Shown piece by piece: positions 1 to 64,000 of a stretch of DNA of 64,000 nt. The stretch's first letter is position 1. Every line of letters starts with the position of its first letter. A program made the position numbers and the translations under genes. Under the pieces are notes generated by a model. It ran no database searches. It saw only the letters and a program-made list of their open reading frames with translations, and was not told where the DNA came from. This stretch comes from Streptomyces sp. WMMC500 (GTDB lineage: Bacteria > Actinomycetota > Actinomycetes > Streptomycetales > Streptomycetaceae), in the NCBI RefSeq assembly GCF_027497195.1, contig NZ_CP114905.1:2280001-2344000 (forward strand). Reading direction: 5' to 3'.

Positions 1-1232
1 AGTTCGGCGTTCGCGCGCAGGTGGCGCCATTCGCCGTGGACTGGCATGACGTTGCGGGGCTTGCAGATGTTGTAGAAGTACAGCAGCTCGCCGGCCGAGG
101 CGTGGCCCGAGACGTGGACCTTGGCGTTGCCCTTGTGGACGACGTTGGCGCCCCAGCGGGTGAGGCCGTTGATCACGCGGTAGACGGCGTTCTCGTTCCC
201 CGGGATCAGGGACGAGGCGAGGATGACCGTGTCGCCGGCGACGATGCGGATCTGGTGGTCGCGGTTGGCCATGCGGGACAGGGCGGCCATCGGCTCGCCC
301 TGCGAGCCCGTGCAGACGAGGACGACCTCGTGGTCCGGCAGGTCGTCGAGGGTCTTCACGTCGACGACGAGGCCGGGGGGCACGCGCAGGTAGCCGAGGT
401 CGCGGGCGATGCCCATGTTGCGGACCATGGAGCGGCCGACGAAGGCGACCTTCCGCCGGTACGCGTGCGCCGCGTCCAGGACCTGCTGGATGCGGTGCAC
501 GTGGCTCGCGAAGCTGGCCACGATGATGCGCCTCTGCGCCGCCGCGAACACTCCCCGCAGTACCCCGGAGATGTCCTTCTCGGGCGCCACGAACCCCGGG
601 ACCTCGGCGTTGGTGGAGTCGACGAGCAGCAGGTCGATGCCCTCCTCGCCGAGGCGCGCGAACGCGGGCAGGTCGGTGAGGCGGCCGTCGAGCGGCAGTT
701 GGTCCATCTTGAAGTCGCCGGTGTGCACGACGACGCCCGCGGGGGTGCGGACGGCGACGGCGAGGCTGTCCGGGATGGAGTGGTTGACGGAGACGAACTC
801 GCAGTCGAAGGGCCCGATGCGCTCCCTGCCGCCCTCGGCGACCTGGAGGGTGTACGGGCGGATGCGGTGCTCCTGGAGCTTGGCCTCGATGAGGGCGAGG
901 GTCAGCTTGGAGCCGATGAGGGGGATGTCCGCCTTCTCGCGGAGCAGGTAGGGCACGGCGCCGATGTGGTCCTCGTGCCCGTGCGTGAGGACGATGCCCT
1001 CGATGTCGTCGAGGCGGTCCCTGATGGTGGAGAAGTCGGGAAGGATCAGATCGACCCCGGGCTGCTCCTCCTCGGGGAAGAGGACGCCGCAGTCGACGAT
1101 GAGCAGGCGGCCGTCGTATTCGAGGACCGTCATGTTGCGGCCGATCTCGCCGAGTCCGCCGAGCGGGGTGACCCGCAGGGCGCCCTCCGCGAGTGCGGGG
1201 GGCGGGCCGAGTTCGGGATGGGGATGGCTCAA
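1..1232 (-). CDS. rnj: Ribonuclease J (5' part; gene runs off the left edge)
   Basis: RNase J is a metallo-beta-lactamase/beta-CASP ribonuclease that matures and degrades mRNA and rRNA in the cytoplasm. The first 410 codons are present; the family is about 560 residues, so the C-terminal part lies outside the window. The Zn-binding motif HGHEDH is at residues 84-89, preceded by the conserved GGLGEIGRNM stretch near residue 25, and HTGDFKMDQLP follows further on. I chose the TTG start at 1232 (reads SHPHPEL after the initiator) because GAGGAG stands 6 bases upstream and Streptomyces orthologues begin the same way. It lies downstream of dapA on the same strand, the order usual in actinobacteria. 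The identification is firm. Confidence 0.95.
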   Translation of the reverse strand, partial: MSHPHPELGPPPALAEGALRVTPLGGLGEIGRNMTVLEYDGRLLIVDCGVLFPEEEQPGVDLILPDFSTIRDRLDDIEGIVLTHGHEDHIGAVPYLLREKADIPLIGSKLTLALIEAKLQEHRIRPYTLQVAEGGRERIGPFDCEFVSVNHSIPDSLAVAVRTPAGVVVHTGDFKMDQLPLDGRLTDLPAFARLGEEGIDLLLVDSTNAEVPGFVAPEKDISGVLRGVFAAAQRRIIVASFASHVHRIQQVLDAAHAYRRKVAFVGRSMVRNMGIARDLGYLRVPPGLVVDVKTLDDLPDHEVVLVCTGSQGEPMAALSRMANRDHQIRIVAGDTVILASSLIPGNENAVYRVINGLTRWGANVVHKGNAKVHVSGHASAGELLYFYNICKPRNVMPVHGEWRHLRANAE

Positions 1233-1392
1233 AGGTGTCTCCTCACCATGCGCACCGGCCGGGTCCCGGCGGCGGGCCCGGGCGGGGCGCACATGGATGC
1301 GTGCGACGGCGGCTTCCCTGAAGCCGCGCCGCGGCTTTCTCGGTATGCGGTTGTGACGTCTCTGTGGCGGTGAGGACGGCGGGTGTGCGACG

Positions 1393-1412
1393 CGTACGCC
1401 CGGGCGCGTACG
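1393..1412 (-). terminator. Stem-loop just 3' of dapA
   Basis: CGTACGC and GCGTACG arms (7 bp) enclose a 6-base loop immediately after the dapA stop codon. There is no U-tract, as is usual in Streptomyces, so it may be a terminator or only a 3'-end stabiliser. Confidence 0.4.
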
Positions 1413-1413
1413 G

Positions 1414-2313
1414 CTATACCTGCACGCCGCCGCCCTTGAGGTCCCGCTTGAGCTGCTCGGTCTCCTCCGGCGAGAGCCCCACGAGGGGCAGCCGCAGCGG
1501 GCCGCCGGGCATCTGCCGCAGGGCGAGCGCCGCCTTGACGGTGATGACGCCCTGGGTGCGGAACATGCCGGTGTAGACGGGGAGCAGTTGCTGGTGGAGT
1601 TCGGTGGCCTTGGCCACGTCGCCGCCGGTGTACGCCTCGACGAGGGCGACCAGCTCGGGGGTGACGAGGTGGCCGACGACGGAGACGAAGCCGACGCCGC
1701 CGACGGACAGCAGCGGCAGGTTCAGCATGTCGTCGCCGGAGTACCAGGCGAGGCCCGTCTGGGCGATGGCCCAGCTCGCGCGGCCGAGGTCGCCCTTGGC
1801 GTCCTTGTTGGCGACGATCCGGGGGTGTTCGGCCAGCCGGACCATGGTCTCGGTATTGATGGGGACGCCGCTGCGGCCGGGGATGTCGTAGAGCATCACG
1901 GGCAGGTCGGTGGCGTCGGCGATGGCCTTGAAGTGGGCGTAGAGGCCCTGCTGCGGCGGCTTGCTGTAGTACGGCGTGACGGTCAGCAGTCCGTGGGCGC
2001 CGGCGTCCTGGGCGGCGCGGGCCAGCTCGATGCTGTGCCGGGTGTCGTTCGTCGAGGCTCCGGCGACGACGTGGGCGCGGTCGCCGACGGCGTCCACCAC
2101 GGCCCGTACGAGTTGGGCTTTCTCCGCATCGCTCGTGGTGGGCGACTCGCCGGTGGTGCCGTTGAGCACCAGCCCGTCGTTGCCTGCGTCGACGAGGTGG
2201 GCGGCGAGTCGCTGGGCGCCGTCGAGGTCGAGGGCGCCGTCGGGGGTGAACGGCGTGACCATGGCGGTCAGCATCCGTCCGAAGGGCGTCTGCGGGGTGG
2301 ATGTCGGAGCCAT
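1414..2313 (-). CDS. dapA: 4-hydroxy-tetrahydrodipicolinate synthase
   Basis: DapA condenses pyruvate with aspartate semialdehyde, the first step committed to diaminopimelate and lysine, in the cytosol. The 299-residue product is of normal family length. NGTTGE is at residues 51-56 (substrate-binding loop), LYDIPGR carries the conserved tyrosine, and VANKDAKGD holds the Schiff-base lysine. The ATG at 2313 (MAPTSTPQ) is preferred over an upstream in-frame ATG at 2394, because the family starts just before FGRMLTAMVTPF. The ribosome-binding site is weak. dapB lies 1.8 kb upstream with three small genes or leaders between. The paralogue question (several dapA copies per Streptomyces genome) cannot be settled here. 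Confidence 0.95.
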   Translation of the reverse strand: MAPTSTPQTPFGRMLTAMVTPFTPDGALDLDGAQRLAAHLVDAGNDGLVLNGTTGESPTTSDAEKAQLVRAVVDAVGDRAHVVAGASTNDTRHSIELARAAQDAGAHGLLTVTPYYSKPPQQGLYAHFKAIADATDLPVMLYDIPGRSGVPINTETMVRLAEHPRIVANKDAKGDLGRASWAIAQTGLAWYSGDDMLNLPLLSVGGVGFVSVVGHLVTPELVALVEAYTGGDVAKATELHQQLLPVYTGMFRTQGVITVKAALALRQMPGGPLRLPLVGLSPEETEQLKRDLKGGGVQV

Positions 2314-2386
2314 GAGTGACACGCTACTCGCAAGAATGCCCTGAGTGCGCGCTTGGGTGGCGTGCGGTGTTGCAGGCGCGGGAGAA

Positions 2387-2424
2387 CCCGGCACTGCCTG
2401 CTCGGGGGTTCAAGCAGTGCCGGG
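2387..2424 (-). terminator. Hairpin in the dapA leader (possible attenuator)
   Basis: CCCGGCACTGC pairs with GCAGTGCCGGG (11 perfect base pairs) around a 16-base loop. In the dapA transcript it sits 14 bases after the stop of an 11-codon frame and about 75 bases before the dapA start. The loop contains CTGCT and AGCAG-like segments that allow a slipped alternative pairing. Attenuation is inference. Confidence 0.5.
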
Positions 2425-2438
2425 TCCGTATCCTCAGC

Positions 2439-2474
2439 CTAGGCGAACTTCGCGATAACCACCATTCCAGACAT
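2439..2474 (-). CDS. Possible 11-residue leader peptide upstream of dapA
   Basis: ATG at 2474 opens a frame reading MSGMVVIAKFA and a TAG stop. No strong ribosome-binding site is visible (GCGAAG about 10 bases upstream). Its position just before a strong hairpin and upstream of dapA is the only support. It could equally be chance; one lysine codon is present, so simple lysine attenuation is not obvious. Confidence 0.25.
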   Translation of the reverse strand: MSGMVVIAKFA

Positions 2475-2655
2475 TTGACGGGCTTCGCGCGCCCGCGGGC
2501 CCCGCCGGTACGCCGGGCGTCCACCGCGCCCGGGTACCTTTGAGAGGTATTCGGCACATGGCCCTGGATCTGGGCACTTTACGGGACGTTCCGACGTTGT
2601 CCGGGTGGCAGGAGTCAAGTCGACAAACCCACGAGTCCTGAGGTGGTGCCCCAGC

Positions 2656-2901
2656 ATGCTTCGCCGTCGGCGTGAGCCCGTTCCGTACGCCTTCATAGCG
2701 GAGGCCGACCGCTTCCGCAGCGACGTCCCCGTGCCGCCACCCGTGCCGCGCGCCGGGATCGGGGAGATCGCCGGGCGGGCGCTGGTGGGCGTGTTGATAG
2801 TGGCGGGGCTCGTCGGCGCGGTGGTCTTCGGCGTCCCGGCGATGCAGCTCACCGACGACCCCGGGTCCGCGCAGGACACGGAGACGGTGCAGACCCCCTG
2901 A
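2656..2901 (+). CDS. Small single-pass membrane protein, function unknown
   Basis: An 81-residue protein starting at ATG 2656 (MLRRRREPVPYAF), with AGGTGG 9 bases upstream. A basic N-terminus and a proline-rich stretch (VPVPPPVPR) are followed by one hydrophobic helix at about residues 41-62 (ALVGVLIVAGLVGAVVFG) and an acidic tail ending ETVQTP. The topology suggests a cytoplasmic N-terminus. I recognise it only as a conserved Streptomyces-type small membrane protein. An upstream in-frame GTG at 2605 would add 17 residues without a ribosome-binding site. Confidence 0.75.
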   Translation: MLRRRREPVPYAFIAEADRFRSDVPVPPPVPRAGIGEIAGRALVGVLIVAGLVGAVVFGVPAMQLTDDPGSAQDTETVQTP

Positions 2902-2990
2902 CGCCGCCCGCGGTGCCCGTGCACCGCCGTCACGGCCGTCGCGGGTGCCCCGTCCGCACCCCCGGGGTGGTGGGCCCGCCGGGGCCTCGC

Positions 2991-2996
2991 TAGCCT
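2991..2996 (+). promoter_or_regulatory. -10 element TAGCCT for a leaderless transcript
   Basis: TAGCCT lies 7 bases upstream of the GTG at 3004, so transcription would begin at or next to the start codon. No ribosome-binding site precedes that GTG, which fits a leaderless mRNA. No clear -35 is visible. Confidence 0.45.
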
Positions 2997-3003
2997 CGCA
3001 GGC

Positions 3004-3573
3004 GTGCCCCTGCCCTTCCTGACGGCCGACCGCGACTTCGGAGACGTCGCCGGCGACGCGCCGCTCCCCTACGCCGATCGCGACCGCTGGCGCCGGCCGT
3101 ACCGCCCGGGCCCCTGGCGCGTGCTCATGGCCGCCGTCGAGCTGCTGCTCGCCTCGTATCTGCTCTTCGCGACCGTGATCATGCTGCTCGCCGGCTCGGT
3201 CACGGGCGCGCTGACATGCGCGGGCGTGGGGGCGGGCTTCATCGTGGCGGCGCTGCGGCTGCTGCGGGTCGGGGTGTGGGTGAGCGCGCACGGGCTGCGG
3301 CAGGTGCACCTCTTCCACACCGTCACCCTGCCGTGGGACGAGATCGCCGCCGTGCGGACCGTGCAGCAGCCGGTGAAGTGGCTCGGCCTGCCCCGCACGG
3401 TGCAGGGACAGGCGCTCCTGGTGACCCCGGCGGCGCGGCGGCGCGGGCGGGGCGGGGCCCAGGCGCCGCTGCGGCCGCTGCTGACGGACAGCAACGCGGA
3501 CTTCCTCGGCCGCCCCGAGGCGTTCGACCGGGCGGCCGACACCGTCGAGGCATGGGCCACGGAGCTGCGCTGA
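3004..3573 (+). CDS. PH-domain-like membrane protein, function unknown
   Basis: The 189-residue product starts at GTG 3004. After a charged N-terminus (MPLPFLTADRDFGD), two hydrophobic helices at about residues 39-80 (AAVELLLASYLLFATVIMLLAG and a second starting ALTCAGVG) are followed by a soluble part with VWVSAHGLRQVHLFHTVTLPWDEIAAV. That pattern (a turn, then a W-D-E-I strand) resembles the bacterial PH-like domain of small actinobacterial membrane proteins. The gene overlaps nothing and is divergent from dapB. The PH-like call is inference from motif shape; the protein itself is clearly real from its codon usage. Confidence 0.75.
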   Translation: MPLPFLTADRDFGDVAGDAPLPYADRDRWRRPYRPGPWRVLMAAVELLLASYLLFATVIMLLAGSVTGALTCAGVGAGFIVAALRLLRVGVWVSAHGLRQVHLFHTVTLPWDEIAAVRTVQQPVKWLGLPRTVQGQALLVTPAARRRGRGGAQAPLRPLLTDSNADFLGRPEAFDRAADTVEAWATELR

Positions 3574-3604
3574 CGCGTTACCGCCCGTAGGCGCCGTTCG
3601 GCCG

Positions 3605-4048
3605 CTAGCCCGCCACTCTGCGCAGGGTGATCGCCCGCTGCATCGCCTTGCGCGCCCGCGGGGTGTCGCGCGCGTCGTGGTACGCGACCGCCAGCCGGAA
3701 CCAGCACCGCCAGTCCTCCGGCGCGGCCTCCGTCTCCGCCTTGCGCCGCCGGAAGACCTCGTCGGCCGAGTCGCGGTCGATCCGGCCGCTCGGCGTGCGC
3801 TTCAGTTCGTCGACCGGCAGCCCGCCCTCGGCGTCCAGCTCCCGCGCCAGCGCGTTCGCGGCGCGGGCGAAGGCGGTGGTGTGCCACAGGAACCAGAGAC
3901 CGATGGCGGGGAGCACGAGCACGGCGGCGCCGAAGGCGACGGTCAGCGGCGTGCCCTCGCGCAGCAGGTACCAGCCGCGGGTGCCGGCGAGGAAGAAGTA
4001 GACGACCAGCACGGCCGACAGCACGACGTACGTGATCTTCGAGCGCAT
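3605..4048 (-). CDS. Membrane-anchored protein with a short TPR-like tail
   Basis: This 147-residue protein begins ATG 4048 with two membrane helices (about residues 5-22 and 36-56), then a cytoplasmic helical part. EDWRCWFRLAVAYHDARDTPRARKAMQRAI near the C-terminus has the spacing of a tetratricopeptide repeat. It lies 22 bases downstream of dapB on the same strand and is probably cotranscribed. Its role is unknown; neighbouring cell-wall precursor genes suggest nothing specific. Confidence 0.75.
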   Translation of the reverse strand: MRSKITYVVLSAVLVVYFFLAGTRGWYLLREGTPLTVAFGAAVLVLPAIGLWFLWHTTAFARAANALARELDAEGGLPVDELKRTPSGRIDRDSADEVFRRRKAETEAAPEDWRCWFRLAVAYHDARDTPRARKAMQRAITLRRVAG

Positions 4049-4070
4049 GAGCGGTGTCCGGGCGTCGGCG

Positions 4071-4877
<807 letters not shown>

Positions 4878-6272
4878 TCAGGCCACCGCCTCCCGCAGCG
4901 CGGTGGCCTGCCGGTCGGTGACCGGCCCGATGACGGACAGGGACGGGCGGCGCCCCAGGACGGCCGCCGCCACGTCGCGTACGTCGTCGGGGGTGACGGC
5001 GCGGATCCGGGCGAGGATCTCGTCGACCGACATCTGCTCGCCCCAGCACAGCTCGCTCTTGCCGAGGCGGTGCATCAGCGCGCCGGTGTCCTCCAGGCCC
5101 AGCACCAGGGAGCCGCACAACTGGCCGACGGCGCGGGCGACCTCGTCGTCGGCCAGGCCGTGCCGCGCGACGTGCGCCAGTTCCTCGCGGCAGAGCTTGA
5201 GCACGTCGGCGGCCTGCGCGGGGCGGCAGCCGGCGTAGACGCCGAAGAGGCCGCAGTCGGCGAAGCCGGAGGTGTACGAGTACACGGAGTACGCCAGGCC
5301 GCGCTTCTCCCGGATCTCCTGGAAGAGCCGGGAGCTCATGCCGCCGCCCAGGGCCGCGGACAGCACGCTCAGCGCCCAGCGGCGCTCGTCGTGCCGGCCG
5401 ACGCCGGGGGCGCCGAGGACGAGGTGGGTCTGCTCGGTGCGGCGCTCCTGCAGTTCGAAGCGGCCCGCGGTACGGATCGTGCGGCTGCCGGCGCGCGGGC
5501 CGTGCGGTGCGGTGTCGGGGGCGTCGAGGGCGCCGGCCCGGTCGAAGGCGGCGGCGACGCGGCGTACTACGTCGTCGTGGTCGACGTTGCCCGCGGCGGC
5601 GACGACGAGCCGCGTGGGCGTGTAGTGGCGCTGGTAGAAGCGGGCGACGCGGTCGCGGGTGAGCGCCGTGACGGTCTCGACGGTGCCGAGGACGGGGCGG
5701 CCGAGGGGGGTGTCGCCGAGCATCGTGCGGGCGAAGAGGTCGTGGACGCAGTCGCCGGGGTCGTCCTCGGTCATCGCGATCTCTTCGAGGACGACGCCGC
5801 GCTCGGCCTCGACGTCCTCGGCGCGGATGACGGAGCCGGTGAGCATGTCGCAGACGATGTCGATGGCCAGCGGCAGGTCGGTGTCGAGGACCCGCGCGTA
5901 GTAGCAGGTGTACTCCTTGGCCGTGAACGCGTTCATCTCGCCGCCGACCGCGTCGATGGGCGCGGAGATGTCGAGGGCGGAGCGCGTCCTCGTGCCCTTG
6001 AAGAGCAGGTGTTCCAGGTAGTGGGTGGCGCCGCCGAGGGCCGGGGTCTCGTCGCGGGAGCCGACGTGCGCCCAGATGCCGAAGGTCGCCGAGCGGACGG
6101 AGGGCAGGGTCTCGGTGAGCACGCGCAGCCCGCCGGGCAGCACCGTCTTGCGTACGGTGCCGGAGCCGTCGGGGCCCTTCAGGACCGTGGCGGGGGTGGC
6201 GCGCGGACGGGGGACGGCCCGCCCCCGGTACGGGGGGCGGGCCGCCTTCCGGCTGCTGCGGGGCAGGGTCAC
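4878..6272 (-). CDS. M16 family zinc metallopeptidase (pitrilysin/MPP-like)
   Basis: The 464-residue protein carries the inverted zinc motif HYLEH at about residues 82-86 (general H-x-x-E-H, after [15 protein letters not shown]) and the distal glutamate in VVLEEIAM about 70 residues later. The C-terminal half has the [22 protein letters not shown] core of the second M16 domain. This is the single-chain processing-peptidase type found next to pnp in actinobacteria. The GTG start at 6272 overlaps the pnp stop as GTGA, so translation is coupled to PNPase. Substrates are not known. A strong hairpin lies 28 bases inside the reading frame (see 6215-6244). Confidence 0.92.
6215..6244 (-). repeat. 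12-bp hairpin inside the start of the M16 gene
   Basis: CGGCCCGCCCCC and GGGGGCGGGCCG (12 perfect base pairs, 6-base loop) fall 28-57 bases into the M16 coding sequence, right after pnp. It could attenuate transcription or translation of the coupled gene, or be an RNase III site. It encodes a basic linker (about residues 10-19). Confidence 0.5.
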
Positions 6273-8503
6273 GTCGCGGACTCGTCCCCGGACTTCTCGG
6301 AGTCGCCGTCCTTGTCCTTGTCCTCGTCCTCCAGGACGGGGATGAGGGACAGCTTGCCGCGCTGGTCGATCTCGGCGATCTCGACCTGGACCTTCTGGCC
6401 GACGCCGAGGACGTCCTCGACGTTCTCGACGCGCTTGCCGCCGGCGAGCTTGCGGATCTGCGAGATGTGCAGCAGTCCGTCCTTGCCGGGCAGCAGGGAG
6501 ACGAAGGCGCCGAAGGAGGTGGTCTTCACGACCGTGCCCAGGTAGCGCTCGCCGACCTCGGGCATCGTCGGGTTGGCGATGCCGTTGATGGTCGTACGGG
6601 CGGCCTCGGCGGCCGGGCCGTCGGCGGCGCCGATGTAGATCGTGCCGTCGTCCTCGATGGTGATCTCGGCGCCGGTGTCCTCCTGGATCTGGTTGATCAT
6701 CTTGCCCTTGGGGCCGATGACCTCGCCGATCTTGTCCACGGGGATCTTGATGGTGATGATCCGCGGGGCGTGCGGGGACATCTCGTCCGGCCGGTCGATG
6801 GCCTCCATCATCACGTCGAGGATGTGCAGCCGGGCGTCGCGGGCCTGCTTCAGGGCCGCGGCCAGCACGGAGGCGGGGATGCCGTCGAGCTTGGTGTCGA
6901 GCTGCAGCGCGGTGACGAACTCCTTGGTGCCGGCGACCTTGAAGTCCATGTCGCCGAAGGCGTCCTCGGCGCCGAGGATGTCGGTCAGCGTCACGTAGTG
7001 CGTCTCGCCCTCGATCTCCTTGGAGATCAGGCCCATCGCGATGCCGGCGACCGGGGCCTTCAGCGGCACGCCGGCGTTCAGCAGCGACATCGTCGAGGCG
7101 CAGACGGAGCCCATGGACGTCGAGCCGTTGGAGCCGAGCGCCTCGGAGACCTGGCGGATCGCGTACGGGAAGTCCTCGCGGCTGGGCAGCACCGGCACGA
7201 TGGCGCGCTCGGCGAGCGCGCCGTGGCCGATCTCGCGGCGCTTGGGGGTGCCGACGCGGCCGGTCTCGCCGGTGGAGTAGGGCGGGAAGATGTAGTTGTG
7301 CATGTAGCGCTTGCGCGTCACCGGGTTGAGGGTGTCGAGCTGCTGCTCCATGCGCAGCATGTTCAGCGTCGTCACGCCCATGATCTGGGTCTCGCCGCGC
7401 TCGAAGAGCGCCGAGCCGTGCACCCGCGGGATCGCCTCGACCTCGACCGCCAGCGGCCGGATGTCGGTGACGCCGCGGCCGTCGATACGGACCTTCTCGC
7501 GGATGACGCGCTCGCGCACCAGTTCCTTGGTGAGCGCGCGGTAGGCCGCGGAGATCTCCTTCTCGCGGCCCTCGAACTGCGGCAGCAGCTTCTCGGCGGC
7601 GACGTCCTTGACGCGGTCCAGTTCGGCCTCGCGCTCCAGCTTGTTGCTGATGGTGAGGGCCTGGGCCAGCTCGTCGCGGACGGCCTGGGTGAGCGCCTGG
7701 AGCACGTCGTCCTGGTAGTCGAGGAAGACGGGGAACTCGCCGGTGGGCTTGGCGGCCTTGGCGGCGAGGTCGGCCTGCGCCTTGCACAGGGCCTTGATGA
7801 AGGGCTTGGCGGCCTCCAGGCCGGCGGCGACGACCTCCTCGGTCGGCGCGGTGGTGCCGCCCTTGACCAGCTCGACGGTCTGGTCGGTGGCCTCGGCCTC
7901 GACCATCATGATCGCGACGTCGCCGTCGTCGAGGACGCGGCCGGCGACGACCATGTCGAAGACGGCCTCCTCCAGCTCGGTGTGGGTGGGGAAGGCCACC
8001 CACTGGCCGCGGATGAGGGCGACGCGGGTGCCGCCGATGGGGCCGGAGAACGGCAGACCCGCCAGTTGGGTGGAGGCGGAGGCGGCGTTGATGGCGACCA
8101 CGTCGTAGAGGTGGTCGGGGTTGAGCGCCTCGATGGTGGCGACGATCTGGATCTCGTTGCGCAGGCCCTTCCTGAAGGAGGGGCGCAGCGGCCGGTCGAT
8201 GAGCCGGCAGGTGAGGATGGCGTCCTCGCTGGGGCGGCCCTCCCGGCGGAAGAAGGAGCCGGGGATCTTGCCGATGGCGTACATGCGCTCTTCGACGTCC
8301 ACCGTCAGGGGGAAGAAGTCGAGCTGGTCCTTGGGCTGCTTGGAGGCGCTGGTCGCCGCGAGAACCATGGTCTCGTCGTCGAGGTAGGCGACGGCGGAGC
8401 CGGCGGCGAGCTTGGCGAGCCGGCCGGTCTCGAAGCGGATGGTGCGGGTGCCGAACGAGCCGTTGTCGATGACGGCCTCGCTGTAGTGGGTTTCGTTCTC
8501 CAC
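6269..8503 (-). CDS. pnp: Polyribonucleotide nucleotidyltransferase (PNPase)
   Basis: PNPase degrades RNA phosphorolytically and, in Streptomyces, also makes 3' tails. The 744 residues hold two RNase PH domains (about 10-230 and 330-560) with [10 protein letters not shown] and the [11 protein letters not shown] segment, a KH domain with [11 protein letters not shown] near residue 600, and an S1 domain ([31 protein letters not shown]) near 650-720, then an acidic, lysine-rich tail. I chose GTG 8503 (reads [15 protein letters not shown]), with GAGGAG 11 bases upstream. A longer in-frame extension back to 8728 is unlikely because it lies in the rpsO-pnp leader. rpsO is upstream on the same strand and the M16 gene is coupled downstream. 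Confidence 0.97.
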
Positions 8504-8917
8504 CAGGAAATTCTCCTCGTCTGCGCCCACGCCCGTGTGGCGTGGGCGGTGAGCGGTGGAGCACCCGCGCGGCAGGCTCGGGCCGGATGAGCGGCTGTAG
8601 GCCGGGCCGGTCTTCGATCGAAGCCACCGGGGTGCGCGCTCTCGCGTGCTCCGAAGGCCACTACCGAGGACCGGCGCCCGCTGTCGGCACAGGTCCGGCG
8701 GCTGCGGGCGGTTGCTCCCCGTATTCACTCTGTGCTGATGTCCTGCCGACCAGAGTACAAGTCACCCCGGCGGCATCTCGACGGCTGGCTGGCAACCGTT
8801 CGGTAAGGGTCCGTACGGACGGACCGGCCCGCCCCGGCGTCCGGACGGGACCGGAGCCACTGCGGGCATACGCCGAGGGAGCGGCTCCCGGTGCGGGGGC
8901 CGCTCCCTCGTGCGGCG
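8504..8917 (-). other. rpsO-pnp intergenic region
   Basis: About 410 bases without a gene. It holds the strong hairpin at 8875-8909 just after rpsO, the perfect palindrome GTCCGTACGGAC at 8809-8820, and the pnp ribosome-binding site. In Streptomyces this interval is known to carry a pnp promoter and an RNase III-processed hairpin; which of the elements here serve those roles cannot be told by eye. Confidence 0.6.
8875..8909 (-). terminator. rpsO 3' hairpin (terminator/processing site)
   Basis: GAGGGAGCGGC pairs with GCCGCTCCCTC (11 bp, 13-base loop), starting 9 bases past the rpsO stop. It likely terminates part of the rpsO transcripts and is the counterpart of the hairpin that RNase III cuts in other Streptomyces. 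Confidence 0.75.
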
Positions 8918-9205
8918 CTAGCGGGCGCCGGCGGCGCCGCGGCGGATGCCGAGGCGTTCGACCAGCGTACGGAAGCGGGCGATGTCCTTCTTCGCCAGGT
9001 ACTGCAGCAGCCGGCGGCGGCGGCCGACGAGCAGGAGCAGACCGCGGCGCGAGTGGTGGTCGTGCTTGTGGGTCTTCAGGTGCTCGGTCAGGTCGCTGAT
9101 GCGCTGGGTGAGCATCGCCACCTGCACCTCGGGGGAGCCGGTGTCGCCTTCCTTCGTGGCGTACTCGGCCATGATCTTCTTCTTCGTCGCGGTGTCGAGC
9201 GACAT
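8918..9205 (-). CDS. rpsO: 30S ribosomal protein S15
   Basis: S15 binds 16S rRNA and nucleates the 30S platform. The 95-residue protein shows the family landmarks [34 protein letters not shown] and RRRLLQYL. The start ATG 9205 (MSLDTATKK) is chosen over an upstream ATG at 9259 because family members begin here and AGAGGAG lies about 11 bases upstream. It heads the rpsO-pnp unit. Confidence 0.97.
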
Positions 9206-9343
9206 ACTCTTTCCCAACTCCTCTGGTCGGCGCCGCCGAGCGTCCCTGGTTTTGGTCACAGGGAATCTGCGGTGACTCGGCAGGCGGGGCGGTCGCGGCG
9301 CCTCGCCCGTGGGATACGGGGGCGCTCACGCGAACCGTCCGCC

Positions 9344-9349
9344 AGCCTA
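9344..9349 (-). promoter_or_regulatory. Possible -10 element for rpsO
   Basis: TAGGCT on the minus strand, about 140 bases upstream of the rpsO start, fits the Streptomyces housekeeping -10 (TAGRNT). No convincing -35 is visible. Confidence 0.35.
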
Positions 9350-9357
9350 GCAGCCGT

Positions 9358-9379
9358 GCGGCGGCCCGAGGACCGCCGC
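9358..9379 (-). terminator. Hairpin 3' of the M23 peptidase gene
   Basis: GCGGCGG and CCGCCGC (7 bp, 8-base loop) lie about 40 bases after the M23 stop codon. It is a moderate candidate, with nearby GC-rich sequence able to form further structure. Confidence 0.4.
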
Positions 9380-9417
9380 CGGCGCCGCCCGGCGGGGCCG
9401 GGGGTGCGGGTCAGATG

Positions 9418-9936
9418 TCAGATCTTGACGTCGTGCTTGGTCAGGAACGCGACCGGGTCCACGGCGGAGCCGTAGTAGGGGCTGGTGCGGACCTCGAAGT
9501 GCAGGTGCGGGCCCGTGGAGTTGCCGGTCGTACCGATCTTGCCGATCTCGGTCTTGGCGTTGACCGTCTCGCCGACCGAAACGTCGATCTTGGACAGGTG
9601 GGCGTACTGGGTGTAGATGCCGTCGCCGTGCTTGATCACGATGTTGTTGCCGTACGCGCCGCCCCAGCCGGCCTCGACCACGGTGCCGCTGTGGACCGAG
9701 CGGACGTTCGTGCCCGTGGGGGCGGCGAAGTCCTGGCCGCTGTGCTTCGAGGTCCAGCGGGCACCGCCCTGGTTGTACGAGGCGGTGAGGTCGTAGTCGG
9801 CCGAGACGGGCTTGACCCAGTCGGGCTTGCTGTCGGCCGTGGCCACCCCGGAACCGAGGGCGACGACCATGCCGGCGCCGGCGGCGAGCATGGCGGACGT
9901 GGCTATCGGGGCGGTGAACTTGGCGTGCTTGAACAT
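9418..9936 (-). CDS. Secreted M23 (LytM-type) peptidoglycan endopeptidase
   Basis: The 172-residue protein has a signal peptide (MFKHAKFTAPIATSAML then a hydrophobic run ending ATADS) and then one M23 domain: HSGQDFAAP supplies the first Zn histidine and aspartate, and TGPHLHFEV near the end supplies the H-x-H motif. Such enzymes cleave peptide crosslinks in the wall outside the cell. Start ATG 9936, with GGAGGG 11 bases upstream. The gene is monocistronic, in front of rpsO, with a long structured leader (9937-10080). Confidence 0.93.
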   Translation of the reverse strand: MFKHAKFTAPIATSAMLAAGAGMVVALGSGVATADSKPDWVKPVSADYDLTASYNQGGARWTSKHSGQDFAAPTGTNVRSVHSGTVVEAGWGGAYGNNIVIKHGDGIYTQYAHLSKIDVSVGETVNAKTEIGKIGTTGNSTGPHLHFEVRTSPYYGSAVDPVAFLTKHDVKI

Positions 9937-9954
9937 TCTCGGAATTCCCTCCAG

Positions 9955-10079
9955 ACAAGGTTTCGACCCCGGCTGCGCTCCGAGGTCGCTCCACCTTGGT
10001 AACGCGCCGGACCGGGACGGACAAGGACCCTTGGTACGAGCCGGGGTCGTAGCGACGAGTCGGGTTTTTCTGCCCCTTG
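9955..10079 (-). promoter_or_regulatory. Structured 5' leader of the M23 gene (riboswitch-like)
   Basis: An 11-bp perfect pairing joins 9964-9974 (CGACCCCGGCT) with 10039-10049 (AGCCGGGGTCG). Around and inside it the pentamers CAAGG (9956-9960, 10022-10026) and CCTTG (9994-9998, 10029-10033, 10075-10079) recur, so several mutually exclusive stems can form, one of them reaching the ribosome-binding site region. Cell-wall hydrolase genes of actinobacteria are often under c-di-AMP (ydaO) riboswitch control; I could not match the ydaO consensus here, so the class is undetermined. Confidence 0.45.
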
Positions 10080-10182
10080 CACACCCGTGGAGACCACCCG
10101 CGAGAAGGGTCCCGGAGGGCGTTCCGGAGGGCTGGAGGCGTACGAATATGCAGGTCAGAGCCTCTACTCGGGGCCGTTTCCA

Positions 10183-10239
10183 AAAGTCCGGCGGGCTCCC
10201 CTGCCGAAAGTCCGGCAACCGCAGAGTCGAAAGTCCCGG
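10183..10239. repeat. Three direct repeats AAAGTCC(C)GG
   Basis: Copies at 10183-10192, 10207-10216 and 10230-10239, spaced 24 and 23 bases, about two helical turns, in the region between the divergent M23 and kinase genes. The spacing suggests a protein-binding array; the binder is unknown. Confidence 0.5.
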
Positions 10240-10432
10240 ACCCTCGTCCGATTCATCTACTACCGCCTTTAGAATTCCTTCAGACGCCTGTGGCGCACGC
10301 CACTGCCGGATAAGAATGTGCGGCTTGCGAGCGGGACTTTCTCCCCTGCCGCGCGGGACCTTTTACCCCCCGCCTGGCGCGGCGCCCGCCCATCCCCGGT
10401 AGGCTGCGTGCGGCCAGTTCCTAGGAGGGGGT

Positions 10433-12832
10433 ATGGAACCGCTGCGACTCGACGACCCCGAGCAGTTCGGGGCGTACCGGCCGCTGGGGCGTCTGGATAC
10501 GGACGCGAGCGACCTGCGCGCGCCGGTCGCGCGCTACATCGCGCAGGCGCCGGGTGGCGAACGCACAGTCCTGATCACCGCACCGCGCGCTGAGGCGACG
10601 GCCGCCGACCACGGCCACGCCGGGCGCTTCCACGCCGCCGCCGCCGAGGCCCAGCGCCTCGGCGGTACGGGGGGCCCGTGGCTGGCGCCGGTGACCGAGC
10701 TCTCGGCCGGCGGCGCGCCGTGGTGGGCGATGCCGTACCGGCCCGCGCTGCCGCTGCCCGCCGCGCTGGACGCCCAGCAGGGGCCGCTGCCCGAGCGCAC
10801 CGTGTACGCGGTGGGCGCCGCGCTGGCCGAGACGCTGGCCGCGCTGCACGCCGCGGGGGCGGCGCACGGCGGGCTCGACCCGACGGCCGTGCTGCTCACC
10901 GGCGACGGCCCGCTGCTGACCGGCTACGGCACGGTGAGCGCGGCGGGCGCCGACGGCAGCCCGCGCGAGAGCCTTGCCGGGCTCATACCGGAGTTCCTGC
11001 CGCCGGAGCAGGCGGCGGGCGGGCGGCCGCGGCCGCTGGGGGACGTGTACGCGCTGGCCGCGGTGCTCGTGTTCGCCGCGACCGGCCGGGTCCCCGGTGA
11101 CCACGGGGCGGCGGATCCGCAGGCCGGTGCCTTCGGCGACCCGCTGACGGACCCGCTCGCCGGCGATCCCGCGTACGGCACGGACCCGTACGCCTCCGAC
11201 CCCTACGGCACCCCCGCGAACCCGCTGGACCTCCTCCAGCCCGCACTCCGCGCCGCCCTGGAGCCCTGCCTCCACCCCGATCCCGCCCGCCGCCCCACCG
11301 CCGCCGCGCTCCTGCCCGAGCTGCTCCACGGCGCCGCGCCGGGTGGCACCCCCTGGGCGGCAGGGCCGGCCGCCCCCGGGACCGTGCTCGACGCGGCGAC
11401 CACCCGCTCCGGGGCCGCCCTGGCCCCCGGCTGGCTGCCCCGCCGGGTCAGCGCCGCCCTGGCGCTCCAGGCCGCCGACGTGCTCGCCGCCGAGACCGAG
11501 CCCGACCCCGCCTTCCTCGCGGCGCCGGCCCCCGGCACCCCCGGCGCTCCGGACCTGATCGGCGGCGCCACCGTCATCGGCCGCCCCGCCACCCGGCGCG
11601 CCCTGCTCGCCGGCATCGTCGGCGGCGCGGTGGGCGTCGCGGCCGGCGGCGCCGCAGCCTGGGCCGCGACCGCCGAGGACCCGCCCCCGCCGCCGACCAC
11701 CGCCGAGCGGCTGGCGTCCCGCAACACCGGGAACAAGCGGCTGACCGGCGCCCCGCCCTCCGTCCTGTGGGGCATGGGCCTGGGCAAGGTGGAGCCGGTC
11801 GGCCCCCCGGTGGTCGCGGGCGGCACGGCCGCGCTGGTCGTCGCCAGGTCCGGCGTGTACGCGAGGGACCTGCGCACCGGCGACGAGCTGTGGGAGCAGT
11901 CGGACGTCAGCGCCAGGGGCCCCGCGGTGCCGCTGGGCGGCGGGATGGTGCTGGTGCCCGGCAAGGACCTGACGGTGCTCGACGCCGCGGACGGCTCGGT
12001 CGCCTGGACGTCCGACAAGTTCAAAAAGGGCGGCAAGGCGCCGTACGGGACGCTCCTCGGCGTAGCGGGCGACACCGCGGCGTTCACCGTCGAGGAGGGC
12101 GGCGAGCTGACCGTCGTCGGCTACGACCTCGCCGAGCGGCGCGAGCTGTGGCGCTCGCCCGGCTCGGCCGCCGCGACCGCCGCGCTCTTCCTCGGCGGCT
12201 CCGTCGTCCTGGTGCCCGAGGCCGACGAGGACGCCGAGCACCGTGACGAGCCGGCCGCGGTCTCCGCACTCGACCTCGGCAGCGGCGAGGAGCGCTGGGC
12301 GCAGGAGTACGCCGGGATGGCGGGCGGCCACTGGGCCGCGGCCGGCAAGGACCTGCTCGTCGCCACCGCGGGCAAGACGATGCGCGGGTACGACGCGAGC
12401 GGTGACGGTGCCGAGGTGTGGAGCGTGACCGCGGAACCGTGGGACGAGGACATGGAGAGCACCAATCCGCAGAACTTCGGCCCGCCGGCGGTGCAGGGCG
12501 AGGTGATCCACGCCCTCGACACGTTCCGCGCGGTGCACTCGGTGGCGCGGGACTCGGGCGAGGAGCAGTGGAAGCGCAACCCGCTGCTCGCCTACGTCGG
12601 CGTGCTCGTGCAGGCCCCGGCGCTGCACGTCACGCCCGACGAGCGGTTCCTGATCGCCGGCGACGACACGCAGGTGCTGGCGTACGACGCGGACGGCGGC
12701 GACCTGCTGTGGCGGTTCACCGACATGCGGCCGGGCAAGCCGAAGTACGCTCACCGGCGCCGGGTGGCGGTCGGCAAGAACACGGCCGTGGTCGCGAGCG
12801 GGAGCAGCGTGTACGCGCTGCCGCTGGACTGA
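10433..12832 (+). CDS. Membrane pseudokinase with PQQ-type beta-propeller (1st of 4)
   Basis: The 799-residue protein has a degenerate Ser/Thr kinase fold (about 10-300), a membrane helix at about 386-410 preceded by TRRALL, and a C-terminal PQQ/WD-like propeller (LRTGDELWEQ, DAADGSVAWTSD, DADGGDLLWRF repeats). The kinase core is dead on paper: no glycine loop after GAYRPLG, no VAIK lysine, HGGLDP at about 144 instead of HRDxKP, and GYGTV at about 163 instead of DFG. PEFLPPEQA and LGDVYALAAVL of the C-lobe are kept, so the ancestry is clear. The ATG at 10433 follows AGGAGGGGG closely. The propeller is predicted outside the membrane. A scaffold or sensor role is inference. Confidence 0.88.
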   Translation: MEPLRLDDPEQFGAYRPLGRLDTDASDLRAPVARYIAQAPGGERTVLITAPRAEATAADHGHAGRFHAAAAEAQRLGGTGGPWLAPVTELSAGGAPWWAMPYRPALPLPAALDAQQGPLPERTVYAVGAALAETLAALHAAGAAHGGLDPTAVLLTGDGPLLTGYGTVSAAGADGSPRESLAGLIPEFLPPEQAAGGRPRPLGDVYALAAVLVFAATGRVPGDHGAADPQAGAFGDPLTDPLAGDPAYGTDPYASDPYGTPANPLDLLQPALRAALEPCLHPDPARRPTAAALLPELLHGAAPGGTPWAAGPAAPGTVLDAATTRSGAALAPGWLPRRVSAALALQAADVLAAETEPDPAFLAAPAPGTPGAPDLIGGATVIGRPATRRALLAGIVGGAVGVAAGGAAAWAATAEDPPPPPTTAERLASRNTGNKRLTGAPPSVLWGMGLGKVEPVGPPVVAGGTAALVVARSGVYARDLRTGDELWEQSDVSARGPAVPLGGGMVLVPGKDLTVLDAADGSVAWTSDKFKKGGKAPYGTLLGVAGDTAAFTVEEGGELTVVGYDLAERRELWRSPGSAAATAALFLGGSVVLVPEADEDAEHRDEPAAVSALDLGSGEERWAQEYAGMAGGHWAAAGKDLLVATAGKTMRGYDASGDGAEVWSVTAEPWDEDMESTNPQNFGPPAVQGEVIHALDTFRAVHSVARDSGEEQWKRNPLLAYVGVLVQAPALHVTPDERFLIAGDDTQVLAYDADGGDLLWRFTDMRPGKPKYAHRRRVAVGKNTAVVASGSSVYALPLD

Positions 12833-12860
12833 GCGCGCGGCGGCAAGGGGGATTGTTCGT

Positions 12861-15152
12861 ATGCACACGTTGACCGGCTCCGGCGGCCCGAACGGCGGCG
12901 CGACCGGTGGCGCGACGGGCGCCGCGGGCGGCACGACCGCCGGCGGCCCGCGGCAGGGCGTGGGCCCGCACCGGATCGTCGCGCCGCTCGGCCCGTACGC
13001 CCCGGAGGGCGGCCCCGGCGCCGACGGGCCGCAGTTCCACCTGGCGTTCAGCGAGCCGCTGGGCCGGGTCGTGGTGCTCATGACGCCGCCCGCCGCGCTC
13101 GCCGCCGACCCCGGCTTCCGGGTCAGGTTCGCCTCCGAGGCCGGTACCTCCGCGCGGCTGGCGGGACCGGCCGCCGCGCCGGTGGCCGGGGTGGCGCCGC
13201 AGGACGAGGAGCCGTGGGTGGCGTACGACTGCGCGCCCGCGCTGCCGCTGCCCGCGGCGCTGGCGGCGCACGGCGGGCCGCTGCCGGTGCCGTACGTCTG
13301 CCAGGTGGGGGTCTCGCTGGCCGCCGCGGTGCTGCAGGCGCACGCCCAGGGTCTGGTGTACGCGGGGCTGACGCCCGCCGCCGTGCTGCTGACGGCGGCC
13401 GGGCCGCGCCTCGTCGCGTACGGCGCGGTGCGCGCGGCGGCGCCGGGCGACGGCCCGCGTACCGCGGTGCCCGGGCTGCCGCCCGCGTGGCTGCCGCCCG
13501 AGCAGCACGCCGGCGGGGTGCCCCGGCCGCTGGGCGACATCTACGCGCTGGGCGTGGTGCTGGCGTACGCCGCCACCGGCGCCCACTCCCCCGACCCGGG
13601 CGCGGTGCCGGAGCCGCTGGCCGCGGTCCTCGCGGGCTGCCTCGCCCCGGACCCGGCACAGCGCCCCCGCGCGGACGCGCTGCTGCAACAGCTCCAGCAG
13701 GCGCAGCAGGCCCTGCCCGCGGAGCCGGGGCAGGAGCAGGTGCCCGGTGCCGTGGCGGCGGCGCTGGCCGCCCAGGTGCCGGCGCTGCCGGCGCAGGGCC
13801 CGCTCACGCCCCCGCCGGGCCCCGGCGCGCCGGGCGGGCCCGGTGGCCCGCCCCTCCCCGGGCAGACGCCGGACACGTCGGCCGGGGCCGGCCTCGGGGA
13901 GACCTCCGTGTCCCCGGCGCGCCCGGGCCGCCGCGCGCTGCTGCGCGGCCTCGCCTTCGGCGCCGCGGGCCTCGCGGTCGGCGGGGGCGGCGTCTACGCG
14001 TACCGCCGTGCGACGAAGGAGGATCCACCCGTCTACCGCACCACCCCCGCGAAGGGCGCCCCGCCCAAGCCGCTGTGGCAGTACCCGCTGCAGGGCCAGG
14101 AGGCCAGGGTGGTCAGCCTCATCGGCAGGATCGCCGTCGTGCAGACGATGGGCGCCCTCACCGCCGTGAACGTGCGCACCGGCAAGAAGGCGTGGGACTC
14201 CGACGTGTTCGCGGACGCACCGCTGATCGACCTCGGCCGGGGCGAGGCGCTCGTCACGGGGACTCTGAGCGGCATCGAAGTCGTCGAGCTGGCCGGCGGC
14301 AAGTCGAAGGGCCCCATCGAGGAATACTCGCTGAACAGCAAGCTGGCCCTCCAGGAGGCCGTCGGCGCCGCCGACGGGATCCTCTACTTCCTGGCCACGG
14401 TCGGTTCCGACCTGGAGAAGTTCGCCATGGTGGCGTACGACACCCGCAAGGGCGAGGAGGTGTGGAACAAGCCGCTGCCCGAGGGCTACGGGGACCTGAG
14501 CGACACTCCGCTCAGCGACGGCGAGAGGATGAAGATCCGCGGGCGCGAACTCCTCATCCCCAGCGCCCCCACCTCCGGCTTCGCCTTCACGTACCTCGCG
14601 CTCGACCGGCGCAGCGGCGACAAGGCGTGGGAGCAGAAGTTCGAGGACATCAAGGACTACGACGGTCCCGGCACCTTCGCGACCGACGCCGGGACGCTCG
14701 TCAGCCCGGACAACGAGGCCGACACGCTGCGGGGGTTCGAGATGCGCGGCGCCAAGAAGTTGTGGGAGCGCCCGACGAAGGAGCACTTCTTCAGTGAGCT
14801 GACCGATGCGCGCTCCCGCGTGCTGTACGGCACGCAGGGTGCCGCGGTGACGGCGCTGTCGGTACAGAACGGCAAGCCGGTGTGGCGTACCCCGGTCTAC
14901 TCCGGCGGCCGGTTCGACGTCACGGACGTCGTCCTCAGCGGCACCGGCCGGACCCTCTTCTACAGCAACGACGCCGAGGTACAGGCTTTCGACACCCGCG
15001 ACGGCGCGCCGCTGTGGCGGTTCGCGACGGTCAGCGAGGGCGGGTCTTCCTCCGACGACGGCCCCGGCGTCTCCGGCCGGGTGCTCGCCGCGGACGACGG
15101 CATCGCCCTCGTCCTGTCCAAGGACGCCCTCTACGCACTCCCGGTGGACTGA
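12861..15152 (+). CDS. Membrane pseudokinase with PQQ-type beta-propeller (2nd of 4)
   Basis: A 763-residue paralogue of the preceding gene, 28 bases downstream, ATG 12861 with a GGGGG ribosome-binding site. The N-terminus is glycine/threonine-rich, then a kinase-like fold in which HRD is replaced by VYAGLTP (about 165) and DFG by AYGAVRA (about 185); LPPEQHAGG and LGDIYALGVVLAYAATG remain. A proline-rich linker (about 290-340) leads to a twin-arginine helix (GRRALLRGLAF, about 355-378), then a propeller with NVRTGKKAWDS, RRSGDKAWEQ and DTRDGAPLWRF repeats. No catalytic residue set is present. It probably pairs with the active paralogues downstream. Confidence 0.88.
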   Translation: MHTLTGSGGPNGGATGGATGAAGGTTAGGPRQGVGPHRIVAPLGPYAPEGGPGADGPQFHLAFSEPLGRVVVLMTPPAALAADPGFRVRFASEAGTSARLAGPAAAPVAGVAPQDEEPWVAYDCAPALPLPAALAAHGGPLPVPYVCQVGVSLAAAVLQAHAQGLVYAGLTPAAVLLTAAGPRLVAYGAVRAAAPGDGPRTAVPGLPPAWLPPEQHAGGVPRPLGDIYALGVVLAYAATGAHSPDPGAVPEPLAAVLAGCLAPDPAQRPRADALLQQLQQAQQALPAEPGQEQVPGAVAAALAAQVPALPAQGPLTPPPGPGAPGGPGGPPLPGQTPDTSAGAGLGETSVSPARPGRRALLRGLAFGAAGLAVGGGGVYAYRRATKEDPPVYRTTPAKGAPPKPLWQYPLQGQEARVVSLIGRIAVVQTMGALTAVNVRTGKKAWDSDVFADAPLIDLGRGEALVTGTLSGIEVVELAGGKSKGPIEEYSLNSKLALQEAVGAADGILYFLATVGSDLEKFAMVAYDTRKGEEVWNKPLPEGYGDLSDTPLSDGERMKIRGRELLIPSAPTSGFAFTYLALDRRSGDKAWEQKFEDIKDYDGPGTFATDAGTLVSPDNEADTLRGFEMRGAKKLWERPTKEHFFSELTDARSRVLYGTQGAAVTALSVQNGKPVWRTPVYSGGRFDVTDVVLSGTGRTLFYSNDAEVQAFDTRDGAPLWRFATVSEGGSSSDDGPGVSGRVLAADDGIALVLSKDALYALPVD

Positions 15153-15156
15153 TCCC

Positions 15157-17397
15157 ATGGTTACGCCCCTCACCCACGACGACCCGCAGCAGTTGGGCCC
15201 GTACCGGCTCGTCTCCCGCCTCGGCAGCGGCGGCATGGGCACCGTCTACCTCGCCCGCTCCGCGGGCGGGCGCACCGTGGCGCTGAAGACCATGCACGCC
15301 GACCTCGTCAGCGGCGAGGCCGGCACCGCGGGCGCCGAGTTCCGCACCCGGTTCCGGCTGGAGACCGACGCCGCCCGCGTCATCGGCGACCGCTACGGCG
15401 CCGAGGTCGTCGACGCCGACCCGCTGGCCGAGACGCCGTGGCTGGCGACCGAGTACGTGCTCGGCCCGCCGCTGGACGAGGCGGTCGCGGTGTCCGGCCC
15501 GCTGCCCGAGACCACGACGCGGGCGCTCGGCGCCGCGCTCTGCGAGGCGCTGGGGCAGTTGCACCGCTCCGGCGTCGTCCACCGCGACCTGAAGCCGTCG
15601 AACATCCTGCTGACCTCGTCGGGGCCGAAGGTCATCGACTTCGGCATCGCCCGCGCGGCGGGCGACGACCACCTGACCCGTACCGGCACCGCGGCGGGCA
15701 CCCCCGCCTTCATGTCGCCCGAGCAGGCGTCCGGCGTCGAACACACCCCGGTCGGCGACGTGTTCGCGCTCGCGGGCGTGCTGGTCTTCGCCTGTACGGG
15801 CCACGGGCCCTTCGGCGGCGGGCAGGCCGCGGACCTGCTGTACCGGGTCCGCTACGGCGAGGCCGACCTGTCCGGCGTGCCCGCGGGGCTGCTGCCGCTG
15901 CTCCAGCGCTGCCTGGCCAAGGAGCCGGAGACGCGCCCCGGCACCGACGAACTGGCGGGGCTGCTCGCCGAGGGACTGCCGGGCGGCGCGGCGGACTTCG
16001 CCGACCATCTCCCGGACGCGCTGCACGCCGACATCCTGCGCCGCGCCGCCGTCGCCTGGCAGCCGCAGCCGCCCCGGCTGCCGTCGCCGGAGCAGGCCGC
16101 CATGGAGACCCAGTCGGGCGCGGCATCCGGTCCGTCGCGGCGCAAGGTGCTGGCGCTCGCGGGCGCGGGCGCCGTGGCGGTCGGCGGCGCGGGAGCCGGG
16201 GCGTGGGCGTTCCTCCGCGACGACGAGAAGGAGCCGGAGGCCAAGCCCGAGGCGAAGAAGCCGAAGGCGCCGAAGGAGCTGTGGACGCGCCCGGTCGTCG
16301 GCGGCGGCGGCGCGTTCAGCCTGGCCACCGGCCGCAACTACGTGCTGCTCCTCACCACGGCCGGCGGCGGGCAGTTCGTGGACGCGCGCAACGGGAAGCT
16401 GCGGGGGGTCAGCGAGTTCGTCTCCCCGTCCACCGGCATCATCGGCGACGACTCCGGGTTCTTCTCCCTCGCCAGCCGCAGCGTGTCGGGCGAGGGCACC
16501 CACGCGCTCTTCACCAACGACCCCGAGACGGGCGAGCAGGAGGAGGACGTCGTCCTCAACGGGGCGGACATCAAGGGAACGGCCATCGAGGCCGCCGAGA
16601 ACGGCATCGTGCTGATGCGGGCGACCGCCCGCTGGGTCACCCGGGTCTACCGCGACAAGAAGACGAAGGAACGCATCGTCGAGAAGACGCCGTGGGCCTC
16701 GCAGTTCGTGGCGGCGGACATGAAGACCGGGAAGCTGCTGTGGGGGTACGACAACAAGTCCCCCGACACCGGCCCCTCGTACGCCACCGCCCTGACGAAG
16801 AACGAGGCGCTCATCCGCGTCGAGTCCACCCTGACGTGCCTCGACGCCAGGACCGGCGAGGAGCGCTGGACCTGGAAGGCGCCGGAGGCGGACCGCGAGT
16901 CGCTCGCCGGGCTGCAGCAGTTCCCCACCGCCGCGGGCCACGTCCTCCTCGGCCTGCGCGACCTGACCGCGCTGAAGCTGTCCGACGGCGAGGTGGGCTG
17001 GTCCCTCGGCAAGGACCGCGAGGCCCGCGCCGCCCTCGGCCCCGACACCCGCCTGTACGGCACCCCCGCGGTCAAGGACGGCAAGGTCTACGTCGTCGAG
17101 AACGGCAACGGCCTCATCGCCATCGACGGCGCCAGCGGCGAGGTCGAGTGGGAGGCCAAGGCCGACTGGGCCGGGCCGCAGGCGTTCATCGTCGCGCCCG
17201 TGGTCGGCAAGAAGTACGCGTACGTGGGCACCGGCGGGCGCGACTGGGTGCGGGCGGTCGACCTTGAGGAGCACCGGACGGCCTGGTCGTACCGAGGGCC
17301 CGAGGACAACGAGCGCCCCATGGTCCTCGAACAGGACGACGCGAAGGTCGTCCTCGTCGTCACCGCAGCCGAAGTGCGCGGGCTCCCCCTTCAGTAG
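15157..17397 (+). CDS. Membrane Ser/Thr protein kinase with PQQ-type beta-propeller (3rd of 4)
   Basis: This 746-residue protein starts only 4 bases after the previous stop, so translation is likely coupled. The kinase core is complete: GSGGMGTVY glycine loop (about 25-33), VALKTMH lysine (about 44), HRDLKPSN (about 142), DFGIA (about 161), and APE-equivalent SPEQASG. After the kinase comes a basic SRRKVLALAG helix (about 327-350), a lysine/proline/glutamate-rich stalk (KPEAKKPKAPKE) and a propeller with DARTGEERWTW and DGASGEVEWEAK repeats. It should phosphorylate Ser/Thr in the cytoplasm with an extracytoplasmic propeller as sensor, as in other bacterial PQQ kinases; targets are unknown. 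Confidence 0.92.
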   Translation: MVTPLTHDDPQQLGPYRLVSRLGSGGMGTVYLARSAGGRTVALKTMHADLVSGEAGTAGAEFRTRFRLETDAARVIGDRYGAEVVDADPLAETPWLATEYVLGPPLDEAVAVSGPLPETTTRALGAALCEALGQLHRSGVVHRDLKPSNILLTSSGPKVIDFGIARAAGDDHLTRTGTAAGTPAFMSPEQASGVEHTPVGDVFALAGVLVFACTGHGPFGGGQAADLLYRVRYGEADLSGVPAGLLPLLQRCLAKEPETRPGTDELAGLLAEGLPGGAADFADHLPDALHADILRRAAVAWQPQPPRLPSPEQAAMETQSGAASGPSRRKVLALAGAGAVAVGGAGAGAWAFLRDDEKEPEAKPEAKKPKAPKELWTRPVVGGGGAFSLATGRNYVLLLTTAGGGQFVDARNGKLRGVSEFVSPSTGIIGDDSGFFSLASRSVSGEGTHALFTNDPETGEQEEDVVLNGADIKGTAIEAAENGIVLMRATARWVTRVYRDKKTKERIVEKTPWASQFVAADMKTGKLLWGYDNKSPDTGPSYATALTKNEALIRVESTLTCLDARTGEERWTWKAPEADRESLAGLQQFPTAAGHVLLGLRDLTALKLSDGEVGWSLGKDREARAALGPDTRLYGTPAVKDGKVYVVENGNGLIAIDGASGEVEWEAKADWAGPQAFIVAPVVGKKYAYVGTGGRDWVRAVDLEEHRTAWSYRGPEDNERPMVLEQDDAKVVLVVTAAEVRGLPLQ

Positions 17398-17423
17398 GAA
17401 CTTCCACCAGGAGCGGCACGTCC

Positions 17424-19496
17424 ATGAAACCCCTCGGCACCGGAGACCCGCTGCGCCTCGGCCCGTACCGCCTCATCGGCGTGCTCGGCGCGGGCGGCAT
17501 GGGCAAGGTGTACCTCGGCCGGGACTCCTCCGGGCGCCCCGCCGCGATCAAGGTGCTGCGGCCGGAGCTGGCCCACCAGTCGAACCTCGCGCAGCGCTTC
17601 GTGCGCGAGGCGCACGCCGCGCAGGCCGTGCAGAGCCCCGGCGTGGCGCGGGTGCTCGGCGCCGAGACGGAGGGCGGCCGGCCGTGGATCGCCTGCGAGT
17701 TCCTCGCCGGGCCGACCCTCGCCGAGGCCGTCGAGCGCTACGGGCCGCTGGACGGCACGGCGCTGCGCGCGGTCGGCGCGGCGCTGGCGAGCACGCTCAC
17801 CGACATCCACGCGGCCGGCCTCGTCCACCGCGACGTCAAGCCGCCCAACATCGTGCTGACCGCGACCGGGCCGCGCATCATCGACTTCGGCATCGCCCGC
17901 CCCGAGCACGGCCTGACGCTCACCAGCACCGGCGAGGCCCCCGTCACCCCGGGCTACGGGCCGCCGGAGCAGGTGCTCGGGCAGCGCGTGGGCCCGCCGG
18001 CGGACGTCTTCGCGCTGGGCGCCGTGCTCACGCTGGCGGCGACGGGGCAGACGGCGTACCAGGGCAGCCATGTGGCCGCCGTGCAGTACGAAGTGGTGCA
18101 CGGGGAGCCGCGGCTCGAAGGGCTGCCGCCCGACCTGTACCCGCTGATCGCCCCCTGCCTGGCCAAGGACCCCGCGTACCGCCCCACTCCGCCGCAGATC
18201 GCCGCCGCCCTCGCCCCGCCGCCCGGCGCCGAGGCCGTCTGGCAGCGGGGCCCGCTCGCCGAGGACATCGCGGGCCGCGAGCACGAGGCGGCCCGCCTCG
18301 CCGCGCTCCCCGCGGCCGGCGACACCCAGGTGCCGGGCCCTTCGCGGCGGCGGCTGCTGGTCGCGCTCGGCACCGGGGGCGCGGTGGTGGCGGCGAGCGC
18401 GGGCACGGCCGCCTGGTGGTGGCTGGGCAAGGACGACGGCGGCACGACCGCGGCGCCCCAGCGCGACCCGTGGGCGGCGCAGCCGCTGAAGGGCTACAGC
18501 GCGAACAACGCCCCCGCGGCTCTCTGGGGCCCGATAAGCGGGCTCAACTCCGATGCGCCGCTGCTGCTCCCGCTGCGCGAGACGCTGGTCGTCGCGATGG
18601 CCGACGGCACCATCGCGGGCCTGGACATCCGCACCGGCAAGCAGAAGTGGCGCCAGGAGGACGCCGCTGCGGCGGCCCGCGCGGCGGCGCTCGACGAGAA
18701 CACGTTCGCCGCCGCGGACGCCGACGGCGCCCTGTACGGGCTGCGCGGGCGGGACCGGCGCGAGCAGTGGTCGGCGCCGGACGCCCGGGCGGAGGTCGTG
18801 CTCGCGGGCGACGCGAACGCGGCGTACGTGACGACGAAGGACGGCGAGCTGCGCGCGGTCGGCACCGGGGGCAGGGAGCGGTGGACGGTCGAGCTGCCGG
18901 TCCAGTCGTCCGTCAGCAAGCCGGCGTGGGCCACGACGGCCGACGGCATGCTCGTGCTCTCCGGCTCGGACGGCAAGCTCGCGGTGGTCGACACCGAGGA
19001 CGGCAAGACGGTGTGGGACACCCCGAAGCGCAGCTCGTACGCGATGCCGTGCGCGGTCGGCGGGGGCTTCGTGTACGCGGGCGGGGACGGGCTGACGGCG
19101 TACGCGCTGAAGGGCGACGGCGAGCCGGAGTGGAACGAGAAGCCGAAGGGCGAGTACATCTGGAGCGCGCCTGCGCTGCACGACGGCCTGCTCTACGCCG
19201 TGAACGACGCGAAGCTCGTCGTGCGGAACGCGAAGACGCGGGAGACCGAGTGGACCGACGAGGCCCTGGCGGTCGCGCTCAAGTACCCGCCGGTGATCCA
19301 GGGGAACTCGCTGTGGGCCGGGACGACTTCGAACTTCGACCCCGACGCCCTGAAGGTCTACGACATCGCCAAGGGCAGGGTGGCGTGGGAGGATCGCCGC
19401 ACGTCGCGTGAGCGGGACGACTGGACCATGGCCGCGGCGGACAACAGGGTGTTCGTCCTCTACACGGGGTCGCTGACCGCAAACCCGGTGTTCTGA
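17424..19496 (+). CDS. Membrane Ser/Thr protein kinase with PQQ-type beta-propeller (4th of 4)
   Basis: A 690-residue active-type kinase: GAGGMGKVYLG (about 23-33), AAIKVLRPEL lysine (about 42), HRDVKPPN (about 134), DFGIARPE (about 153), TPGYGPPEQ. The helix at about 308-330 again follows SRRRLL, and is followed by a propeller with DIRTGKQKWRQ, DTEDGKTVWDT and DIAKGRVAWED repeats, ending NPVF. ATG 17424 has AGGAG about 10 bases upstream, 26 bases after the third gene, so all four form one operon. A copy of its last codons recurs 62 bases downstream (19547-19558). Confidence 0.92.
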   Translation: MKPLGTGDPLRLGPYRLIGVLGAGGMGKVYLGRDSSGRPAAIKVLRPELAHQSNLAQRFVREAHAAQAVQSPGVARVLGAETEGGRPWIACEFLAGPTLAEAVERYGPLDGTALRAVGAALASTLTDIHAAGLVHRDVKPPNIVLTATGPRIIDFGIARPEHGLTLTSTGEAPVTPGYGPPEQVLGQRVGPPADVFALGAVLTLAATGQTAYQGSHVAAVQYEVVHGEPRLEGLPPDLYPLIAPCLAKDPAYRPTPPQIAAALAPPPGAEAVWQRGPLAEDIAGREHEAARLAALPAAGDTQVPGPSRRRLLVALGTGGAVVAASAGTAAWWWLGKDDGGTTAAPQRDPWAAQPLKGYSANNAPAALWGPISGLNSDAPLLLPLRETLVVAMADGTIAGLDIRTGKQKWRQEDAAAAARAAALDENTFAAADADGALYGLRGRDRREQWSAPDARAEVVLAGDANAAYVTTKDGELRAVGTGGRERWTVELPVQSSVSKPAWATTADGMLVLSGSDGKLAVVDTEDGKTVWDTPKRSSYAMPCAVGGGFVYAGGDGLTAYALKGDGEPEWNEKPKGEYIWSAPALHDGLLYAVNDAKLVVRNAKTRETEWTDEALAVALKYPPVIQGNSLWAGTTSNFDPDALKVYDIAKGRVAWEDRRTSRERDDWTMAAADNRVFVLYTGSLTANPVF

Positions 19497-19558
19497 GCGG
19501 CCGTCGGGCGGACGGCCGGCAGGGGTGCGCCGCGCCCACCGCGGGACCGGTGTTCTGA
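19485..19558 (+). repeat. Direct repeat of the 3' end of the fourth kinase gene
   Basis: CCGGTGTTCTGA occurs at 19485-19496, where it encodes the terminal PVF and stop, and again at 19547-19558 with similar flanking bases (CGG follows in both after two bases). It looks like the scar of recombination between paralogous gene ends. Confidence 0.55.
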
Positions 19559-19620
19559 ACGGTGACACATCCGTTGCCGATTGCGACAGTCCGGCCTGCC
19601 GACGCGCTCGGTACTCCCCT

Positions 19621-19626
19621 TAGGGT
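19621..19626 (+). promoter_or_regulatory. Possible -10 element of the EspI-like gene
   Basis: TAGGGT, about 70 bases upstream of GTG 19696; no clear -35. It suggests separate transcription from the kinase operon. Confidence 0.35.
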
Positions 19627-19695
19627 GGGAGAGGCACACGGCACCGGGCAGGCGCCGGCACGACCGCCGTGGTGCGAGGGGATACGGGAGGCACA

Positions 19696-22600
19696 GTGAG
19701 CAGCGATCGGGACGAGAACGGCGCGGGCCGGACCAGCCCCGATGTCGAGCGGTCCGGTACGGAGGCGGAGGGCACGGGCGAGTTCACCACCGGCCCGGCG
19801 CCCGCGGCCTGGTACACGCAGGGGGTGCCGGCCCCGGCCCCCAGACAGGACGAGGAGGCGGGCACCGGCTCGTCCCACGCCGGCTCGGCGATGCCCCCGT
19901 TGCCCAACGGCTTCACCGCCGCCCACGCGCAGGCCCCCGGGCCGGTGCCGGAGTCGATGACGCCGCCGCCGTTCCTGCTGACGCTGCCGGACGAGCCGTC
20001 GCCGGCTCCGGAGCCTCCCGCGACGCCGGAGACGGCACCGGAGGCCGCGGAGCCCGCCGAGGACCCGGACGTGGACGACCACCAGGACGACGACGACCAG
20101 GACGAGGCGTACGCGGCCGAGGACGACTCCCCGCCGCTGACGGCGGCGACGGACCCGGGCGCGGTGGCGTTCGCCGCGCTGCCGGTGGCCCCGGAGGTGC
20201 CGGAGGCCGCGGCGGACGAGACGGACGACGAGCCGGCGGCGGAGGCAGAGGAGTTCACGTCGTCCCCGGTGAGCGCGCCGAGTTGGTACGGAGGCGGCGC
20301 CTCCGCGACGACGGCGGGCACCGACGAGACGGACGACCGGGAGACGGCGGCGTACGACGAGCAGGACTCCGACTCCGCCGGTTCTGAGCCGGACGAGGAG
20401 CCCGCCGGCGCGGACGACGACCCGGACACCGGCGCGGCGTGGCCCGCCGCCGCCGAGGAGTTCACCGGCGCGGAGACCACCGACGCGTCCGGCGACGAGG
20501 ACTCCGGCGCCTTCCCCGGGCCGGCGGCCGAGGCGGACGAGGACGACAGGGCCGACGAGACGTGGCGCAGCACCGGGCCGGATTCGGGGTGGCCCTTCCC
20601 GCCCGCGAGCACGTCCGCTGACAGGGCTGACGACGACGAACCGGCCGACGACGAACCGGCCGCGGCCACCGCGGACGCCGACGAGACCGGCGAGGCCCCC
20701 GCGGCAGACTCCGGGGCGTCCGGCACCGACTGGCACAGCCCCGCCGCGCCGGCCGCGGACGCGAGCGAGGGGTCCGACGCGGGAACGGGCCGGCCGTTCA
20801 CGGCCGCCGCGGAGGCGGACGGCGACGAGGCCGCCGCGGCGGCGCCGGACCCGGCCGGTGCCCCGGCCGTCGACGGCTGGCGGAGCAGCGTGCCCGAGGC
20901 CGACACCGACGAGCCCGCGGAGTCCGGGTCCGCGTGGCCCGCCTTCGCCGGCGGCCCGGCGACCGCGGACGGCGGGGCCGACGCTCCCACTGACGGCGCC
21001 GAGGCGCCGGAGGCGGGGGCCGCCTGGCCGGCTCCGCCCGGGGCGCCGCCCGCCGCGGACCCGGGTGCCGAAGCCCCGTCCGCGGCCGGGGAATCCGCCT
21101 TCCCCGCACCGCAGTTCGCGCCGCCCCCGCGGCCGGACGCCGACGAGGCGGGTACGCCCGCCCCGTACCGCGACGACGCCACCCGGACGCTGACCCCGCT
21201 CGTCGCCCACGCCCCGCCCGGCGCGGCGCCGGCGGCACAGGAGCAGGACCAGGACCAGGACGACGACGAGGCGCCGGCCGACCCGGACAAGGGCGACGTG
21301 GTGAGCGGCGCGACCATGCGCTTCTCGCCCGCGTCGCTGCGCGCGCAGGCCGCGGAGATCCAGGACCGTACGCCCGCGGACGACGAGCCGAACGACGCCG
21401 TGCCCGCCGCCGCCGCCGAGGTGCAGGACCGGGTGCCGGCGGACGCCGCGCCCGCCCGCGACGACGAGCCGCAGGACGCGCCGCCGCAGGCCAGCCCGTA
21501 CGTGACGGACCGCGCGCCCGCCGGTGCGAACCCGTGGGCCCCCGCGCCCGCCCCCGGCGACTCCGCCTCGCCGACGGCGCTGCCGCCGCTTCCCCCGCAG
21601 TTCCCGGCCGCCGAGCCGCAGCGCCCCGCGGCGGCGGACCTGCCGTCCGGCCCGCCGCCCGCCGCGGGCGCACCCTGGCAGTCGCCCACCCCGCAGCCCG
21701 TACCCGAGCAGTCCGCACCGCAGCCCCCCGCGGCTCCCCCGGCGGCGCCCTCCGCCCCGCCGGCCGTCCCGCCGCCCGGGCAGCCGTACCCGGCCCAGCC
21801 CGCTCCGGGCGCCGTCCCACCCGGCACCCCGGTGCCCGGCGCCGCCCCGGAGTCCGCCGGCGCCACGCCCGCGGCGTCCGCGCCGCCGGCCGGCGGCCCC
21901 GGCCCGGCGGCCCCGGCCTCGCCGCCGCCGGCCACCCCGCCCGGCGCCCCCGGCACGCACTCCGCGCCCGGCAGCCGGCTCCCGGCCCCGCACACCCCGC
22001 CCGGCGCCGGCGAGGCGCCCCGCTCCGGGCCTGCCGCCGAGCCGCCGCCCGGCTGGACCGTGGCGTCGCCCGCCGGCGTGCCCGTACCCCCGGCCGGCCA
22101 GCAGCCCGACTCCCGCGCCCCGCAGGGCGGTTACGGCTGGCCCCAGCCGCCCGGCGCGCAGCCCGGACAGCCCGGACAGCACAGCCAGATGGGCCAGCAG
22201 GGCCAACCCGGACAACCGGGACAGCAGCCCGGACAGCCCGGCGCCTACCCGGGCCCGCCCGGCCAGCCCCCGCAGCAGGCCCAGCCCGGCCACCCCGGCC
22301 AGCAGCCTCCCGGCCTGCCGCCCGCGGGCGGCTCCCAGCCCGGCGCCCCCGGCCAGGGCGCCCTCTCCCCCGCCACGTCCCCGGCGCCCCCGGCACAGCC
22401 CGGCCAGCCCGCCCAGCCCGGCGGCGACCCGCGGTCCGGCGGCTGGCCCGAGGTCACGCCCGAGCAGCGCCGCCAGCCGGTGCACAACGCCCCGCTGGGC
22501 TACACCGCCGCCGTCGAGCTGTCCTCCGAGCAACTGCTGCACGACAAGCACAAGCCGCAGCGCAAGTCGGAGCGCGGCGGCCTGTCCCGGTTCAAGCTCG

Positions 22601-23601
22601 GCGGCAAGGCGGCCGAGGAGGAGCGGCAGCGCAAGATCGCCCTCGTCCGCACGCCGGTGCTGTCCTGCTACCGCATCGCCGTGATCTCCCTCAAGGGCGG
22701 CGTCGGTAAGACGACGACCACCACCGCGCTCGGCGCGACCCTCGCCGCCGAGCGGCAGGACAAGGTCATCGCGATCGACGCCAACCCGGACGCCGGCACG
22801 CTGGGCCGCCGGGTGCGCCGCGAGACCGGCGCGACGATCCGCGACCTGGTGACGGCGATCCCGTACCTGAACAGCTACATGGACATCCGCCGGTTCACCT
22901 CGCAGGCGCCCTCCGGCCTGGAGATCCTCGCCAACGACGTCGATCCGGCGGTCTCCACGACGTTCAACGACGAGGACTACCGCCGCGTCATAGACGTGCT
23001 GGGCAAGCAGTATCCGGTGATCCTCACCGACTCGGGCACGGGCCTGCTCTACAGCGCCATGCGCGGCGTGCTCGACCTCGCCGACCAGCTCATCGTCGTG
23101 GCCACGCCGTCCGTCGACGGCGCGTCCAGCGCGAGCACCACGCTGGACTGGCTGCACGCCCACGGCTACGCGGACCTGGTGTCGCGGAGCATCACGGTCA
23201 TCTCGGGCGTCCGCGAGACGGCCAAGATGATCAAGATCGACGACATCGTCAACCACTTCAAGCAGCGCACCCGCGCGGTGCAGGTGATCCCCTTCGACGA
23301 GCACCTGTCGGCCGGTGCCGAGCTGGACCTGTCGATGATGCGGCCGAAGACCAAGGAGGCGTACTTCAACCTCGCCGCGCTCGTCGCGGAGGACTTCACC
23401 CGCGCCCAGCAGGCGCAGGGCCTGTGGACCGGCGAGGGCGGCCAGCAGCCGCCGCACGCGATGCCGCCGCTGCCCGGCCAGTCCGGCGGCGCCGGGGGAT
23501 ACGGCGCGGGCGGGGGTTACCCGGGCGGCGGCGGCTATCCGGGTGGCGCTCCCGGCACGGGCCCGTCGCAGGCGCAGTCGGGGCCGAGCCCGTACGGGTG
23601 A
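19696..23601 (+). CDS. EspI-like protein: proline/alanine-rich N-terminus with MinD-like ATPase
   Basis: The 1301-residue protein starts at GTG 19696 with GGGAGG 6 bases upstream. Residues 1 to about 940 are low-complexity: first acidic and Ala/Asp/Glu-rich ([13 protein letters not shown]), then Pro/Ala/Gly-rich with GQPGQ repeats around 820-900. Residues about 990-1240 are a MinD/ParA-type ATPase: [13 protein letters not shown] is the deviant Walker [15 protein letters not shown] follows, and [14 protein letters not shown] is the Walker B region. A Gly/Pro tail ends the protein. This architecture matches EspI, the ESX (type VII) accessory ATPase, and a large protein of the Streptomyces ESX locus. 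Here no EsxA/B, EccB-E or mycosin gene is nearby. Confidence 0.85.
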
Positions 23602-23654
23602 CGCCCCGGGCGCATCCGCCCGCCGCCCCGGCCGCGGTTCGCCCGGCCTGCCGC

Positions 23655-23672
23655 CATTGGGTTGAACCAATG
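23655..23672 (+). repeat. Short hairpin overlapping the next terminator
   Basis: CATTGG(GTTGAA)CCAATG, 6 bp. It shares 23669-23672 with the larger hairpin, so the two cannot form together. Confidence 0.45.
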
Positions 23673-23707
23673 AGGCCCGCAGCCTTTTTGAAGGCGCGGG
23701 CCTCATT
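23669..23707 (+). terminator. Terminator after the EspI-like gene
   Basis: AATGAGGCCCGC pairs with GCGGGCCTCATT (12 bp); the loop can itself pair as GCCTT/AAGGC around TTTTG. It lies about 68 bases after the stop and before the ABC operon promoter. Confidence 0.75.
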
Positions 23708-23752
23708 CGCGTTTCAGCCGGGTATCGCCCTCGTACAGGCCGGTCACGGCCG

Positions 23753-23782
23753 TTGACATGGTTAGACCAACCTCGCTAGACA
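23753..23782 (+). promoter_or_regulatory. Promoter of the peptide ABC operon with operator in the spacer
   Basis: TTGACA (23753-23758), 18 bases, TAGACA (23777-23782): a near-consensus housekeeping promoter about 50 bases upstream of the ATG at 23840. The spacer holds the inverted repeat TGGT-TAG-ACCA (23759-23769), which resembles a GntR/HutC-type (DasR dre-like) site lacking one base. Confidence 0.65.
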
Positions 23783-23839
23783 GACCCGACCCCGGGCCGG
23801 TCAGCCCGGCATCCCGCCCCCTTCAGCCCGCGAGGTGTC

Positions 23840-25726
23840 ATGCAGCCCACCGACGAGAACGCCCCGACGCCCGGCCCGCTCAGCCCACCGACCCCCGCCG
23901 CCCGCTCCGGCCGCCGGCTGCGCCGCGCGCTCTGCGCGGGCGCCGCGGCCCTCGCCCTGATCGGGGCCGCCGCCGTCGGCCCGGCCGCGGCCCGGCCCGC
24001 CCAGGACGACGGCGGCGACGACGGCGACAAGAAGGTGCTGACGGCCGCCGTCGCGCAGAGCGTCGACTCGCTCAGCCCGTTCCTCGCGGTCAGCCTCGTG
24101 GCCACGAGCCTGAACCGGCTCATGTACGACTCCCTCGTCAACTACGACGTCAAGACGCAGGAGCCCATCCCGGGCCTGGCCGAGAAGTGGGAGCCCACGA
24201 ACGCGGGCAAGACGTGGACGTACACCATCCGCGACGGCGTGAAGTGGTCGGACGGCAAGCCGCTGACCGCGGAGGACGCCCGCTGGACGTTCCACACGAT
24301 GATGACCGACGAGGCCGCCGGCGCGGCCAACGGCTCGTACGTCGCCAACTTCGCGAAGGTCTCGGCGCCCGACGCGCGCACGCTCGTCGTGGAGCTGAAG
24401 GAGCCGCAGGCCACGATGAACTCGATGGACCTGCCCATCGTGCCCAAGCACGTCTGGCAGGACGTCGACGACCTCGGGAAGTTCAACAACGACGCCGAGT
24501 TCCCGGTCGTCGGCAGCGGCCCGTACGTCCTCACGGACTTCAAGACCGACTCGCACGTCACCTTCGAGCCGAACGAGAACTTCTGGCGGGGCGCACCGAA
24601 GTTCGACGAGCTGACGTTCAAGTACTACAAGGAGACCGACGCCGCCGTCGCCGCCCTGCGCAAGGGCGAGGTGTCCTTCGTACCGGACCTGACGCCGGCG
24701 CACGCCGCGTCCCTGAAGGGCCAGCCCGACATCAAGGTCAACGACGGCCAGGGCCGGCGCTTCTGGGCCATCGCCACGAACCCCGGGGCGCGAGACGTCA
24801 AGGGCCGCAAGTTCGGCGACGGCCACCCGGCGCTGCTCGACCCGAAGGTGCGCGAGGCTCTCTTCCTCGCGGTGGACCGTACGGCGATCGTGGACAAGGT
24901 GCTGCAGGGGCACGGCGTCGAGGGCGAGGGCTACATCCCGCCGCGCTTCGCCGACTACCACTGGAAGCCGTCGGCCGAGCAGAAGATCGCGTACGACCCG
25001 CGGAAGGCGGCGCGGCTGCTGGACGAGGCGGGCTACGAGCTGGAGGACGGCAAGCGCGTCGGCAAGGACGGCAAGCCGCTGAACTTCCGGATGCTGTGCC
25101 ACGCCACCGACCCCAAGGACAAGGCCGCGGGCAAGTTCCTGGAGGAGTGGTGGGGCGACCTGGGCATCGGCCTGGACCTGCAGTGCCTGGACAACGTCGG
25201 CGACCCGTGGGTCGCCGGTGAGTACGACCTCGCCTTCGACGGCTGGTCGGTCAACCCCGACCCGGACTTCGTCCTGGCCATCCACACCTGCGCCGCGCTG
25301 CCGGCGTCCGAGGACGTCGTGGGGCAGACGGACAACTTCATCTGCAACAAGGACTTCGACCGGCTCTACGCCGAGCAGTTGGCGGCCTACGACGACCCGG
25401 CCAAGCGCGCGGAGATAGTCCGGGAGATGCAGTCGGTGCTCTACGACACCGGGTACATGAACGTGCTGGCGTACCCGAACTCCGTGGAGGCGTACCGCAC
25501 CGACCACATCGAGTCGATCACCGCGATGCCCGCCGGCAACGGCAACATCTGGGGCCAGGACGGCTCCTGGAGCTGGGCCACCGCGGTCCCGGCCGCCGAG
25601 GCGTCCGACGACGGCGGCTCGGCGACGGGCGTGGTGCTCGGCGGCGGCGCGGCGGTCGTCGTGGCGGTCGCGGCGGGCGTGGTCTTCACGCTGCGCCGCC
25701 GGGCCACGGCGGAGGACCGCGAGTAG
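23840..25726 (+). CDS. Oligopeptide ABC transporter substrate-binding protein (membrane-anchored)
   Basis: The 628-residue protein is a family 5 (DppA/OppA-like) solute-binding protein: GLAEKWEPT, YTIRDGVKWSDGKPLTAEDA, VGSGPYVL and NENFWRG are typical. ATG 23840 follows GAGG. The N-terminus (about 25-50) is a signal segment without a lipobox cysteine, ending AAARPAQDD. Instead a second hydrophobic helix at about 597-617 (GVVLGGGAAVVVAVAAGVVF) followed by LRRR anchors the C-terminus. Most Streptomyces relatives are lipoproteins, so C-terminal anchoring is unusual. First gene of a five-gene import operon. The bound peptide cannot be predicted. Confidence 0.92.
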   Translation: MQPTDENAPTPGPLSPPTPAARSGRRLRRALCAGAAALALIGAAAVGPAAARPAQDDGGDDGDKKVLTAAVAQSVDSLSPFLAVSLVATSLNRLMYDSLVNYDVKTQEPIPGLAEKWEPTNAGKTWTYTIRDGVKWSDGKPLTAEDARWTFHTMMTDEAAGAANGSYVANFAKVSAPDARTLVVELKEPQATMNSMDLPIVPKHVWQDVDDLGKFNNDAEFPVVGSGPYVLTDFKTDSHVTFEPNENFWRGAPKFDELTFKYYKETDAAVAALRKGEVSFVPDLTPAHAASLKGQPDIKVNDGQGRRFWAIATNPGARDVKGRKFGDGHPALLDPKVREALFLAVDRTAIVDKVLQGHGVEGEGYIPPRFADYHWKPSAEQKIAYDPRKAARLLDEAGYELEDGKRVGKDGKPLNFRMLCHATDPKDKAAGKFLEEWWGDLGIGLDLQCLDNVGDPWVAGEYDLAFDGWSVNPDPDFVLAIHTCAALPASEDVVGQTDNFICNKDFDRLYAEQLAAYDDPAKRAEIVREMQSVLYDTGYMNVLAYPNSVEAYRTDHIESITAMPAGNGNIWGQDGSWSWATAVPAAEASDDGGSATGVVLGGGAAVVVAVAAGVVFTLRRRATAEDRE

Positions 25727-25809
25727 CCGGTACGCACCCTCGCCACCCCGGGGTGTCCGGCGCCGCGGCGCCGGACACCCGCCCGACCGACCCGAGCAAA
25801 GCGAGGGCC

Positions 25810-26883
25810 ATGTCCACGACAGACCCACCCGTCACCCCCGCCGCCGTGAAGACGGCGCCGTCGGCACCGGCGGCACCCGACGCCCGCGGCGCCGCGGGCG
25901 GCTCCCGCCGCGCCTACCTCAGCTACGTGGCGGGCAAGCTCGCCGGCGCCGCGGTCTCCCTCTTCGCCATCCTCGTCACCAGCTTCTTCCTCTTCCGGAT
26001 CATCCCCGGCGACCCGGTCAAGACGATGACGCACGGCCGCAAGGTCGACGCCGAGCAACTCGCCGCGCTGCGCCGGCAGTACGGCCTCGACCTGCCGCTG
26101 TGGGAGCAGTTCACGCACTACGTCGGGGACGCGCTGACCGGCAACCTCGGCGACTCGTACCAGTTCAACAAGCCGGTGCTGGACCTCATCTGGGAGCGCG
26201 TGCCGGCCACCGTGCTGCTCACCGGCACGGCGGTGGTGCTCTACAGCGCGCTCGGGCTGTGGCTCGGCACGCGCGCCGCCTGGCGGCACGGCGGGCTCGG
26301 CGACAAGGTCAACACGGGCATCGCGCTCACCTTCTGGTCGGTGCCGCACTTCTGGCTCGGGATGCTGCTCATCATCGTCTTCTCCGTCGGCATCGGGCCG
26401 ATCCCCGGGCTGTTCCCCACCGGGGGCATGGAGTCGGGCGGCGAGGAGGGCCTCGCGTACGTCGTGGACGTGATCCACCACATGGTCCTGCCGGTGCTCA
26501 CTCTCGTGGCCGCGAGCTACGCCCAGACGCTGCTCGTCATGCGCTCCTCGCTGCTCGACGAGATGGGCAGCGACTACCTGACGGCCGCCCGCGCCAAGGG
26601 GCTGCGCGACGACCTCGTACGCCGCCGGCACGCCGTGCCGAACGCCCTGCTGCCGACGATCACGCTCGTCTTCGTCAACCTCGGCTTCATCGCGGCCGGC
26701 TCCATCCTGGTCGAGACGGTCTTCTCCTGGCCGGGCCTGGGCGGGCTGTTCTACCAGGCGCTGAGCGTCCCCGACCTGCCGCTGATCCAGGGCCTGTTCA
26801 TCGTCTACGCGGGCACGATGATCCTGATGAGCGTGGTCGCCGACCTGATCTATCCGCTGTTCGATCCCCGGGTGGGCCGATGA
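25810..26883 (+). CDS. Oligopeptide ABC transporter permease, DppB type
   Basis: This 357-residue inner-membrane permease has a long Ala/Pro-rich cytoplasmic N-terminus, then six predicted helices from about residue 40. FRIIPGDPVKTM is the conserved DppB N-terminal motif and GSDYLTAARAKGLRDDLVRRRHAVPNAL is the EAA loop that docks the ATPase. I prefer ATG 25810 (GAGGG just upstream) over GTG 25753, which lies in a proline-rich extension without a ribosome-binding site. It overlaps the next gene by 4 bases (ATGA). Confidence 0.92.
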   Translation: MSTTDPPVTPAAVKTAPSAPAAPDARGAAGGSRRAYLSYVAGKLAGAAVSLFAILVTSFFLFRIIPGDPVKTMTHGRKVDAEQLAALRRQYGLDLPLWEQFTHYVGDALTGNLGDSYQFNKPVLDLIWERVPATVLLTGTAVVLYSALGLWLGTRAAWRHGGLGDKVNTGIALTFWSVPHFWLGMLLIIVFSVGIGPIPGLFPTGGMESGGEEGLAYVVDVIHHMVLPVLTLVAASYAQTLLVMRSSLLDEMGSDYLTAARAKGLRDDLVRRRHAVPNALLPTITLVFVNLGFIAAGSILVETVFSWPGLGGLFYQALSVPDLPLIQGLFIVYAGTMILMSVVADLIYPLFDPRVGR

Positions 26884-27842
26884 GTACGGAAGCACTGGGC
26901 GGCGAGCCGGGTCCCGAGCCCACCGTCACGCCCCCCGCAGAACCCGCCGGCACCGACCCGCGCGCACTCGCCCGCGCGCGCCGGCGCCGCTCCGCGGCCC
27001 GCTTCTGGCGCGCGTACCGCCGGCAGCGCGCGGGCCTCGTGGGCCTCGTCGCGCTCGTCGTCATCGCGTTCGTGGCGCTGGCCGCGCCGCTGCTGGTCGG
27101 CGCGGACGCCGACAGCGTCACCGACGCGCCGGGCACGGCGCTGGAGGACCCCAGCACGACGTTCCCGCTGGGCACCGACCAGTTCGGCCGCTCCGTCCTC
27201 GACCTCCTCGTCCACGGAGCGCGCATCTCGCTCACCGTCGGGCTGCTGGCCGCCGCGCTGACCGTCGGCATCGGCACCCTCGTCGGCATGATCGCCGGGC
27301 ACTACGGCGGCTGGCTGTCCGGCGTGCTGATGCGCGTCACGGACTTCTTCCTCGTCATGCCGACACTCGTGCTGGCGATCGTGCTGGCCACGGTGATGTC
27401 CCGCTCGGTCACCACGGTCATCATCGCCATCGGCGTGGCGGCCTGGCCCAAGACCGCCCGGCTGGTACGGGCGCAGACGCTGGCCATCGAGGCGCGCCCG
27501 TACGTCGAGCGCGCCCGGGCGCTCGGCGGCGGGCACACGCACATCATGCTCCGGCACGTGCTGCCGAACGTGATGCCGCTGGTCCTCGCCCAGACCACCC
27601 TGGTCATCTCCGAGGCCATCCTCACCGAGGCCACGCTCGCGTTCCTCGGCCTGGGCGACCCGCAGGTCGTCTCCTGGGGCGGCATGCTCCAGGACGCCCG
27701 GGAGGCGGGCGCGATCAGCTCCGGGCACTGGTCGTTCCTGGTGCCGCCGGGCATCGCCATCGCGGTGGTCGCGCTGTGCTTCACGCTGTCCGGCCGGGCG
27801 CTGGAGTCCGTGCTCAACCCGAAGCTGGGGGTGGCGAAGTGA
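26880..27842 (+). CDS. Oligopeptide ABC transporter permease, DppC type
   Basis: The 320-residue permease starts at ATG 26880, overlapping the dppB-type stop. A charged N-terminus ([19 protein letters not shown]) precedes helix one; FPLGTDQFGRSVLDLLVHGARISL is the DppC signature, and RPYVERARALGGGHTHIMLRHVLPNVM is the EAA loop. SEAILTEATLAFLGLGDP closes the typical pattern. It pairs with the DppB-type protein to form the pore, and it overlaps the ATPase gene by 4 bases (GTGA). Confidence 0.93.
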   Translation: MSTEALGGEPGPEPTVTPPAEPAGTDPRALARARRRRSAARFWRAYRRQRAGLVGLVALVVIAFVALAAPLLVGADADSVTDAPGTALEDPSTTFPLGTDQFGRSVLDLLVHGARISLTVGLLAAALTVGIGTLVGMIAGHYGGWLSGVLMRVTDFFLVMPTLVLAIVLATVMSRSVTTVIIAIGVAAWPKTARLVRAQTLAIEARPYVERARALGGGHTHIMLRHVLPNVMPLVLAQTTLVISEAILTEATLAFLGLGDPQVVSWGGMLQDAREAGAISSGHWSFLVPPGIAIAVVALCFTLSGRALESVLNPKLGVAK

Positions 27843-28825
27843 CGCTCCTCGACGTGCGCGACCTGCACGTGACGTACGGTACGGGCGCCGAAGCCGTGCC
27901 CGCGGTGCGCGGCGTGGACCTCACCCTGGCCGCCGGGCAGAAGCTCGGCCTCGCCGGGGAGTCGGGCTGCGGCAAGTCGACGCTGGCGCTGGCGCTGCTG
28001 CGGCTGCTGCCGCGCTCGGCGCGGCTGGGCGGGGAGATCCTGCTCGACGGCGAGGACGTGCTCACCATGGCGTGGGGGCGGCTGCGCGCGGTGCGCTGGG
28101 CGGGAGCGTCGATCGTCTTCCAGGGCGCGATGCACTCGCTCAACGCCGTGCACCGCGTCCGCGACCAGATCGCCGAGCCGATCCTGCTGCACCGGCTGGA
28201 GACGTCCCAGGGTGCGGCCCGGCGGCGCGCGGAGGGGCTGCTGGAGCAGGTCGGGCTGCCGGCCGCCCGGGGCGGGGCGTACCCGCACGAGCTGTCCGGC
28301 GGCCAGCGGCAGCGGGTGATGATCGCGATGGCGCTGGCGTGCGAGCCGCGGCTGATCGTCGCCGACGAGCCGACGACGGCGCTGGACGTGATGATCCAGG
28401 CGCAGATCCTGCGGCTCATCGAGCGGCTGGTCGCCGACCAGGGCATCAGCCTGCTGATGATCAGCCACGACCTGGCGGTGCTGTCGGACACCTGCGACCG
28501 GCTGGCCGTCATGTACGCGGGCCGGATCGTCGAGGAGGGGCCGGCGCAGCGGGTGTTCACGGCGGCGGAGCACCCGTACAGCGGAGCGCTGGCGGCGGCG
28601 TTCCCGACCGTCGGCCGCGCCGCGGACCGCCGCGCACCGCAGGGCCTGCCCGGCGACCCGCCGGACCCGGCACACCTGCCGCCGGGCTGCGCGTTCCACC
28701 CGCGCTGCCCGGTGGCGCTGGAGAGCTGCGCGACGGCGGACCCGCGACTGCGGGAGGCGGGCCCGGGGCGGCGGGCGGCGTGTGTACACGTGGACAGCGT
28801 CAAGAGCGTGAAGGAGACACGGTGA
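27839..28825 (+). CDS. Oligopeptide ABC transporter ATPase, DppD type
   Basis: The 328-residue ATP-binding subunit has Walker A GESGCGKSTLAL (about 39-50), signature LSGGQRQRV, Walker B LIVADEPTTALD and switch SHDLAV. The C-terminal oligopeptide/dipeptide domain with PPGCAFHPRCP and further cysteines (VALESCAT) can bind a Fe-S cluster as in other family members. GTG 27839 overlaps the previous stop. It drives import together with the DppF-type ATPase. Confidence 0.94.
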   Translation: MTLLDVRDLHVTYGTGAEAVPAVRGVDLTLAAGQKLGLAGESGCGKSTLALALLRLLPRSARLGGEILLDGEDVLTMAWGRLRAVRWAGASIVFQGAMHSLNAVHRVRDQIAEPILLHRLETSQGAARRRAEGLLEQVGLPAARGGAYPHELSGGQRQRVMIAMALACEPRLIVADEPTTALDVMIQAQILRLIERLVADQGISLLMISHDLAVLSDTCDRLAVMYAGRIVEEGPAQRVFTAAEHPYSGALAAAFPTVGRAADRRAPQGLPGDPPDPAHLPPGCAFHPRCPVALESCATADPRLREAGPGRRAACVHVDSVKSVKETR

Positions 28826-29859
28826 GCGGGGAGCCGGCGGAGAAGGACGTAGGTGAGGACCGGGGCGGCGCCGGGGAGCCGCTACTCGCCGCCGAAGGGC
28901 TGCGGGTCGTCTTCCCCGGGCGGCACGGCGCACCGGCCGCCCGGGCGGTCGACGGCGTCAACCTGGCCATCGGCGCGGGCGAGATCGTCGCCCTCGTCGG
29001 CGAGTCCGGCTGCGGCAAGACCACCCTGGCCCGCGCGCTCCTCGGCCTGGTCCGCCCCACCGCCGGCGAGGTCGCGTTCCGCGGCTCCCCGCTGGCGTAC
29101 GGCAGCCGCGCGCTCAAGGCGTACCGCCGGCGGGTGCAGCTCGTGCTGCAGGACCCCAGCGGGTCGCTCAACCCGCGGCACACCGTCTACGACGCCGTCG
29201 CCGAGGGCCTGCGCATCCACGGCCACCGCGGCGACGAACGCGCCGCGGTTGCCTCCGCGCTCTCCCGGGCCGGTCTGCGCCCGCCGGAGCGCTTCTTCCT
29301 GCGCTACCCGCACGAGCTGTCCGGCGGGCAGCGCCAGCGCGTGGTCATCGCGGGCGCCCTCGTCCTCGACCCGGAGCTGATCGTCGCGGACGAGCCGGTG
29401 GCCTCGCTCGACGCCTCGGTGCGCGGCGAGATCCTGGCCCTGCTGCTGCGGCTCCGCGCAGAACTGGGGCTGTCCGCGCTGGTCGTCACCCACGACCTGG
29501 GGCTGGCGTGGAACATCGCGGACCGGGTGGCGGTGATGTACCTGGGCCGGATCGTGGAGGCGGGCCCGGTGGAGGAGGTGCTGACCGCGCCGCGGCACCC
29601 GTACACGAAGGCCCTGCTGTCGGTGCTGCCGGAGTCGGGGACGGAGCCGGTGGTGCTGACCGGCGAGCCGCCGGACCCGGCACGGATCCCGGGCGGCTGC
29701 CGGTTCCACGCCCGTTGCCAACACCTCGCCTCCGGCGAGGCGGCCGCGGCAGGCGTCGCGGACGCCTGCCGCGGCACGGACCTGCCGGTACTGGACGGCG
29801 CCTCGGCGGGCGTGGCCTGCCACCTGGCCGAAACGCCGACGCCGGCCCCGGCGCCGTAG
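28822..29859 (+). CDS. Oligopeptide ABC transporter ATPase, DppF type
   Basis: The 345-residue partner ATPase: Walker A GESGCGKTTLARALLG, Q-loop LVLQDPSGSLNPRHTV, signature LSGGQRQRVV, Walker B LIVADEPVASLD, switch THDLGLA, and the C-terminal IPGGCRFHARC cysteine segment. GTG 28822 has AAGGAG 8 bases upstream and overlaps the DppD-type stop. The Q-loop DPSGSLNPR is the DppF/OppF hallmark. Its stop codon lies in the loop of a 14-bp hairpin. Confidence 0.94.
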   Translation: MSGEPAEKDVGEDRGGAGEPLLAAEGLRVVFPGRHGAPAARAVDGVNLAIGAGEIVALVGESGCGKTTLARALLGLVRPTAGEVAFRGSPLAYGSRALKAYRRRVQLVLQDPSGSLNPRHTVYDAVAEGLRIHGHRGDERAAVASALSRAGLRPPERFFLRYPHELSGGQRQRVVIAGALVLDPELIVADEPVASLDASVRGEILALLLRLRAELGLSALVVTHDLGLAWNIADRVAVMYLGRIVEAGPVEEVLTAPRHPYTKALLSVLPESGTEPVVLTGEPPDPARIPGGCRFHARCQHLASGEAAAAGVADACRGTDLPVLDGASAGVACHLAETPTPAPAP

Positions 29860-29872
29860 CGCCGGGGCCGGC
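29841..29872. terminator. Hairpin at the end of the ABC operon
   Basis: GCCGGCCCCGGCGC pairs perfectly with GCGCCGGGGCCGGC (14 bp) around CGTA, with the ABC operon stop codon inside. It lies between convergent genes and can serve both. Confidence 0.75.
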
Positions 29873-29929
29873 GAGGCGACGGCGGCGTGGGCAGGCCGTC
29901 GTGCCGGGCACCGTGTCCGCCGCCGCGGG

Positions 29930-30442
29930 TCAGTTCCAGTCGCAACCGATGCCGTCGGCGTCCCTGTCGAGCCGGTGCGGGTCGCTGTCGCCGACCCAGA
30001 CCGGGCCGGCGAGATCAGGGCAGTCGACATCGGGGCCGGGCGGCGGGCCGTCCGGGTAGCCGGAGGTGTTGGCGTCCCCCGCCCGGTCGTCCGAGCCCGG
30101 GTCGGCCCCGGAGTCGCCGCCGCCGTCCGGGGGCGGCTCCGCGGTGACGGTCTCCGTCTCGGTGACCTCGACCTCGACCTTCTCGGTCCTGGTGACGGTG
30201 GGCGCGGGCTCCGGCGTCGCGGTGACCGTCTCGGTGGACTCGGCGGTGGCGGTGACGGTCGGCGCCGCTCCCGCGGCGTCCGACTCGTCGCCGCCGCCGA
30301 CGGCGGCTCCGATGCCGAAGACGACGACCGCGCCGGCCACGCCGATCGCTGTCCGGATCCGGCGGCTCCGCCGGGACGGGCCCGGGTCTGCCGCGGGTTG
30401 GCGGGGCCCCTCGGGGTGGAGCGGGTATGGCGAGTTACTCAT
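29930..30442 (-). CDS. Membrane-anchored Excalibur calcium-binding domain protein
   Basis: The 170-residue protein starts at ATG 30442 with GGGGG 3 bases upstream. A cytoplasmic N-terminus rich in Pro/Arg is followed by one helix at about 31-47 (IGVAGAVVVFGIGAAVGGG), a Thr/Val/Glu-rich stalk of TVTATAEST/TVTRTEKVEVEV repeats, and a C-terminal Excalibur motif DRDADGIGCDWN with a paired cysteine (DVDCPDL). Excalibur domains are extracellular and bind calcium in an EF-hand-like loop. The gene is convergent with the ABC operon. An upstream in-frame ATG at 30517 is less likely. Function beyond surface localisation is unknown. Confidence 0.85.
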   Translation of the reverse strand: MSNSPYPLHPEGPRQPAADPGPSRRSRRIRTAIGVAGAVVVFGIGAAVGGGDESDAAGAAPTVTATAESTETVTATPEPAPTVTRTEKVEVEVTETETVTAEPPPDGGGDSGADPGSDDRAGDANTSGYPDGPPPGPDVDCPDLAGPVWVGDSDPHRLDRDADGIGCDWN

Positions 30443-30494
30443 GATCCCCCCTGCAAATGCGTGCAGGCGGGGACAGTAGCGGCGTTCTACGCGT

Positions 30495-30536
30495 GTCCGG
30501 CAGGGGCCGGACGGCACCGTCCGGCCCCTGCCGGAC
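30495..30536 (-). terminator. Terminator of ribF
   Basis: GTCCGGCAGGGGCCGGAC and its exact complement form an 18-bp stem with a 6-base loop, 13 bases past the ribF stop. Confidence 0.8.
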
Positions 30537-30548
30537 GGCCCTCTCCGG

Positions 30549-31493
30549 TCACCGGGCCGCGGTCAGGTCGCGGCTGGCGTCGACGTCGCGGCGCATCTGG
30601 GCCTTCAGGTCCTCGACCGTGTCGAAGCGCTCCTGGCCGCGGACGAAGGCGAGGAAGTCGACGGCCACGTGCAGCCCGTACAGGTCGAGGTCGTCGCGGT
30701 CGAGCGCGTACGCCTCGACCGTCCGCTCCGTGCCGTCGAACTGCGGGTTCGTGCCCACCGAGATCGCCGCCGGCATGCGCTCGCCGACGGCGTCCAGCCA
30801 GCCCGCGTACACCCCGTCCGCGGGGATCGCCGTGTGCGGCAGCGTCTCCAGGTTGGCCGTCGGGAAGCCCAGTTCCCGGCCGCGCTGCGCGCCCCGGACG
30901 ACGATGCCCTCGACCCGGTGCGGCCGGCCCAGCACCTCCGCCGCCCCCGCGACGTCGCCGTCGGCGATCAGCCGGCGCGCGAGCGTGGAGGAGAACGGCG
31001 CGCCGTCGTCCGCGGCGCCGCTGACCTGGAGGTCGAGGACGTCCACGGTGTAGTCGTACGTCTCCCCGAGCGAGGAGAGGAACGCGACGTCGCCGGCGGC
31101 CCTGTGGCCGAAGCGGAAGTTGGGACCCTCCACCACCGCCCGCGCGTGCAACTTGTCGACCAGCACCTTCACCACGAAGTCCGCGGGCGACAGCTTCGAG
31201 AACTCCGCGGTGAACGGCAGGATCAGCAGCGCGTCCACGCCGAGGTCCGCCACCAGCTCCGCCCGCCGGTGGTGCGCGGTCAGCAGCGGGGGGTGGCTGC
31301 CGGGCCGGACGACCTCGCTGGGGTGCGGGTCGAAGGTCACGACGACCGACGCGACGCCCAGCTCCCGGGCGCGCTCCACCGTCCGGCCGATGATGAGCTG
31401 GTGGCCGCGGTGTACGCCGTCGAACGAGCCGATGGTGACGACGCTGCGCCCCCACCCCTCGGGGATGTCCTCCAAGCCACGCCAGCGCTGCAC
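30549..31493 (-). CDS. ribF: Bifunctional riboflavin kinase/FAD synthetase
   Basis: RibF phosphorylates riboflavin to FMN and adenylates FMN to FAD. The 314 residues show the nucleotidyltransferase motif GSFDGVHRGHQ (about 20-30), and the C-terminal kinase domain with RGRELGFPTANLE, GVYAGWLD, NPQFDGTERTVEAY and LDLYGLHVAVDFLAFVRGQERF. GTG 31493 (reads VQRWRGLEDIP) is chosen because GAGGAG lies 10 bases upstream and orthologues begin here. It is downstream of the trypsin-NTPase gene on the same strand. Confidence 0.95.
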   Translation of the reverse strand: MQRWRGLEDIPEGWGRSVVTIGSFDGVHRGHQLIIGRTVERARELGVASVVVTFDPHPSEVVRPGSHPPLLTAHHRRAELVADLGVDALLILPFTAEFSKLSPADFVVKVLVDKLHARAVVEGPNFRFGHRAAGDVAFLSSLGETYDYTVDVLDLQVSGAADDGAPFSSTLARRLIADGDVAGAAEVLGRPHRVEGIVVRGAQRGRELGFPTANLETLPHTAIPADGVYAGWLDAVGERMPAAISVGTNPQFDGTERTVEAYALDRDDLDLYGLHVAVDFLAFVRGQERFDTVEDLKAQMRRDVDASRDLTAAR

Positions 31494-31675
31494 TGTGCCC
31501 GCTCCTCGGTCCGCCGTTGTCGTGCCTGCCCGTACAGGACTGTCGGAAGACAAGACTGCCATGCTCGCGGCCCGGCGCAGGACCCGGGCGCCGGTCGGCC
31601 CGGCGGGACGGCCGGTTTCGTGGCCCGGCGGCCGGTACCGGCGCCGCCGTCCGCCGGACGCGCGCGCCCGCGCGG

Positions 31676-34600
31676 TCAGGACGCGCGCCGCGGGTGCGAC
31701 GTGCCGACGGCGAGCTGCGCGCTCGGCCCGAGCAGCACCGCCCACGCGTCCCGGTCCGCGGCCAGCCAGCCGCGCAGTTGGTCCGCGAACGCGGGCAGCT
31801 CGGCGGCGAGCGCCACCAGCCGCCGGTCGAAGACCGCCGCCCCCTCCGGCGTACGGGACAGCAGCAGCCCGATGCCCTGGACGAGGTCCCGCGTGCGGCA
31901 CTCCGGGCGCCCGGCCGTGGTGCGGCCGACCGCGGCGAGCAGCGCGTCGAGGACGGCGGGTTCGCGCTCGCGGTCAAGGAGTACGCCGAGCAGCTCGCGG
32001 CGCAGGGGGCGGGACGTGCGGGTCCCCGGGGCCGCGACGACCGGCGCGAGCGCACGGCGCACCACCGGCGAGTGCGCGGTCAGCAACTCGACGGCGAGCG
32101 GGAAGAGCACGGCGCGCTCGCTCTGCCCGTGCTCCAGCCGCCGGTCGACGAAGTCGGCGGCGGCCGCGGCGCCTTCGGGGTGGTGGTCGACGTACTCGCG
32201 GACGAGGTCCGCGGCGCTCCGGGCGAGCGCCGGGGTGCAGGGCCGTACGCGAGCGAGGGTGCGCAGCACGTCGGCGGCTCCCGTCCCGGGGCGGTGGAGG
32301 AGGTCCCGGAAGGCGTCGAGCACGGGCCCGGGGTGGGTGGCGAGGGCGGGGGCGAAGTCCGCGGGGGCGAGGTGCGGGTCGTCCGCGGCGAGGAGGGCCA
32401 GGGCGCGGTCGAGGTGCCCGGCGCGGCTGTGGGGGTCGCGGAGGAGCACGGCGAGGGCGGGGCCGTGGAGGGCGTCGTCGTCGGCGTGCGCGAGCAGCGC
32501 CTGCGCGGCGTAGCGGAGCAGGGCGCGGTCGGCGGCGCCGCGCGCGTGCCGGGCGGTCGCCGGCGCGTACGCGGCGGCGGCTACGCGGCGCTCCGCGCGG
32601 GGGTCGCGCGCCCAGCGGTCCACGGCGCGGCAGAGGCCGGACGGCTCGTCCTCGGCGAGCTCGGCGAGGAGTTCGGCGGCGCGCGGGTGGGCGGAGGCGA
32701 CGAGGGCCTCGGCGAGGTCGTCGACGGCGCGGGCGCGGTGGGTGTGCAGGAGCGCCTGGGCGGCGTCGGCGACGGTGGCGCCCCCGTGGGGCAGGGCGCG
32801 GTCGTCGTCGAACCAGCCGACGAGGAGCGGCTGCACGGCGGTCGGGTCGGCCTGGAGGAGCTCCCCCGCGGCGGTCAGGTACGCGGACGGGCGGCGGGTG
32901 TCCGCGGGCAGGAGGAGGCGCAGCAGGTCGAGGCGGTCGGCGAGCGGGAGGGGCAGCCGGGTGAAGAACGCGGGCCCGAAGGGGGCGAGGACGCCGGGGA
33001 GTTGGGCGGTGCCGCCGAAGCGGGCGGCATGGCCGGCGAGGCAGGTGGCGAGGCGCCGGAGCACGTGCCGGTACGGGCGGGCGTCGGGCACGCGCAGCAG
33101 GGTCTCGCCGAGCAGGTGGGCGCCCCACCAGCCGCCGTCGGCGGCGGGGGGCGTGCCGGCCCCCGGCTCCTCCGGGAACGCCGAGCGGCGGCTGACCGCG
33201 GCGTCGGCGGCGCCCAGCAGGTCCGTCAGCCGGTGCCCCAGCTCCGTACGCCCGTGCCGCCGCTCCAGCAGGAGAAGCGCCTCGACGCACGCCCCGATCC
33301 GGTGCGGCGCCACCGGCAGCGCGCGGCGCCCGGCGCCGCCGTCCGCGGAGGACGGCAGGTCGCCGGGGCGCCAGCGCTCGGAGGTCCGGTGGACGAGCAC
33401 GGCGAGGGCGGCGTCGACGTCGAGATGCGCGCCCTGCAGCCAGTCGGCGAACTCCTCGTGCGCGAAACGGTAACCGGCACCCGCGGGCACCAAGAGCCCT
33501 TCGGCGAGCACCGCGGAGGCCCAGCCGGTGAGCCCGGCGAGGTGATCCGGCACCCGCCACGGAAACAGTTCCTCGAACGCGGCCCGCTCCAACTCCCCCT
33601 GGCCGGGGCCCAGACACCGCCGCGCCGCCTCGTGCACCTGCCCGGCGACGTACGCGGCGAGCCGGCCGACGGCGGCCCCGCGCGGGCCGGCGGGGCCGGC
33701 GCCGTGGGCAAGGCGCTCGGCGACGCGCAGGCTGACGAGCGCGAGATACGCCTCGAACACCTCCCACCGCCGCGGCCCCGGGCCGACCGCGACCGCCGCG
33801 ATCCGGCGCGGCGGGCCGACACCACCGCCCGGGCCCGCGCCCGGCGCGGCGGAACCCGGTCCCGCCCCCGCGGGCGTCCCCGGGGAGCGAGCCCCCGGTA
33901 CCGCGGACACCGTCGCGACGCCCGCATCCGGCAACTCCGCCCCGCCACTGCCCGATCCGTCCCCCTCCGCGCCCTCACCCGGCAGTGGCGCCGGGGACAC
34001 AGGCCCGGCGCCCGCCCCCGGCGAGTCCGCGCCGGCGCCGATCGATGGACCTCCCGCCGCGGCTCCACCCGGCAGCGGTGCCGCGGACCCCGTGCCGGCG
34101 CTCACGCCCGGCGCCCGCACCGCGGCCGGCGGTGCAGCCGCCGCCGGTGCGGCCGGCCCCCTCCCACCCTGCGCGACGGCGTGGTCCGCAGGCGCCCCCA
34201 GACCGCGCCCCGCCCCCCGCGCCGCACCCCGGTATGCCGCCGCCGCGGCCCCGCCCGGCTGCGCCGGGCCCGCGACCCCGTACCCGTGCGACCCGGCGCC
34301 CCGCGGCAGCGCCGCGCGGACCTCCGCCAGCAGCCGCAGCGTCAGCGGGTGGCGGGCGTCCGCGGGCCGCAGGGCCGTGGCGGGGATGCCGTAGCGGGTG
34401 CGGGCCTCGCCCGCCTCCGCCGGAGTGAAGTCCCCCAGCGGCACGCACGGCGGCAGCGTCTCCGGGCACGCCTGCCCGGCGTGCAGCATCTCCGCCGGGA
34501 ACAGCGCGCCCGCCCGCTCCCAGTACTCCGGCCGGCACGCCAGCACCAGCCGTACGCCGTGCTCGCCCAGCCACTCCGCCGTGTGCGCCGTCCACTCCCC

Positions 34601-35854
34601 CAGCGCCTGCGCCAGCACCGGCGGCATCTCCTCCGGGCAGTCGAGCAGGACGAGCAACGGCCGCCCCGCGACGTGCGCTTGCGCGGCGACCGCCTCCGGC
34701 GTGGCCGTCGCCGGGTCGCCCGCGCAGCCCGCGGCGCCCGCCGCCGCGGTCACCACCCCCGCGGCGTCGCGCAGCGCGCGGGCCACGGCATCCCGTACGC
34801 CCGCGTCCGCGACCTTCAGGTCCGCGCCGCGCAGGCACACCGACGGCGCGGGTGCCGCGCCGGCGGCGCGGCGGGCCGCGAGCCGGGCGAGTTCGGTGGA
34901 CCGCCCGGTGCCGGGATGGCCGACGAGCGCGAGGACGTGCGCGGCACCGCCGAAGAACCGACCGAACTCCGCCGCCACCGCCCGCCGCTCGACGGGCTCC
35001 CCCCACACCGGCGCGGCCAGGCGTCCGGCTCCCGCGGCGCCGGCCGCGAAGGCGACGGGCCCACCCTCCGGCCCGACTCCCGTGGCCGCGACCGTCCCGC
35101 CCCGCGCACCACCGCCCGCGGCCCAGGCTCCCCCCGTCCCCGCCGCACCACCGTCCGCGACCGCACCGGCCCCCGCCGCCCCCAGCTCCAGCGCCCCCGC
35201 CAGGTTCAGGTCCCGCCCGTACGCCGCCACCTGCGCCCCGCCCCGGTCCAGCGCGTCCCCCAGGGTGCCCGCCGCGTCGTCCGCCGCCCCGCGCAGCGGC
35301 ACCGCGAGCGCCACCCCGCCGCGGTCCGCGTGCAGCGCGGTGCCGACCACGGCGACCACCGCCCCGCTCGCCGCGTCCAGCACCGGCGCGCCGCTCGCCT
35401 CACCGCCCACGCGCAGCGACTCGTGCGGGGCGAGGGCGAGTTGCCGCACCCCCTCGACGAGGTGGTAGCGATCGGTCGCGGTGTACGTGGCCGTGGCCGC
35501 GGCCACCACCCGCCCCGGCACCCGTGCCCGCGGCAGCGCGACGGCCACCTCCGCGCCGTCGTCGGGCACCGCGGCGGCGAGCGCGAACGGCCGGGCGCCG
35601 GCCAGCCCCCGGGCCCGTACGACCGCGAGGTCCGCGCCCGGCAGCGATGTGACGTCCGGGGACTCGATCAGCCACGTGTGCCCGTCGCCCGGCGCGTACA
35701 GCACCAGCCGGGTGAGCCCGTCGACGGCCTCGTGGCTGGTGAGCACGGTGCCCTCGGCGTCGACGACGAATCCGGTGCCCCGCGGGCGGCCGGCGAGGTC
35801 GCGGATGCGTACGACGGTGCCGGGCGCGCGCGGCGGCGGCGATGAATGCGGCAA
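31676..35854 (-). CDS. Trypsin-like protease fused to a STAND/AAA-type P-loop NTPase and helical repeats
   Basis: A 1392-residue protein in three parts. Residues about 10-190: chymotrypsin-fold protease, with GFVVDAEGTVLTSHEAV (His), PGADLAVVRA (Asp) and GGEASGAPVLD (Ser), so the triad is complete although the usual GNSGGP is GEASGAP. About 305-520: P-loop NTPase with Walker A GHPGTGRST (about 311), Walker B PLLVLLDCPEEM (about 400) and RLVLACRPEYW (sensor-like, about 435). A 170-residue low-complexity Pro/Gly/Ala linker follows, then about 700 residues of Ala/Leu/Arg-rich helices resembling HEAT/TPR-type repeats. TTG 35854 has GGGGAGG 7 bases upstream. The architecture is that of NTPase-gated sensor-effector proteins. 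It sits between truB and ribF. Substrate and trigger are unknown. Confidence 0.85.
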   Translation of the reverse strand: MPHSSPPPRAPGTVVRIRDLAGRPRGTGFVVDAEGTVLTSHEAVDGLTRLVLYAPGDGHTWLIESPDVTSLPGADLAVVRARGLAGARPFALAAAVPDDGAEVAVALPRARVPGRVVAAATATYTATDRYHLVEGVRQLALAPHESLRVGGEASGAPVLDAASGAVVAVVGTALHADRGGVALAVPLRGAADDAAGTLGDALDRGGAQVAAYGRDLNLAGALELGAAGAGAVADGGAAGTGGAWAAGGGARGGTVAATGVGPEGGPVAFAAGAAGAGRLAAPVWGEPVERRAVAAEFGRFFGGAAHVLALVGHPGTGRSTELARLAARRAAGAAPAPSVCLRGADLKVADAGVRDAVARALRDAAGVVTAAAGAAGCAGDPATATPEAVAAQAHVAGRPLLVLLDCPEEMPPVLAQALGEWTAHTAEWLGEHGVRLVLACRPEYWERAGALFPAEMLHAGQACPETLPPCVPLGDFTPAEAGEARTRYGIPATALRPADARHPLTLRLLAEVRAALPRGAGSHGYGVAGPAQPGGAAAAAYRGAARGAGRGLGAPADHAVAQGGRGPAAPAAAAPPAAVRAPGVSAGTGSAAPLPGGAAAGGPSIGAGADSPGAGAGPVSPAPLPGEGAEGDGSGSGGAELPDAGVATVSAVPGARSPGTPAGAGPGSAAPGAGPGGGVGPPRRIAAVAVGPGPRRWEVFEAYLALVSLRVAERLAHGAGPAGPRGAAVGRLAAYVAGQVHEAARRCLGPGQGELERAAFEELFPWRVPDHLAGLTGWASAVLAEGLLVPAGAGYRFAHEEFADWLQGAHLDVDAALAVLVHRTSERWRPGDLPSSADGGAGRRALPVAPHRIGACVEALLLLERRHGRTELGHRLTDLLGAADAAVSRRSAFPEEPGAGTPPAADGGWWGAHLLGETLLRVPDARPYRHVLRRLATCLAGHAARFGGTAQLPGVLAPFGPAFFTRLPLPLADRLDLLRLLLPADTRRPSAYLTAAGELLQADPTAVQPLLVGWFDDDRALPHGGATVADAAQALLHTHRARAVDDLAEALVASAHPRAAELLAELAEDEPSGLCRAVDRWARDPRAERRVAAAAYAPATARHARGAADRALLRYAAQALLAHADDDALHGPALAVLLRDPHSRAGHLDRALALLAADDPHLAPADFAPALATHPGPVLDAFRDLLHRPGTGAADVLRTLARVRPCTPALARSAADLVREYVDHHPEGAAAAADFVDRRLEHGQSERAVLFPLAVELLTAHSPVVRRALAPVVAAPGTRTSRPLRRELLGVLLDREREPAVLDALLAAVGRTTAGRPECRTRDLVQGIGLLLSRTPEGAAVFDRRLVALAAELPAFADQLRGWLAADRDAWAVLLGPSAQLAVGTSHPRRAS

Positions 35855-36021
35855 CGGCCAGCCTCCCCGGGTGAGCCCCAGGGCATGGCTTGCCACCGGC
35901 TGATCACGGGAAACGAGGAGTGGCGCGATGCGCCCCCCTCGACACCCGTTCGGCGTAATCCCGGCCGCCGCAGGCACCCGCCGGGGCGACCGGAACGGCG
36001 GTCACGTCCCCGGCGCAACGG

Positions 36022-36924
36022 CTACGCGAACACCGCCAGCGCCTTCGCCCGCCCCCCGGCCGGCTCCACCAGCGCCAGAAAGCGCCCGTCCGGCCCGAAC
36101 ACCGCGTGCGGCCCCTCGGCCAGCCCCGCCGGCACCGCCACCCGCACCCCGTGCGACAGCAGCCGCGCCTGCTCGGCGTCCACGTCCCAGCGCGGGAAGG
36201 CCGCCGCCGCGGCGTCGCCGATCGGCAGCACGTCGAGCCGCTCCGCCAACTGCTCCAGCGTCCGCGCCCCGTCCAGCCCGTACGGGCCGACGCGGGTGCG
36301 CCGCAGGGCGGTGAGATGGCCGCCGACGCCCAGCCCGGCGCCGAGGTCGCGGGCGAGGGCGCGGATGTACGTGCCGGAGGAGCACGCCACCGTCACGTCC
36401 AGGTCCGTCACCCGCGTGCCGTCCCCGGCCGTCGCCGCCCGCACGCCGTGCAGGACGAACGTGCTCACGGTCACCGGCCGCGCCGGCAGCTCCACGGCCT
36501 CGCCGTCCAGCACGCGCTTGTACGACCGCTTGCCGTCCACCTTGATCGCGCTGACGGCCGACGGCACCTGCATGATGTCGCCGGTCAGCCCGGCGATGCC
36601 GGCGTCGACCGCGCCGGGCGGCAGGTCACCCGCGTCGGCGGTGGCCGTCACGTCGCCCTCGGCGTCGTCGGTCAGCGTCGTCTGGCCGAGCCGGATCGTG
36701 GCCCGGTACTCCTTGTCGGTGAGCGCGAGGTGGCCCAGCAGCCGGGTCGCCTTCTCCACCCCGACGACGAGCACTCCCGTCGCCATCGGATCCAGCGTCC
36801 CGGCGTGGCCGACGCGCCGGGTACCGGCGAGCCGGCGCAGCCGGCCGACGACGTCGTGCGAGGTCAGCCCGGCCGGCTTGTCGACGATGACGAGGCCGTC
36901 CGGGCCGGTCGACTTCCCCCTCAT
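36022..36924 (-). CDS. truB: tRNA pseudouridine55 synthase
   Basis: TruB isomerises U55 in the T-loop of tRNAs. The 300-residue protein has GRVGHAGTLDPMATGVL-type catalytic motif (VGHAGTLDPMATG, about 38-50, with the essential Asp), DKEYRA, MQVPSAVSAIKVDGKRSY and SSGTYIRALARDLG. ATG 36924 overlaps the rbfA stop as ATGA, so the two are coupled. It belongs to the translation-factor run that starts with rimP. Confidence 0.96.
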   Translation of the reverse strand: MRGKSTGPDGLVIVDKPAGLTSHDVVGRLRRLAGTRRVGHAGTLDPMATGVLVVGVEKATRLLGHLALTDKEYRATIRLGQTTLTDDAEGDVTATADAGDLPPGAVDAGIAGLTGDIMQVPSAVSAIKVDGKRSYKRVLDGEAVELPARPVTVSTFVLHGVRAATAGDGTRVTDLDVTVACSSGTYIRALARDLGAGLGVGGHLTALRRTRVGPYGLDGARTLEQLAERLDVLPIGDAAAAAFPRWDVDAEQARLLSHGVRVAVPAGLAEGPHAVFGPDGRFLALVEPAGGRAKALAVFA

Positions 36925-37442
36925 GCCCCCGCCGGGCCTCCGTCCGCGTCGCCGCGGGCCCCGCCGTCGCCGGTGCCGTCGTCGGCCCCGCTCTCGTCGG
37001 CCCCGCCCTCGTCGTCCTCGTCGCGGTCCCGCCTGTACGGGTCCGCCCCCGCCGCGTACTCCGCGCCCGCGGCGACGCTGCGCACCTGCTCGTCCTGGAG
37101 CCGGGCGCGCTCCAGGACGTCGTCGATGTTCTTGGCGTTCTCGGGCAGGGCGTCCGGCACGAACGCGAGCGTGGGGGTGAACTTCACCCCGGCCGCGGCG
37201 CCGACCGCCGAGCGCAGCACGCCCTTGGCGCTCTCCAGCCCCTTCGCCGCCTGCGCCCGCTCCTCGTCGTCGCCGTACACCGTGTAGAAGACGGTCGCCT
37301 CCCGGAGGTCGCCGGTCACGCGCGTGTCGGTGATGGTCACCCGGGAGCCGAGCCGCGGGTCCTTGATGCCCCGCTGCAGCTTCTCGGCCACGACCTCACG
37401 GATGAGGTCCGCCAAGCGCTTCGCCCGTGCGTTGTCGGCCAC
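36921..37442 (-). CDS. rbfA: 30S ribosome-binding factor A
   Basis: RbfA assists late maturation of 16S rRNA in the 30S subunit. The core (about 1-115) has KRLADLIREVVAEKLQRGIKDPRLG and the KH-like FYTVYGDDEE segment. Residues about 130-173 are an acidic, disordered tail rich in Asp/Gly, longer than in Escherichia coli but usual for actinobacteria. GTG 37442; 24 bases after the ylxP-like gene and overlapping truB. Confidence 0.95.
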   Translation of the reverse strand: MADNARAKRLADLIREVVAEKLQRGIKDPRLGSRVTITDTRVTGDLREATVFYTVYGDDEERAQAAKGLESAKGVLRSAVGAAAGVKFTPTLAFVPDALPENAKNIDDVLERARLQDEQVRSVAAGAEYAAGADPYRRDRDEDDEGGADESGADDGTGDGGARGDADGGPAGA

Positions 37443-37466
37443 TGGTCCGTCTCCTTGCCCACTTGT

Positions 37467-37763
37467 CTACTCGTCGTCTTCGTGGTGGATCCGCCGCCGT
37501 ACGGTCAGCAGCTCCACCTCCGGCCGGGCCGCGAGCATCCGCTCGCACCGGTCCAGCACATCGGTGAGGTGTCCGGCGTCCCCGGAGACCGTCGCGAGAC
37601 CGATCACGGTCCGGCGGTGCAGGTCCTGGTGCCCGACCTCCGCGGCGGTCACCGCGTACTTGCGGATCAGCTCCGCGACGATCGGGCGGACGACGGAGCG
37701 CTTCTCCTTCAGCGACCGTACGTCGCCGAGGAGGAAGTCGCAGGAAAGCGTTCCTACGTACAC
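37467..37763 (-). CDS. YlxP-like DUF503 protein
   Basis: A 98-residue protein beginning MYVGTLSCDFLLGDVRSLKEKRSVVRPI, the DUF503 pattern, found between infB and rbfA in most Gram-positive bacteria. It is thought to act in ribosome assembly or RNA binding, but this is not established for this protein. GTG 37763. Confidence 0.92.
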   Translation of the reverse strand: MYVGTLSCDFLLGDVRSLKEKRSVVRPIVAELIRKYAVTAAEVGHQDLHRRTVIGLATVSGDAGHLTDVLDRCERMLAARPEVELLTVRRRIHHEDDE

Positions 37764-37815
37764 GTGGTGTCCGGATCACCCGCCGGTACGGGATATACGG
37801 GAGTCAGGGGCGGCG

Positions 37816-37847
37816 AGGGGGCGGCCCTTCGTGAAGGGCCGCCCCCT
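37816..37847 (-). terminator. Hairpin between infB and ylxP
   Basis: AGGGGGCGGCCCTTC pairs with GAAGGGCCGCCCCCT (15 bp on paper; the realistic loop is CGTG), 17 bases after the infB stop. It may terminate or attenuate transcription into ylxP-rbfA-truB. Confidence 0.7.
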
Positions 37848-37864
37848 GCCGGCGGTGCTGCGGA

Positions 37865-40800
37865 TCAGCCGCGCGGCTTCTCGCGCATCTCGTACGTCGC
37901 GATGACGTCGTCGACCTTGATGTCGTTGAAGTTCCCGAGGTTGATACCGCCCTCGAAGCCTTCGCGGATCTCGGTGACGTCGTCCTTGAAGCGGCGCAGG
38001 CCCTCGATGTTGAGGTTCTCCGCGACCACCTTGCCGTCGCGGACGACCCGGGCCTTGGAGTTGCGCCTGACCTCGCCGGAGCGGATGAGCACACCGGCGA
38101 TGTTGCCCAGCTTGGAGGAGCGGAAGACCTCGCGGATCTCGGCGGTGCCGAGCTCCACCTCCTCGTACTCCGGCTTGAGCATGCCCTTCAGCGCGGCCTC
38201 GATCTCCTCGATGACCTGGTAGATCACCGAGTAGTAGCGGACGTCGACGCCCTCGCGCTCGGCCATCTGCGTCGCCCGGCCCTCGGCGCGGACGTTGAAG
38301 CCGATCACGATCGCGTCCGAGCCCGTGGCCAGGTCGATGTCGGTCTCGGTGACCGCACCCACGCCGCGGTGCAGCACGCGCAGATCGACCTCTTCACCGA
38401 CGTCCAACTGCATGAGCGAGGACTCCAGCGCCTCGACGGAACCCGCCGCGTCGCCCTTGATGATGAGGTTGAGCTGCTGCACCTCGCCGGCCTTGAGCAC
38501 CTTGTCCAGGTCCTCCAGCGACACCCGGCGGGTGCGCTTGGCGAAGGCGGCGTTGCGCTCGCGCGCGGCGCGCTTCTCGGCGATCTGGCGGGCCGTCCGG
38601 TCCTCCTCGACCACCAGGAAGTTGTCCCCGGCGCCGGGGACGCTGGTCAGACCGAGCACCTGGGCGGGGGTCGAGGGTCCGACCTCGTCCAGGGGGTTGC
38701 CCAGGTCGTCGAGCATGGCGCGCACGCGGCCGTAGGCGTCGCCGACGACCATCGTGTCCCCGACGCGCAGCGTGCCGCGCTGGACCAGCACGGTCGCCAG
38801 GGCGCCGCGGCCGCGGTCGAGGTGGGCCTCGATCGCGATGCCCTCGGCGGCCTGCTTGGGGTTCGCGCGCAGGTCCAGGCTGGCGTCCGCGGTGAGGACG
38901 ACGGCCTCCAGCAGGTCCTCGATGTGCAGGCCCTGCTTGGCGGAGATGTCGACGAACATCGTCTCGCCGCCGTACTCCTCGGCCACCAGCCCGTACTCGG
39001 TGAGCTGGCCGCGCACCTTCGACGGGTCCGCGCCCTCGACGTCGATCTTGTTGACCGCGACGACGATCGGCACGTCGGCCGCCTTGGCGTGGTTCAGCGC
39101 CTCGACCGTCTGCGGCATCACGCCGTCGTTGGCCGCGACCACGAGGATCGCGATGTCGGTCGCCTTCGCACCGCGGGCACGCATGGCGGTGAACGCCTCG
39201 TGACCCGGGGTGTCGATGAAGGTGATCCGGCGCTCCTCGCCGTTGACGTCGGTCGCCACCTGGTACGCGCCGATGTGCTGGGTGATGCCGCCGGCCTCGC
39301 CCTCCAGGACGTTGGTCTTGCGGATCGCGTCCAGCAGGCGCGTCTTGCCGTGGTCGACGTGACCCATGACGGTGACCACCGGGGGCCGCGCCACGAGCGC
39401 TTCCTCGCCGCCCTCGTCCTCGCCGAACTCGATGTCGAAGGAGTCGAGCAGCTCCCGGTCCTCCTCCTCCGGGCTGACGACCTGGACGGTGTAGTTCATC
39501 TCCTCGCCCAGGAGGTGCAGCGTCTCGTCGGAGACGGACTGCGTCGCGGTGACCATCTCGCCCAGGTTGAACATCACCTGGACCAGGGACGCCGGGTTGG
39601 CGTTGATCTTCTCCGCGAAGTCCGTGAGCGACGCGCCGCGGGAGAGACGGACCGTCTCGCCCTTGCCGCGCGGGAGCATCACGCCGCCGATGGACGGCGC
39701 CTGCATCTGCTCGTACTCCTGGCGGCGCTGCCGCTTCGACTTGCGACCGCGGCGCGCGGGACCGCCCGGACGTCCGAAGGCGCCCTGGGTGCCGCCGCGG
39801 CCACCGGGACCGCCGGGACGGCCGGCGAAGCCGGGACGGCCACCGCCGCCACCGCCGCCGCCGGGACGACCGCCGAAGCCGCCGCCACCGCCGCCGCCCC
39901 CACCGGGACGACCGCCGAAGCCGCCGCCACCGCCGGGACGACCGCCGCCACCGCCGCCGCCGCCCGGACGACCGCCGGGACCGCCGCCGCCCGGACGGCC
40001 ACCGCCGCCGGGACGACCGCCGGCCGGGGCGCCGGGGCGCCCGCCGGGGGCGGGGCGCTGCGGCATCATGCCGGGGTTCGGGCGCGGGCCGCCGGGACGC
40101 GCGCCGCCGCCCTGGCCGCCCTGCGGCCGGGGCATGCCGCCCGGGGTGGGCCGGGAGCCGCCCGGCGCCTGCGGGCGCGGGCCGCCGCCCTGCGCGCCGC
40201 CCTGGGCACCGGCGGGGCGGGGGGCCTGCGGGCGCGGGGCCTGCGGCCGGGCCATGCCGGTGGAGCCGCTGGAGGTGAACGGGTTGTTGCCGGGGCGCGG
40301 GCCCGCGGGCCGGCCACCGGGACGCGGGCCGGGCGCGCCGGGGCGCGCACCGCCGGTACGGCCGCCGGCGCCGCCGGGCTGGCCACCGCCCTGACCGCCG
40401 CCGCGCGCGGGGGCGGGCGGACGGGGACCCGGCTTCGCGCCGGGCTTCGGGGCGCCGCCGCGGTCCGCGGCGGGCGGCGCGGTGAACTCCGGCGCCTCGG
40501 GCGCCGGGGCCTTCTGCGCCGGCGGGGTCGGGCCCGGAGCCGGACGGGGCGCCGGGGTGGGCGCGGGCCTGCCGGCGTCGGTGCCGGGGCGCGGCGCGGG
40601 CTTGCGCTCCGCGGCCTGCTCGGGCTTGACGGGGGCGGGCTTCGCCGCTTGCGCGCCGGGGACGCCGGGCTTGGCGGCGGCCTTCTTCTTCGGCGCGGCG
40701 GGCTTGCCGGCGGGCTTGGCCGCAGCCGAGCCGTTGCCGGACTGGAATGCATCAGTCAGTTTGCGTACGACCGGCGCCTCGATGGTCGAGGACGCCGAGC

Positions 40801-40894
40801 GGACGAATTCGCCAAGTTCTTGGAGCTTGGCCATGACGACCTTGCTCTCGACGCCGAACTCCTTGGCGAGCTCGTATACCCGGACCTTAGCCAC
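37865..40894 (-). CDS. infB: Translation initiation factor IF-2
   Basis: IF-2 is the GTPase that brings initiator tRNA to the ribosome. The 1009-residue protein has the N-terminal helical domain ([15 protein letters not shown]), a long Lys/Ala/Pro then Gly/Arg/Pro region (about 55-390) with dense GGRPGGGG repeats, then the core: GHVDHGKT (G1, about 510), DTPGHEAF (G3, about 556), NKID (G4, about 611), followed by domains II-IV. GTG 40894 with AAGGAG 8 bases upstream. ylxR lies 81 bases upstream. The glycine-rich spacer is larger than in enterobacteria but typical of Streptomyces. Confidence 0.97.
39781..40080 (-). repeat. Gly/Arg/Pro-coding repeat region in infB
   Basis: About 25 imperfect copies of the Gly-Gly-Arg-Pro-Gly type codon run (reads as CCGGGACGACCGCC-like units on the plus strand). 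It encodes a disordered linker, so it is coding repeat rather than a separate element. Confidence 0.8.
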
Positions 40895-40975
40895 TTCGCT
40901 CCTTCTGGTCCGGGGGTGTCCGCCGGACCGTCGCTACTTCTGCATGGGCGTACTCATCGCGTACTCATCGAGTGC

Positions 40976-41344
40976 TCATCGCAATCTCGACCCACTTCCG
41001 ACTCGCGAGGTACCTGGCCGCGCGGGGTTCCGCACGGCGCTCGTGTTCTTCGTGCTCATGTCTGCCTCCACGGCCTGCTGCTCCACGAAACGGTCCACGT
41101 CCGCGGTGCCGAGCGGGCCCCGGGCCCGCAGGGCCCGGACGAACGCCCGGCGGCGGACCGCCAGGTCGAGGCATGCCTGAACGGGGTGCAGATAAGCGCC
41201 CCGGCCGGGCAGCGTACCGCGGGGATCGGGGACGCACGCGCCGCCGACCTCCACCACACGCAGCAGATCGTCTTTGGTCGCACGCACCCGGCACCCCACG
41301 CAGGTGCGCTCAGGGCAGCCCCCGGCGCGCGTCCGGCCAGACAC
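40976..41344 (-). CDS. YlxR-like RNA-binding protein (DUF448)
   Basis: The 122-residue protein carries TCVGCRVRATKDDLLRVV and GRGAYLHPVQACLDLAVRR, the DUF448 signature, with CxxC at about 18-21. It sits between nusA and infB as in most Gram-positive genomes. GTG 41344 (VSGRTRAGG) is the conserved start, with GGAGG about 11 bases upstream. The C-terminal 30 residues are basic and not conserved. Proposed roles are RNA binding or nucleoid/RNase regulation; unproven here. Confidence 0.88.
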   Translation of the reverse strand: MSGRTRAGGCPERTCVGCRVRATKDDLLRVVEVGGACVPDPRGTLPGRGAYLHPVQACLDLAVRRRAFVRALRARGPLGTADVDRFVEQQAVEADMSTKNTSAVRNPARPGTSRVGSGSRLR

Positions 41345-41547
41345 GCTCAAGTCTACCTCCACGACCGACGGACACCCGCTTCGGGGTGCCAATCGAACGA
41401 CTGTTTTCGCCCAGGGCAGCCCGCGGCCCACGGCGGGCCCGACGATACGTGATCTACGCGCGGCGGTGCGACCCGGTTTTCGCGGGACGGCCTCCCGCCC
41501 CGGCACGCGGGAGCGGACCGTCCGGGCCGGGCGCGGACGGTCCGGGC

Positions 41548-42534
41548 TCAGTCCGCCGGCTGCTCCGTGTCCGGGCGGATGTCGATGCGCCAGCCCGTCA
41601 GCCTGGCCGCCAGCCGCGCGTTCTGGCCCTCTTTGCCGATCGCCAGCGAGAGCTGGTAGTCCGGCACCGTCACCCGCGCCGAGCGCGCCGCCAGGTCCAC
41701 GATGTCGACCTTGGTGACCCGCGCCGGCGACAGCGCGTTGCCGACGAGGTCCGCCGGCTCGTCGGACCAGTCGACGATGTCGATCTTCTCGCCGCCCAGC
41801 TCCGCCATCACGTTGCGCACCCGGCCGCCCATCGGCCCGATGCAGGCGCCCTTCGCGTTCAGCCCGGAGCGGGTGGACCGTACCGCGATCTTCGTGCGGT
41901 GCCCGGCCTCGCGCGCGATGGCCGCGATCTCCACCGAGCCGTCGGCGATCTCCGGCACCTCCAGCGCGAAGAGCTTCTTCACGAGGTTCGGATGTGTGCG
42001 CGACAGGGTCACGGACGGGCCGCGTACGCCCTTGGTCACCCGCACCACGTACGTACGCAGCCGGGTGCCGTGCTTGTACTCCTCGCCCGGCACCTGCTCC
42101 TGCACCGGCAGGATGGCCTCCAGCCGGCCGATGTCGACCAGCACGTTGTTCGGGTCCTTGCCCTGCTGCACGACGCCCGTGACGATGTCGCCCTCGCGGC
42201 CCGCGTACTCGCCGAAGGTGATCTCCTCCTCGGCGTCCCGCAGCCGCTGCAGGATGACCTGCTTCGCGGTGGTGGCGGCGATCCGGCCGAACCCCGACGG
42301 GGTGTCGTCGAACTCCCGCGCCTCCCCGCCCTCCGGCACGTCGTCCGGGTCCTCCTTGGCCCACACCGTGACGTGCCCGGTCTCCCGGTTCAGCTCCACG
42401 CGGGCCTGCTGGCGGCTGCCCTCGGTGCGGTGGTAGGCGATGAGGAGGGCCGACTCGATGGCCTCGACCAGCAGGTCGAAGGAGATCTCCTTCTCCCGCA
42501 CCAAGCCGCGCAGGGCGCTCATGTCGATGTCCAC
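41548..42534 (-). CDS. nusA: Transcription termination/antitermination factor NusA
   Basis: NusA binds RNA polymerase and nascent RNA. The 328 residues have the N-terminal polymerase-binding domain ([23 protein letters not shown]), an S1 domain ([20 protein letters not shown]), then two KH domains ([15 protein letters not shown] near 250 and [18 protein letters not shown] near 300). GTG 42534 (reads [10 protein letters not shown]) starts 2 bases after the rimP stop; the second ATG at 42522 is an alternative. It ends soon after KH2, the short form usual in actinobacteria. Confidence 0.96.
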
Positions 42535-42536
42535 GG

Positions 42537-43037
42537 CTACGAGCCCTCCTCGTCCTTCGTCACCTTGCGGTTGAACTCGATCTCGACCCGGGCCCCGGCG
42601 ATCTCGCCGAAGTCCAGCCGCCGGGCGCCGGGCTTGCGGCCCTTCACCCCCGGCACCTCCAGCTCCAGTCCCGCGTCGTCCACCGCGGTGATCCGTCCCA
42701 CGACCTCGCCGCCCTCCCGTAGCCGCACCTTGACCAGCCGGCCCGCGGCACGACGGTAGTGGCGTGGCAGGGTCAGCGGGCGGTCCGTACCCGGAGACGT
42801 GACTTCCAGGACGTACGGGCGGTCGCCCATGGCGTCGGAGGCGTCCAGCTCCTCCGCGACGCGCCGGCTCAGCTCCGCGCAGGTGTCCAGGCCCACGCCG
42901 CCGTCGGCGTCGACCACGACCCGCAGGACACGCCGCCGGCCCGTCGGGGTGAGCTCGATCTCCTCCAGATCGAGGTCGCGTTCCTTGACGAGCGGCTCCA
43001 GCAGATCGCGCAGCCTCTCGTTCTGGGTGGTGCTCAT
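42537..43037 (-). CDS. rimP: Ribosome maturation factor RimP
   Basis: RimP helps assemble the 30S subunit. The 166-residue product has [59 protein letters not shown], all family landmarks. ATG 43037 has GAGGAG 10 bases upstream; an upstream in-frame start at 43214 lies in the divergent promoter region and is rejected. It leads the rimP-nusA-ylxR-infB run. Confidence 0.96.
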
Positions 43038-43069
43038 CCGGGTGACTCCTCGGCCGCGTGTGCTGTTGT

Positions 43070-43079
43070 GTGACGTCAC
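43070..43079. repeat. Palindrome GTGACGTCAC in the rimP leader
   Basis: A perfect 10-base palindrome 33-42 bases upstream of the rimP start and 62 bases upstream of the divergent gene. On the minus strand TTGACC (43087-43092 complement) precedes it, so it could lie in or near the rimP promoter. Confidence 0.35.
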
Positions 43080-43128
43080 GTGTCCGGTCAAAGCGTATCC
43101 GCTCCACGACGGGTGCGTTGCCCACCGG

Positions 43129-43134
43129 TACGCT
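43129..43134 (+). promoter_or_regulatory. -10 element TACGCT for a leaderless transcript
   Basis: TACGCT ends 6 bases before the GTG at 43141 and no ribosome-binding site precedes that codon, so the mRNA is probably leaderless. Confidence 0.45.
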
Positions 43135-43140
43135 CGGCTC

Positions 43141-43689
43141 GTGCGGATCAAGGGACTCCCGGCGAGAAGAACCGTGCTGGCCGGTGCCGCCGTGCTGGCG
43201 GCGACAGGCACCACCGCGGGCTGCTCCGGAGACGGCGACGACGGGGACGCCGACTCCGCCCGTACCGAGCGGCTCCGGCGCCGGGCCGCGGAGGAGTCGC
43301 GCGGCCTGCTGCGCCGCTACGACGCGACGGCGGCGGCGCACCCCGGCCTGGCCGGGGCGCTCGACCCGCTGCGCACGGAGGTGGCGCAGCACGTCTCCGC
43401 CCTGGCCCGCGGTCTGCCCGCGGACACCCGCGCCGCGTCCCCGGGCCCGGAGGCCGAAGGGTCCGGCGACCGCGCGGACGCCGCTCCCCCGCCGGCGGGC
43501 AAGCGCGGCGGCGAGGCGGTTCCCGCGGACCCGGCGGAGGCGGTCGCCGCGCTGGTCGCCGCCGAGAAGAGAGCCGCGGACGCCCACAACGCCACCCTGG
43601 CCACGGCCCCGGGCGAGTTCGCCGGGCTGCTGGCGTCGGTCGCCGCGGCGGGTGCGGCGCACGTCTACCTCCTCGGGGCGATGGCGTGA
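43141..43689 (+). CDS. Lipoprotein of the ferritin-like type, function unknown
   Basis: The 182-residue protein starts at GTG 43141. Its signal peptide [21 protein letters not shown] ends in a lipobox with the cysteine near residue 21, giving a membrane-anchored surface lipoprotein. The rest is helical: long Glu/Arg/Ala helices, and [22 protein letters not shown] plus a final [13 protein letters not shown] helix recall the DUF4439 fold of the next gene. Both are divergent from the rimP operon. Function is not known. Confidence 0.8.
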
Positions 43690-43858
43690 GAGCCACGGCG
43701 CGCGGCCCCCGGCGCCGCCGCGGCGCCGGGCCCGGCCCTGCGGGCGGCCCGGTCCGCGGTGAGCGGGCCGGACGTCCGTCACGCCCGGTGCCGCCGACCG
43801 GTCATGGCGCCACCGGGCGGCCGGCGGGCCGCCCCCGTCCCGTAGCCCAGGAGTCATC

Positions 43859-44335
43859 GTGAGCGAACCGTCCGACGAGGCCCGCGCCGCGGCACAGCGC
43901 GCGCTGGCCGCCGAGCACGCCGCCGTCTACGGCTACGGCGTCGTCGGCGCCCGCGCCGGGCGCCTGGCCGACCAGGCGCGCGCCGGCTACGACGCCCACC
44001 GCGCCCGCCGCGACGCCCTGAGCCGCGTCGTCAGCGACCTCGGCGACCGGCCGCAGCCCGCCGCCGCCGCGTACGCGCTGCCGTTCGCGGTGCCGGACGA
44101 GGCCGCCGCCGTGCGGCTGGCGACGGAGCTGGAGGACCGGATCGCGGGCAGCTACGCCGACCTCGTCCGGGCCGCCGAGGGCGGCCTGCGCCGCGACGCG
44201 GCGGCGGCGCTGCGGGAGGCGGCGGTCCGGGCGGCGCGCTGGCGCGGGGGGAGCGTAGCCTTCCCTGGGCTGGCCGAACGCACGCCCGACACCGCACCCG
44301 CGGGCCGGCAGGAGGGCGCCGGCCGCACGGACTGA
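43859..44335 (+). CDS. Ferritin-like DUF4439 protein
   Basis: The 158-residue helical protein has [18 protein letters not shown] near the N-terminus and [13 protein letters not shown] later, the DUF4439 pattern with the E/H/Y residues of a degenerate ferritin-like helix bundle. GTG 43859 has AGGAG 6 bases upstream. It follows the lipoprotein gene by 169 bases. It lacks a clear di-iron ligand set; role unknown. Confidence 0.85.
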
Positions 44336-44377
44336 TCCGCCCGCCCCGGTCTGACCCAGCAAGAGGACACCGCGCGT

Positions 44378-45298
44378 ATGGCATCTGCAGCGCAGTACCG
44401 GCCCCAGCCGCCGGAGCGCCTGGTGCGCCACGTCTCGGCCCACGGCGAGCCGGGCCGCGCCTGGCTGGCGGGGCTGTCCGGGCTGGTGGACGGCCTGCTG
44501 CGGCGCTGGGCGCTGACCGCAGAGCGGGTGCACGCGCCGGGCGGCCGGACCAGCGTCCTCGTCCTCGTCCGGCAGGAGGACGGCACTCCGGCCGCGCTCA
44601 AGGTCGCGTACGAGCCGGAGCGCATCGCGGCGGAGCAGCGCGCGCTGGAGCACTGGAACGGCGTCGGCGCCGCGCGGCTGCTGCGCGCCGACGCCGCCTC
44701 GGGGGCGCTGCTGCTCGAACGGCTGCAGGCGGACGTCAGCCTCCGGTCGCTGGCGGAGGCGAAGGCGCAACTGGAGGCGGCGGCGACGCTGCAACGGCTG
44801 TGGACCGCCCCACCCCCGGACCACGCGCTGCCGACGGTGGCGGACCACACCGGGCGGCTCGCGGAACGCCTGCGCGAGCTGCGCGCGGAGCCGTACGCGG
44901 AACTGGTCGACGCGGCTCTGGAGCGCCGCGAGGCGCTGCTGGGCGACCGGGCGGCGGCGGGCCCCGACGTGCTGCTGCACGGCGACTACCACCAGGGGCA
45001 CGTGCTGGCCGCCGAGCGGATGCCGTGGCTCGCGGTGGGCCCGCGCCCGCTGGTGGGCGAGCGGGCGTACGACCTGGCCTGGCCGGCCCGGGACCGCGTC
45101 GACACCCTCGTGGCCGCGCCGGGCGCGGCGGCGGCGACGCGGCGGCGGCTGACGAAGCTGGCGGACTCCCTGGACGTCGACCGCGACCGGCTGCGGGACT
45201 GGACGCTCTTCCGCTGCGTCGCGACGGGCGTGACGGCGCTGGCCCGCGGCGACCGCAACGGCGGCGAACTCCACCTGGAGTACGCGGGCTGGCTCTGA
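44378..45298 (+). CDS. APH-fold protein (aminoglycoside/hydroxyurea kinase-like) with altered active site
   Basis: The 306-residue protein has the small-lobe AALKVAYEPERIAAEQRAL (lysine and glutamate) and the catalytic loop LLHGDYHQGHVL, where the usual HGDxHxGN has Asn replaced by His. The metal-binding Asp expected in the next strand (family: ID-P then GDPAYDLA) reads WLAVGPRPLVGERAYDLAW, with Gly at the Asp position. Two residues usually needed for Mg-ATP binding are thus changed, so kinase activity is doubtful. ATG 44378 with GAGGA 11 bases upstream. It lies between DUF4439 and a PBP gene. Confidence 0.85.
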   Translation: MASAAQYRPQPPERLVRHVSAHGEPGRAWLAGLSGLVDGLLRRWALTAERVHAPGGRTSVLVLVRQEDGTPAALKVAYEPERIAAEQRALEHWNGVGAARLLRADAASGALLLERLQADVSLRSLAEAKAQLEAAATLQRLWTAPPPDHALPTVADHTGRLAERLRELRAEPYAELVDAALERREALLGDRAAAGPDVLLHGDYHQGHVLAAERMPWLAVGPRPLVGERAYDLAWPARDRVDTLVAAPGAAAATRRRLTKLADSLDVDRDRLRDWTLFRCVATGVTALARGDRNGGELHLEYAGWL

Positions 45299-45390
45299 CC
45301 GCTCCGGGACCGGCGGCGGCAGCCGACCGCCGTTCGCGGACGGCCTGTTGGCGGCCCGTCGCCGTCTCCCTGCGGCCGGGACGACGGGCC

Positions 45391-45396
45391 TAGGAT
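45391..45396 (+). promoter_or_regulatory. -10 element TAGGAT for a leaderless transcript
   Basis: TAGGAT is followed by six bases and the ATG at 45403; no ribosome-binding site is present, so the PBP mRNA is probably leaderless. Confidence 0.5.
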
Positions 45397-45402
45397 GCCC
45401 GC

Positions 45403-47358
45403 ATGGATCTGGCTCCGCCCGCGCGCGTACGGTCCCGGTGGGCCCTGGTCGCCGGGGCCGTCGTGGTCGCGGCCGGGGTGCTGGCCGGCGGCATCGCGTA
45501 CGTGTCGGGCGGCGGCGACGGGGCCGCCGCCGAGGCGCGTCAGGAGGTGCGGGCGTACACGGCCGCCTGGGCGCGCGGCGCCCAGGAGGAGGCCGCGCGC
45601 CACACCGACAGGCCCCGGGCCGCCGCCGACCTGCTGAACTCCGTCCAGCGCGGGCTCGGCCCGCAGGATGTGCGCGTGTCCCTGGACGACGCCGAGAAGG
45701 GCGACGACGGCACGTACACCGTGCCGTTCTCCGTCCGCATGCGGCTGCCGGGCTTCGGCACCTGGGAGTACGAGACCCGCGCGGTGGCCCTGCCGCCGGA
45801 CGACGGCGAGGGCGGCGAGGCCGGCGAGGCCGGCGAGGGAAGCGGCCCGGCGGAGGCGGCGGGCGGGCGGGACGGCGGCTGGCGGGTGCGCTGGGAGCCC
45901 CGGCTCGTCCACCCCGCGCTGCGCCGCCACCAGACCCTCGTCACCACCACCCGGCGCGCCGAGCGCGCCCCGATACTCGCCGCCGACGGCTCCGAACTGG
46001 CCGGCGACGCCAAGGTGTGGGCCGTCTCCATCTGGCCCGCGAAGCTGTCGGAGCCCGACCGCGCGTACGCCGTCCTCGCCGACCCGGCGCTCGACGCCGG
46101 CCTCGACGTGCCGCGGCTGAAGAAGCGCGTGGCCGACGCCGAACCCGACGAGTCGGTGCCGGTCGTGACGCTGCGGGACGAGGTCTACCGGCAGCACCGC
46201 GACCGGCTGCTGGGCGTCCCCGGGCTGCAGTTCGTGGACTCCATGCAGCCCGTCGCGCATCTCGCCCGCTCCCTGGTCGGCGCCGTCGCACCGGACACCG
46301 GCAGGGGCGCCACGGCGCTCCAGGCACGCTACGACGAGCGGCTGTACGCGGCGCCCGGCGGCGAGGTCGTGGTCGCCGACCGGGCGACGGGCGCACCCGT
46401 GCGCACCCTGGCCCGCAAGAAGCCGGGCGCGGGCGAGCCGGTACGCACGACGATCGACCCCGGGGTGCAGCGCGCCGCCGAGGAGGCGGTCGGCGGGCTC
46501 GGCAAGACCGCCTCGATCGTCGCCGTCGACCCCGGTACGGGCCGGGTGCTGGCCGTCGCCGACAGCCCGGACTCCGGCGAGAGCCGCGCGCTGACCGGCC
46601 GCTTCCCGCCCGGCTCCACGTTCAAGACGGTCACCGCCGCCGCGCTCCTCGACGGCGGCCTCGCCGCCGGGGACCGGGTGGCCTGCCCGGCGGCGGCGCA
46701 CGTGGCGGGGCAACGCTTCGAGAACCAGGACGAGTTCGACCTCCCGGCCGGCAGCACCTTCGCCGAGGCGTTCGCGCAGTCCTGCAACACCGCCTTCGTC
46801 GGCCTGCGCGACGAACTGGACGAGCGGACCCTGACGCGCACGGCCCGCGCCTTCGGCATCGGCGGCACCTGGCAGGTCGGCGCGGCCACCTTCGACGGCA
46901 GCGTGCCGGCGGCCGACGGCGCCAACGACCAGGCGGCGGCGATGATCGGCCAGGGCCGGGTGGAGGCGAGCCCGCTGGTGATGGCGTCGGTGGCGGCGAC
47001 GGTGAAGGCCGGCCGGTTCCGGCAGCCGGTGCTGGTGCCGGACGCGGTGGACAAGCCCTACCGGGCGCCGGAGACCCTCGACGCGCGCACCTACGAGCAG
47101 GTGCGCGCGCTGATGCGCGACGTGGTCACCGACGGCTCGGGATCGGCGCTCGCCGGCCTGCCTGGCCTCCCGCACGCGAAGACGGGCACCGCCGAGTTCG
47201 GCACGGAGAACCCGCCGCGCACCCACGCCTGGATGATCGGCTACCTGGAGGACGCCGATCTCGCCTTCAGCGTGCTCGTCGAGGACGGCGGCTCCGGCGG
47301 CAGGGACGCGGGCCCGGTCGCCGCCGAATTCCTCCGCGCCGCCACCGACGCCGGCTAG
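45403..47358 (+). CDS. Class B penicillin-binding protein (transpeptidase)
   Basis: The 651-residue membrane protein has one N-terminal helix (about 12-33), an NTF2-like MecA_N-type domain (about 40-165), a dimerisation region, and a transpeptidase domain with the three penicillin-binding motifs: STFK (about 405-408), SCN (about 460-462) and KTGTAE (about 592-597). It crosslinks peptidoglycan outside the membrane. The layout resembles PBP2a/PBP-A-type class B enzymes, low affinity for beta-lactams being possible but not shown. ATG 45403 fits the leaderless -10 at 45391. Confidence 0.92.
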   Translation: MDLAPPARVRSRWALVAGAVVVAAGVLAGGIAYVSGGGDGAAAEARQEVRAYTAAWARGAQEEAARHTDRPRAAADLLNSVQRGLGPQDVRVSLDDAEKGDDGTYTVPFSVRMRLPGFGTWEYETRAVALPPDDGEGGEAGEAGEGSGPAEAAGGRDGGWRVRWEPRLVHPALRRHQTLVTTTRRAERAPILAADGSELAGDAKVWAVSIWPAKLSEPDRAYAVLADPALDAGLDVPRLKKRVADAEPDESVPVVTLRDEVYRQHRDRLLGVPGLQFVDSMQPVAHLARSLVGAVAPDTGRGATALQARYDERLYAAPGGEVVVADRATGAPVRTLARKKPGAGEPVRTTIDPGVQRAAEEAVGGLGKTASIVAVDPGTGRVLAVADSPDSGESRALTGRFPPGSTFKTVTAAALLDGGLAAGDRVACPAAAHVAGQRFENQDEFDLPAGSTFAEAFAQSCNTAFVGLRDELDERTLTRTARAFGIGGTWQVGAATFDGSVPAADGANDQAAAMIGQGRVEASPLVMASVAATVKAGRFRQPVLVPDAVDKPYRAPETLDARTYEQVRALMRDVVTDGSGSALAGLPGLPHAKTGTAEFGTENPPRTHAWMIGYLEDADLAFSVLVEDGGSGGRDAGPVAAEFLRAATDAG

Positions 47359-47394
47359 CGCCCCTGCGCGTACGCCGACGTCAGCCCGCCGCGC

Positions 47395-49122
47395 TCACCC
47401 GGTCGTCGTCAGCCGCGCCAGGGCCTCGTCCACCGGCAGTTCCTCGCGCTCCCCGGTGCGGCGGTCCTTCAGCTCCACCACGCGGTCGCCCGCGCGCCGG
47501 CCCGCGACCAGGATCTGCGGCACCCCGATCAGCTCGGCGTCGGTGAACTTCACGCCCGGCGACACCGACGCCCGGTCGTCCACGAGCACCCGCACGCCCG
47601 CCGCGCCCAGCTTCTCCGCCAGCTCCAGCGCCAGCTCCGTCTGCTTGGCCTTGCCGGCCGCGACGATGTGCACGTCCGCCGGGGCCACCTCGCGGGGCCA
47701 GCACAGCCCCAGCTCGTCGTGGGTCTGCTCGGCGAGCGCGGCGACGGCCCGGGAGACCCCGATCCCGTACGAACCCATGGTCACCCGCACCGGCTTGCCG
47801 TCCTGGCCGAGGACGTCCAGCTCGAAGGCGTCGGCGTACTTGCGGCCGAGCTGGAAGATGTGGCCGATCTCGATGGCCCGGTCCAGCTCGATGCCCGCGC
47901 CGCAGCGCGGGCAGGGGTCGCCGGGCTCGACGACGACCACGTCGAGGTACTGGTCGACCTCGAAGTCGCGGCCGCACACCACGTTGCGCGCGTGCGAGTC
48001 GGGCTTGTTGGAGCCGGTCACCCACGACGTGCCCGGGGCGACGCGGGGGTCCGCGAGGTAGCGGAACGCCCTCTTCTCGGGGGGCCCGGTCATGCCCTGC
48101 GGGCCGACGTACCCGCGGACGAGGTCGGGGCGATCGGCGAAGTCCTCGGCGGTGACGACCTCGACCTCCGCCGGGGCCAGGTGCTCGGCGAGCTTGCCGA
48201 GGTCCACCTCGCGGTCGCCGGGGACGCCGACCGCGGTGATCTCGCCGTCGACCTTCACCAGCAGGTTCTTCAGCGTCGCGGAGGCGGGGACGCCCAGGTA
48301 CGCGGCGAGGGTCTCGATCGTCGGGGTGTCCGGCGTGTCCAGCTCCTCGACCGGCGGGTGCCCGTCGGCCGGGACGGGCGCCACCGTCGTCGTCAGCGCC
48401 TCGGTGTTCGCGGCGAAGCCGCAGGAGGGGCACTGCACGTACGTGTCCTCACCCGCGGCGGCGGGGGCGAGGAACTCCTCGCTGGCCGAGCCGCCCATGG
48501 CGCCGGAGACGGCGGAGACGATCCGGAAGTCGAAGCCGAGCCGCTCGAAGATCCGCCGGTACGCCTCGCGGTGCAGCCCGTAGGAGGCGGCGAGGCCCTC
48601 GTCGGTGGTGTCGAAGGAGTACGAGTCCTTCATGTGGAACTCGCGGCCGCGCAGCACCCCGGAGCGGGGCCGGGCCTCGTCCCGGTACTTGATCTGGATC
48701 TGGTAGAGGATCACGGGCATGTCCTTGTAGGACGAGCACTGATCCTTGACCACCTGGGCGAACAGCTCCTCGTGCGTGGGACCAAGCACGTAGTCGACGC
48801 CCTTGCGGTCCTTGAGCGCGAACAGCAGGTCGCCGTACTCCTCGGCGCGGCCCGTCGTCTCGTACAGCTCGCGGGGCAGGAGCGCGGGCAGCAGCACCTC
48901 CTGGCCGCCGATCGCGTCCATCTCCTCGCGGACGACCCGCGCCACGTTCTCCAGGACCCGCTTGCCGAGCGGCAGCCACGTCCACACCCCGGCGGACGAG
49001 CGGCGGACGTAGCCGGCGCGGACGAGCAGCTTGTGGCTCGCGGTCTCGGCGTCGGCGGGGTCGTCGCGCAGCGTCTTGAGCATCATCCGGGACATGCGCT
49101 GAACGTGGCTGTGCTGGCTCAT
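47395..49122 (-). CDS. proS: Prolyl-tRNA synthetase
   Basis: ProS charges tRNA-Pro. The 575-residue bacterial-type enzyme starts [26 protein letters not shown], has motif 2 ([26 protein letters not shown]), an editing (INS) domain at about 230-390, motif 3 ([14 protein letters not shown]), and an anticodon-binding domain at the end ([21 protein letters not shown]). ATG 49122. It is monocistronic and convergent with the PBP gene. Confidence 0.97.
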
Positions 49123-49203
49123 GCCCCGGACTCTAGCGCCGGACGCGGGCCCGCCGGTAATTCGTCCGCCGAACCTGTGGACAACCGGCCGGTTGTGGAC
49201 AAC

Positions 49204-49737
49204 TCAGCGCAGCAGCGGCAGCTTCGCGCCCATCACCACGTACGGGCTGGGTGCGCCGGGGAAGACCACGCGGCGGGCGAGGTCGCGGTAGCCGAGCTGC
49301 CGGTACAGATGGCGCGCCGGGCTCTCCACGTCGATCGCCGAGAGCAGGCTCTTCGGCTGCGCGGCGGTGTCGGTGATCCGCGTGATCAGCTCGCGGCCGA
49401 TGCCGCGCTGCTGGAAGGCGGGATGCACGTGGAGTTCGGTGATGACGAAGGAGTCGTCGAGCCAGCGCTCCTCGCCCACGGCGCGCAGGTACGGCTGGAC
49501 GACGGTGGACCACCAGTAGACGTGGTTGTTCGGCATGCCGTAGACGAACCCGGCGAGCCGGCCGGTGGCGGTGGTGGCGCCCAGCGCGCGGGCGCCCGCG
49601 TTGGTCAGGTGCCGCAGCACGACGTGGCGGCGGACGGCGATCTCGTCGTCGGTGAGCCCGAAGGCGACGGCCTGTACCGCGAGCGCGTCGTCCACGCGGG
49701 CGGCGAGGTCGAGAGGGCCGACGACGACGTCATCCAT
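49204..49737 (-). CDS. GNAT family N-acetyltransferase
   Basis: The 177-residue protein has the acetyl-CoA signature: TELHVHPAFQQRGIGRELITRI (motif A, Q/R-x-x-G-x-G/A), and SARHLYRQLGYRD (motif B). ATG 49737 (MDDVVVGPLDL) is chosen over a longer arginine-rich extension. Substrate unknown. It is downstream of the next GNAT gene on the same strand. Confidence 0.85.
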   Translation of the reverse strand: MDDVVVGPLDLAARVDDALAVQAVAFGLTDDEIAVRRHVVLRHLTNAGARALGATTATGRLAGFVYGMPNNHVYWWSTVVQPYLRAVGEERWLDDSFVITELHVHPAFQQRGIGRELITRITDTAAQPKSLLSAIDVESPARHLYRQLGYRDLARRVVFPGAPSPYVVMGAKLPLLR

Positions 49738-49872
49738 GGCTGGGCACCCTACCGTGCGGTCGCGGGCCGCCCGGCCACCCCCGCGGCGGTGCCCCCGCAA
49801 GGCCCCGGCACGGTGCCGGAACGCCGCGGACACGACGCCGTCCGAGGCCCGCACAGCCCGCGGACGGGCCCC

Positions 49873-50718
49873 TCAGAACAGCACGCTCATGAACGCGCCG
49901 ACCTCGCGGAAGCCCACCCTGCGGTACGCCGCGCGGGCCACCGTGTTGTAGTCGTTCACGTACAGGCTGACCACCGGCGCCACCTCGCGCAGCGCGTACC
50001 GCAGGACCGCCGCCAGGCCCGTCTCCGACAGCCCGCGCCCGCGGTGCTCCGGCGCCACCCACACGCCCTGGATCTGGCACGCGTGCGCCGTCGCCGCGCC
50101 GATCTCCGCCTTGAAGACGACCTCGCCGTCCTCCACGCGCGCGAAGGACCGGCCGCCGCCGACGAGTTCGGCGACCCGCGCCTGGTACAGCAGCCCGCCG
50201 TCCCCGGCGAGCGGCGAGACGCCGACCTCCTCGGTGAACATCGCCACGCAGGCCGGCATGATCAGGTCCATCTCGTCCTTGCGGATGCGGCGGACCAGCG
50301 GGTCCGGCTCGACGTCCGCGGGCACCGAGGTGGTGACCATCAGCGGCTGCCGCGCGCGCACCTCGCGCGCGGGCCCCCAGGCGGGCTCCAGCAGGGACCA
50401 CAGCCCGGCGGTGGGGCCGGCCGGGCCGACGATCGAGGAGCAGCGCCGCCCGGCGCGCCGGGCGCGCTCGGCGAAGCCGCGTACGGCCTCGGGGGTGGCG
50501 CAGACGGGCACCAGGTTGGCGCCCGCGTAGCAGAGGGACTCCAGTCGCCCGCCCGCGTACCAGCCCCACAGCTCACCGCCGAGCCGCCAGGGGTCGAGGC
50601 CCGCGACGGCGACGCGGGAGGCGACGAACGCGTTGGCGACCGGTTCGCGGTCGAGCACGGCGCGAGCCGCGTCGAGCTCGGCGGGCTCCAGCAGCCGTGT
50701 GGTGGTGGTCGTCAACAC
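49873..50718 (-). CDS. DUF4081/GNAT acetyltransferase
   Basis: A 281-residue protein with an N-terminal DUF4081-type domain (NAFVASRVAVAGLDPWRLGGELWGWY) and a C-terminal GNAT domain (GVWVAPEHRGRGLSETGLAAVLRYAL, then VARAAYRRVGFREVG). The start GTG 50718 gives VLTTTTTRLL; TTG 50715 is equally possible and no strong ribosome-binding site decides. It lies between ispG and the other GNAT. Substrate unknown. Confidence 0.85.
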   Translation of the reverse strand: MLTTTTTRLLEPAELDAARAVLDREPVANAFVASRVAVAGLDPWRLGGELWGWYAGGRLESLCYAGANLVPVCATPEAVRGFAERARRAGRRCSSIVGPAGPTAGLWSLLEPAWGPAREVRARQPLMVTTSVPADVEPDPLVRRIRKDEMDLIMPACVAMFTEEVGVSPLAGDGGLLYQARVAELVGGGRSFARVEDGEVVFKAEIGAATAHACQIQGVWVAPEHRGRGLSETGLAAVLRYALREVAPVVSLYVNDYNTVARAAYRRVGFREVGAFMSVLF

Positions 50719-50780
50719 AGCGGCACTGTACCTGTGCGCGCGTCCGCCCGCTTCCTGTGGGTACGTGCCGTGCCCGGCGG

Positions 50781-51935
<1,155 letters not shown>

Positions 51936-52122
51936 CTGGCGGCAACCCCTGTTGGACGGATCACGGCCCCCACATGGACGGGGGCCCGGCTACCGAGATT
52001 ACGGCACCCGCGCGCCGCGCCGCCGCCGGTCCCGGGGAGGTCACCGGAAGTGTCGACAAACCGGCACCGGGCGTTCACCGCGGCGCGCCGGGCGGGCGAC
52101 CCGCGTACGCCCGAGGGGGCGC

Positions 52123-52173
52123 GGGCGGCGGAGCGGGCGCGTACGCCGTGGGTACGCGCCCGCTCCGCCGCCC
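52123..52173 (-). terminator. 21-bp terminator after rseP
   Basis: Two perfectly complementary 21-base arms (52123-52143 and 52153-52173) enclose a 9-base loop, starting 4 bases after the rseP stop. It is the strongest hairpin in the window and separates rseP from ispG. Confidence 0.85.
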
Positions 52174-52176
52174 GGG

Positions 52177-53493
52177 TCAGCCGGTGAGCTTCACCGGGTT
52201 CACCACGTCCGCGACGAGCACCAGCAGCGTGAAGCAGATGAACACCCCGGCGACCACGTACGCCACCGGCATCAGTTTGGCGACGTCGAACGGCCCGGGG
52301 TCGGGTCGCCGGAAGACCCGCGCGAACGCGCGCCGCACCGACTCCCACAGCGCCCCGGCGATGTGCCCGCCGTCCAGCGGCAGCAGCGGCAGCATGTTGA
52401 ACAAGAACAGCGAGAGGTTGAAGCCGGCGACCAGCAGCAGCATGGACGCCACCCGCTGCTCGGGCGGGATGTCGAGGTTCAGCACCTCGCCGCCGACCCG
52501 GGCCGCGCCGACGACGCCGACCGGCGAGTCCTCCTTGCGCTCCTCCCCCTGGAACGCCGCGTTCCACAGGTCGGGAACCTTCGACGGCAGCGCGATGAGC
52601 GCGTCGACGCCGTTGACGACCATGTCGCCCATGCGCTCCACGGACTGGCCGAAGTCCTGCCTGACCACGCCGGTGGCGGGCGTGAAGCCGAGGAAGCCGG
52701 CCTTGACGTACTCGCCGTCGACGTAGCCGCCGTCGCCGTCGCTCTTGCTCACCGTGTTCTCGGTGAGGGTGGGGTGCAGGTCGACGCGTCGGCCGTCACG
52801 CTCGACGGTGACGGTGGCCGGGCCGATGGTGTTGCGGATGCTGTTCTGCAGGCCCTCCCAGTCGTCGACCGGGCGGCCGTTGAACGCCACGATCTCGTCG
52901 CCGCGCTCCAGTCCCGCCTTCTTCGCGGGCGCGGCGGGGTCGCCTTCCCGGCACTTGCGGTCCGGGTTCTCGGCGACCGACTCGGCCTTGATCACGCAGT
53001 CGGAGACCGAGCCGACGGTGGTGGTCTGCGTGGCGATGCCGAACGTCATCATGACGCCGACGAACACCACGACGGCCAGCACCAGGTTCATGAACGGCCC
53101 GGCGAACATCACGATGACCCGCTTCCACGGGGCCCGCGTGTAGAACAGCCGGCTCTCGTCGCCGGGCTTCAGCTCCTCGTACGCCGCCTGCCGTGCGTCC
53201 TCGATCATCCCGCGGAACGGCGAGGTGGAGCGCTGCTGCACCCGCCCGTCCTCGCCGGGCGGGAACATCCCGATCATGCGGATGTAGCCGCCGAGCGGGA
53301 TCCACTTGATGCCGTACTCCGTCTCCCCCTTCTTCCGGGACCACATGGTGGGGCCGAAGCCGACCATGTACTGGGGGACGCGGATGCCGAACATCTTGGC
53401 CGTGCTGAGGTGGCCGAGTTCGTGCCAGGCGATGGAGACGAGGAGCCCGAAGGCGAAGACGACGATGCCGAGAATCGTCATGAGTGTCGTCAT
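52177..53493 (-). CDS. rseP: Site-2 zinc metalloprotease RseP/RIP1-type
   Basis: An intramembrane protease that cleaves anti-sigma or signalling proteins. The 438-residue protein has HELGH at residues 24-28 inside the first helix, a PDZ domain (about 195-275, with [18 protein letters not shown]), and LPLDGGH near 376-380, the third zinc ligand motif, between later helices. It has four predicted helices. ATG 53493. Dxr lies 30 bases upstream on the same strand, and the two probably share a transcript. Confidence 0.95.
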
Positions 53494-53523
53494 GGGCGCA
53501 CCTTCGTCATCAGTTGTCGGTCG

Positions 53524-54810
53524 TCACTTGTCGTGCTGGTCGGCCGGCAGCCCGGCCAGCTCCCTGGCCCGGGCGCGCGCCCAGGTCTCGGCTTCGAGGA
53601 CGTCCGCGACCGTCAGCCGGGTTCCCGGAGCGTCCGTGCCGTGTTCCGCGACGACCTGGCTGACCGTGTCCATGATGCCAAGGAACGGGAGCCTGCCGGT
53701 GAGGAAGGCGTCGACACACTCCTCGTTCGCGGCGTTGAAGACCGCCGGGGCGGTGCCGCCGAGCGCGCCGACGTGGCAGGCGAGCGGCACGGACGGGAAC
53801 GCCTTCTCGTCCAGCGGGAAGAACTCCCAGGTGGCGGCGGTGGACCAGGAGAAGGCGGGCGCGGCGTCCGGCACCCGGGCCGGCCAGCCCAGCGCCAGCG
53901 AGATCGGCATCCGCATGTCGGGCGGACTCGCCTGGGCCAGCGTGGAGCCGTCCGTGAACTCGACCATGGAGTGCACGTGGGACTGCGGGTGGACGACGAC
54001 CTCGATGCGGTCGAAGGGCACGTCGTAGAGCAGGTGCGCCTCGATGACCTCCAGGCCCTTGTTGACGAGGGTCGCGGAGTTGATGGTGACGACCGGGCCC
54101 ATGGCCCACGTGGGGTGGGCGAGCGCCTGCTCCGGGGTGACGTCCGTCAGCTCCTCGCGCGTCCTGCCGCGGAACGGGCCGCCGGAGGCGGTGACGAGCA
54201 GCTTGCGCACCTCGCCGCGGGCGCCGCCGAGCAGGGCCTGGTAGAGGGCGGAGTGCTCGGAGTCCACGGGCACGATCTGGCCGTGCCGGGCCACGTCCTT
54301 GACCAGCGGGCCGCCGACGATCAGCGACTCCTTGTTGGCCAGCGCCAGCATCCGGCCGGCCCCGAGGGCGGCCAGGGTGGGCGCGAGGCCGATGGAGCCG
54401 GTGATGCCGTTGAGCACGGTGTGGCACTCGCCGGCGGCGACCTCGGCGGCGGCGTCCGGGCCCGCCAGCACTTCGGGCAGCGGCTCCCCGGCCCCGTACC
54501 GCGCGGCCAGCGCCTTCGCCACCTCGCCGGCCTTGTCCGCGCGGGCGACGGCGACGCGGCGCACCCGCAGCCTGTGCGCCTGCTCGGCCAGCAGCTCCAC
54601 CCGGCCGCCGGCCGCGGACAGGGCCGTGACCCGGAACCGGTCCGGGTTGCGCAGCACGATGTCGACGGCCTGGGTGCCGACGGAGCCGGTGGAGCCGAGG
54701 ACGACGATCTCGCGGGGGCCTTCATCGGCGGTCCCGCCGGTCGCGCCGGTCGCGGCGGTGGCGGAACGCAGGTGCGGATCGGCGAGCGGGGCAGCGGGGG
54801 TGTCGGTCAT
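53524..54810 (-). CDS. dxr: 1-deoxy-D-xylulose 5-phosphate reductoisomerase
   Basis: Dxr makes MEP from DXP with NADPH, the second MEP-pathway step. The 428-residue protein has the nucleotide loop GSTGSVGTQ (about 39-47) after a 33-residue N-terminal extension, [10 protein letters not shown], the metal-binding VDSEHSA, the flexible loop [13 protein letters not shown], and [15 protein letters not shown] 54810. Confidence 0.96.
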
Positions 54811-54827
54811 CGCCCCATTGTGACCGC

Positions 54828-55793
54828 TCAGAGCCGGCGCGGAGCAGACGCCCTCTCGATGCCGTCCCCCGCCTCACCCGCCGGTCCGCCGTCCGCCCCC
54901 GCGGTGGCGGCGGCGGTCGCGGCCCGCGGGCGCCGGGGGCGGCTGCTGACCACGGCGTACGCGGCGAGGACGACGCAGGCGGGCACGATGACGGTCTCCG
55001 GCACGTGCACCAGGGACAGTCCGGTGGCGAGCAGGATGACCGCCAGCACCCAGCGCAGCACGGCACCGGGGGCGCGGGTGGAGAGCACGGCGCCGACCAG
55101 CACGCCCGGAATCGCGCCGAGGAGCAGCACGGCGGCCAGCCCGAGGCTGGCGTCGCCGACGATGAAGTGGCCGGCCGCCGCCGCGGCGACGATCGGGATG
55201 GCCTGGACGAGGTCGGTGCCGACGAGGTGGTTGGCCTTGAGCCTGGGGTGCACGAGCATCAGCATCACGATGATCAGCGAGCCCGAGCCGACCGACGTCA
55301 TGCCGACGACGAGGCCGCCGACGAGGCCGATGAGCAGCGTGGCCCCGGGCCGTACGGGCACGTGCGCGTCCTCGGTCTCCTCGCCGTCGCGCGCGGCGCG
55401 CCGCCGGTCGAGCCACATCCGGGCGAGCATGCCGGTGACGGCGAGCAGCAGGGCGGCGCCGATGACGATCTTCACCCGGCTCTGCAGATCGTCCCCCTCG
55501 CCGAGGAACTGCAGCAGAAAGGCGCCGCAGAACGCGGCCGGCACCCCGGTGGGCAGCAGCCAGCGCACCACGTCCCAGCGGACGGTGCCCGCCTTCTGGT
55601 GCACGGCGGCGCCGAAGGGCTTCATGAACACCGACGTCGCCAGGTCGCTGCCGATGGCCTGGGTGGGATTGACACCGAAGACCGTCACCATGATGGGGGT
55701 CATGAGGGCGCCGCCGCCCATGCCCGTGAGGCCGACCATGCAGCCCACGAGGGCGCCGGCCACGACCATCGACCACGAAAAGTCCATAGACAT
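54828..55793 (-). CDS. TSUP (TauE/SafE) family permease
   Basis: The 321-residue membrane protein has about eight helices and the paired family motif: [34 protein letters not shown] near the N-terminus and [35 protein letters not shown] in the second half. TSUP proteins export sulfite, sulfonates or related anions, often in sulfur assimilation. ATG 55793 lacks a ribosome-binding site; ATG 55787 is an alternative. It is divergent from the ArsR-SRPBCC gene with CTAGGGAT repeats upstream. Confidence 0.9.
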
Positions 55794-55798
55794 CGATA

Positions 55799-55828
55799 CT
55801 AGGGATTTCCTATCGGGATGCTAGGGAT
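55799..55828 (-). promoter_or_regulatory. Two direct CTAGGGAT repeats upstream of the TSUP gene
   Basis: CTAGGGAT occurs at 55799-55806 and 55821-55828 (plus-strand reading), 22 bases apart, just before the start codon. CTATC and GATAG (55810-55814, 55826-55830) also form a loose inverted repeat. They may bind a regulator of the permease. Confidence 0.45.
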
Positions 55829-55884
55829 AGCCTTCTGTCATTTTTGCCCGCGAACCGTGAGCTGCGCCACTCGGGAGGCCCGGC

Positions 55885-55913
55885 TTGACAGGCAACCATT
55901 TGGTTGCCAATCT
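55885..55913 (+). promoter_or_regulatory. Promoter and operator of the ArsR-SRPBCC gene
   Basis: TTGACA (55885-55890) and a weak CAATCT (55908-55913) flank the perfect inverted repeat GGCAACC-ATTT-GGTTGCC (55891-55908). ArsR-type autorepressors of the AHSA1-associated kind often bind ACC-ATTT-GGT palindromes, so autoregulation is likely. Confidence 0.65.
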
Positions 55914-55933
55914 GGGCCAACGAGGTGGTGACC

Positions 55934-56725
55934 ATGGACGACGTCTTCCGGGCGCTCGCCGACGGCAGCCGCAGAGAGCTGCTCGACCGCCTCAACGAAC
56001 GGAACGGCCAGACCCTGCGGGAGTTGTGCGCGGGGCTGGAGATGAGCAGGCAGGCGGTGAGCAAGCACCTGGCGGTGCTGGAGTCCGCCGGCCTGGTCAC
56101 CGCGGTACGGCACGGCCGGGAGAAGCTGCACTACCTCAACCCCGTGCCGATCCACGACCTGGCCGACCGCTGGATCGGCCGGTACGAGCGCGGGCGTCTC
56201 ACGGCCCTGTCCGCGCTCAGGCAAGCGTTGGAAGGAAATTCCGTGAACAAGCCCGCGTTCGTCTACACGATCTACATCGACACCACGGCCGAGCGGCTCT
56301 ACGAGGCGCTGACGACACCCGAGTTCCTGAAGCAGTACCACGGCGGCTGGGCGCCCCGCTCCGACTGGCAGGCCGGCTCCACCGTCTACTGGCCCACGGA
56401 GGAGAACGGCGAGCCCCAGGACCTGGGCCAGCGCGTCCTGGTGGCCGAGCCCGGCAAGCGGCTGGTGTACACCTGGCACACGCTGCAGCCGATGCACCAG
56501 GAGATGCTGGGCATGTCCGACGCGGAGTTCGAAGCGGCACGCACGGAGCGTTCGCAGGTCGCCTTCGACATCGAGCCGGCCGAGATCCCGCAGTTGGGGG
56601 TGAAGCTGACCATCACCCACGACGGCTTCGACAGCCCGGAGAGCAAGATGCTCGAAAGCGTCAGCGGCGGCTGGATCATGCTCGCCTCGCAGCTCAAGTC
56701 GATCCTGGAGCGGCAGCCGGCCTGA
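55934..56725 (+). CDS. ArsR-type HTH fused to an SRPBCC (AHSA1) domain
   Basis: The 263-residue protein has an ArsR winged-helix domain (about 1-95: LADGSRRELLDRL, EMSRQAVSKHLAVLESAGLV, YLNPVP) followed, after SVNKPAFVYTIYI, by a complete SRPBCC/AHSA1 domain (LTTPEFLKQYHGGWAP, TVYWPTEENGEPQDLGQRVLV, LTITHDGFDSPES, GGWIMLASQLKSILE). ATG 55934 with AGGTGG 6 bases upstream is preferred over ATG 55904, which lies in the operator. The usual arrangement is two adjacent genes; here both domains are in one chain. Ligand unknown. Confidence 0.9.
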   Translation: MDDVFRALADGSRRELLDRLNERNGQTLRELCAGLEMSRQAVSKHLAVLESAGLVTAVRHGREKLHYLNPVPIHDLADRWIGRYERGRLTALSALRQALEGNSVNKPAFVYTIYIDTTAERLYEALTTPEFLKQYHGGWAPRSDWQAGSTVYWPTEENGEPQDLGQRVLVAEPGKRLVYTWHTLQPMHQEMLGMSDAEFEAARTERSQVAFDIEPAEIPQLGVKLTITHDGFDSPESKMLESVSGGWIMLASQLKSILERQPA

Positions 56726-56734
56726 CGGCCGTGC

Positions 56735-56775
56735 GCGGACGGCCGCACCGGTCCGGGAGCGGTGCGGCCGTCCGC
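56735..56775. terminator. Bidirectional terminator between convergent genes
   Basis: GCGGACGGCCGCACCG and CGGTGCGGCCGTCCGC form a perfect 16-bp stem with a 9-base loop between the ArsR-SRPBCC and acyl-CoA dehydrogenase stops. Confidence 0.85.
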
Positions 56776-56780
56776 GGGCG

Positions 56781-58739
56781 CTAGCGGATGGGCCGGTGCA
56801 GGTTCGGCGTCTTCGCCGGGCCCGGCTCGGCCTCGGCGATCCACGGGCCGTCGCCCGACGGGTCGACGATGCCCTCCTCCAGCCAGGTGTACGCGTCGTC
56901 CAGCACCTGCCGCACCACACGGCGGTCAAGGTCGTCGGTGTTCGTCCACAGCCGGCCGAACAGCTCCTCGACCCGGATGCGGGCCTGCCGGCAGAAGGCG
57001 TCGGCCAGTTCGTACGCCTCCTTGCCGTGCCCGCCCCGGCCGGCCGCGGTGCGCAGCATCTCGGCCCGTACGCACGCGGCGCTCATCGCGAACAGCTCCG
57101 CGCCGATGTCCACCACCCGGCCGAGGAACCCCTGCTTGGTCTCCATCCGGCCCTGCCAGCGGGACATCCCGTAGAAGGTGGAGCGCGCCAGCCGGCGGGC
57201 GCCGCGCTCGACGAAGCGCAGGTGGGTGGAGAGGTCGCGGTGCCCGGGCGGATGGAACTCGCCGTACGTCCGCGGCACCTGCCCCTTGCCCGCGACCAGC
57301 TTCGGCAGCCAGCGGGCGTAGAAGCCGCCGGCCCGGGCGCCGGCGCGCGCCTTCTCGGAGAGGTTCTTCTGCGGGTCGATGAGGTCGCCGGCCACCTTGA
57401 GGTGCGCGTCCACCGCCTCGCGGGCGATGAGCAGGTGCATGATCTCGGTCGAGCCCTCGAAGATCCGGTTGATCCGCAGGTCCCGGACGATCTGCTCGGC
57501 CGGGATCGCCCTCTCGCCGCGGGCGGCGAGCGACTCGGCGGTCTCGTAGCCCCGGCCGCCGCGGATCTGGATCAGCTCGTCGGCCATGAGGCTGGCCATC
57601 TCCGAGCCGTAGAGCTTCGCGAGCGCCGCCTCGATGCGGATGTCGTTGCGGTCCTCGTCGGCCATCTGCGACGACAGGTCGAGCACCGCTTCCAGCGCGA
57701 AGGTCGTCGCCGCGATGAAGGAGATCTTCGCGCCCACGGCCTCGTGCGCGGCGACCGGCCGGCCCCACTGCTCGCGGGCGCCGCCCCAGCCGCGGGCGAT
57801 CTTCAGGCACCACTTGCCCGCGCCCACGCACAGCGCGGGCAGCGAGAGCCGCCCGGTGTTGAGCGTGGTGAGCGCGATCTTCAGGCCCGCGCCCTCGGGG
57901 CCGATGCGGTTGGCGGCGGGGACGCGCACCTGATGGAAGCGGGTGACGCCGTTCTCGATGCCGCGCAGGCCCATGAAGCTGTTGCGGTTCTCCACCGTGA
58001 CGCCCTCGGCGGCGGCCTCGACGACGAACGCCGAGATGCCGCCCCGGTGGCCCTCGGACTTCGGCACCCGCGCCATGACCACGAGCAGGTCGGCGACGAC
58101 GCCGTTGGTGGTCCAGAGCTTCACCCCGTCGAGCAGGTAGTCCGCGTCGGGTCCTTCGCCGTCGGGGACCGCGGTGGCCGCCAGCCGGGCCGGGTCGGAG
58201 CCGACGTCGGGCTCGGTGAGCAGGAAGGCGGAGATGTCCGTACGGGCGCACCGGGGCAGGAACTCCTCCTTCTGCTCCTCGGTGCCGAAGATCTTCAGCG
58301 GCTGCGGCACGCCGATCGACTGGTGCGCCGAGAGCAGCGCCCCGACGGCGGGGCTCGCGGTGCCGACGAGGGCGAGGGACTTGTTGTAGTAGACCTGCGT
58401 GAGGCCGAGACCGCCGTACTTCCGGTCGATCTTCATGCCGAAGGCGCCGATCTCCTTCAGCCCGCGGACGGTCTCGTCCGGGATCTGCGCGTCCCGCTCG
58501 ATCCGGGCGCCGTCGATGTGCTCCTCGCAGAAGTCGCGCAGCGTGGCGAGGAACTCCTCGCCGCGCTTCACGTCCGCGGGGGCGGGCTCGGGGTGGGGGT
58601 GGATGAGGTCGAGCCGGAAGCGGCCGAGGAACAGCTCCTTGGCGAAGCTGGGTTTGCGCCAGTCCTGCTCGCGTGCGGCCTCGGCGACCTCCCTGGCTTC
58701 CTTCTCGGAGACGGACGGCCGTGTGGATGCTGCGGTCAT
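56781..58739 (-). CDS. Acyl-CoA dehydrogenase, long (VLCAD/ACAD9-like) form
   Basis: The 652-residue flavoprotein has the core acyl-CoA dehydrogenase domains (about 55-440): SAFLLTEPDVGSDPARL (FAD/substrate), LDGVKLWTTNG, RGGRGYETAE and the catalytic-base region RIFEGSTEIMHLLIAREA. A further 200-residue helical C-terminal extension (about 445-652) matches the membrane-associated VLCAD-like class. It oxidises long-chain acyl-CoA in beta-oxidation. ATG 58739 (MTAAST) is chosen over GTG 58751 by family similarity; AGGTG lies 12 bases upstream. Confidence 0.9.
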   Translation of the reverse strand: MTAASTRPSVSEKEAREVAEAAREQDWRKPSFAKELFLGRFRLDLIHPHPEPAPADVKRGEEFLATLRDFCEEHIDGARIERDAQIPDETVRGLKEIGAFGMKIDRKYGGLGLTQVYYNKSLALVGTASPAVGALLSAHQSIGVPQPLKIFGTEEQKEEFLPRCARTDISAFLLTEPDVGSDPARLAATAVPDGEGPDADYLLDGVKLWTTNGVVADLLVVMARVPKSEGHRGGISAFVVEAAAEGVTVENRNSFMGLRGIENGVTRFHQVRVPAANRIGPEGAGLKIALTTLNTGRLSLPALCVGAGKWCLKIARGWGGAREQWGRPVAAHEAVGAKISFIAATTFALEAVLDLSSQMADEDRNDIRIEAALAKLYGSEMASLMADELIQIRGGRGYETAESLAARGERAIPAEQIVRDLRINRIFEGSTEIMHLLIAREAVDAHLKVAGDLIDPQKNLSEKARAGARAGGFYARWLPKLVAGKGQVPRTYGEFHPPGHRDLSTHLRFVERGARRLARSTFYGMSRWQGRMETKQGFLGRVVDIGAELFAMSAACVRAEMLRTAAGRGGHGKEAYELADAFCRQARIRVEELFGRLWTNTDDLDRRVVRQVLDDAYTWLEEGIVDPSGDGPWIAEAEPGPAKTPNLHRPIR

Positions 58740-59150
58740 GAGGGAACTCACCTCGCCGCTGAGTAGGGGTTACCAGCCGGTGCTACTTGTGCGTATGTAC
58801 CCGATTCGGCCGGTCGACACCACCCCGCGCGCGCCAATCGGGTGCCGCGTTCCACACATGGCCCGCATGCAGCCCGCACACGCGCCTCCCACGCGCCGCC
58901 TGCGCGCCCCCCGCGCCCGCCGTCCCGGCCCCCGCACCCGCTGTCCCCCACCCCCCGCACCCTGCTTCTCCCGCACTCCCGCCCAGGGTATGCGCCGCCT
59001 ACGACAAGATCATCCGGTCGCGGCCGGCCCTCACCCTTCCGCCACGTAGCGGCGCACCCGCCGAGTGCTACGCGCCGGACAACGCACCCGGCCCCGCCGA
59101 CCGCCTACGGTGGGCAGCAGAGGTACATGACTCTCCGGAGGGACTCTGCC
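58740..59150. other. Divergent intergenic region, acyl-CoA/aldehyde dehydrogenase
   Basis: About 410 bases. The 58870-58990 part is very C-rich on the plus strand with no gene-like codon pattern. TACGGT at 59106-59111 may be the -10 for the aldehyde dehydrogenase gene, whose ribosome-binding site GGAGGG is at 59137-59142. No operator was identified. Confidence 0.5.
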
Positions 59151-60599
59151 GTGACTTCCACACAAGCGTTCTGGCTCGCCGGCCGGCAGGCGACCGGCGA
59201 GGACACCCTAGACGTCACCTCGCCCTGGGACGGCCGCAAGGTCGGCACGGTGAGCATTCCCACCGACGCCCAGATCGAGGAGGCCGTCGCCGCCGCGCAC
59301 GCGGTGAAGGACGACTTCGCCGCCACCCCCGCACACGTGCGCGCCGCGGCGCTCGACCACGTGACCAAGCAGATCGCCGGGCGCGCCGAGGAGATCGCCC
59401 GGCTGATCTCCGCCGAGAACGGCAAGCCGCTGAAGTGGGCCCGCGGCGAGGTCGGCCGCGCCGTGTCCACGTTCCGCTTCGCCACCGAGGAGGCCCGCAG
59501 GTGGGGCAGCGGCGAGGGCCAGCGGCTGGACACCGACCCGGGCGGCGCCGGGAGGCTGGCCTTCAGCCGTCGCTTCCCGTACGGCCCGGTCCTCGGCATC
59601 GCGCCGTTCAACTTCCCGCTGAACCTGTGCGCCCACAAGGTCGCCCCGGCACTCGCCGTCGGCGCGCCGATCATCCTCAAGCCCGCCCCCGCCACCCCGC
59701 TGTCGGCGCTGCTGCTGGGCGAGCTGCTGGCGGAGACCGACCTGCCGGCGGGGAGCTGGAGCGTGCTGCCGGTGCCGAACGACCGGATGCCCGACCTCAC
59801 CGAGGACGACCGGCTGCCGATCATCTCCTTCACCGGCTCGGACAAGGTCGGCTACGCGATCCTGGAGGCCGTCCCCGGCAAGCGCGTCACCCTGGAGCTG
59901 GGCGGCAACGGCGCCGCGGTCGTCCTGGCCGACTACTCCTCCGAGGCCGACCTCGACCACGCCGCGCAGCGGATCGGCACGTTCGCCAACTACCAGGCGG
60001 GCCAGTCGTGCATCTCCGTCCAGCGCGTGGTCGCCGACGCCTCGGTGTACGACCGCCTGGTGCCCAAGGTCGTCGCGGCCGTGGAGGCGCAGGTCACCGG
60101 CGACCCGGCGGACGACGCGACCGACGTCGGCCCGATGGTCAGCGAGGAGGCGGCCAAGCGGCTGGAGTCCTGGGTCGAGGAGGCCGTGGGTTCCGGCGCC
60201 CGGGTGCTGACGGGCGGCAAGCGGGACGGCGCCTCGTACACGCCGACGGTGCTGACGGAGGTGCCGAGCGGCGTGAAGATCTCCAGCGAGGAGGCGTTCG
60301 GGCCGGTCGTCGCGGTGCAGCGGGCGGACGGCGAGGACGCCGCTTTCGCGGCCGTCAACGACTCGAAGTACGGGCTGCAGGCGGGCGTGTTCACGCACGA
60401 CCTGCAGAGCGCCTTCCGGGCGCAGCGGAAGCTGGAGGTCGGCGGCGTGATCGTCGGCGACGTCCCGTCGTACCGCGCGGACCAGATGCCGTACGGGGGC
60501 GTGAAGCGCTCCGGCATGGGGCGCGAGGGCGTGAAGTACGCGATGGAGGACTACACGTACGAGAAGGTCATGGTCTTCACGGGCCTCGACGCACTCTGA
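59151..60599 (+). CDS. NAD(P)-dependent aldehyde dehydrogenase
   Basis: The 482-residue enzyme has GIAPFNFPLNLCAHKVAPALAVG, LKPAPATPLSA, FTGSDKVGYAI (cofactor), catalytic glutamate in VTLELGGNGAAVV, catalytic cysteine in YQAGQSCISVQR, and EEAFGPVVAV. The sequence is closest in style to glyceraldehyde/succinate-semialdehyde-type members. GTG 59151 (VTSTQAFWLAG) has GGAGGG 9 bases upstream; an ATG at 59127 has none. The substrate cannot be fixed from sequence; the nearby PucR regulator suggests amine or nitrogen catabolism. Confidence 0.93.
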   Translation: MTSTQAFWLAGRQATGEDTLDVTSPWDGRKVGTVSIPTDAQIEEAVAAAHAVKDDFAATPAHVRAAALDHVTKQIAGRAEEIARLISAENGKPLKWARGEVGRAVSTFRFATEEARRWGSGEGQRLDTDPGGAGRLAFSRRFPYGPVLGIAPFNFPLNLCAHKVAPALAVGAPIILKPAPATPLSALLLGELLAETDLPAGSWSVLPVPNDRMPDLTEDDRLPIISFTGSDKVGYAILEAVPGKRVTLELGGNGAAVVLADYSSEADLDHAAQRIGTFANYQAGQSCISVQRVVADASVYDRLVPKVVAAVEAQVTGDPADDATDVGPMVSEEAAKRLESWVEEAVGSGARVLTGGKRDGASYTPTVLTEVPSGVKISSEEAFGPVVAVQRADGEDAAFAAVNDSKYGLQAGVFTHDLQSAFRAQRKLEVGGVIVGDVPSYRADQMPYGGVKRSGMGREGVKYAMEDYTYEKVMVFTGLDAL

Positions 60600-60624
60600 C
60601 GGCACGCGCGCGCCGGCGACGGCC

Positions 60625-60655
60625 GAGGACCCCCGGGGACGCCCCGGGGGTCCTC
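60625..60655 (+). terminator. Terminator after the aldehyde dehydrogenase gene
   Basis: GAGGACCCCCGGGG pairs with CCCCGGGGGTCCTC (14 bp, 3-base loop), then GCGTTTC. Confidence 0.8.
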
Positions 60656-60704
60656 GCGTTTCGGCCAACCCGGGAATAACTACGAATTAATCGATGGCAG
60701 GCTC

Positions 60705-60733
60705 CTGACAAGCCGAGCCCGGCCCTCTAGGGT
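60705..60733 (+). promoter_or_regulatory. Promoter of the phospholipase D-like gene
   Basis: CTGACA (60705-60710), 17 bases, TAGGGT (60728-60733), about 46 bases upstream of ATG 60779: a good match to the Streptomyces housekeeping promoter. Confidence 0.65.
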
Positions 60734-60778
60734 GCTCGGCGACCCGCCGACTCCCAGGCCCCCAGGGGGATTCACCAC

Positions 60779-62128
60779 ATGAGACGCATACGCGCCTGGC
60801 GGCCCGCGGGTGTGGCCGCCGTTCTGCTCTCGCTCACCGCGACGCTCGTCTCCGGCGCCACCGCCGCCGACCACGAGCCGACGCCCGAGCGGAACCCCGC
60901 CGTCGCGCAGCCGGTCGCCGTGCGCCCCGCGGCCGCGAAGCCGGTCCCCGCGCAGCCCGCCGCCGCGAAGCCCGTCGTCAACGGCCCCGTCTTCAACGAC
61001 CCGCTCGGCTCCGCCGCCCAGCGCGGCGCGGTCTTCACCCAGCTCATCGCACTCATCGACGGCACCCCCGCCGGCCAGACCATCCGCGCCTCGGTGTTCG
61101 AGCTGGAGGACGCGGCCGTCGCCGACGCCCTCATCGCCGCCCAGCGCCGCGGCGTCGCCGTCAAGCTGATCGTCGACGACAACACCCGCGACAAGGGCAG
61201 CGCCGCCTGGATCTCGCTGCGCGACGCGCTGGGCACGGACGACACGAAGACGTCGTGGATCGTGGTCTGCGACGACCGGTTCGAGGACCCGGGCCAGGAC
61301 AACGTGCAACGCGGCTGCCTCCCGACCCCGCCGCCGGGGCCCGCGTACAACCACAACAAGTTCTTCGTCTTCACCAAGGTCGGCCCCTTCGACGACGGGA
61401 CGAGCTACGACAACGTGGTCTTCCAGTCGTCCTCCAACCTCAACGACTGGTACCGGAACGAGTCGTACAACGACGCCGTGACCTTCGCCGACGCCACCGT
61501 CCACGACGGCTTCGCGACGTTCCACGAGGACCAGCGACGCCTGCGCCACTCGGCGAACGGCGACAACACCTACTACTGGTCCACGCCGACCGGCTCCCCC
61601 TACCGCGCGTTCTTCTTCCCCCGCGGCGACGCGAACTACGGCAACCCCGCCACCGACACGATCGTCAACACCCTCGACGAGGTGGCGTGCGCCTACACCG
61701 GCACGGACGGCAAGCGGCACCAGACCGACATCCGCGTGGCCATGTTCCAGTTCCTCGGCTCCCGCAAGCAGGTGGCCCAGAAGCTGGCGCAGAAGCGCGC
61801 GCAGGGCTGCTGGGTCGACGTCGTCTACAGCGAGGGCGACGCGACGGTCGAGGGCATCCTCGACGGCGCGGGCATCCAGCGCCAGTACTGCAACTTCCCC
61901 AACGGCCCCGGCATCGACGTGCGCACCCACACGAAGTTCTGGCTGCTGGACGGCGACTACAACGGCAGCATCACGCCGCGGGTGTACACGGGCAGCCACA
62001 ACTGGACCGGATCCGGGCTTCGTTCCGCGGACGAGGCGATGGTACGGATCACGAGCGCGGACTACCACGCGAAGTACCTGTCGTACTTCTACAAGATCCG
62101 CGACACCTGCAAGGCCCGTACGCCCTGA
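60779..62128 (+). CDS. Secreted phospholipase D-like (HKD) enzyme
   Basis: The 449-residue protein has a signal peptide (MRRIRAWRPAGVAAVLLSL then a run ending ATAADH), an Ala/Pro/Lys repeat (AKPVPAQPAAAKPVV) and two PLD half-domains. The first HKD motif is incomplete: YNHNKFFVFTKV has His and Lys but Thr at the Asp position. The second, RTHTKFWLLDGDY, is complete, followed by YTGSHNWTGSGL. ATG 60779 with GGGGGA 9 bases upstream. It likely acts outside the cell on phosphodiesters (phospholipid or nucleic acid); the substrate is unknown. Confidence 0.88.
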   Translation: MRRIRAWRPAGVAAVLLSLTATLVSGATAADHEPTPERNPAVAQPVAVRPAAAKPVPAQPAAAKPVVNGPVFNDPLGSAAQRGAVFTQLIALIDGTPAGQTIRASVFELEDAAVADALIAAQRRGVAVKLIVDDNTRDKGSAAWISLRDALGTDDTKTSWIVVCDDRFEDPGQDNVQRGCLPTPPPGPAYNHNKFFVFTKVGPFDDGTSYDNVVFQSSSNLNDWYRNESYNDAVTFADATVHDGFATFHEDQRRLRHSANGDNTYYWSTPTGSPYRAFFFPRGDANYGNPATDTIVNTLDEVACAYTGTDGKRHQTDIRVAMFQFLGSRKQVAQKLAQKRAQGCWVDVVYSEGDATVEGILDGAGIQRQYCNFPNGPGIDVRTHTKFWLLDGDYNGSITPRVYTGSHNWTGSGLRSADEAMVRITSADYHAKYLSYFYKIRDTCKARTP

Positions 62129-62155
62129 GCGGCCCGCGGGGGCGCGCGCTGCGTC

Positions 62156-62179
62156 CTGACGGCTGCTCTGACGGCTGCT
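62156..62179. repeat. Two tandem copies of CTGACGGCTGCT
   Basis: A 12-base unit repeated exactly twice between convergent genes, followed by CTGAT. Probably slippage; no function evident. Confidence 0.5.
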
Positions 62180-62187
62180 CTGATCGG

Positions 62188-63963
62188 CTACGCCTTGAGG
62201 GCCAGCCACAGCTCCATCCGCGTGTCCGGGTCGTCCAGCGAGCGCCCGAGGATCTCCTCGACCCGCCGCATCCGGTAGCGCAGCGTGTGCCGGTGCACCC
62301 CGAGGTCGGCCGCCGCCGCGTCCCACTGGCCGTGCCGCGACAGCCACGCGCGCAGCGAGGCGACGAGGTCGCCGCGGCCCCGCTCGTCGTGCTCGCGCAG
62401 CGCCCGCAGCGTGCCGTCCGCGAACGCCTGCACCGCGTCGTCCGCCAGCAGGTCCACCACCGAGCCCGCCGTGACGTCCTCGTGCTCCACCAGCACCCGC
62501 CCGCGCCGCCGCGCCACCGACAGCGCCTGCTCGGCCTGCTTGTACGCCACCGTCACCACCGCGGGACCGGCCGGCGCCGACACCCCGGCGACCAGCGGCA
62601 GCGTCCCCTGCCCCGCGCCCGACCCGCGGGCCTGCCCCACGGCGCCCGGGTGCGCGGCCTCCACGCGCGCGGCGTGCTGCGCCGCCGCCTCGGCGACCGC
62701 GCCGCCGTCCGCGGCCAGGACGACCAGCCGCCCGGCGTCCGGCACCGCGAGGAACGCCTCGCCGGATCCGGCCGCGGCGGCGTCCAGCGCGTCGGCCAGC
62801 TCCGCCAGCGCCTCCGGCAGCGGCTCCGGGTCGCCCTCCCCCACCGGCGCCACCGGCGCGGCTGCCTCGGCGACGAGGAGGCGCACGGGTGCGTCCAGCA
62901 GCCCTCCGTACAGCGGTCCGGCGACGGATCGCGCGTGGTCGGGCTGGCCGGCGAGCAGCAGCCGCAGCACGGCGGTGCCGAGCCGCTGCTCGGCTGCCGA
63001 GAACGCGCTGGAACGTTCGGTGACGAGGGTGAGGAGGGAGACGGCGGCGTGGACGGCGTAGCGCTCGGCCGGGGCGAGCTTGCCGCCGGTCCCGACGGCG
63101 AGCACGCCGCAGCAGCGGCGGCCGGAGCCGAGGGACTGCAGCTCGACGCGGTCCTCGTCGGTCTCGGCGGCGGGCCGGTCCGCGGGAGGACGGACGGCGG
63201 AAGCACCCGACGCGGCCGGCGCCCCGTTCCGCGGGCCCCCGCCGGCGCCCGCGCCCCCCGCCCCGGCGCCCCCGGCGCCGTCCACGTCCGCCGAGTCCCC
63301 GGCGTCCGCCACGTCCGCCGCCCGTACGCCCGCCACCACCGCGCTCGCCGGCGCCTGCCGCCGCCGCAGCCGCGCCACGTCGCCCCTCAGCGCCTCGGCC
63401 CGCGCTGCCGCCCGCGCCGGGGACACCGCGAGCACCTCCCCCGCCGGGTCGTACAGCGCCGCCCACCCGCGCACGTGGGCCGCGAGCCGGCTGACGACGG
63501 TCGCCGGGCCGTCCGCGCCCAGCGCCGCGCGGGTCAGGTCCCGCTGCGCCTCGAAGCCGCGGGTCAGCGCCCGGTACTGGTCGGCGGCGATGGCCGCCGA
63601 GACCACCTTGGAGATGGCGATGAACGGCGTCGTCCGCGGCACCTCCAGCAGCGGCACCCGCGCCTCCCGGGCGGCGGCGAGCAGCGCCTCGGGTACGGCG
63701 TCGAAGTTCACGCCGACCCCGAAGCCGACCCCGACCACGCCGGCGTCCGCGAGGCGCCGCATGTAGCGGCGCGCGGCGTCGGCGTCCTCGACGTCGAGCT
63801 TGAGCGCGGTGGTCAGGATCAGCTCGCCGCCTTCGAGGTACGGCACGGGGTCGATCAACTCGCTGGTCTGCGCCCAGCGCACGGCCACGCCCAACTCGTC
63901 GGCACCGGTGAGGACGGAGAGCTTGAGGGTCGGATGGCGGACGAGCGAGGCGAGCGTGGGCAT
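62188..63963 (-). CDS. PucR family transcriptional regulator
   Basis: The 591-residue protein has an N-terminal PucR (purine catabolism) domain (MPTLASLVRHPTLKLSVLTGADELGVAVRWAQTSEL, GGELILTTAL), an Ala/Gly-rich linker near 230-260, a GGDEF-like middle region, and a C-terminal HTH_30 (AAADLGVHRHTLRYRMRRVEEILGRSLDDPDTRMELWLAL). Such proteins activate catabolic genes for purines, amino acids or amines. ATG 63963 with AGAAGG 4-9 bases upstream. The target is likely the aldehyde dehydrogenase or genes beyond the right edge; this is inference. Confidence 0.92.
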   Translation of the reverse strand: MPTLASLVRHPTLKLSVLTGADELGVAVRWAQTSELIDPVPYLEGGELILTTALKLDVEDADAARRYMRRLADAGVVGVGFGVGVNFDAVPEALLAAAREARVPLLEVPRTTPFIAISKVVSAAIAADQYRALTRGFEAQRDLTRAALGADGPATVVSRLAAHVRGWAALYDPAGEVLAVSPARAAARAEALRGDVARLRRRQAPASAVVAGVRAADVADAGDSADVDGAGGAGAGGAGAGGGPRNGAPAASGASAVRPPADRPAAETDEDRVELQSLGSGRRCCGVLAVGTGGKLAPAERYAVHAAVSLLTLVTERSSAFSAAEQRLGTAVLRLLLAGQPDHARSVAGPLYGGLLDAPVRLLVAEAAAPVAPVGEGDPEPLPEALAELADALDAAAAGSGEAFLAVPDAGRLVVLAADGGAVAEAAAQHAARVEAAHPGAVGQARGSGAGQGTLPLVAGVSAPAGPAVVTVAYKQAEQALSVARRRGRVLVEHEDVTAGSVVDLLADDAVQAFADGTLRALREHDERGRGDLVASLRAWLSRHGQWDAAAADLGVHRHTLRYRMRRVEEILGRSLDDPDTRMELWLALKA

Positions 63964-64000
63964 GGCACCTTCTGGCTGCTGCAGCGGCCGGGGCCGCCGG

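Follow-up and report, generated by a model that had tools for sequence, protein, structure and literature searches.

A putative NLR-like protein with a predicted HtrA-fold pseudoprotease domain between truB and ribF in the Streptomyces family

Closest described systems

Bacterial NLR-like proteins have been studied mostly as anti-phage systems. The NACHT NLRs of animal innate immunity (NLRP3, NLRP9, NOD2 and NLRC4) and the bacterial bNACHT proteins are composed of an N-terminal domain, a NACHT-WHD-HD2 module and a C-terminal superstructure, and structure prediction suggests the same plan for the protein described here. The NACHT Walker B, the sensor 1 Arg, the P-motif and the winged-helix His (WH-His) are also common to both. 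Unlike these systems, the present protein has Arg at the Lys position of Walker A and a predicted HtrA-fold pseudoprotease at its N-terminus, and its gene occupies a fixed housekeeping locus with no sign of mobility. The fold of the N-terminal domain is that of the HtrA/Deg and MarP (Rv3671c) serine proteases, whereas the triad is not conserved and Pfam scans of the full protein and of the domain alone returned no PDZ match. MamO, an HtrA-type pseudoprotease of magnetotactic bacteria, combines the HtrA fold with a degenerate active site and has Thr in its triad (PMC4794232); among the 207 distinct orthologs here, 58 likewise carry Thr in the serine column. MamO, however, is a stand-alone magnetosome protein that also contains a transporter domain (PMC4794232), whereas our domain shares its chain with a NACHT module and has Glu at the His position. 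The vWA-MoxR ternary systems likewise include large multi-domain proteins with inactive trypsin domains and altered STAND (iSTAND) modules (Kaur et al., 2020, PMC7159879; PMC8195603). Here, in contrast, trypsin-fold and NACHT parts lie in a single chain, the nucleotide-site residues other than the Lys are invariant, and a Pfam scan of 17 neighbouring frames (10433 to 40894) detected no MoxR or vWA gene.

We take SCO5710 to be the locus tag of this gene. Searches of listings of freely available journal papers found no published work on it under that tag in Streptomyces and none joining NACHT/NLR, Streptomyces and antiphage. Searches of the same scope returned unrelated reviews alone for a truB-ribF Streptomyces NACHT/STAND ATPase or serine protease gene, and a pseudo-caspase alone for pseudoprotease plus NACHT. 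Our tentative preference is for an NLR-like bacterial protein from the Streptomyces family, in which a triad-less HtrA/trypsin-fold domain, a NACHT-type switch and an alpha-helical C-terminus would serve internal surveillance or regulation.

The locus, its distribution and its neighbours

The gene lies in a window of 64,000 nucleotides from Streptomyces sp. WMMC500 (contig NZ_CP114905.1, positions 2,280,001 to 2,344,000), and positions below are those of the window; all features are on the minus strand. Its coding sequence (31676..35854, stop included) encodes 1392 amino acids from a TTG start. The open 1392-codon frame from 35854 to 31676 reported in the preliminary description is supported by orthologs, by the codon-position GC of the enclosing frame (0.86/0.62/0.93) and by a GGGGAGG ribosome-binding-like site (35862..35868), read directly from the sequence 7 bases 5′ of the TTG. 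Its placement in the truB-ribF interval also holds, with truB upstream (36022..36924; TruB_N, E 6.5e-44) and ribF downstream (30549..31493; FAD_syn and Flavokinase, GTG start at 31493 picked from the sequence). A scan of 30400-36500 found no consensus promoter or terminator, and Rfam gave no match at the gene.

Orthologs were compared in 219 aligned rows, comprising the window protein, 119 database proteins and two sets of 61 and 38 loci. The counts quoted are based on the 207 rows distinct in core columns; at 90% identity, 134 rows are left, with Glu42 in 132, Ser154 in 26 and Arg318 in 134. The database homologs are the best 119 of 2276, biased to close relatives, and P0002, a duplicate of the window protein, was excluded. 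The 61 loci are what was left of 68 after L031, L034, L044, L049, L066, L067 and L068 were dropped (split frames or contig ends); the 38 derive from 40 family loci, hand-picked and non-random from the listed matches (20 from other genera, 20 from the same genus), without L100 and L113 (split frames). Each of the pairs L003/L086, L057/L121 and L065/L124 denotes a single locus under two names. Further alignments contained 90 orthologs (A1), the window protein with 52 of 69 proposed loci (A2; 11 overlong and 6 others excluded) and 38 of 43 proposed sequences (A3).

Across many members of the Streptomyces family the gene stays at a single chromosomal position: all 105 distinct loci have truB upstream, and 102 have ribF downstream, the remaining three being contig ends. 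Universal one-to-one conservation, which had been named as grounds for abandoning a conflict role, is not fully observed, as the search found no match in 16 of 81 genomes from the genus, of which 13 have an empty truB-ribF site. On a neighbour-gene tree (four short genes, midpoint-rooted, some weak supports; L067, L081 and L082 left out of 124 records), the gene is absent from 10 separate clades. The locus is fixed, inheritance is vertical and clean absence is repeated. A class search matched 14 of 148 genomes, 10 of which are the own genome and the genus, while four are weak (E about 1e-4). Orthologs outside the family were rejected on this search: the two of the four that were read look beta-lactamase-like by eye and are therefore regarded as chance matches, and the other two, G276 and G231, count as weak matches. 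Candidates scored per genome numbered at most 22 (genus), 14 (family) and 12 (class), so matches may have been missed.

Mean pairwise identity is 0.60 in the C-terminal part, 0.59 in the NTPase and 0.57 in the N-terminal domain vs 0.77-0.92 in neighbour genes, which means that the gene changes faster than its neighbours. The C-terminal part is conserved as much as the rest and dN/dS of the repeats is 0.36 vs L002 and 0.43 vs L001, which rules out a hypervariable sensor. Repeated loss and faster change than the neighbours also fit an immune gene.

PADLOC gave no match for the gene itself and, over 10 neighbours, only generic kinase-type matches and one weak match; among the 17 frames scanned with Pfam, one kinase has a TCAD9 match below cut-off (E 3e-4). 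There was no phage match, and the single plasmid match is partial (90 residues). The defence neighbourhood and mobility of anti-phage bNACHT and conflict systems were thus not found, and a mobile or defence-island gene was rejected. The suggested survey for homologues near defence genes came back with truB and ribF as flanks, and the proposed conflict system finds no support in a fixed, vertical locus.

The main rival to our preferred reading is an anti-phage, bNACHT-like NLR, whose helical part would sense a phage or host cue, whose NACHT part would oligomerise and whose pseudoprotease would recruit a separate effector, stopping the infected cell. The tripartite plan, shared with bNACHT proteins (PMC12169576), the dispensability of the gene across those 10 clades and its evolution at a faster rate than its neighbours argue for this role, but the truB-ribF position in the loci read, vertical inheritance, the PADLOC, phage and plasmid results and a sensor part that is not hypervariable make it somewhat unlikely.

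Nucleotide-binding, helical and N-terminal parts

The NACHT-type nucleotide-binding domain (residues 286-520; 34295..34999) carries a Walker A motif GHPGTGRS (residues 312-319; 34898..34921), in which the glycines of GxxxxGK(T/S) are kept and Lys is replaced by Arg318 in 207/207 distinct orthologs. Its Walker B, LLVLLDCPEE (residues 400-409; 34628..34657), has D405, E408 and E409 in all 207, while residue 406 is G/A/C/S in 206 and Asp in one. This fits the NACHT pattern hhhhD[GAS]hDE, with a tiny residue after the Asp and an acidic pair at +3, for which EE variants are listed (PMC2323615). Arg441 of sensor 1 (LVLACR, residues 436-441; 34532..34549) is found in 198 orthologs, P503 in 207 and H799 in 202, the P-motif and WH-His having been identified by eye on the basis of motif and position. 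The Walker A/B NTPase noted earlier is therefore partly upheld: a P-loop NTPase with a Walker B of the NACHT type is present, but its Walker A is non-canonical. Pfam gave no NACHT match at E<=1 for the full window protein; in an alignment outside which that protein lay, 19 of 38 orthologs matched at E<=1 (best 2.7e-8), and L002 scored 15.2 bits vs a cut-off of 26.7. Searched against the PDB, a sequence profile built from the NTPase part turned up no NACHT protein. The NCBIfam matches of the window protein all lay far below cut-off, and those of A3 bore mostly generic P-loop names.

Arg318 may have ended switching and left a static, nucleotide-independent platform, as suggested by its presence in every ortholog and by NLRP3 K232A, where hydrolysis falls three-fold and specks are blocked (PMC9633759). 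This is quite unlikely, however, since the rest of the nucleotide site (G315, G317, D405, E408, E409, P503) is invariant in 207/207 orthologs, making a dead site improbable. A Lys-to-Arg change also often leaves ATP binding intact (RecA K72R, Rad51 K133R), which speaks against such a platform.

A Pro/Ala/Gly-rich low-complexity insert (residues 521-695; 33770..34294) is mostly missing from orthologs, with column occupancy of 0.03-0.24 in alignment bins 529 to 696. It is followed by a predicted winged-helix and HD2-like part (about residues 696-985; 32900..33769) that contains YRFAHEEFADW, the motif with the WH-His H799 and with W805, which is present in 207/207 orthologs, and the dN/dS minimum of the whole protein (residues 696-870). 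The C-terminal part (about residues 986-1380; 31715..32899) is predicted to be all-helical, and Foldseek matches it weakly to CAND1 and importin beta. The full-length, high-confidence model behind these assignments is that of an ortholog; it is NLR-like with a NACHT-WHD-HD2 module, and agrees with the earlier three-part layout of N-terminal domain, NTPase switch and long, sensor-like helical part.

The N-terminal domain (about residues 10-199; 35258..35827) has the trypsin/HtrA fold, matching PF13365 at E 2.2e-9 when searched alone; Pfam gave nothing above cut-off for the full-length protein. An intact chymotrypsin-type triad had been claimed for it. The catalytic-His column is occupied by Glu42, not by His41 one residue early (35729..35734), in 5/5 listed ungapped alignments to PDB HtrA relatives (three proteins: HhoA in three constructs, Deg1 and MucD) and in 17/17 alignments to the same genome's other Trypsin_2 matches. 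Among the distinct orthologs, Glu42 is present in 205/207 and His41 in 201/207. An intact triad is rejected on these alignments, which compare sequences and not coordinates. The catalytic-Asp column (Asp75; 35630..35632) is Asp in 116 orthologs, and the catalytic-Ser column (Ser154; 35393..35395) is Ala in 97, Thr in 58 and Ser in 45. In the window protein, Asp75 and Ser154 are correctly placed for a triad; His41, Asp75 and Ser154 occur together in 16 of 207 orthologs, window included, so that, judged by sequence, some residual chemistry may persist. As read from the alignments, two or more changes disarm the protease front end of most orthologs, and we provisionally term the domain a pseudoprotease, as part of the preferred reading. 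An NTPase-gated active serine protease effector in a cell-death system, as in the preliminary description, is very improbable: the window protein and close relatives retain Asp75, Ser154 and a His beside the catalytic position, but the Glu in the His column of both the window protein and nearly all orthologs, and the lack of even that H-D-S set in 191/207, tell against it.

A possible role outside defence

The NLR-like surveillance or regulatory protein that we tentatively favour is based on the predicted fold, the motifs, the lost canonical triad, the fixed locus, vertical inheritance and repeated clean absence. Rather than a killer that cuts proteins, it probably represents an internal sensor or scaffold. 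Its helical C-terminus would keep it closed until a ligand is met, upon which the NACHT module would bind ATP and change state or oligomerise; the fixed Arg P-loop could slow hydrolysis and give a long-lived state. The pseudoprotease domain may use its former substrate groove to bind a partner, either peptide or protein, and so recruit it without cutting. The setting is most likely internal surveillance or regulation within the mycelial cell, where the protein would be accessory and not essential. A more specific version, which we consider rather unlikely, is a lineage-wide vertical NLR and no mobile immune module, in which the Arg P-loop would make a slow or one-way switch, the pseudoprotease, with its near-invariant Glu in the His column, would be a peptide-reading adaptor, and the locus would couple the protein to ribosome maturation and translation state.

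An NLR-like protein held at one chromosomal site across much of the Streptomyces family would put three questions to a natural test: which role NLR architecture plays away from defence islands, what pseudoprotease adaptors do within STAND proteins, and whether a NACHT switch is able to run on an Arg P-loop. Relatives that naturally lack the gene make comparison easier.

Locus and distribution

The window gene occupies a 1392-codon open frame on the reverse strand (35854 to 31676), read from a TTG start with GGGGAGG just 5′ of it in the sequence. Codon-position GC in the enclosing frame (0.86/0.62/0.93) is typical for genes of the WMMC500 genome. As the preliminary description stated, the gene lies inside a truB-ribF housekeeping run, with TruB upstream (36022–36924), RbfA, DUF503 and IF-2 beyond TruB, and RibF as the downstream neighbour. 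The only other match to the protein in its own genome covers 83 residues (E 0.001) and coincides with an ordinary Trypsin_2 domain.

Among 68 loci from named genomes, truB was upstream in all 68. Upstream infB was found in all but one (67; the exception is a contig end), and downstream ribF in all but three, again contig ends (65). Both truB and ribF flank the ortholog in all 40 hand-picked family loci, and the two sets combine to 105 distinct loci. The ortholog-ribF gap has a median of 119 bases (61 loci). In Actinacidiphila guanduensis (locus L053), ~4.5 kb (14240–18700 of that locus) with a PPDK_N/PEP-utilizer gene lies between ortholog and ribF. Matches were found in at least 65 of 81 genomes of the genus, at least 99 of 121 of the family (at least 9 of 17 genera) and at least 14 of 148 of the class, all being lower bounds since the number of candidates scored in each genome was capped and some orthologs may be missed. 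Ten of the class matches are in the own genus and four are weak; two of these four, on reading, look like chance. No ortholog match came from the eight genomes searched in other families of the order. The 16 genus genomes without a match comprise 13 empty sites (truB directly followed by ribF), two contig edges and one genome without a truB match.

At eight loci (L031, L034, L049, L066, L067, L068, L100 and L113), ortholog matches are spread over more than one reading frame, which reflects either decay of the gene or errors in assembly. In Streptomyces sp. BHT-5-2, a secondary replicon of 2.8 Mb (NZ_CP081497.1, 1449963–1450247) carries a possible remnant, a match of 90 residues (63.5% identity) with no annotated gene beneath it.

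Elsewhere in the window, an RNA of the known cis-regulatory family Actino-pnp (8606–8675, reverse strand) lies at the upstream end of the long reverse-strand frame 6269–8728, which, by the name of the RNA family, is probably pnp. Four tandem forward-strand genes (10433–19496) carry PQQ/BamB-type propeller repeats, with Ser/Thr kinase domains that are clear in 15157–17397 and 17424–19496 and weak in 10433–12832; PADLOC PD-T4-6 matches across 10433–19496 look like generic kinase matches. The 1310-residue forward-strand frame at 19669–23601, in DNA of up to 82% GC, has at its C-terminus an ATPase domain of ParA/MinD-like type (CbiA E 2e-10).

Pseudoprotease domain and nucleotide switch

The 219 ortholog rows consist of the window protein, 119 database proteins (the best of 2276, leaning towards close relatives) and 99 loci. 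As these rows are partly redundant, residues were counted in the 207 that are distinct in the core columns.

The intact chymotrypsin-type triad initially proposed, only possible as His41, Asp75 and Ser154, is contradicted by Glu42. In all five PDB alignments shown, which represent three proteins (HhoA in three constructs, Deg1 and MucD), the catalytic His aligns with Glu42 and the TSHEAVDG stretch is ungapped. Residues 41–43 form a short helix right after a strand in the secondary structure of the window model, which agrees with this placement. As a control, the 18 Trypsin_2 matches of the WMMC500 genome were aligned together: all 17 others have Thr-x-x-His with the His in a single column, where the window protein alone has Glu. 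Across the 207 distinct orthologs, Glu42 occurs in 205, His41 in 201 and Asp75 in 116, and the serine column (154) holds Ala in 97, Thr in 58, Ser in 45 and other residues in 7. All three proposed triad residues occur together in 16, including the window protein and close relatives, and at least six changes between serine and non-serine states were counted on the protein tree (219 rows). The window protein has an HtrA fold and, judged by its residues, is not a protease. MamO (PMC4794232) is a precedent for a pseudoprotease that binds and recruits rather than cuts; the inactive trypsin domains of vWA-MoxR systems (PMC7159879) are a second.

The nucleotide switch, as read from its motifs, is conserved but odd. 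Walker A is GxPGxGR(S/T) across orthologs, with Arg318, G315, G317, D405, E408, E409 and P503 each present in 207/207 distinct sequences. Gly, Ala, Cys or Ser follows D405 in 206, and sensor-1 Arg441 and winged-helix His799 are found in 198 and 202, respectively. NLR features listed in PMC2323615 are the hhhhD[GAS]hDE pattern, the sensor 1 Arg and the WH-His. NLRP3 K232A reduced hydrolysis three-fold and stopped ASC specks, according to PMC9633759. The window protein shares most NACHT marks with the exception of the Walker A lysine, and was therefore classed as NACHT-like, not as a canonical NACHT protein. With Lys-to-Arg substitutions in RecA and Rad51, ATP binding can persist while hydrolysis is slowed.

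Descent and selection

Protein distances track those of the four neighbours: Mantel r is 0.717 over 103 records and 0.720 over 101 distinct ones, with 0/499 permutations in each case. The 13 empty sites fall into 10 separate clades on a 121-record midpoint-rooted neighbour tree, some supports of which are weak; because label shuffling on the same tree gave a mean of 12.5 changes and a minimum of 10, absence of the gene is hardly clustered. One ancient gain in the family followed by repeated loss is the likely history.

Compared with the ortholog at locus L002, dN/dS was 0.37 for the whole gene, 0.32 for the pseudoprotease, 0.62 for NACHT, 0.15 for the winged-helix part and 0.36 for the repeats (truB 0.14, ribF 0.38). 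The corresponding values against a second locus, L001, were 0.51, 0.59, 0.55, 0.17 and 0.43 (truB 0.21, ribF 0.21). Mean pairwise identity is alike in the N-terminal (0.57), NTPase (0.59) and C-terminal (0.60) parts. Given these part-wise values, the putative sensor is not a variation hotspot; the most variable regions are low-complexity linkers. A Pro/Ala/Gly-rich insert (33770–34294, reverse strand) separates the NACHT domain from the winged-helix part. Length among the 120 homologs listed ranges from 1111 to 1773 residues, a spread that seems to come largely from linkers of this type.

Predicted mechanism and role

The effector-switch-sensor chain of the preliminary description survives in part: architecture and motifs support a predicted nucleotide-gated switch and C-terminal helical receptor, while the protease triad is lost to Glu42. 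The protein is predicted to work like an NLR. Nucleotide state would gate the switch, with the C-terminal helical part as putative receptor, and the pseudoprotease, by analogy, would bind and recruit a partner rather than cut.

Because the locus is fixed, descent is vertical and the protein has no match in the phage collection searched, we favour a role in regulation or stress surveillance of the cell itself. These same three points speak against an immune role, which the protein may nevertheless have, the gene being dispensable and the protein evolving faster than its neighbours. A search of openly available published papers found no publication on the window gene. The protein combines a NACHT-like switch that has an Arg P-loop with an HtrA-fold pseudoprotease.
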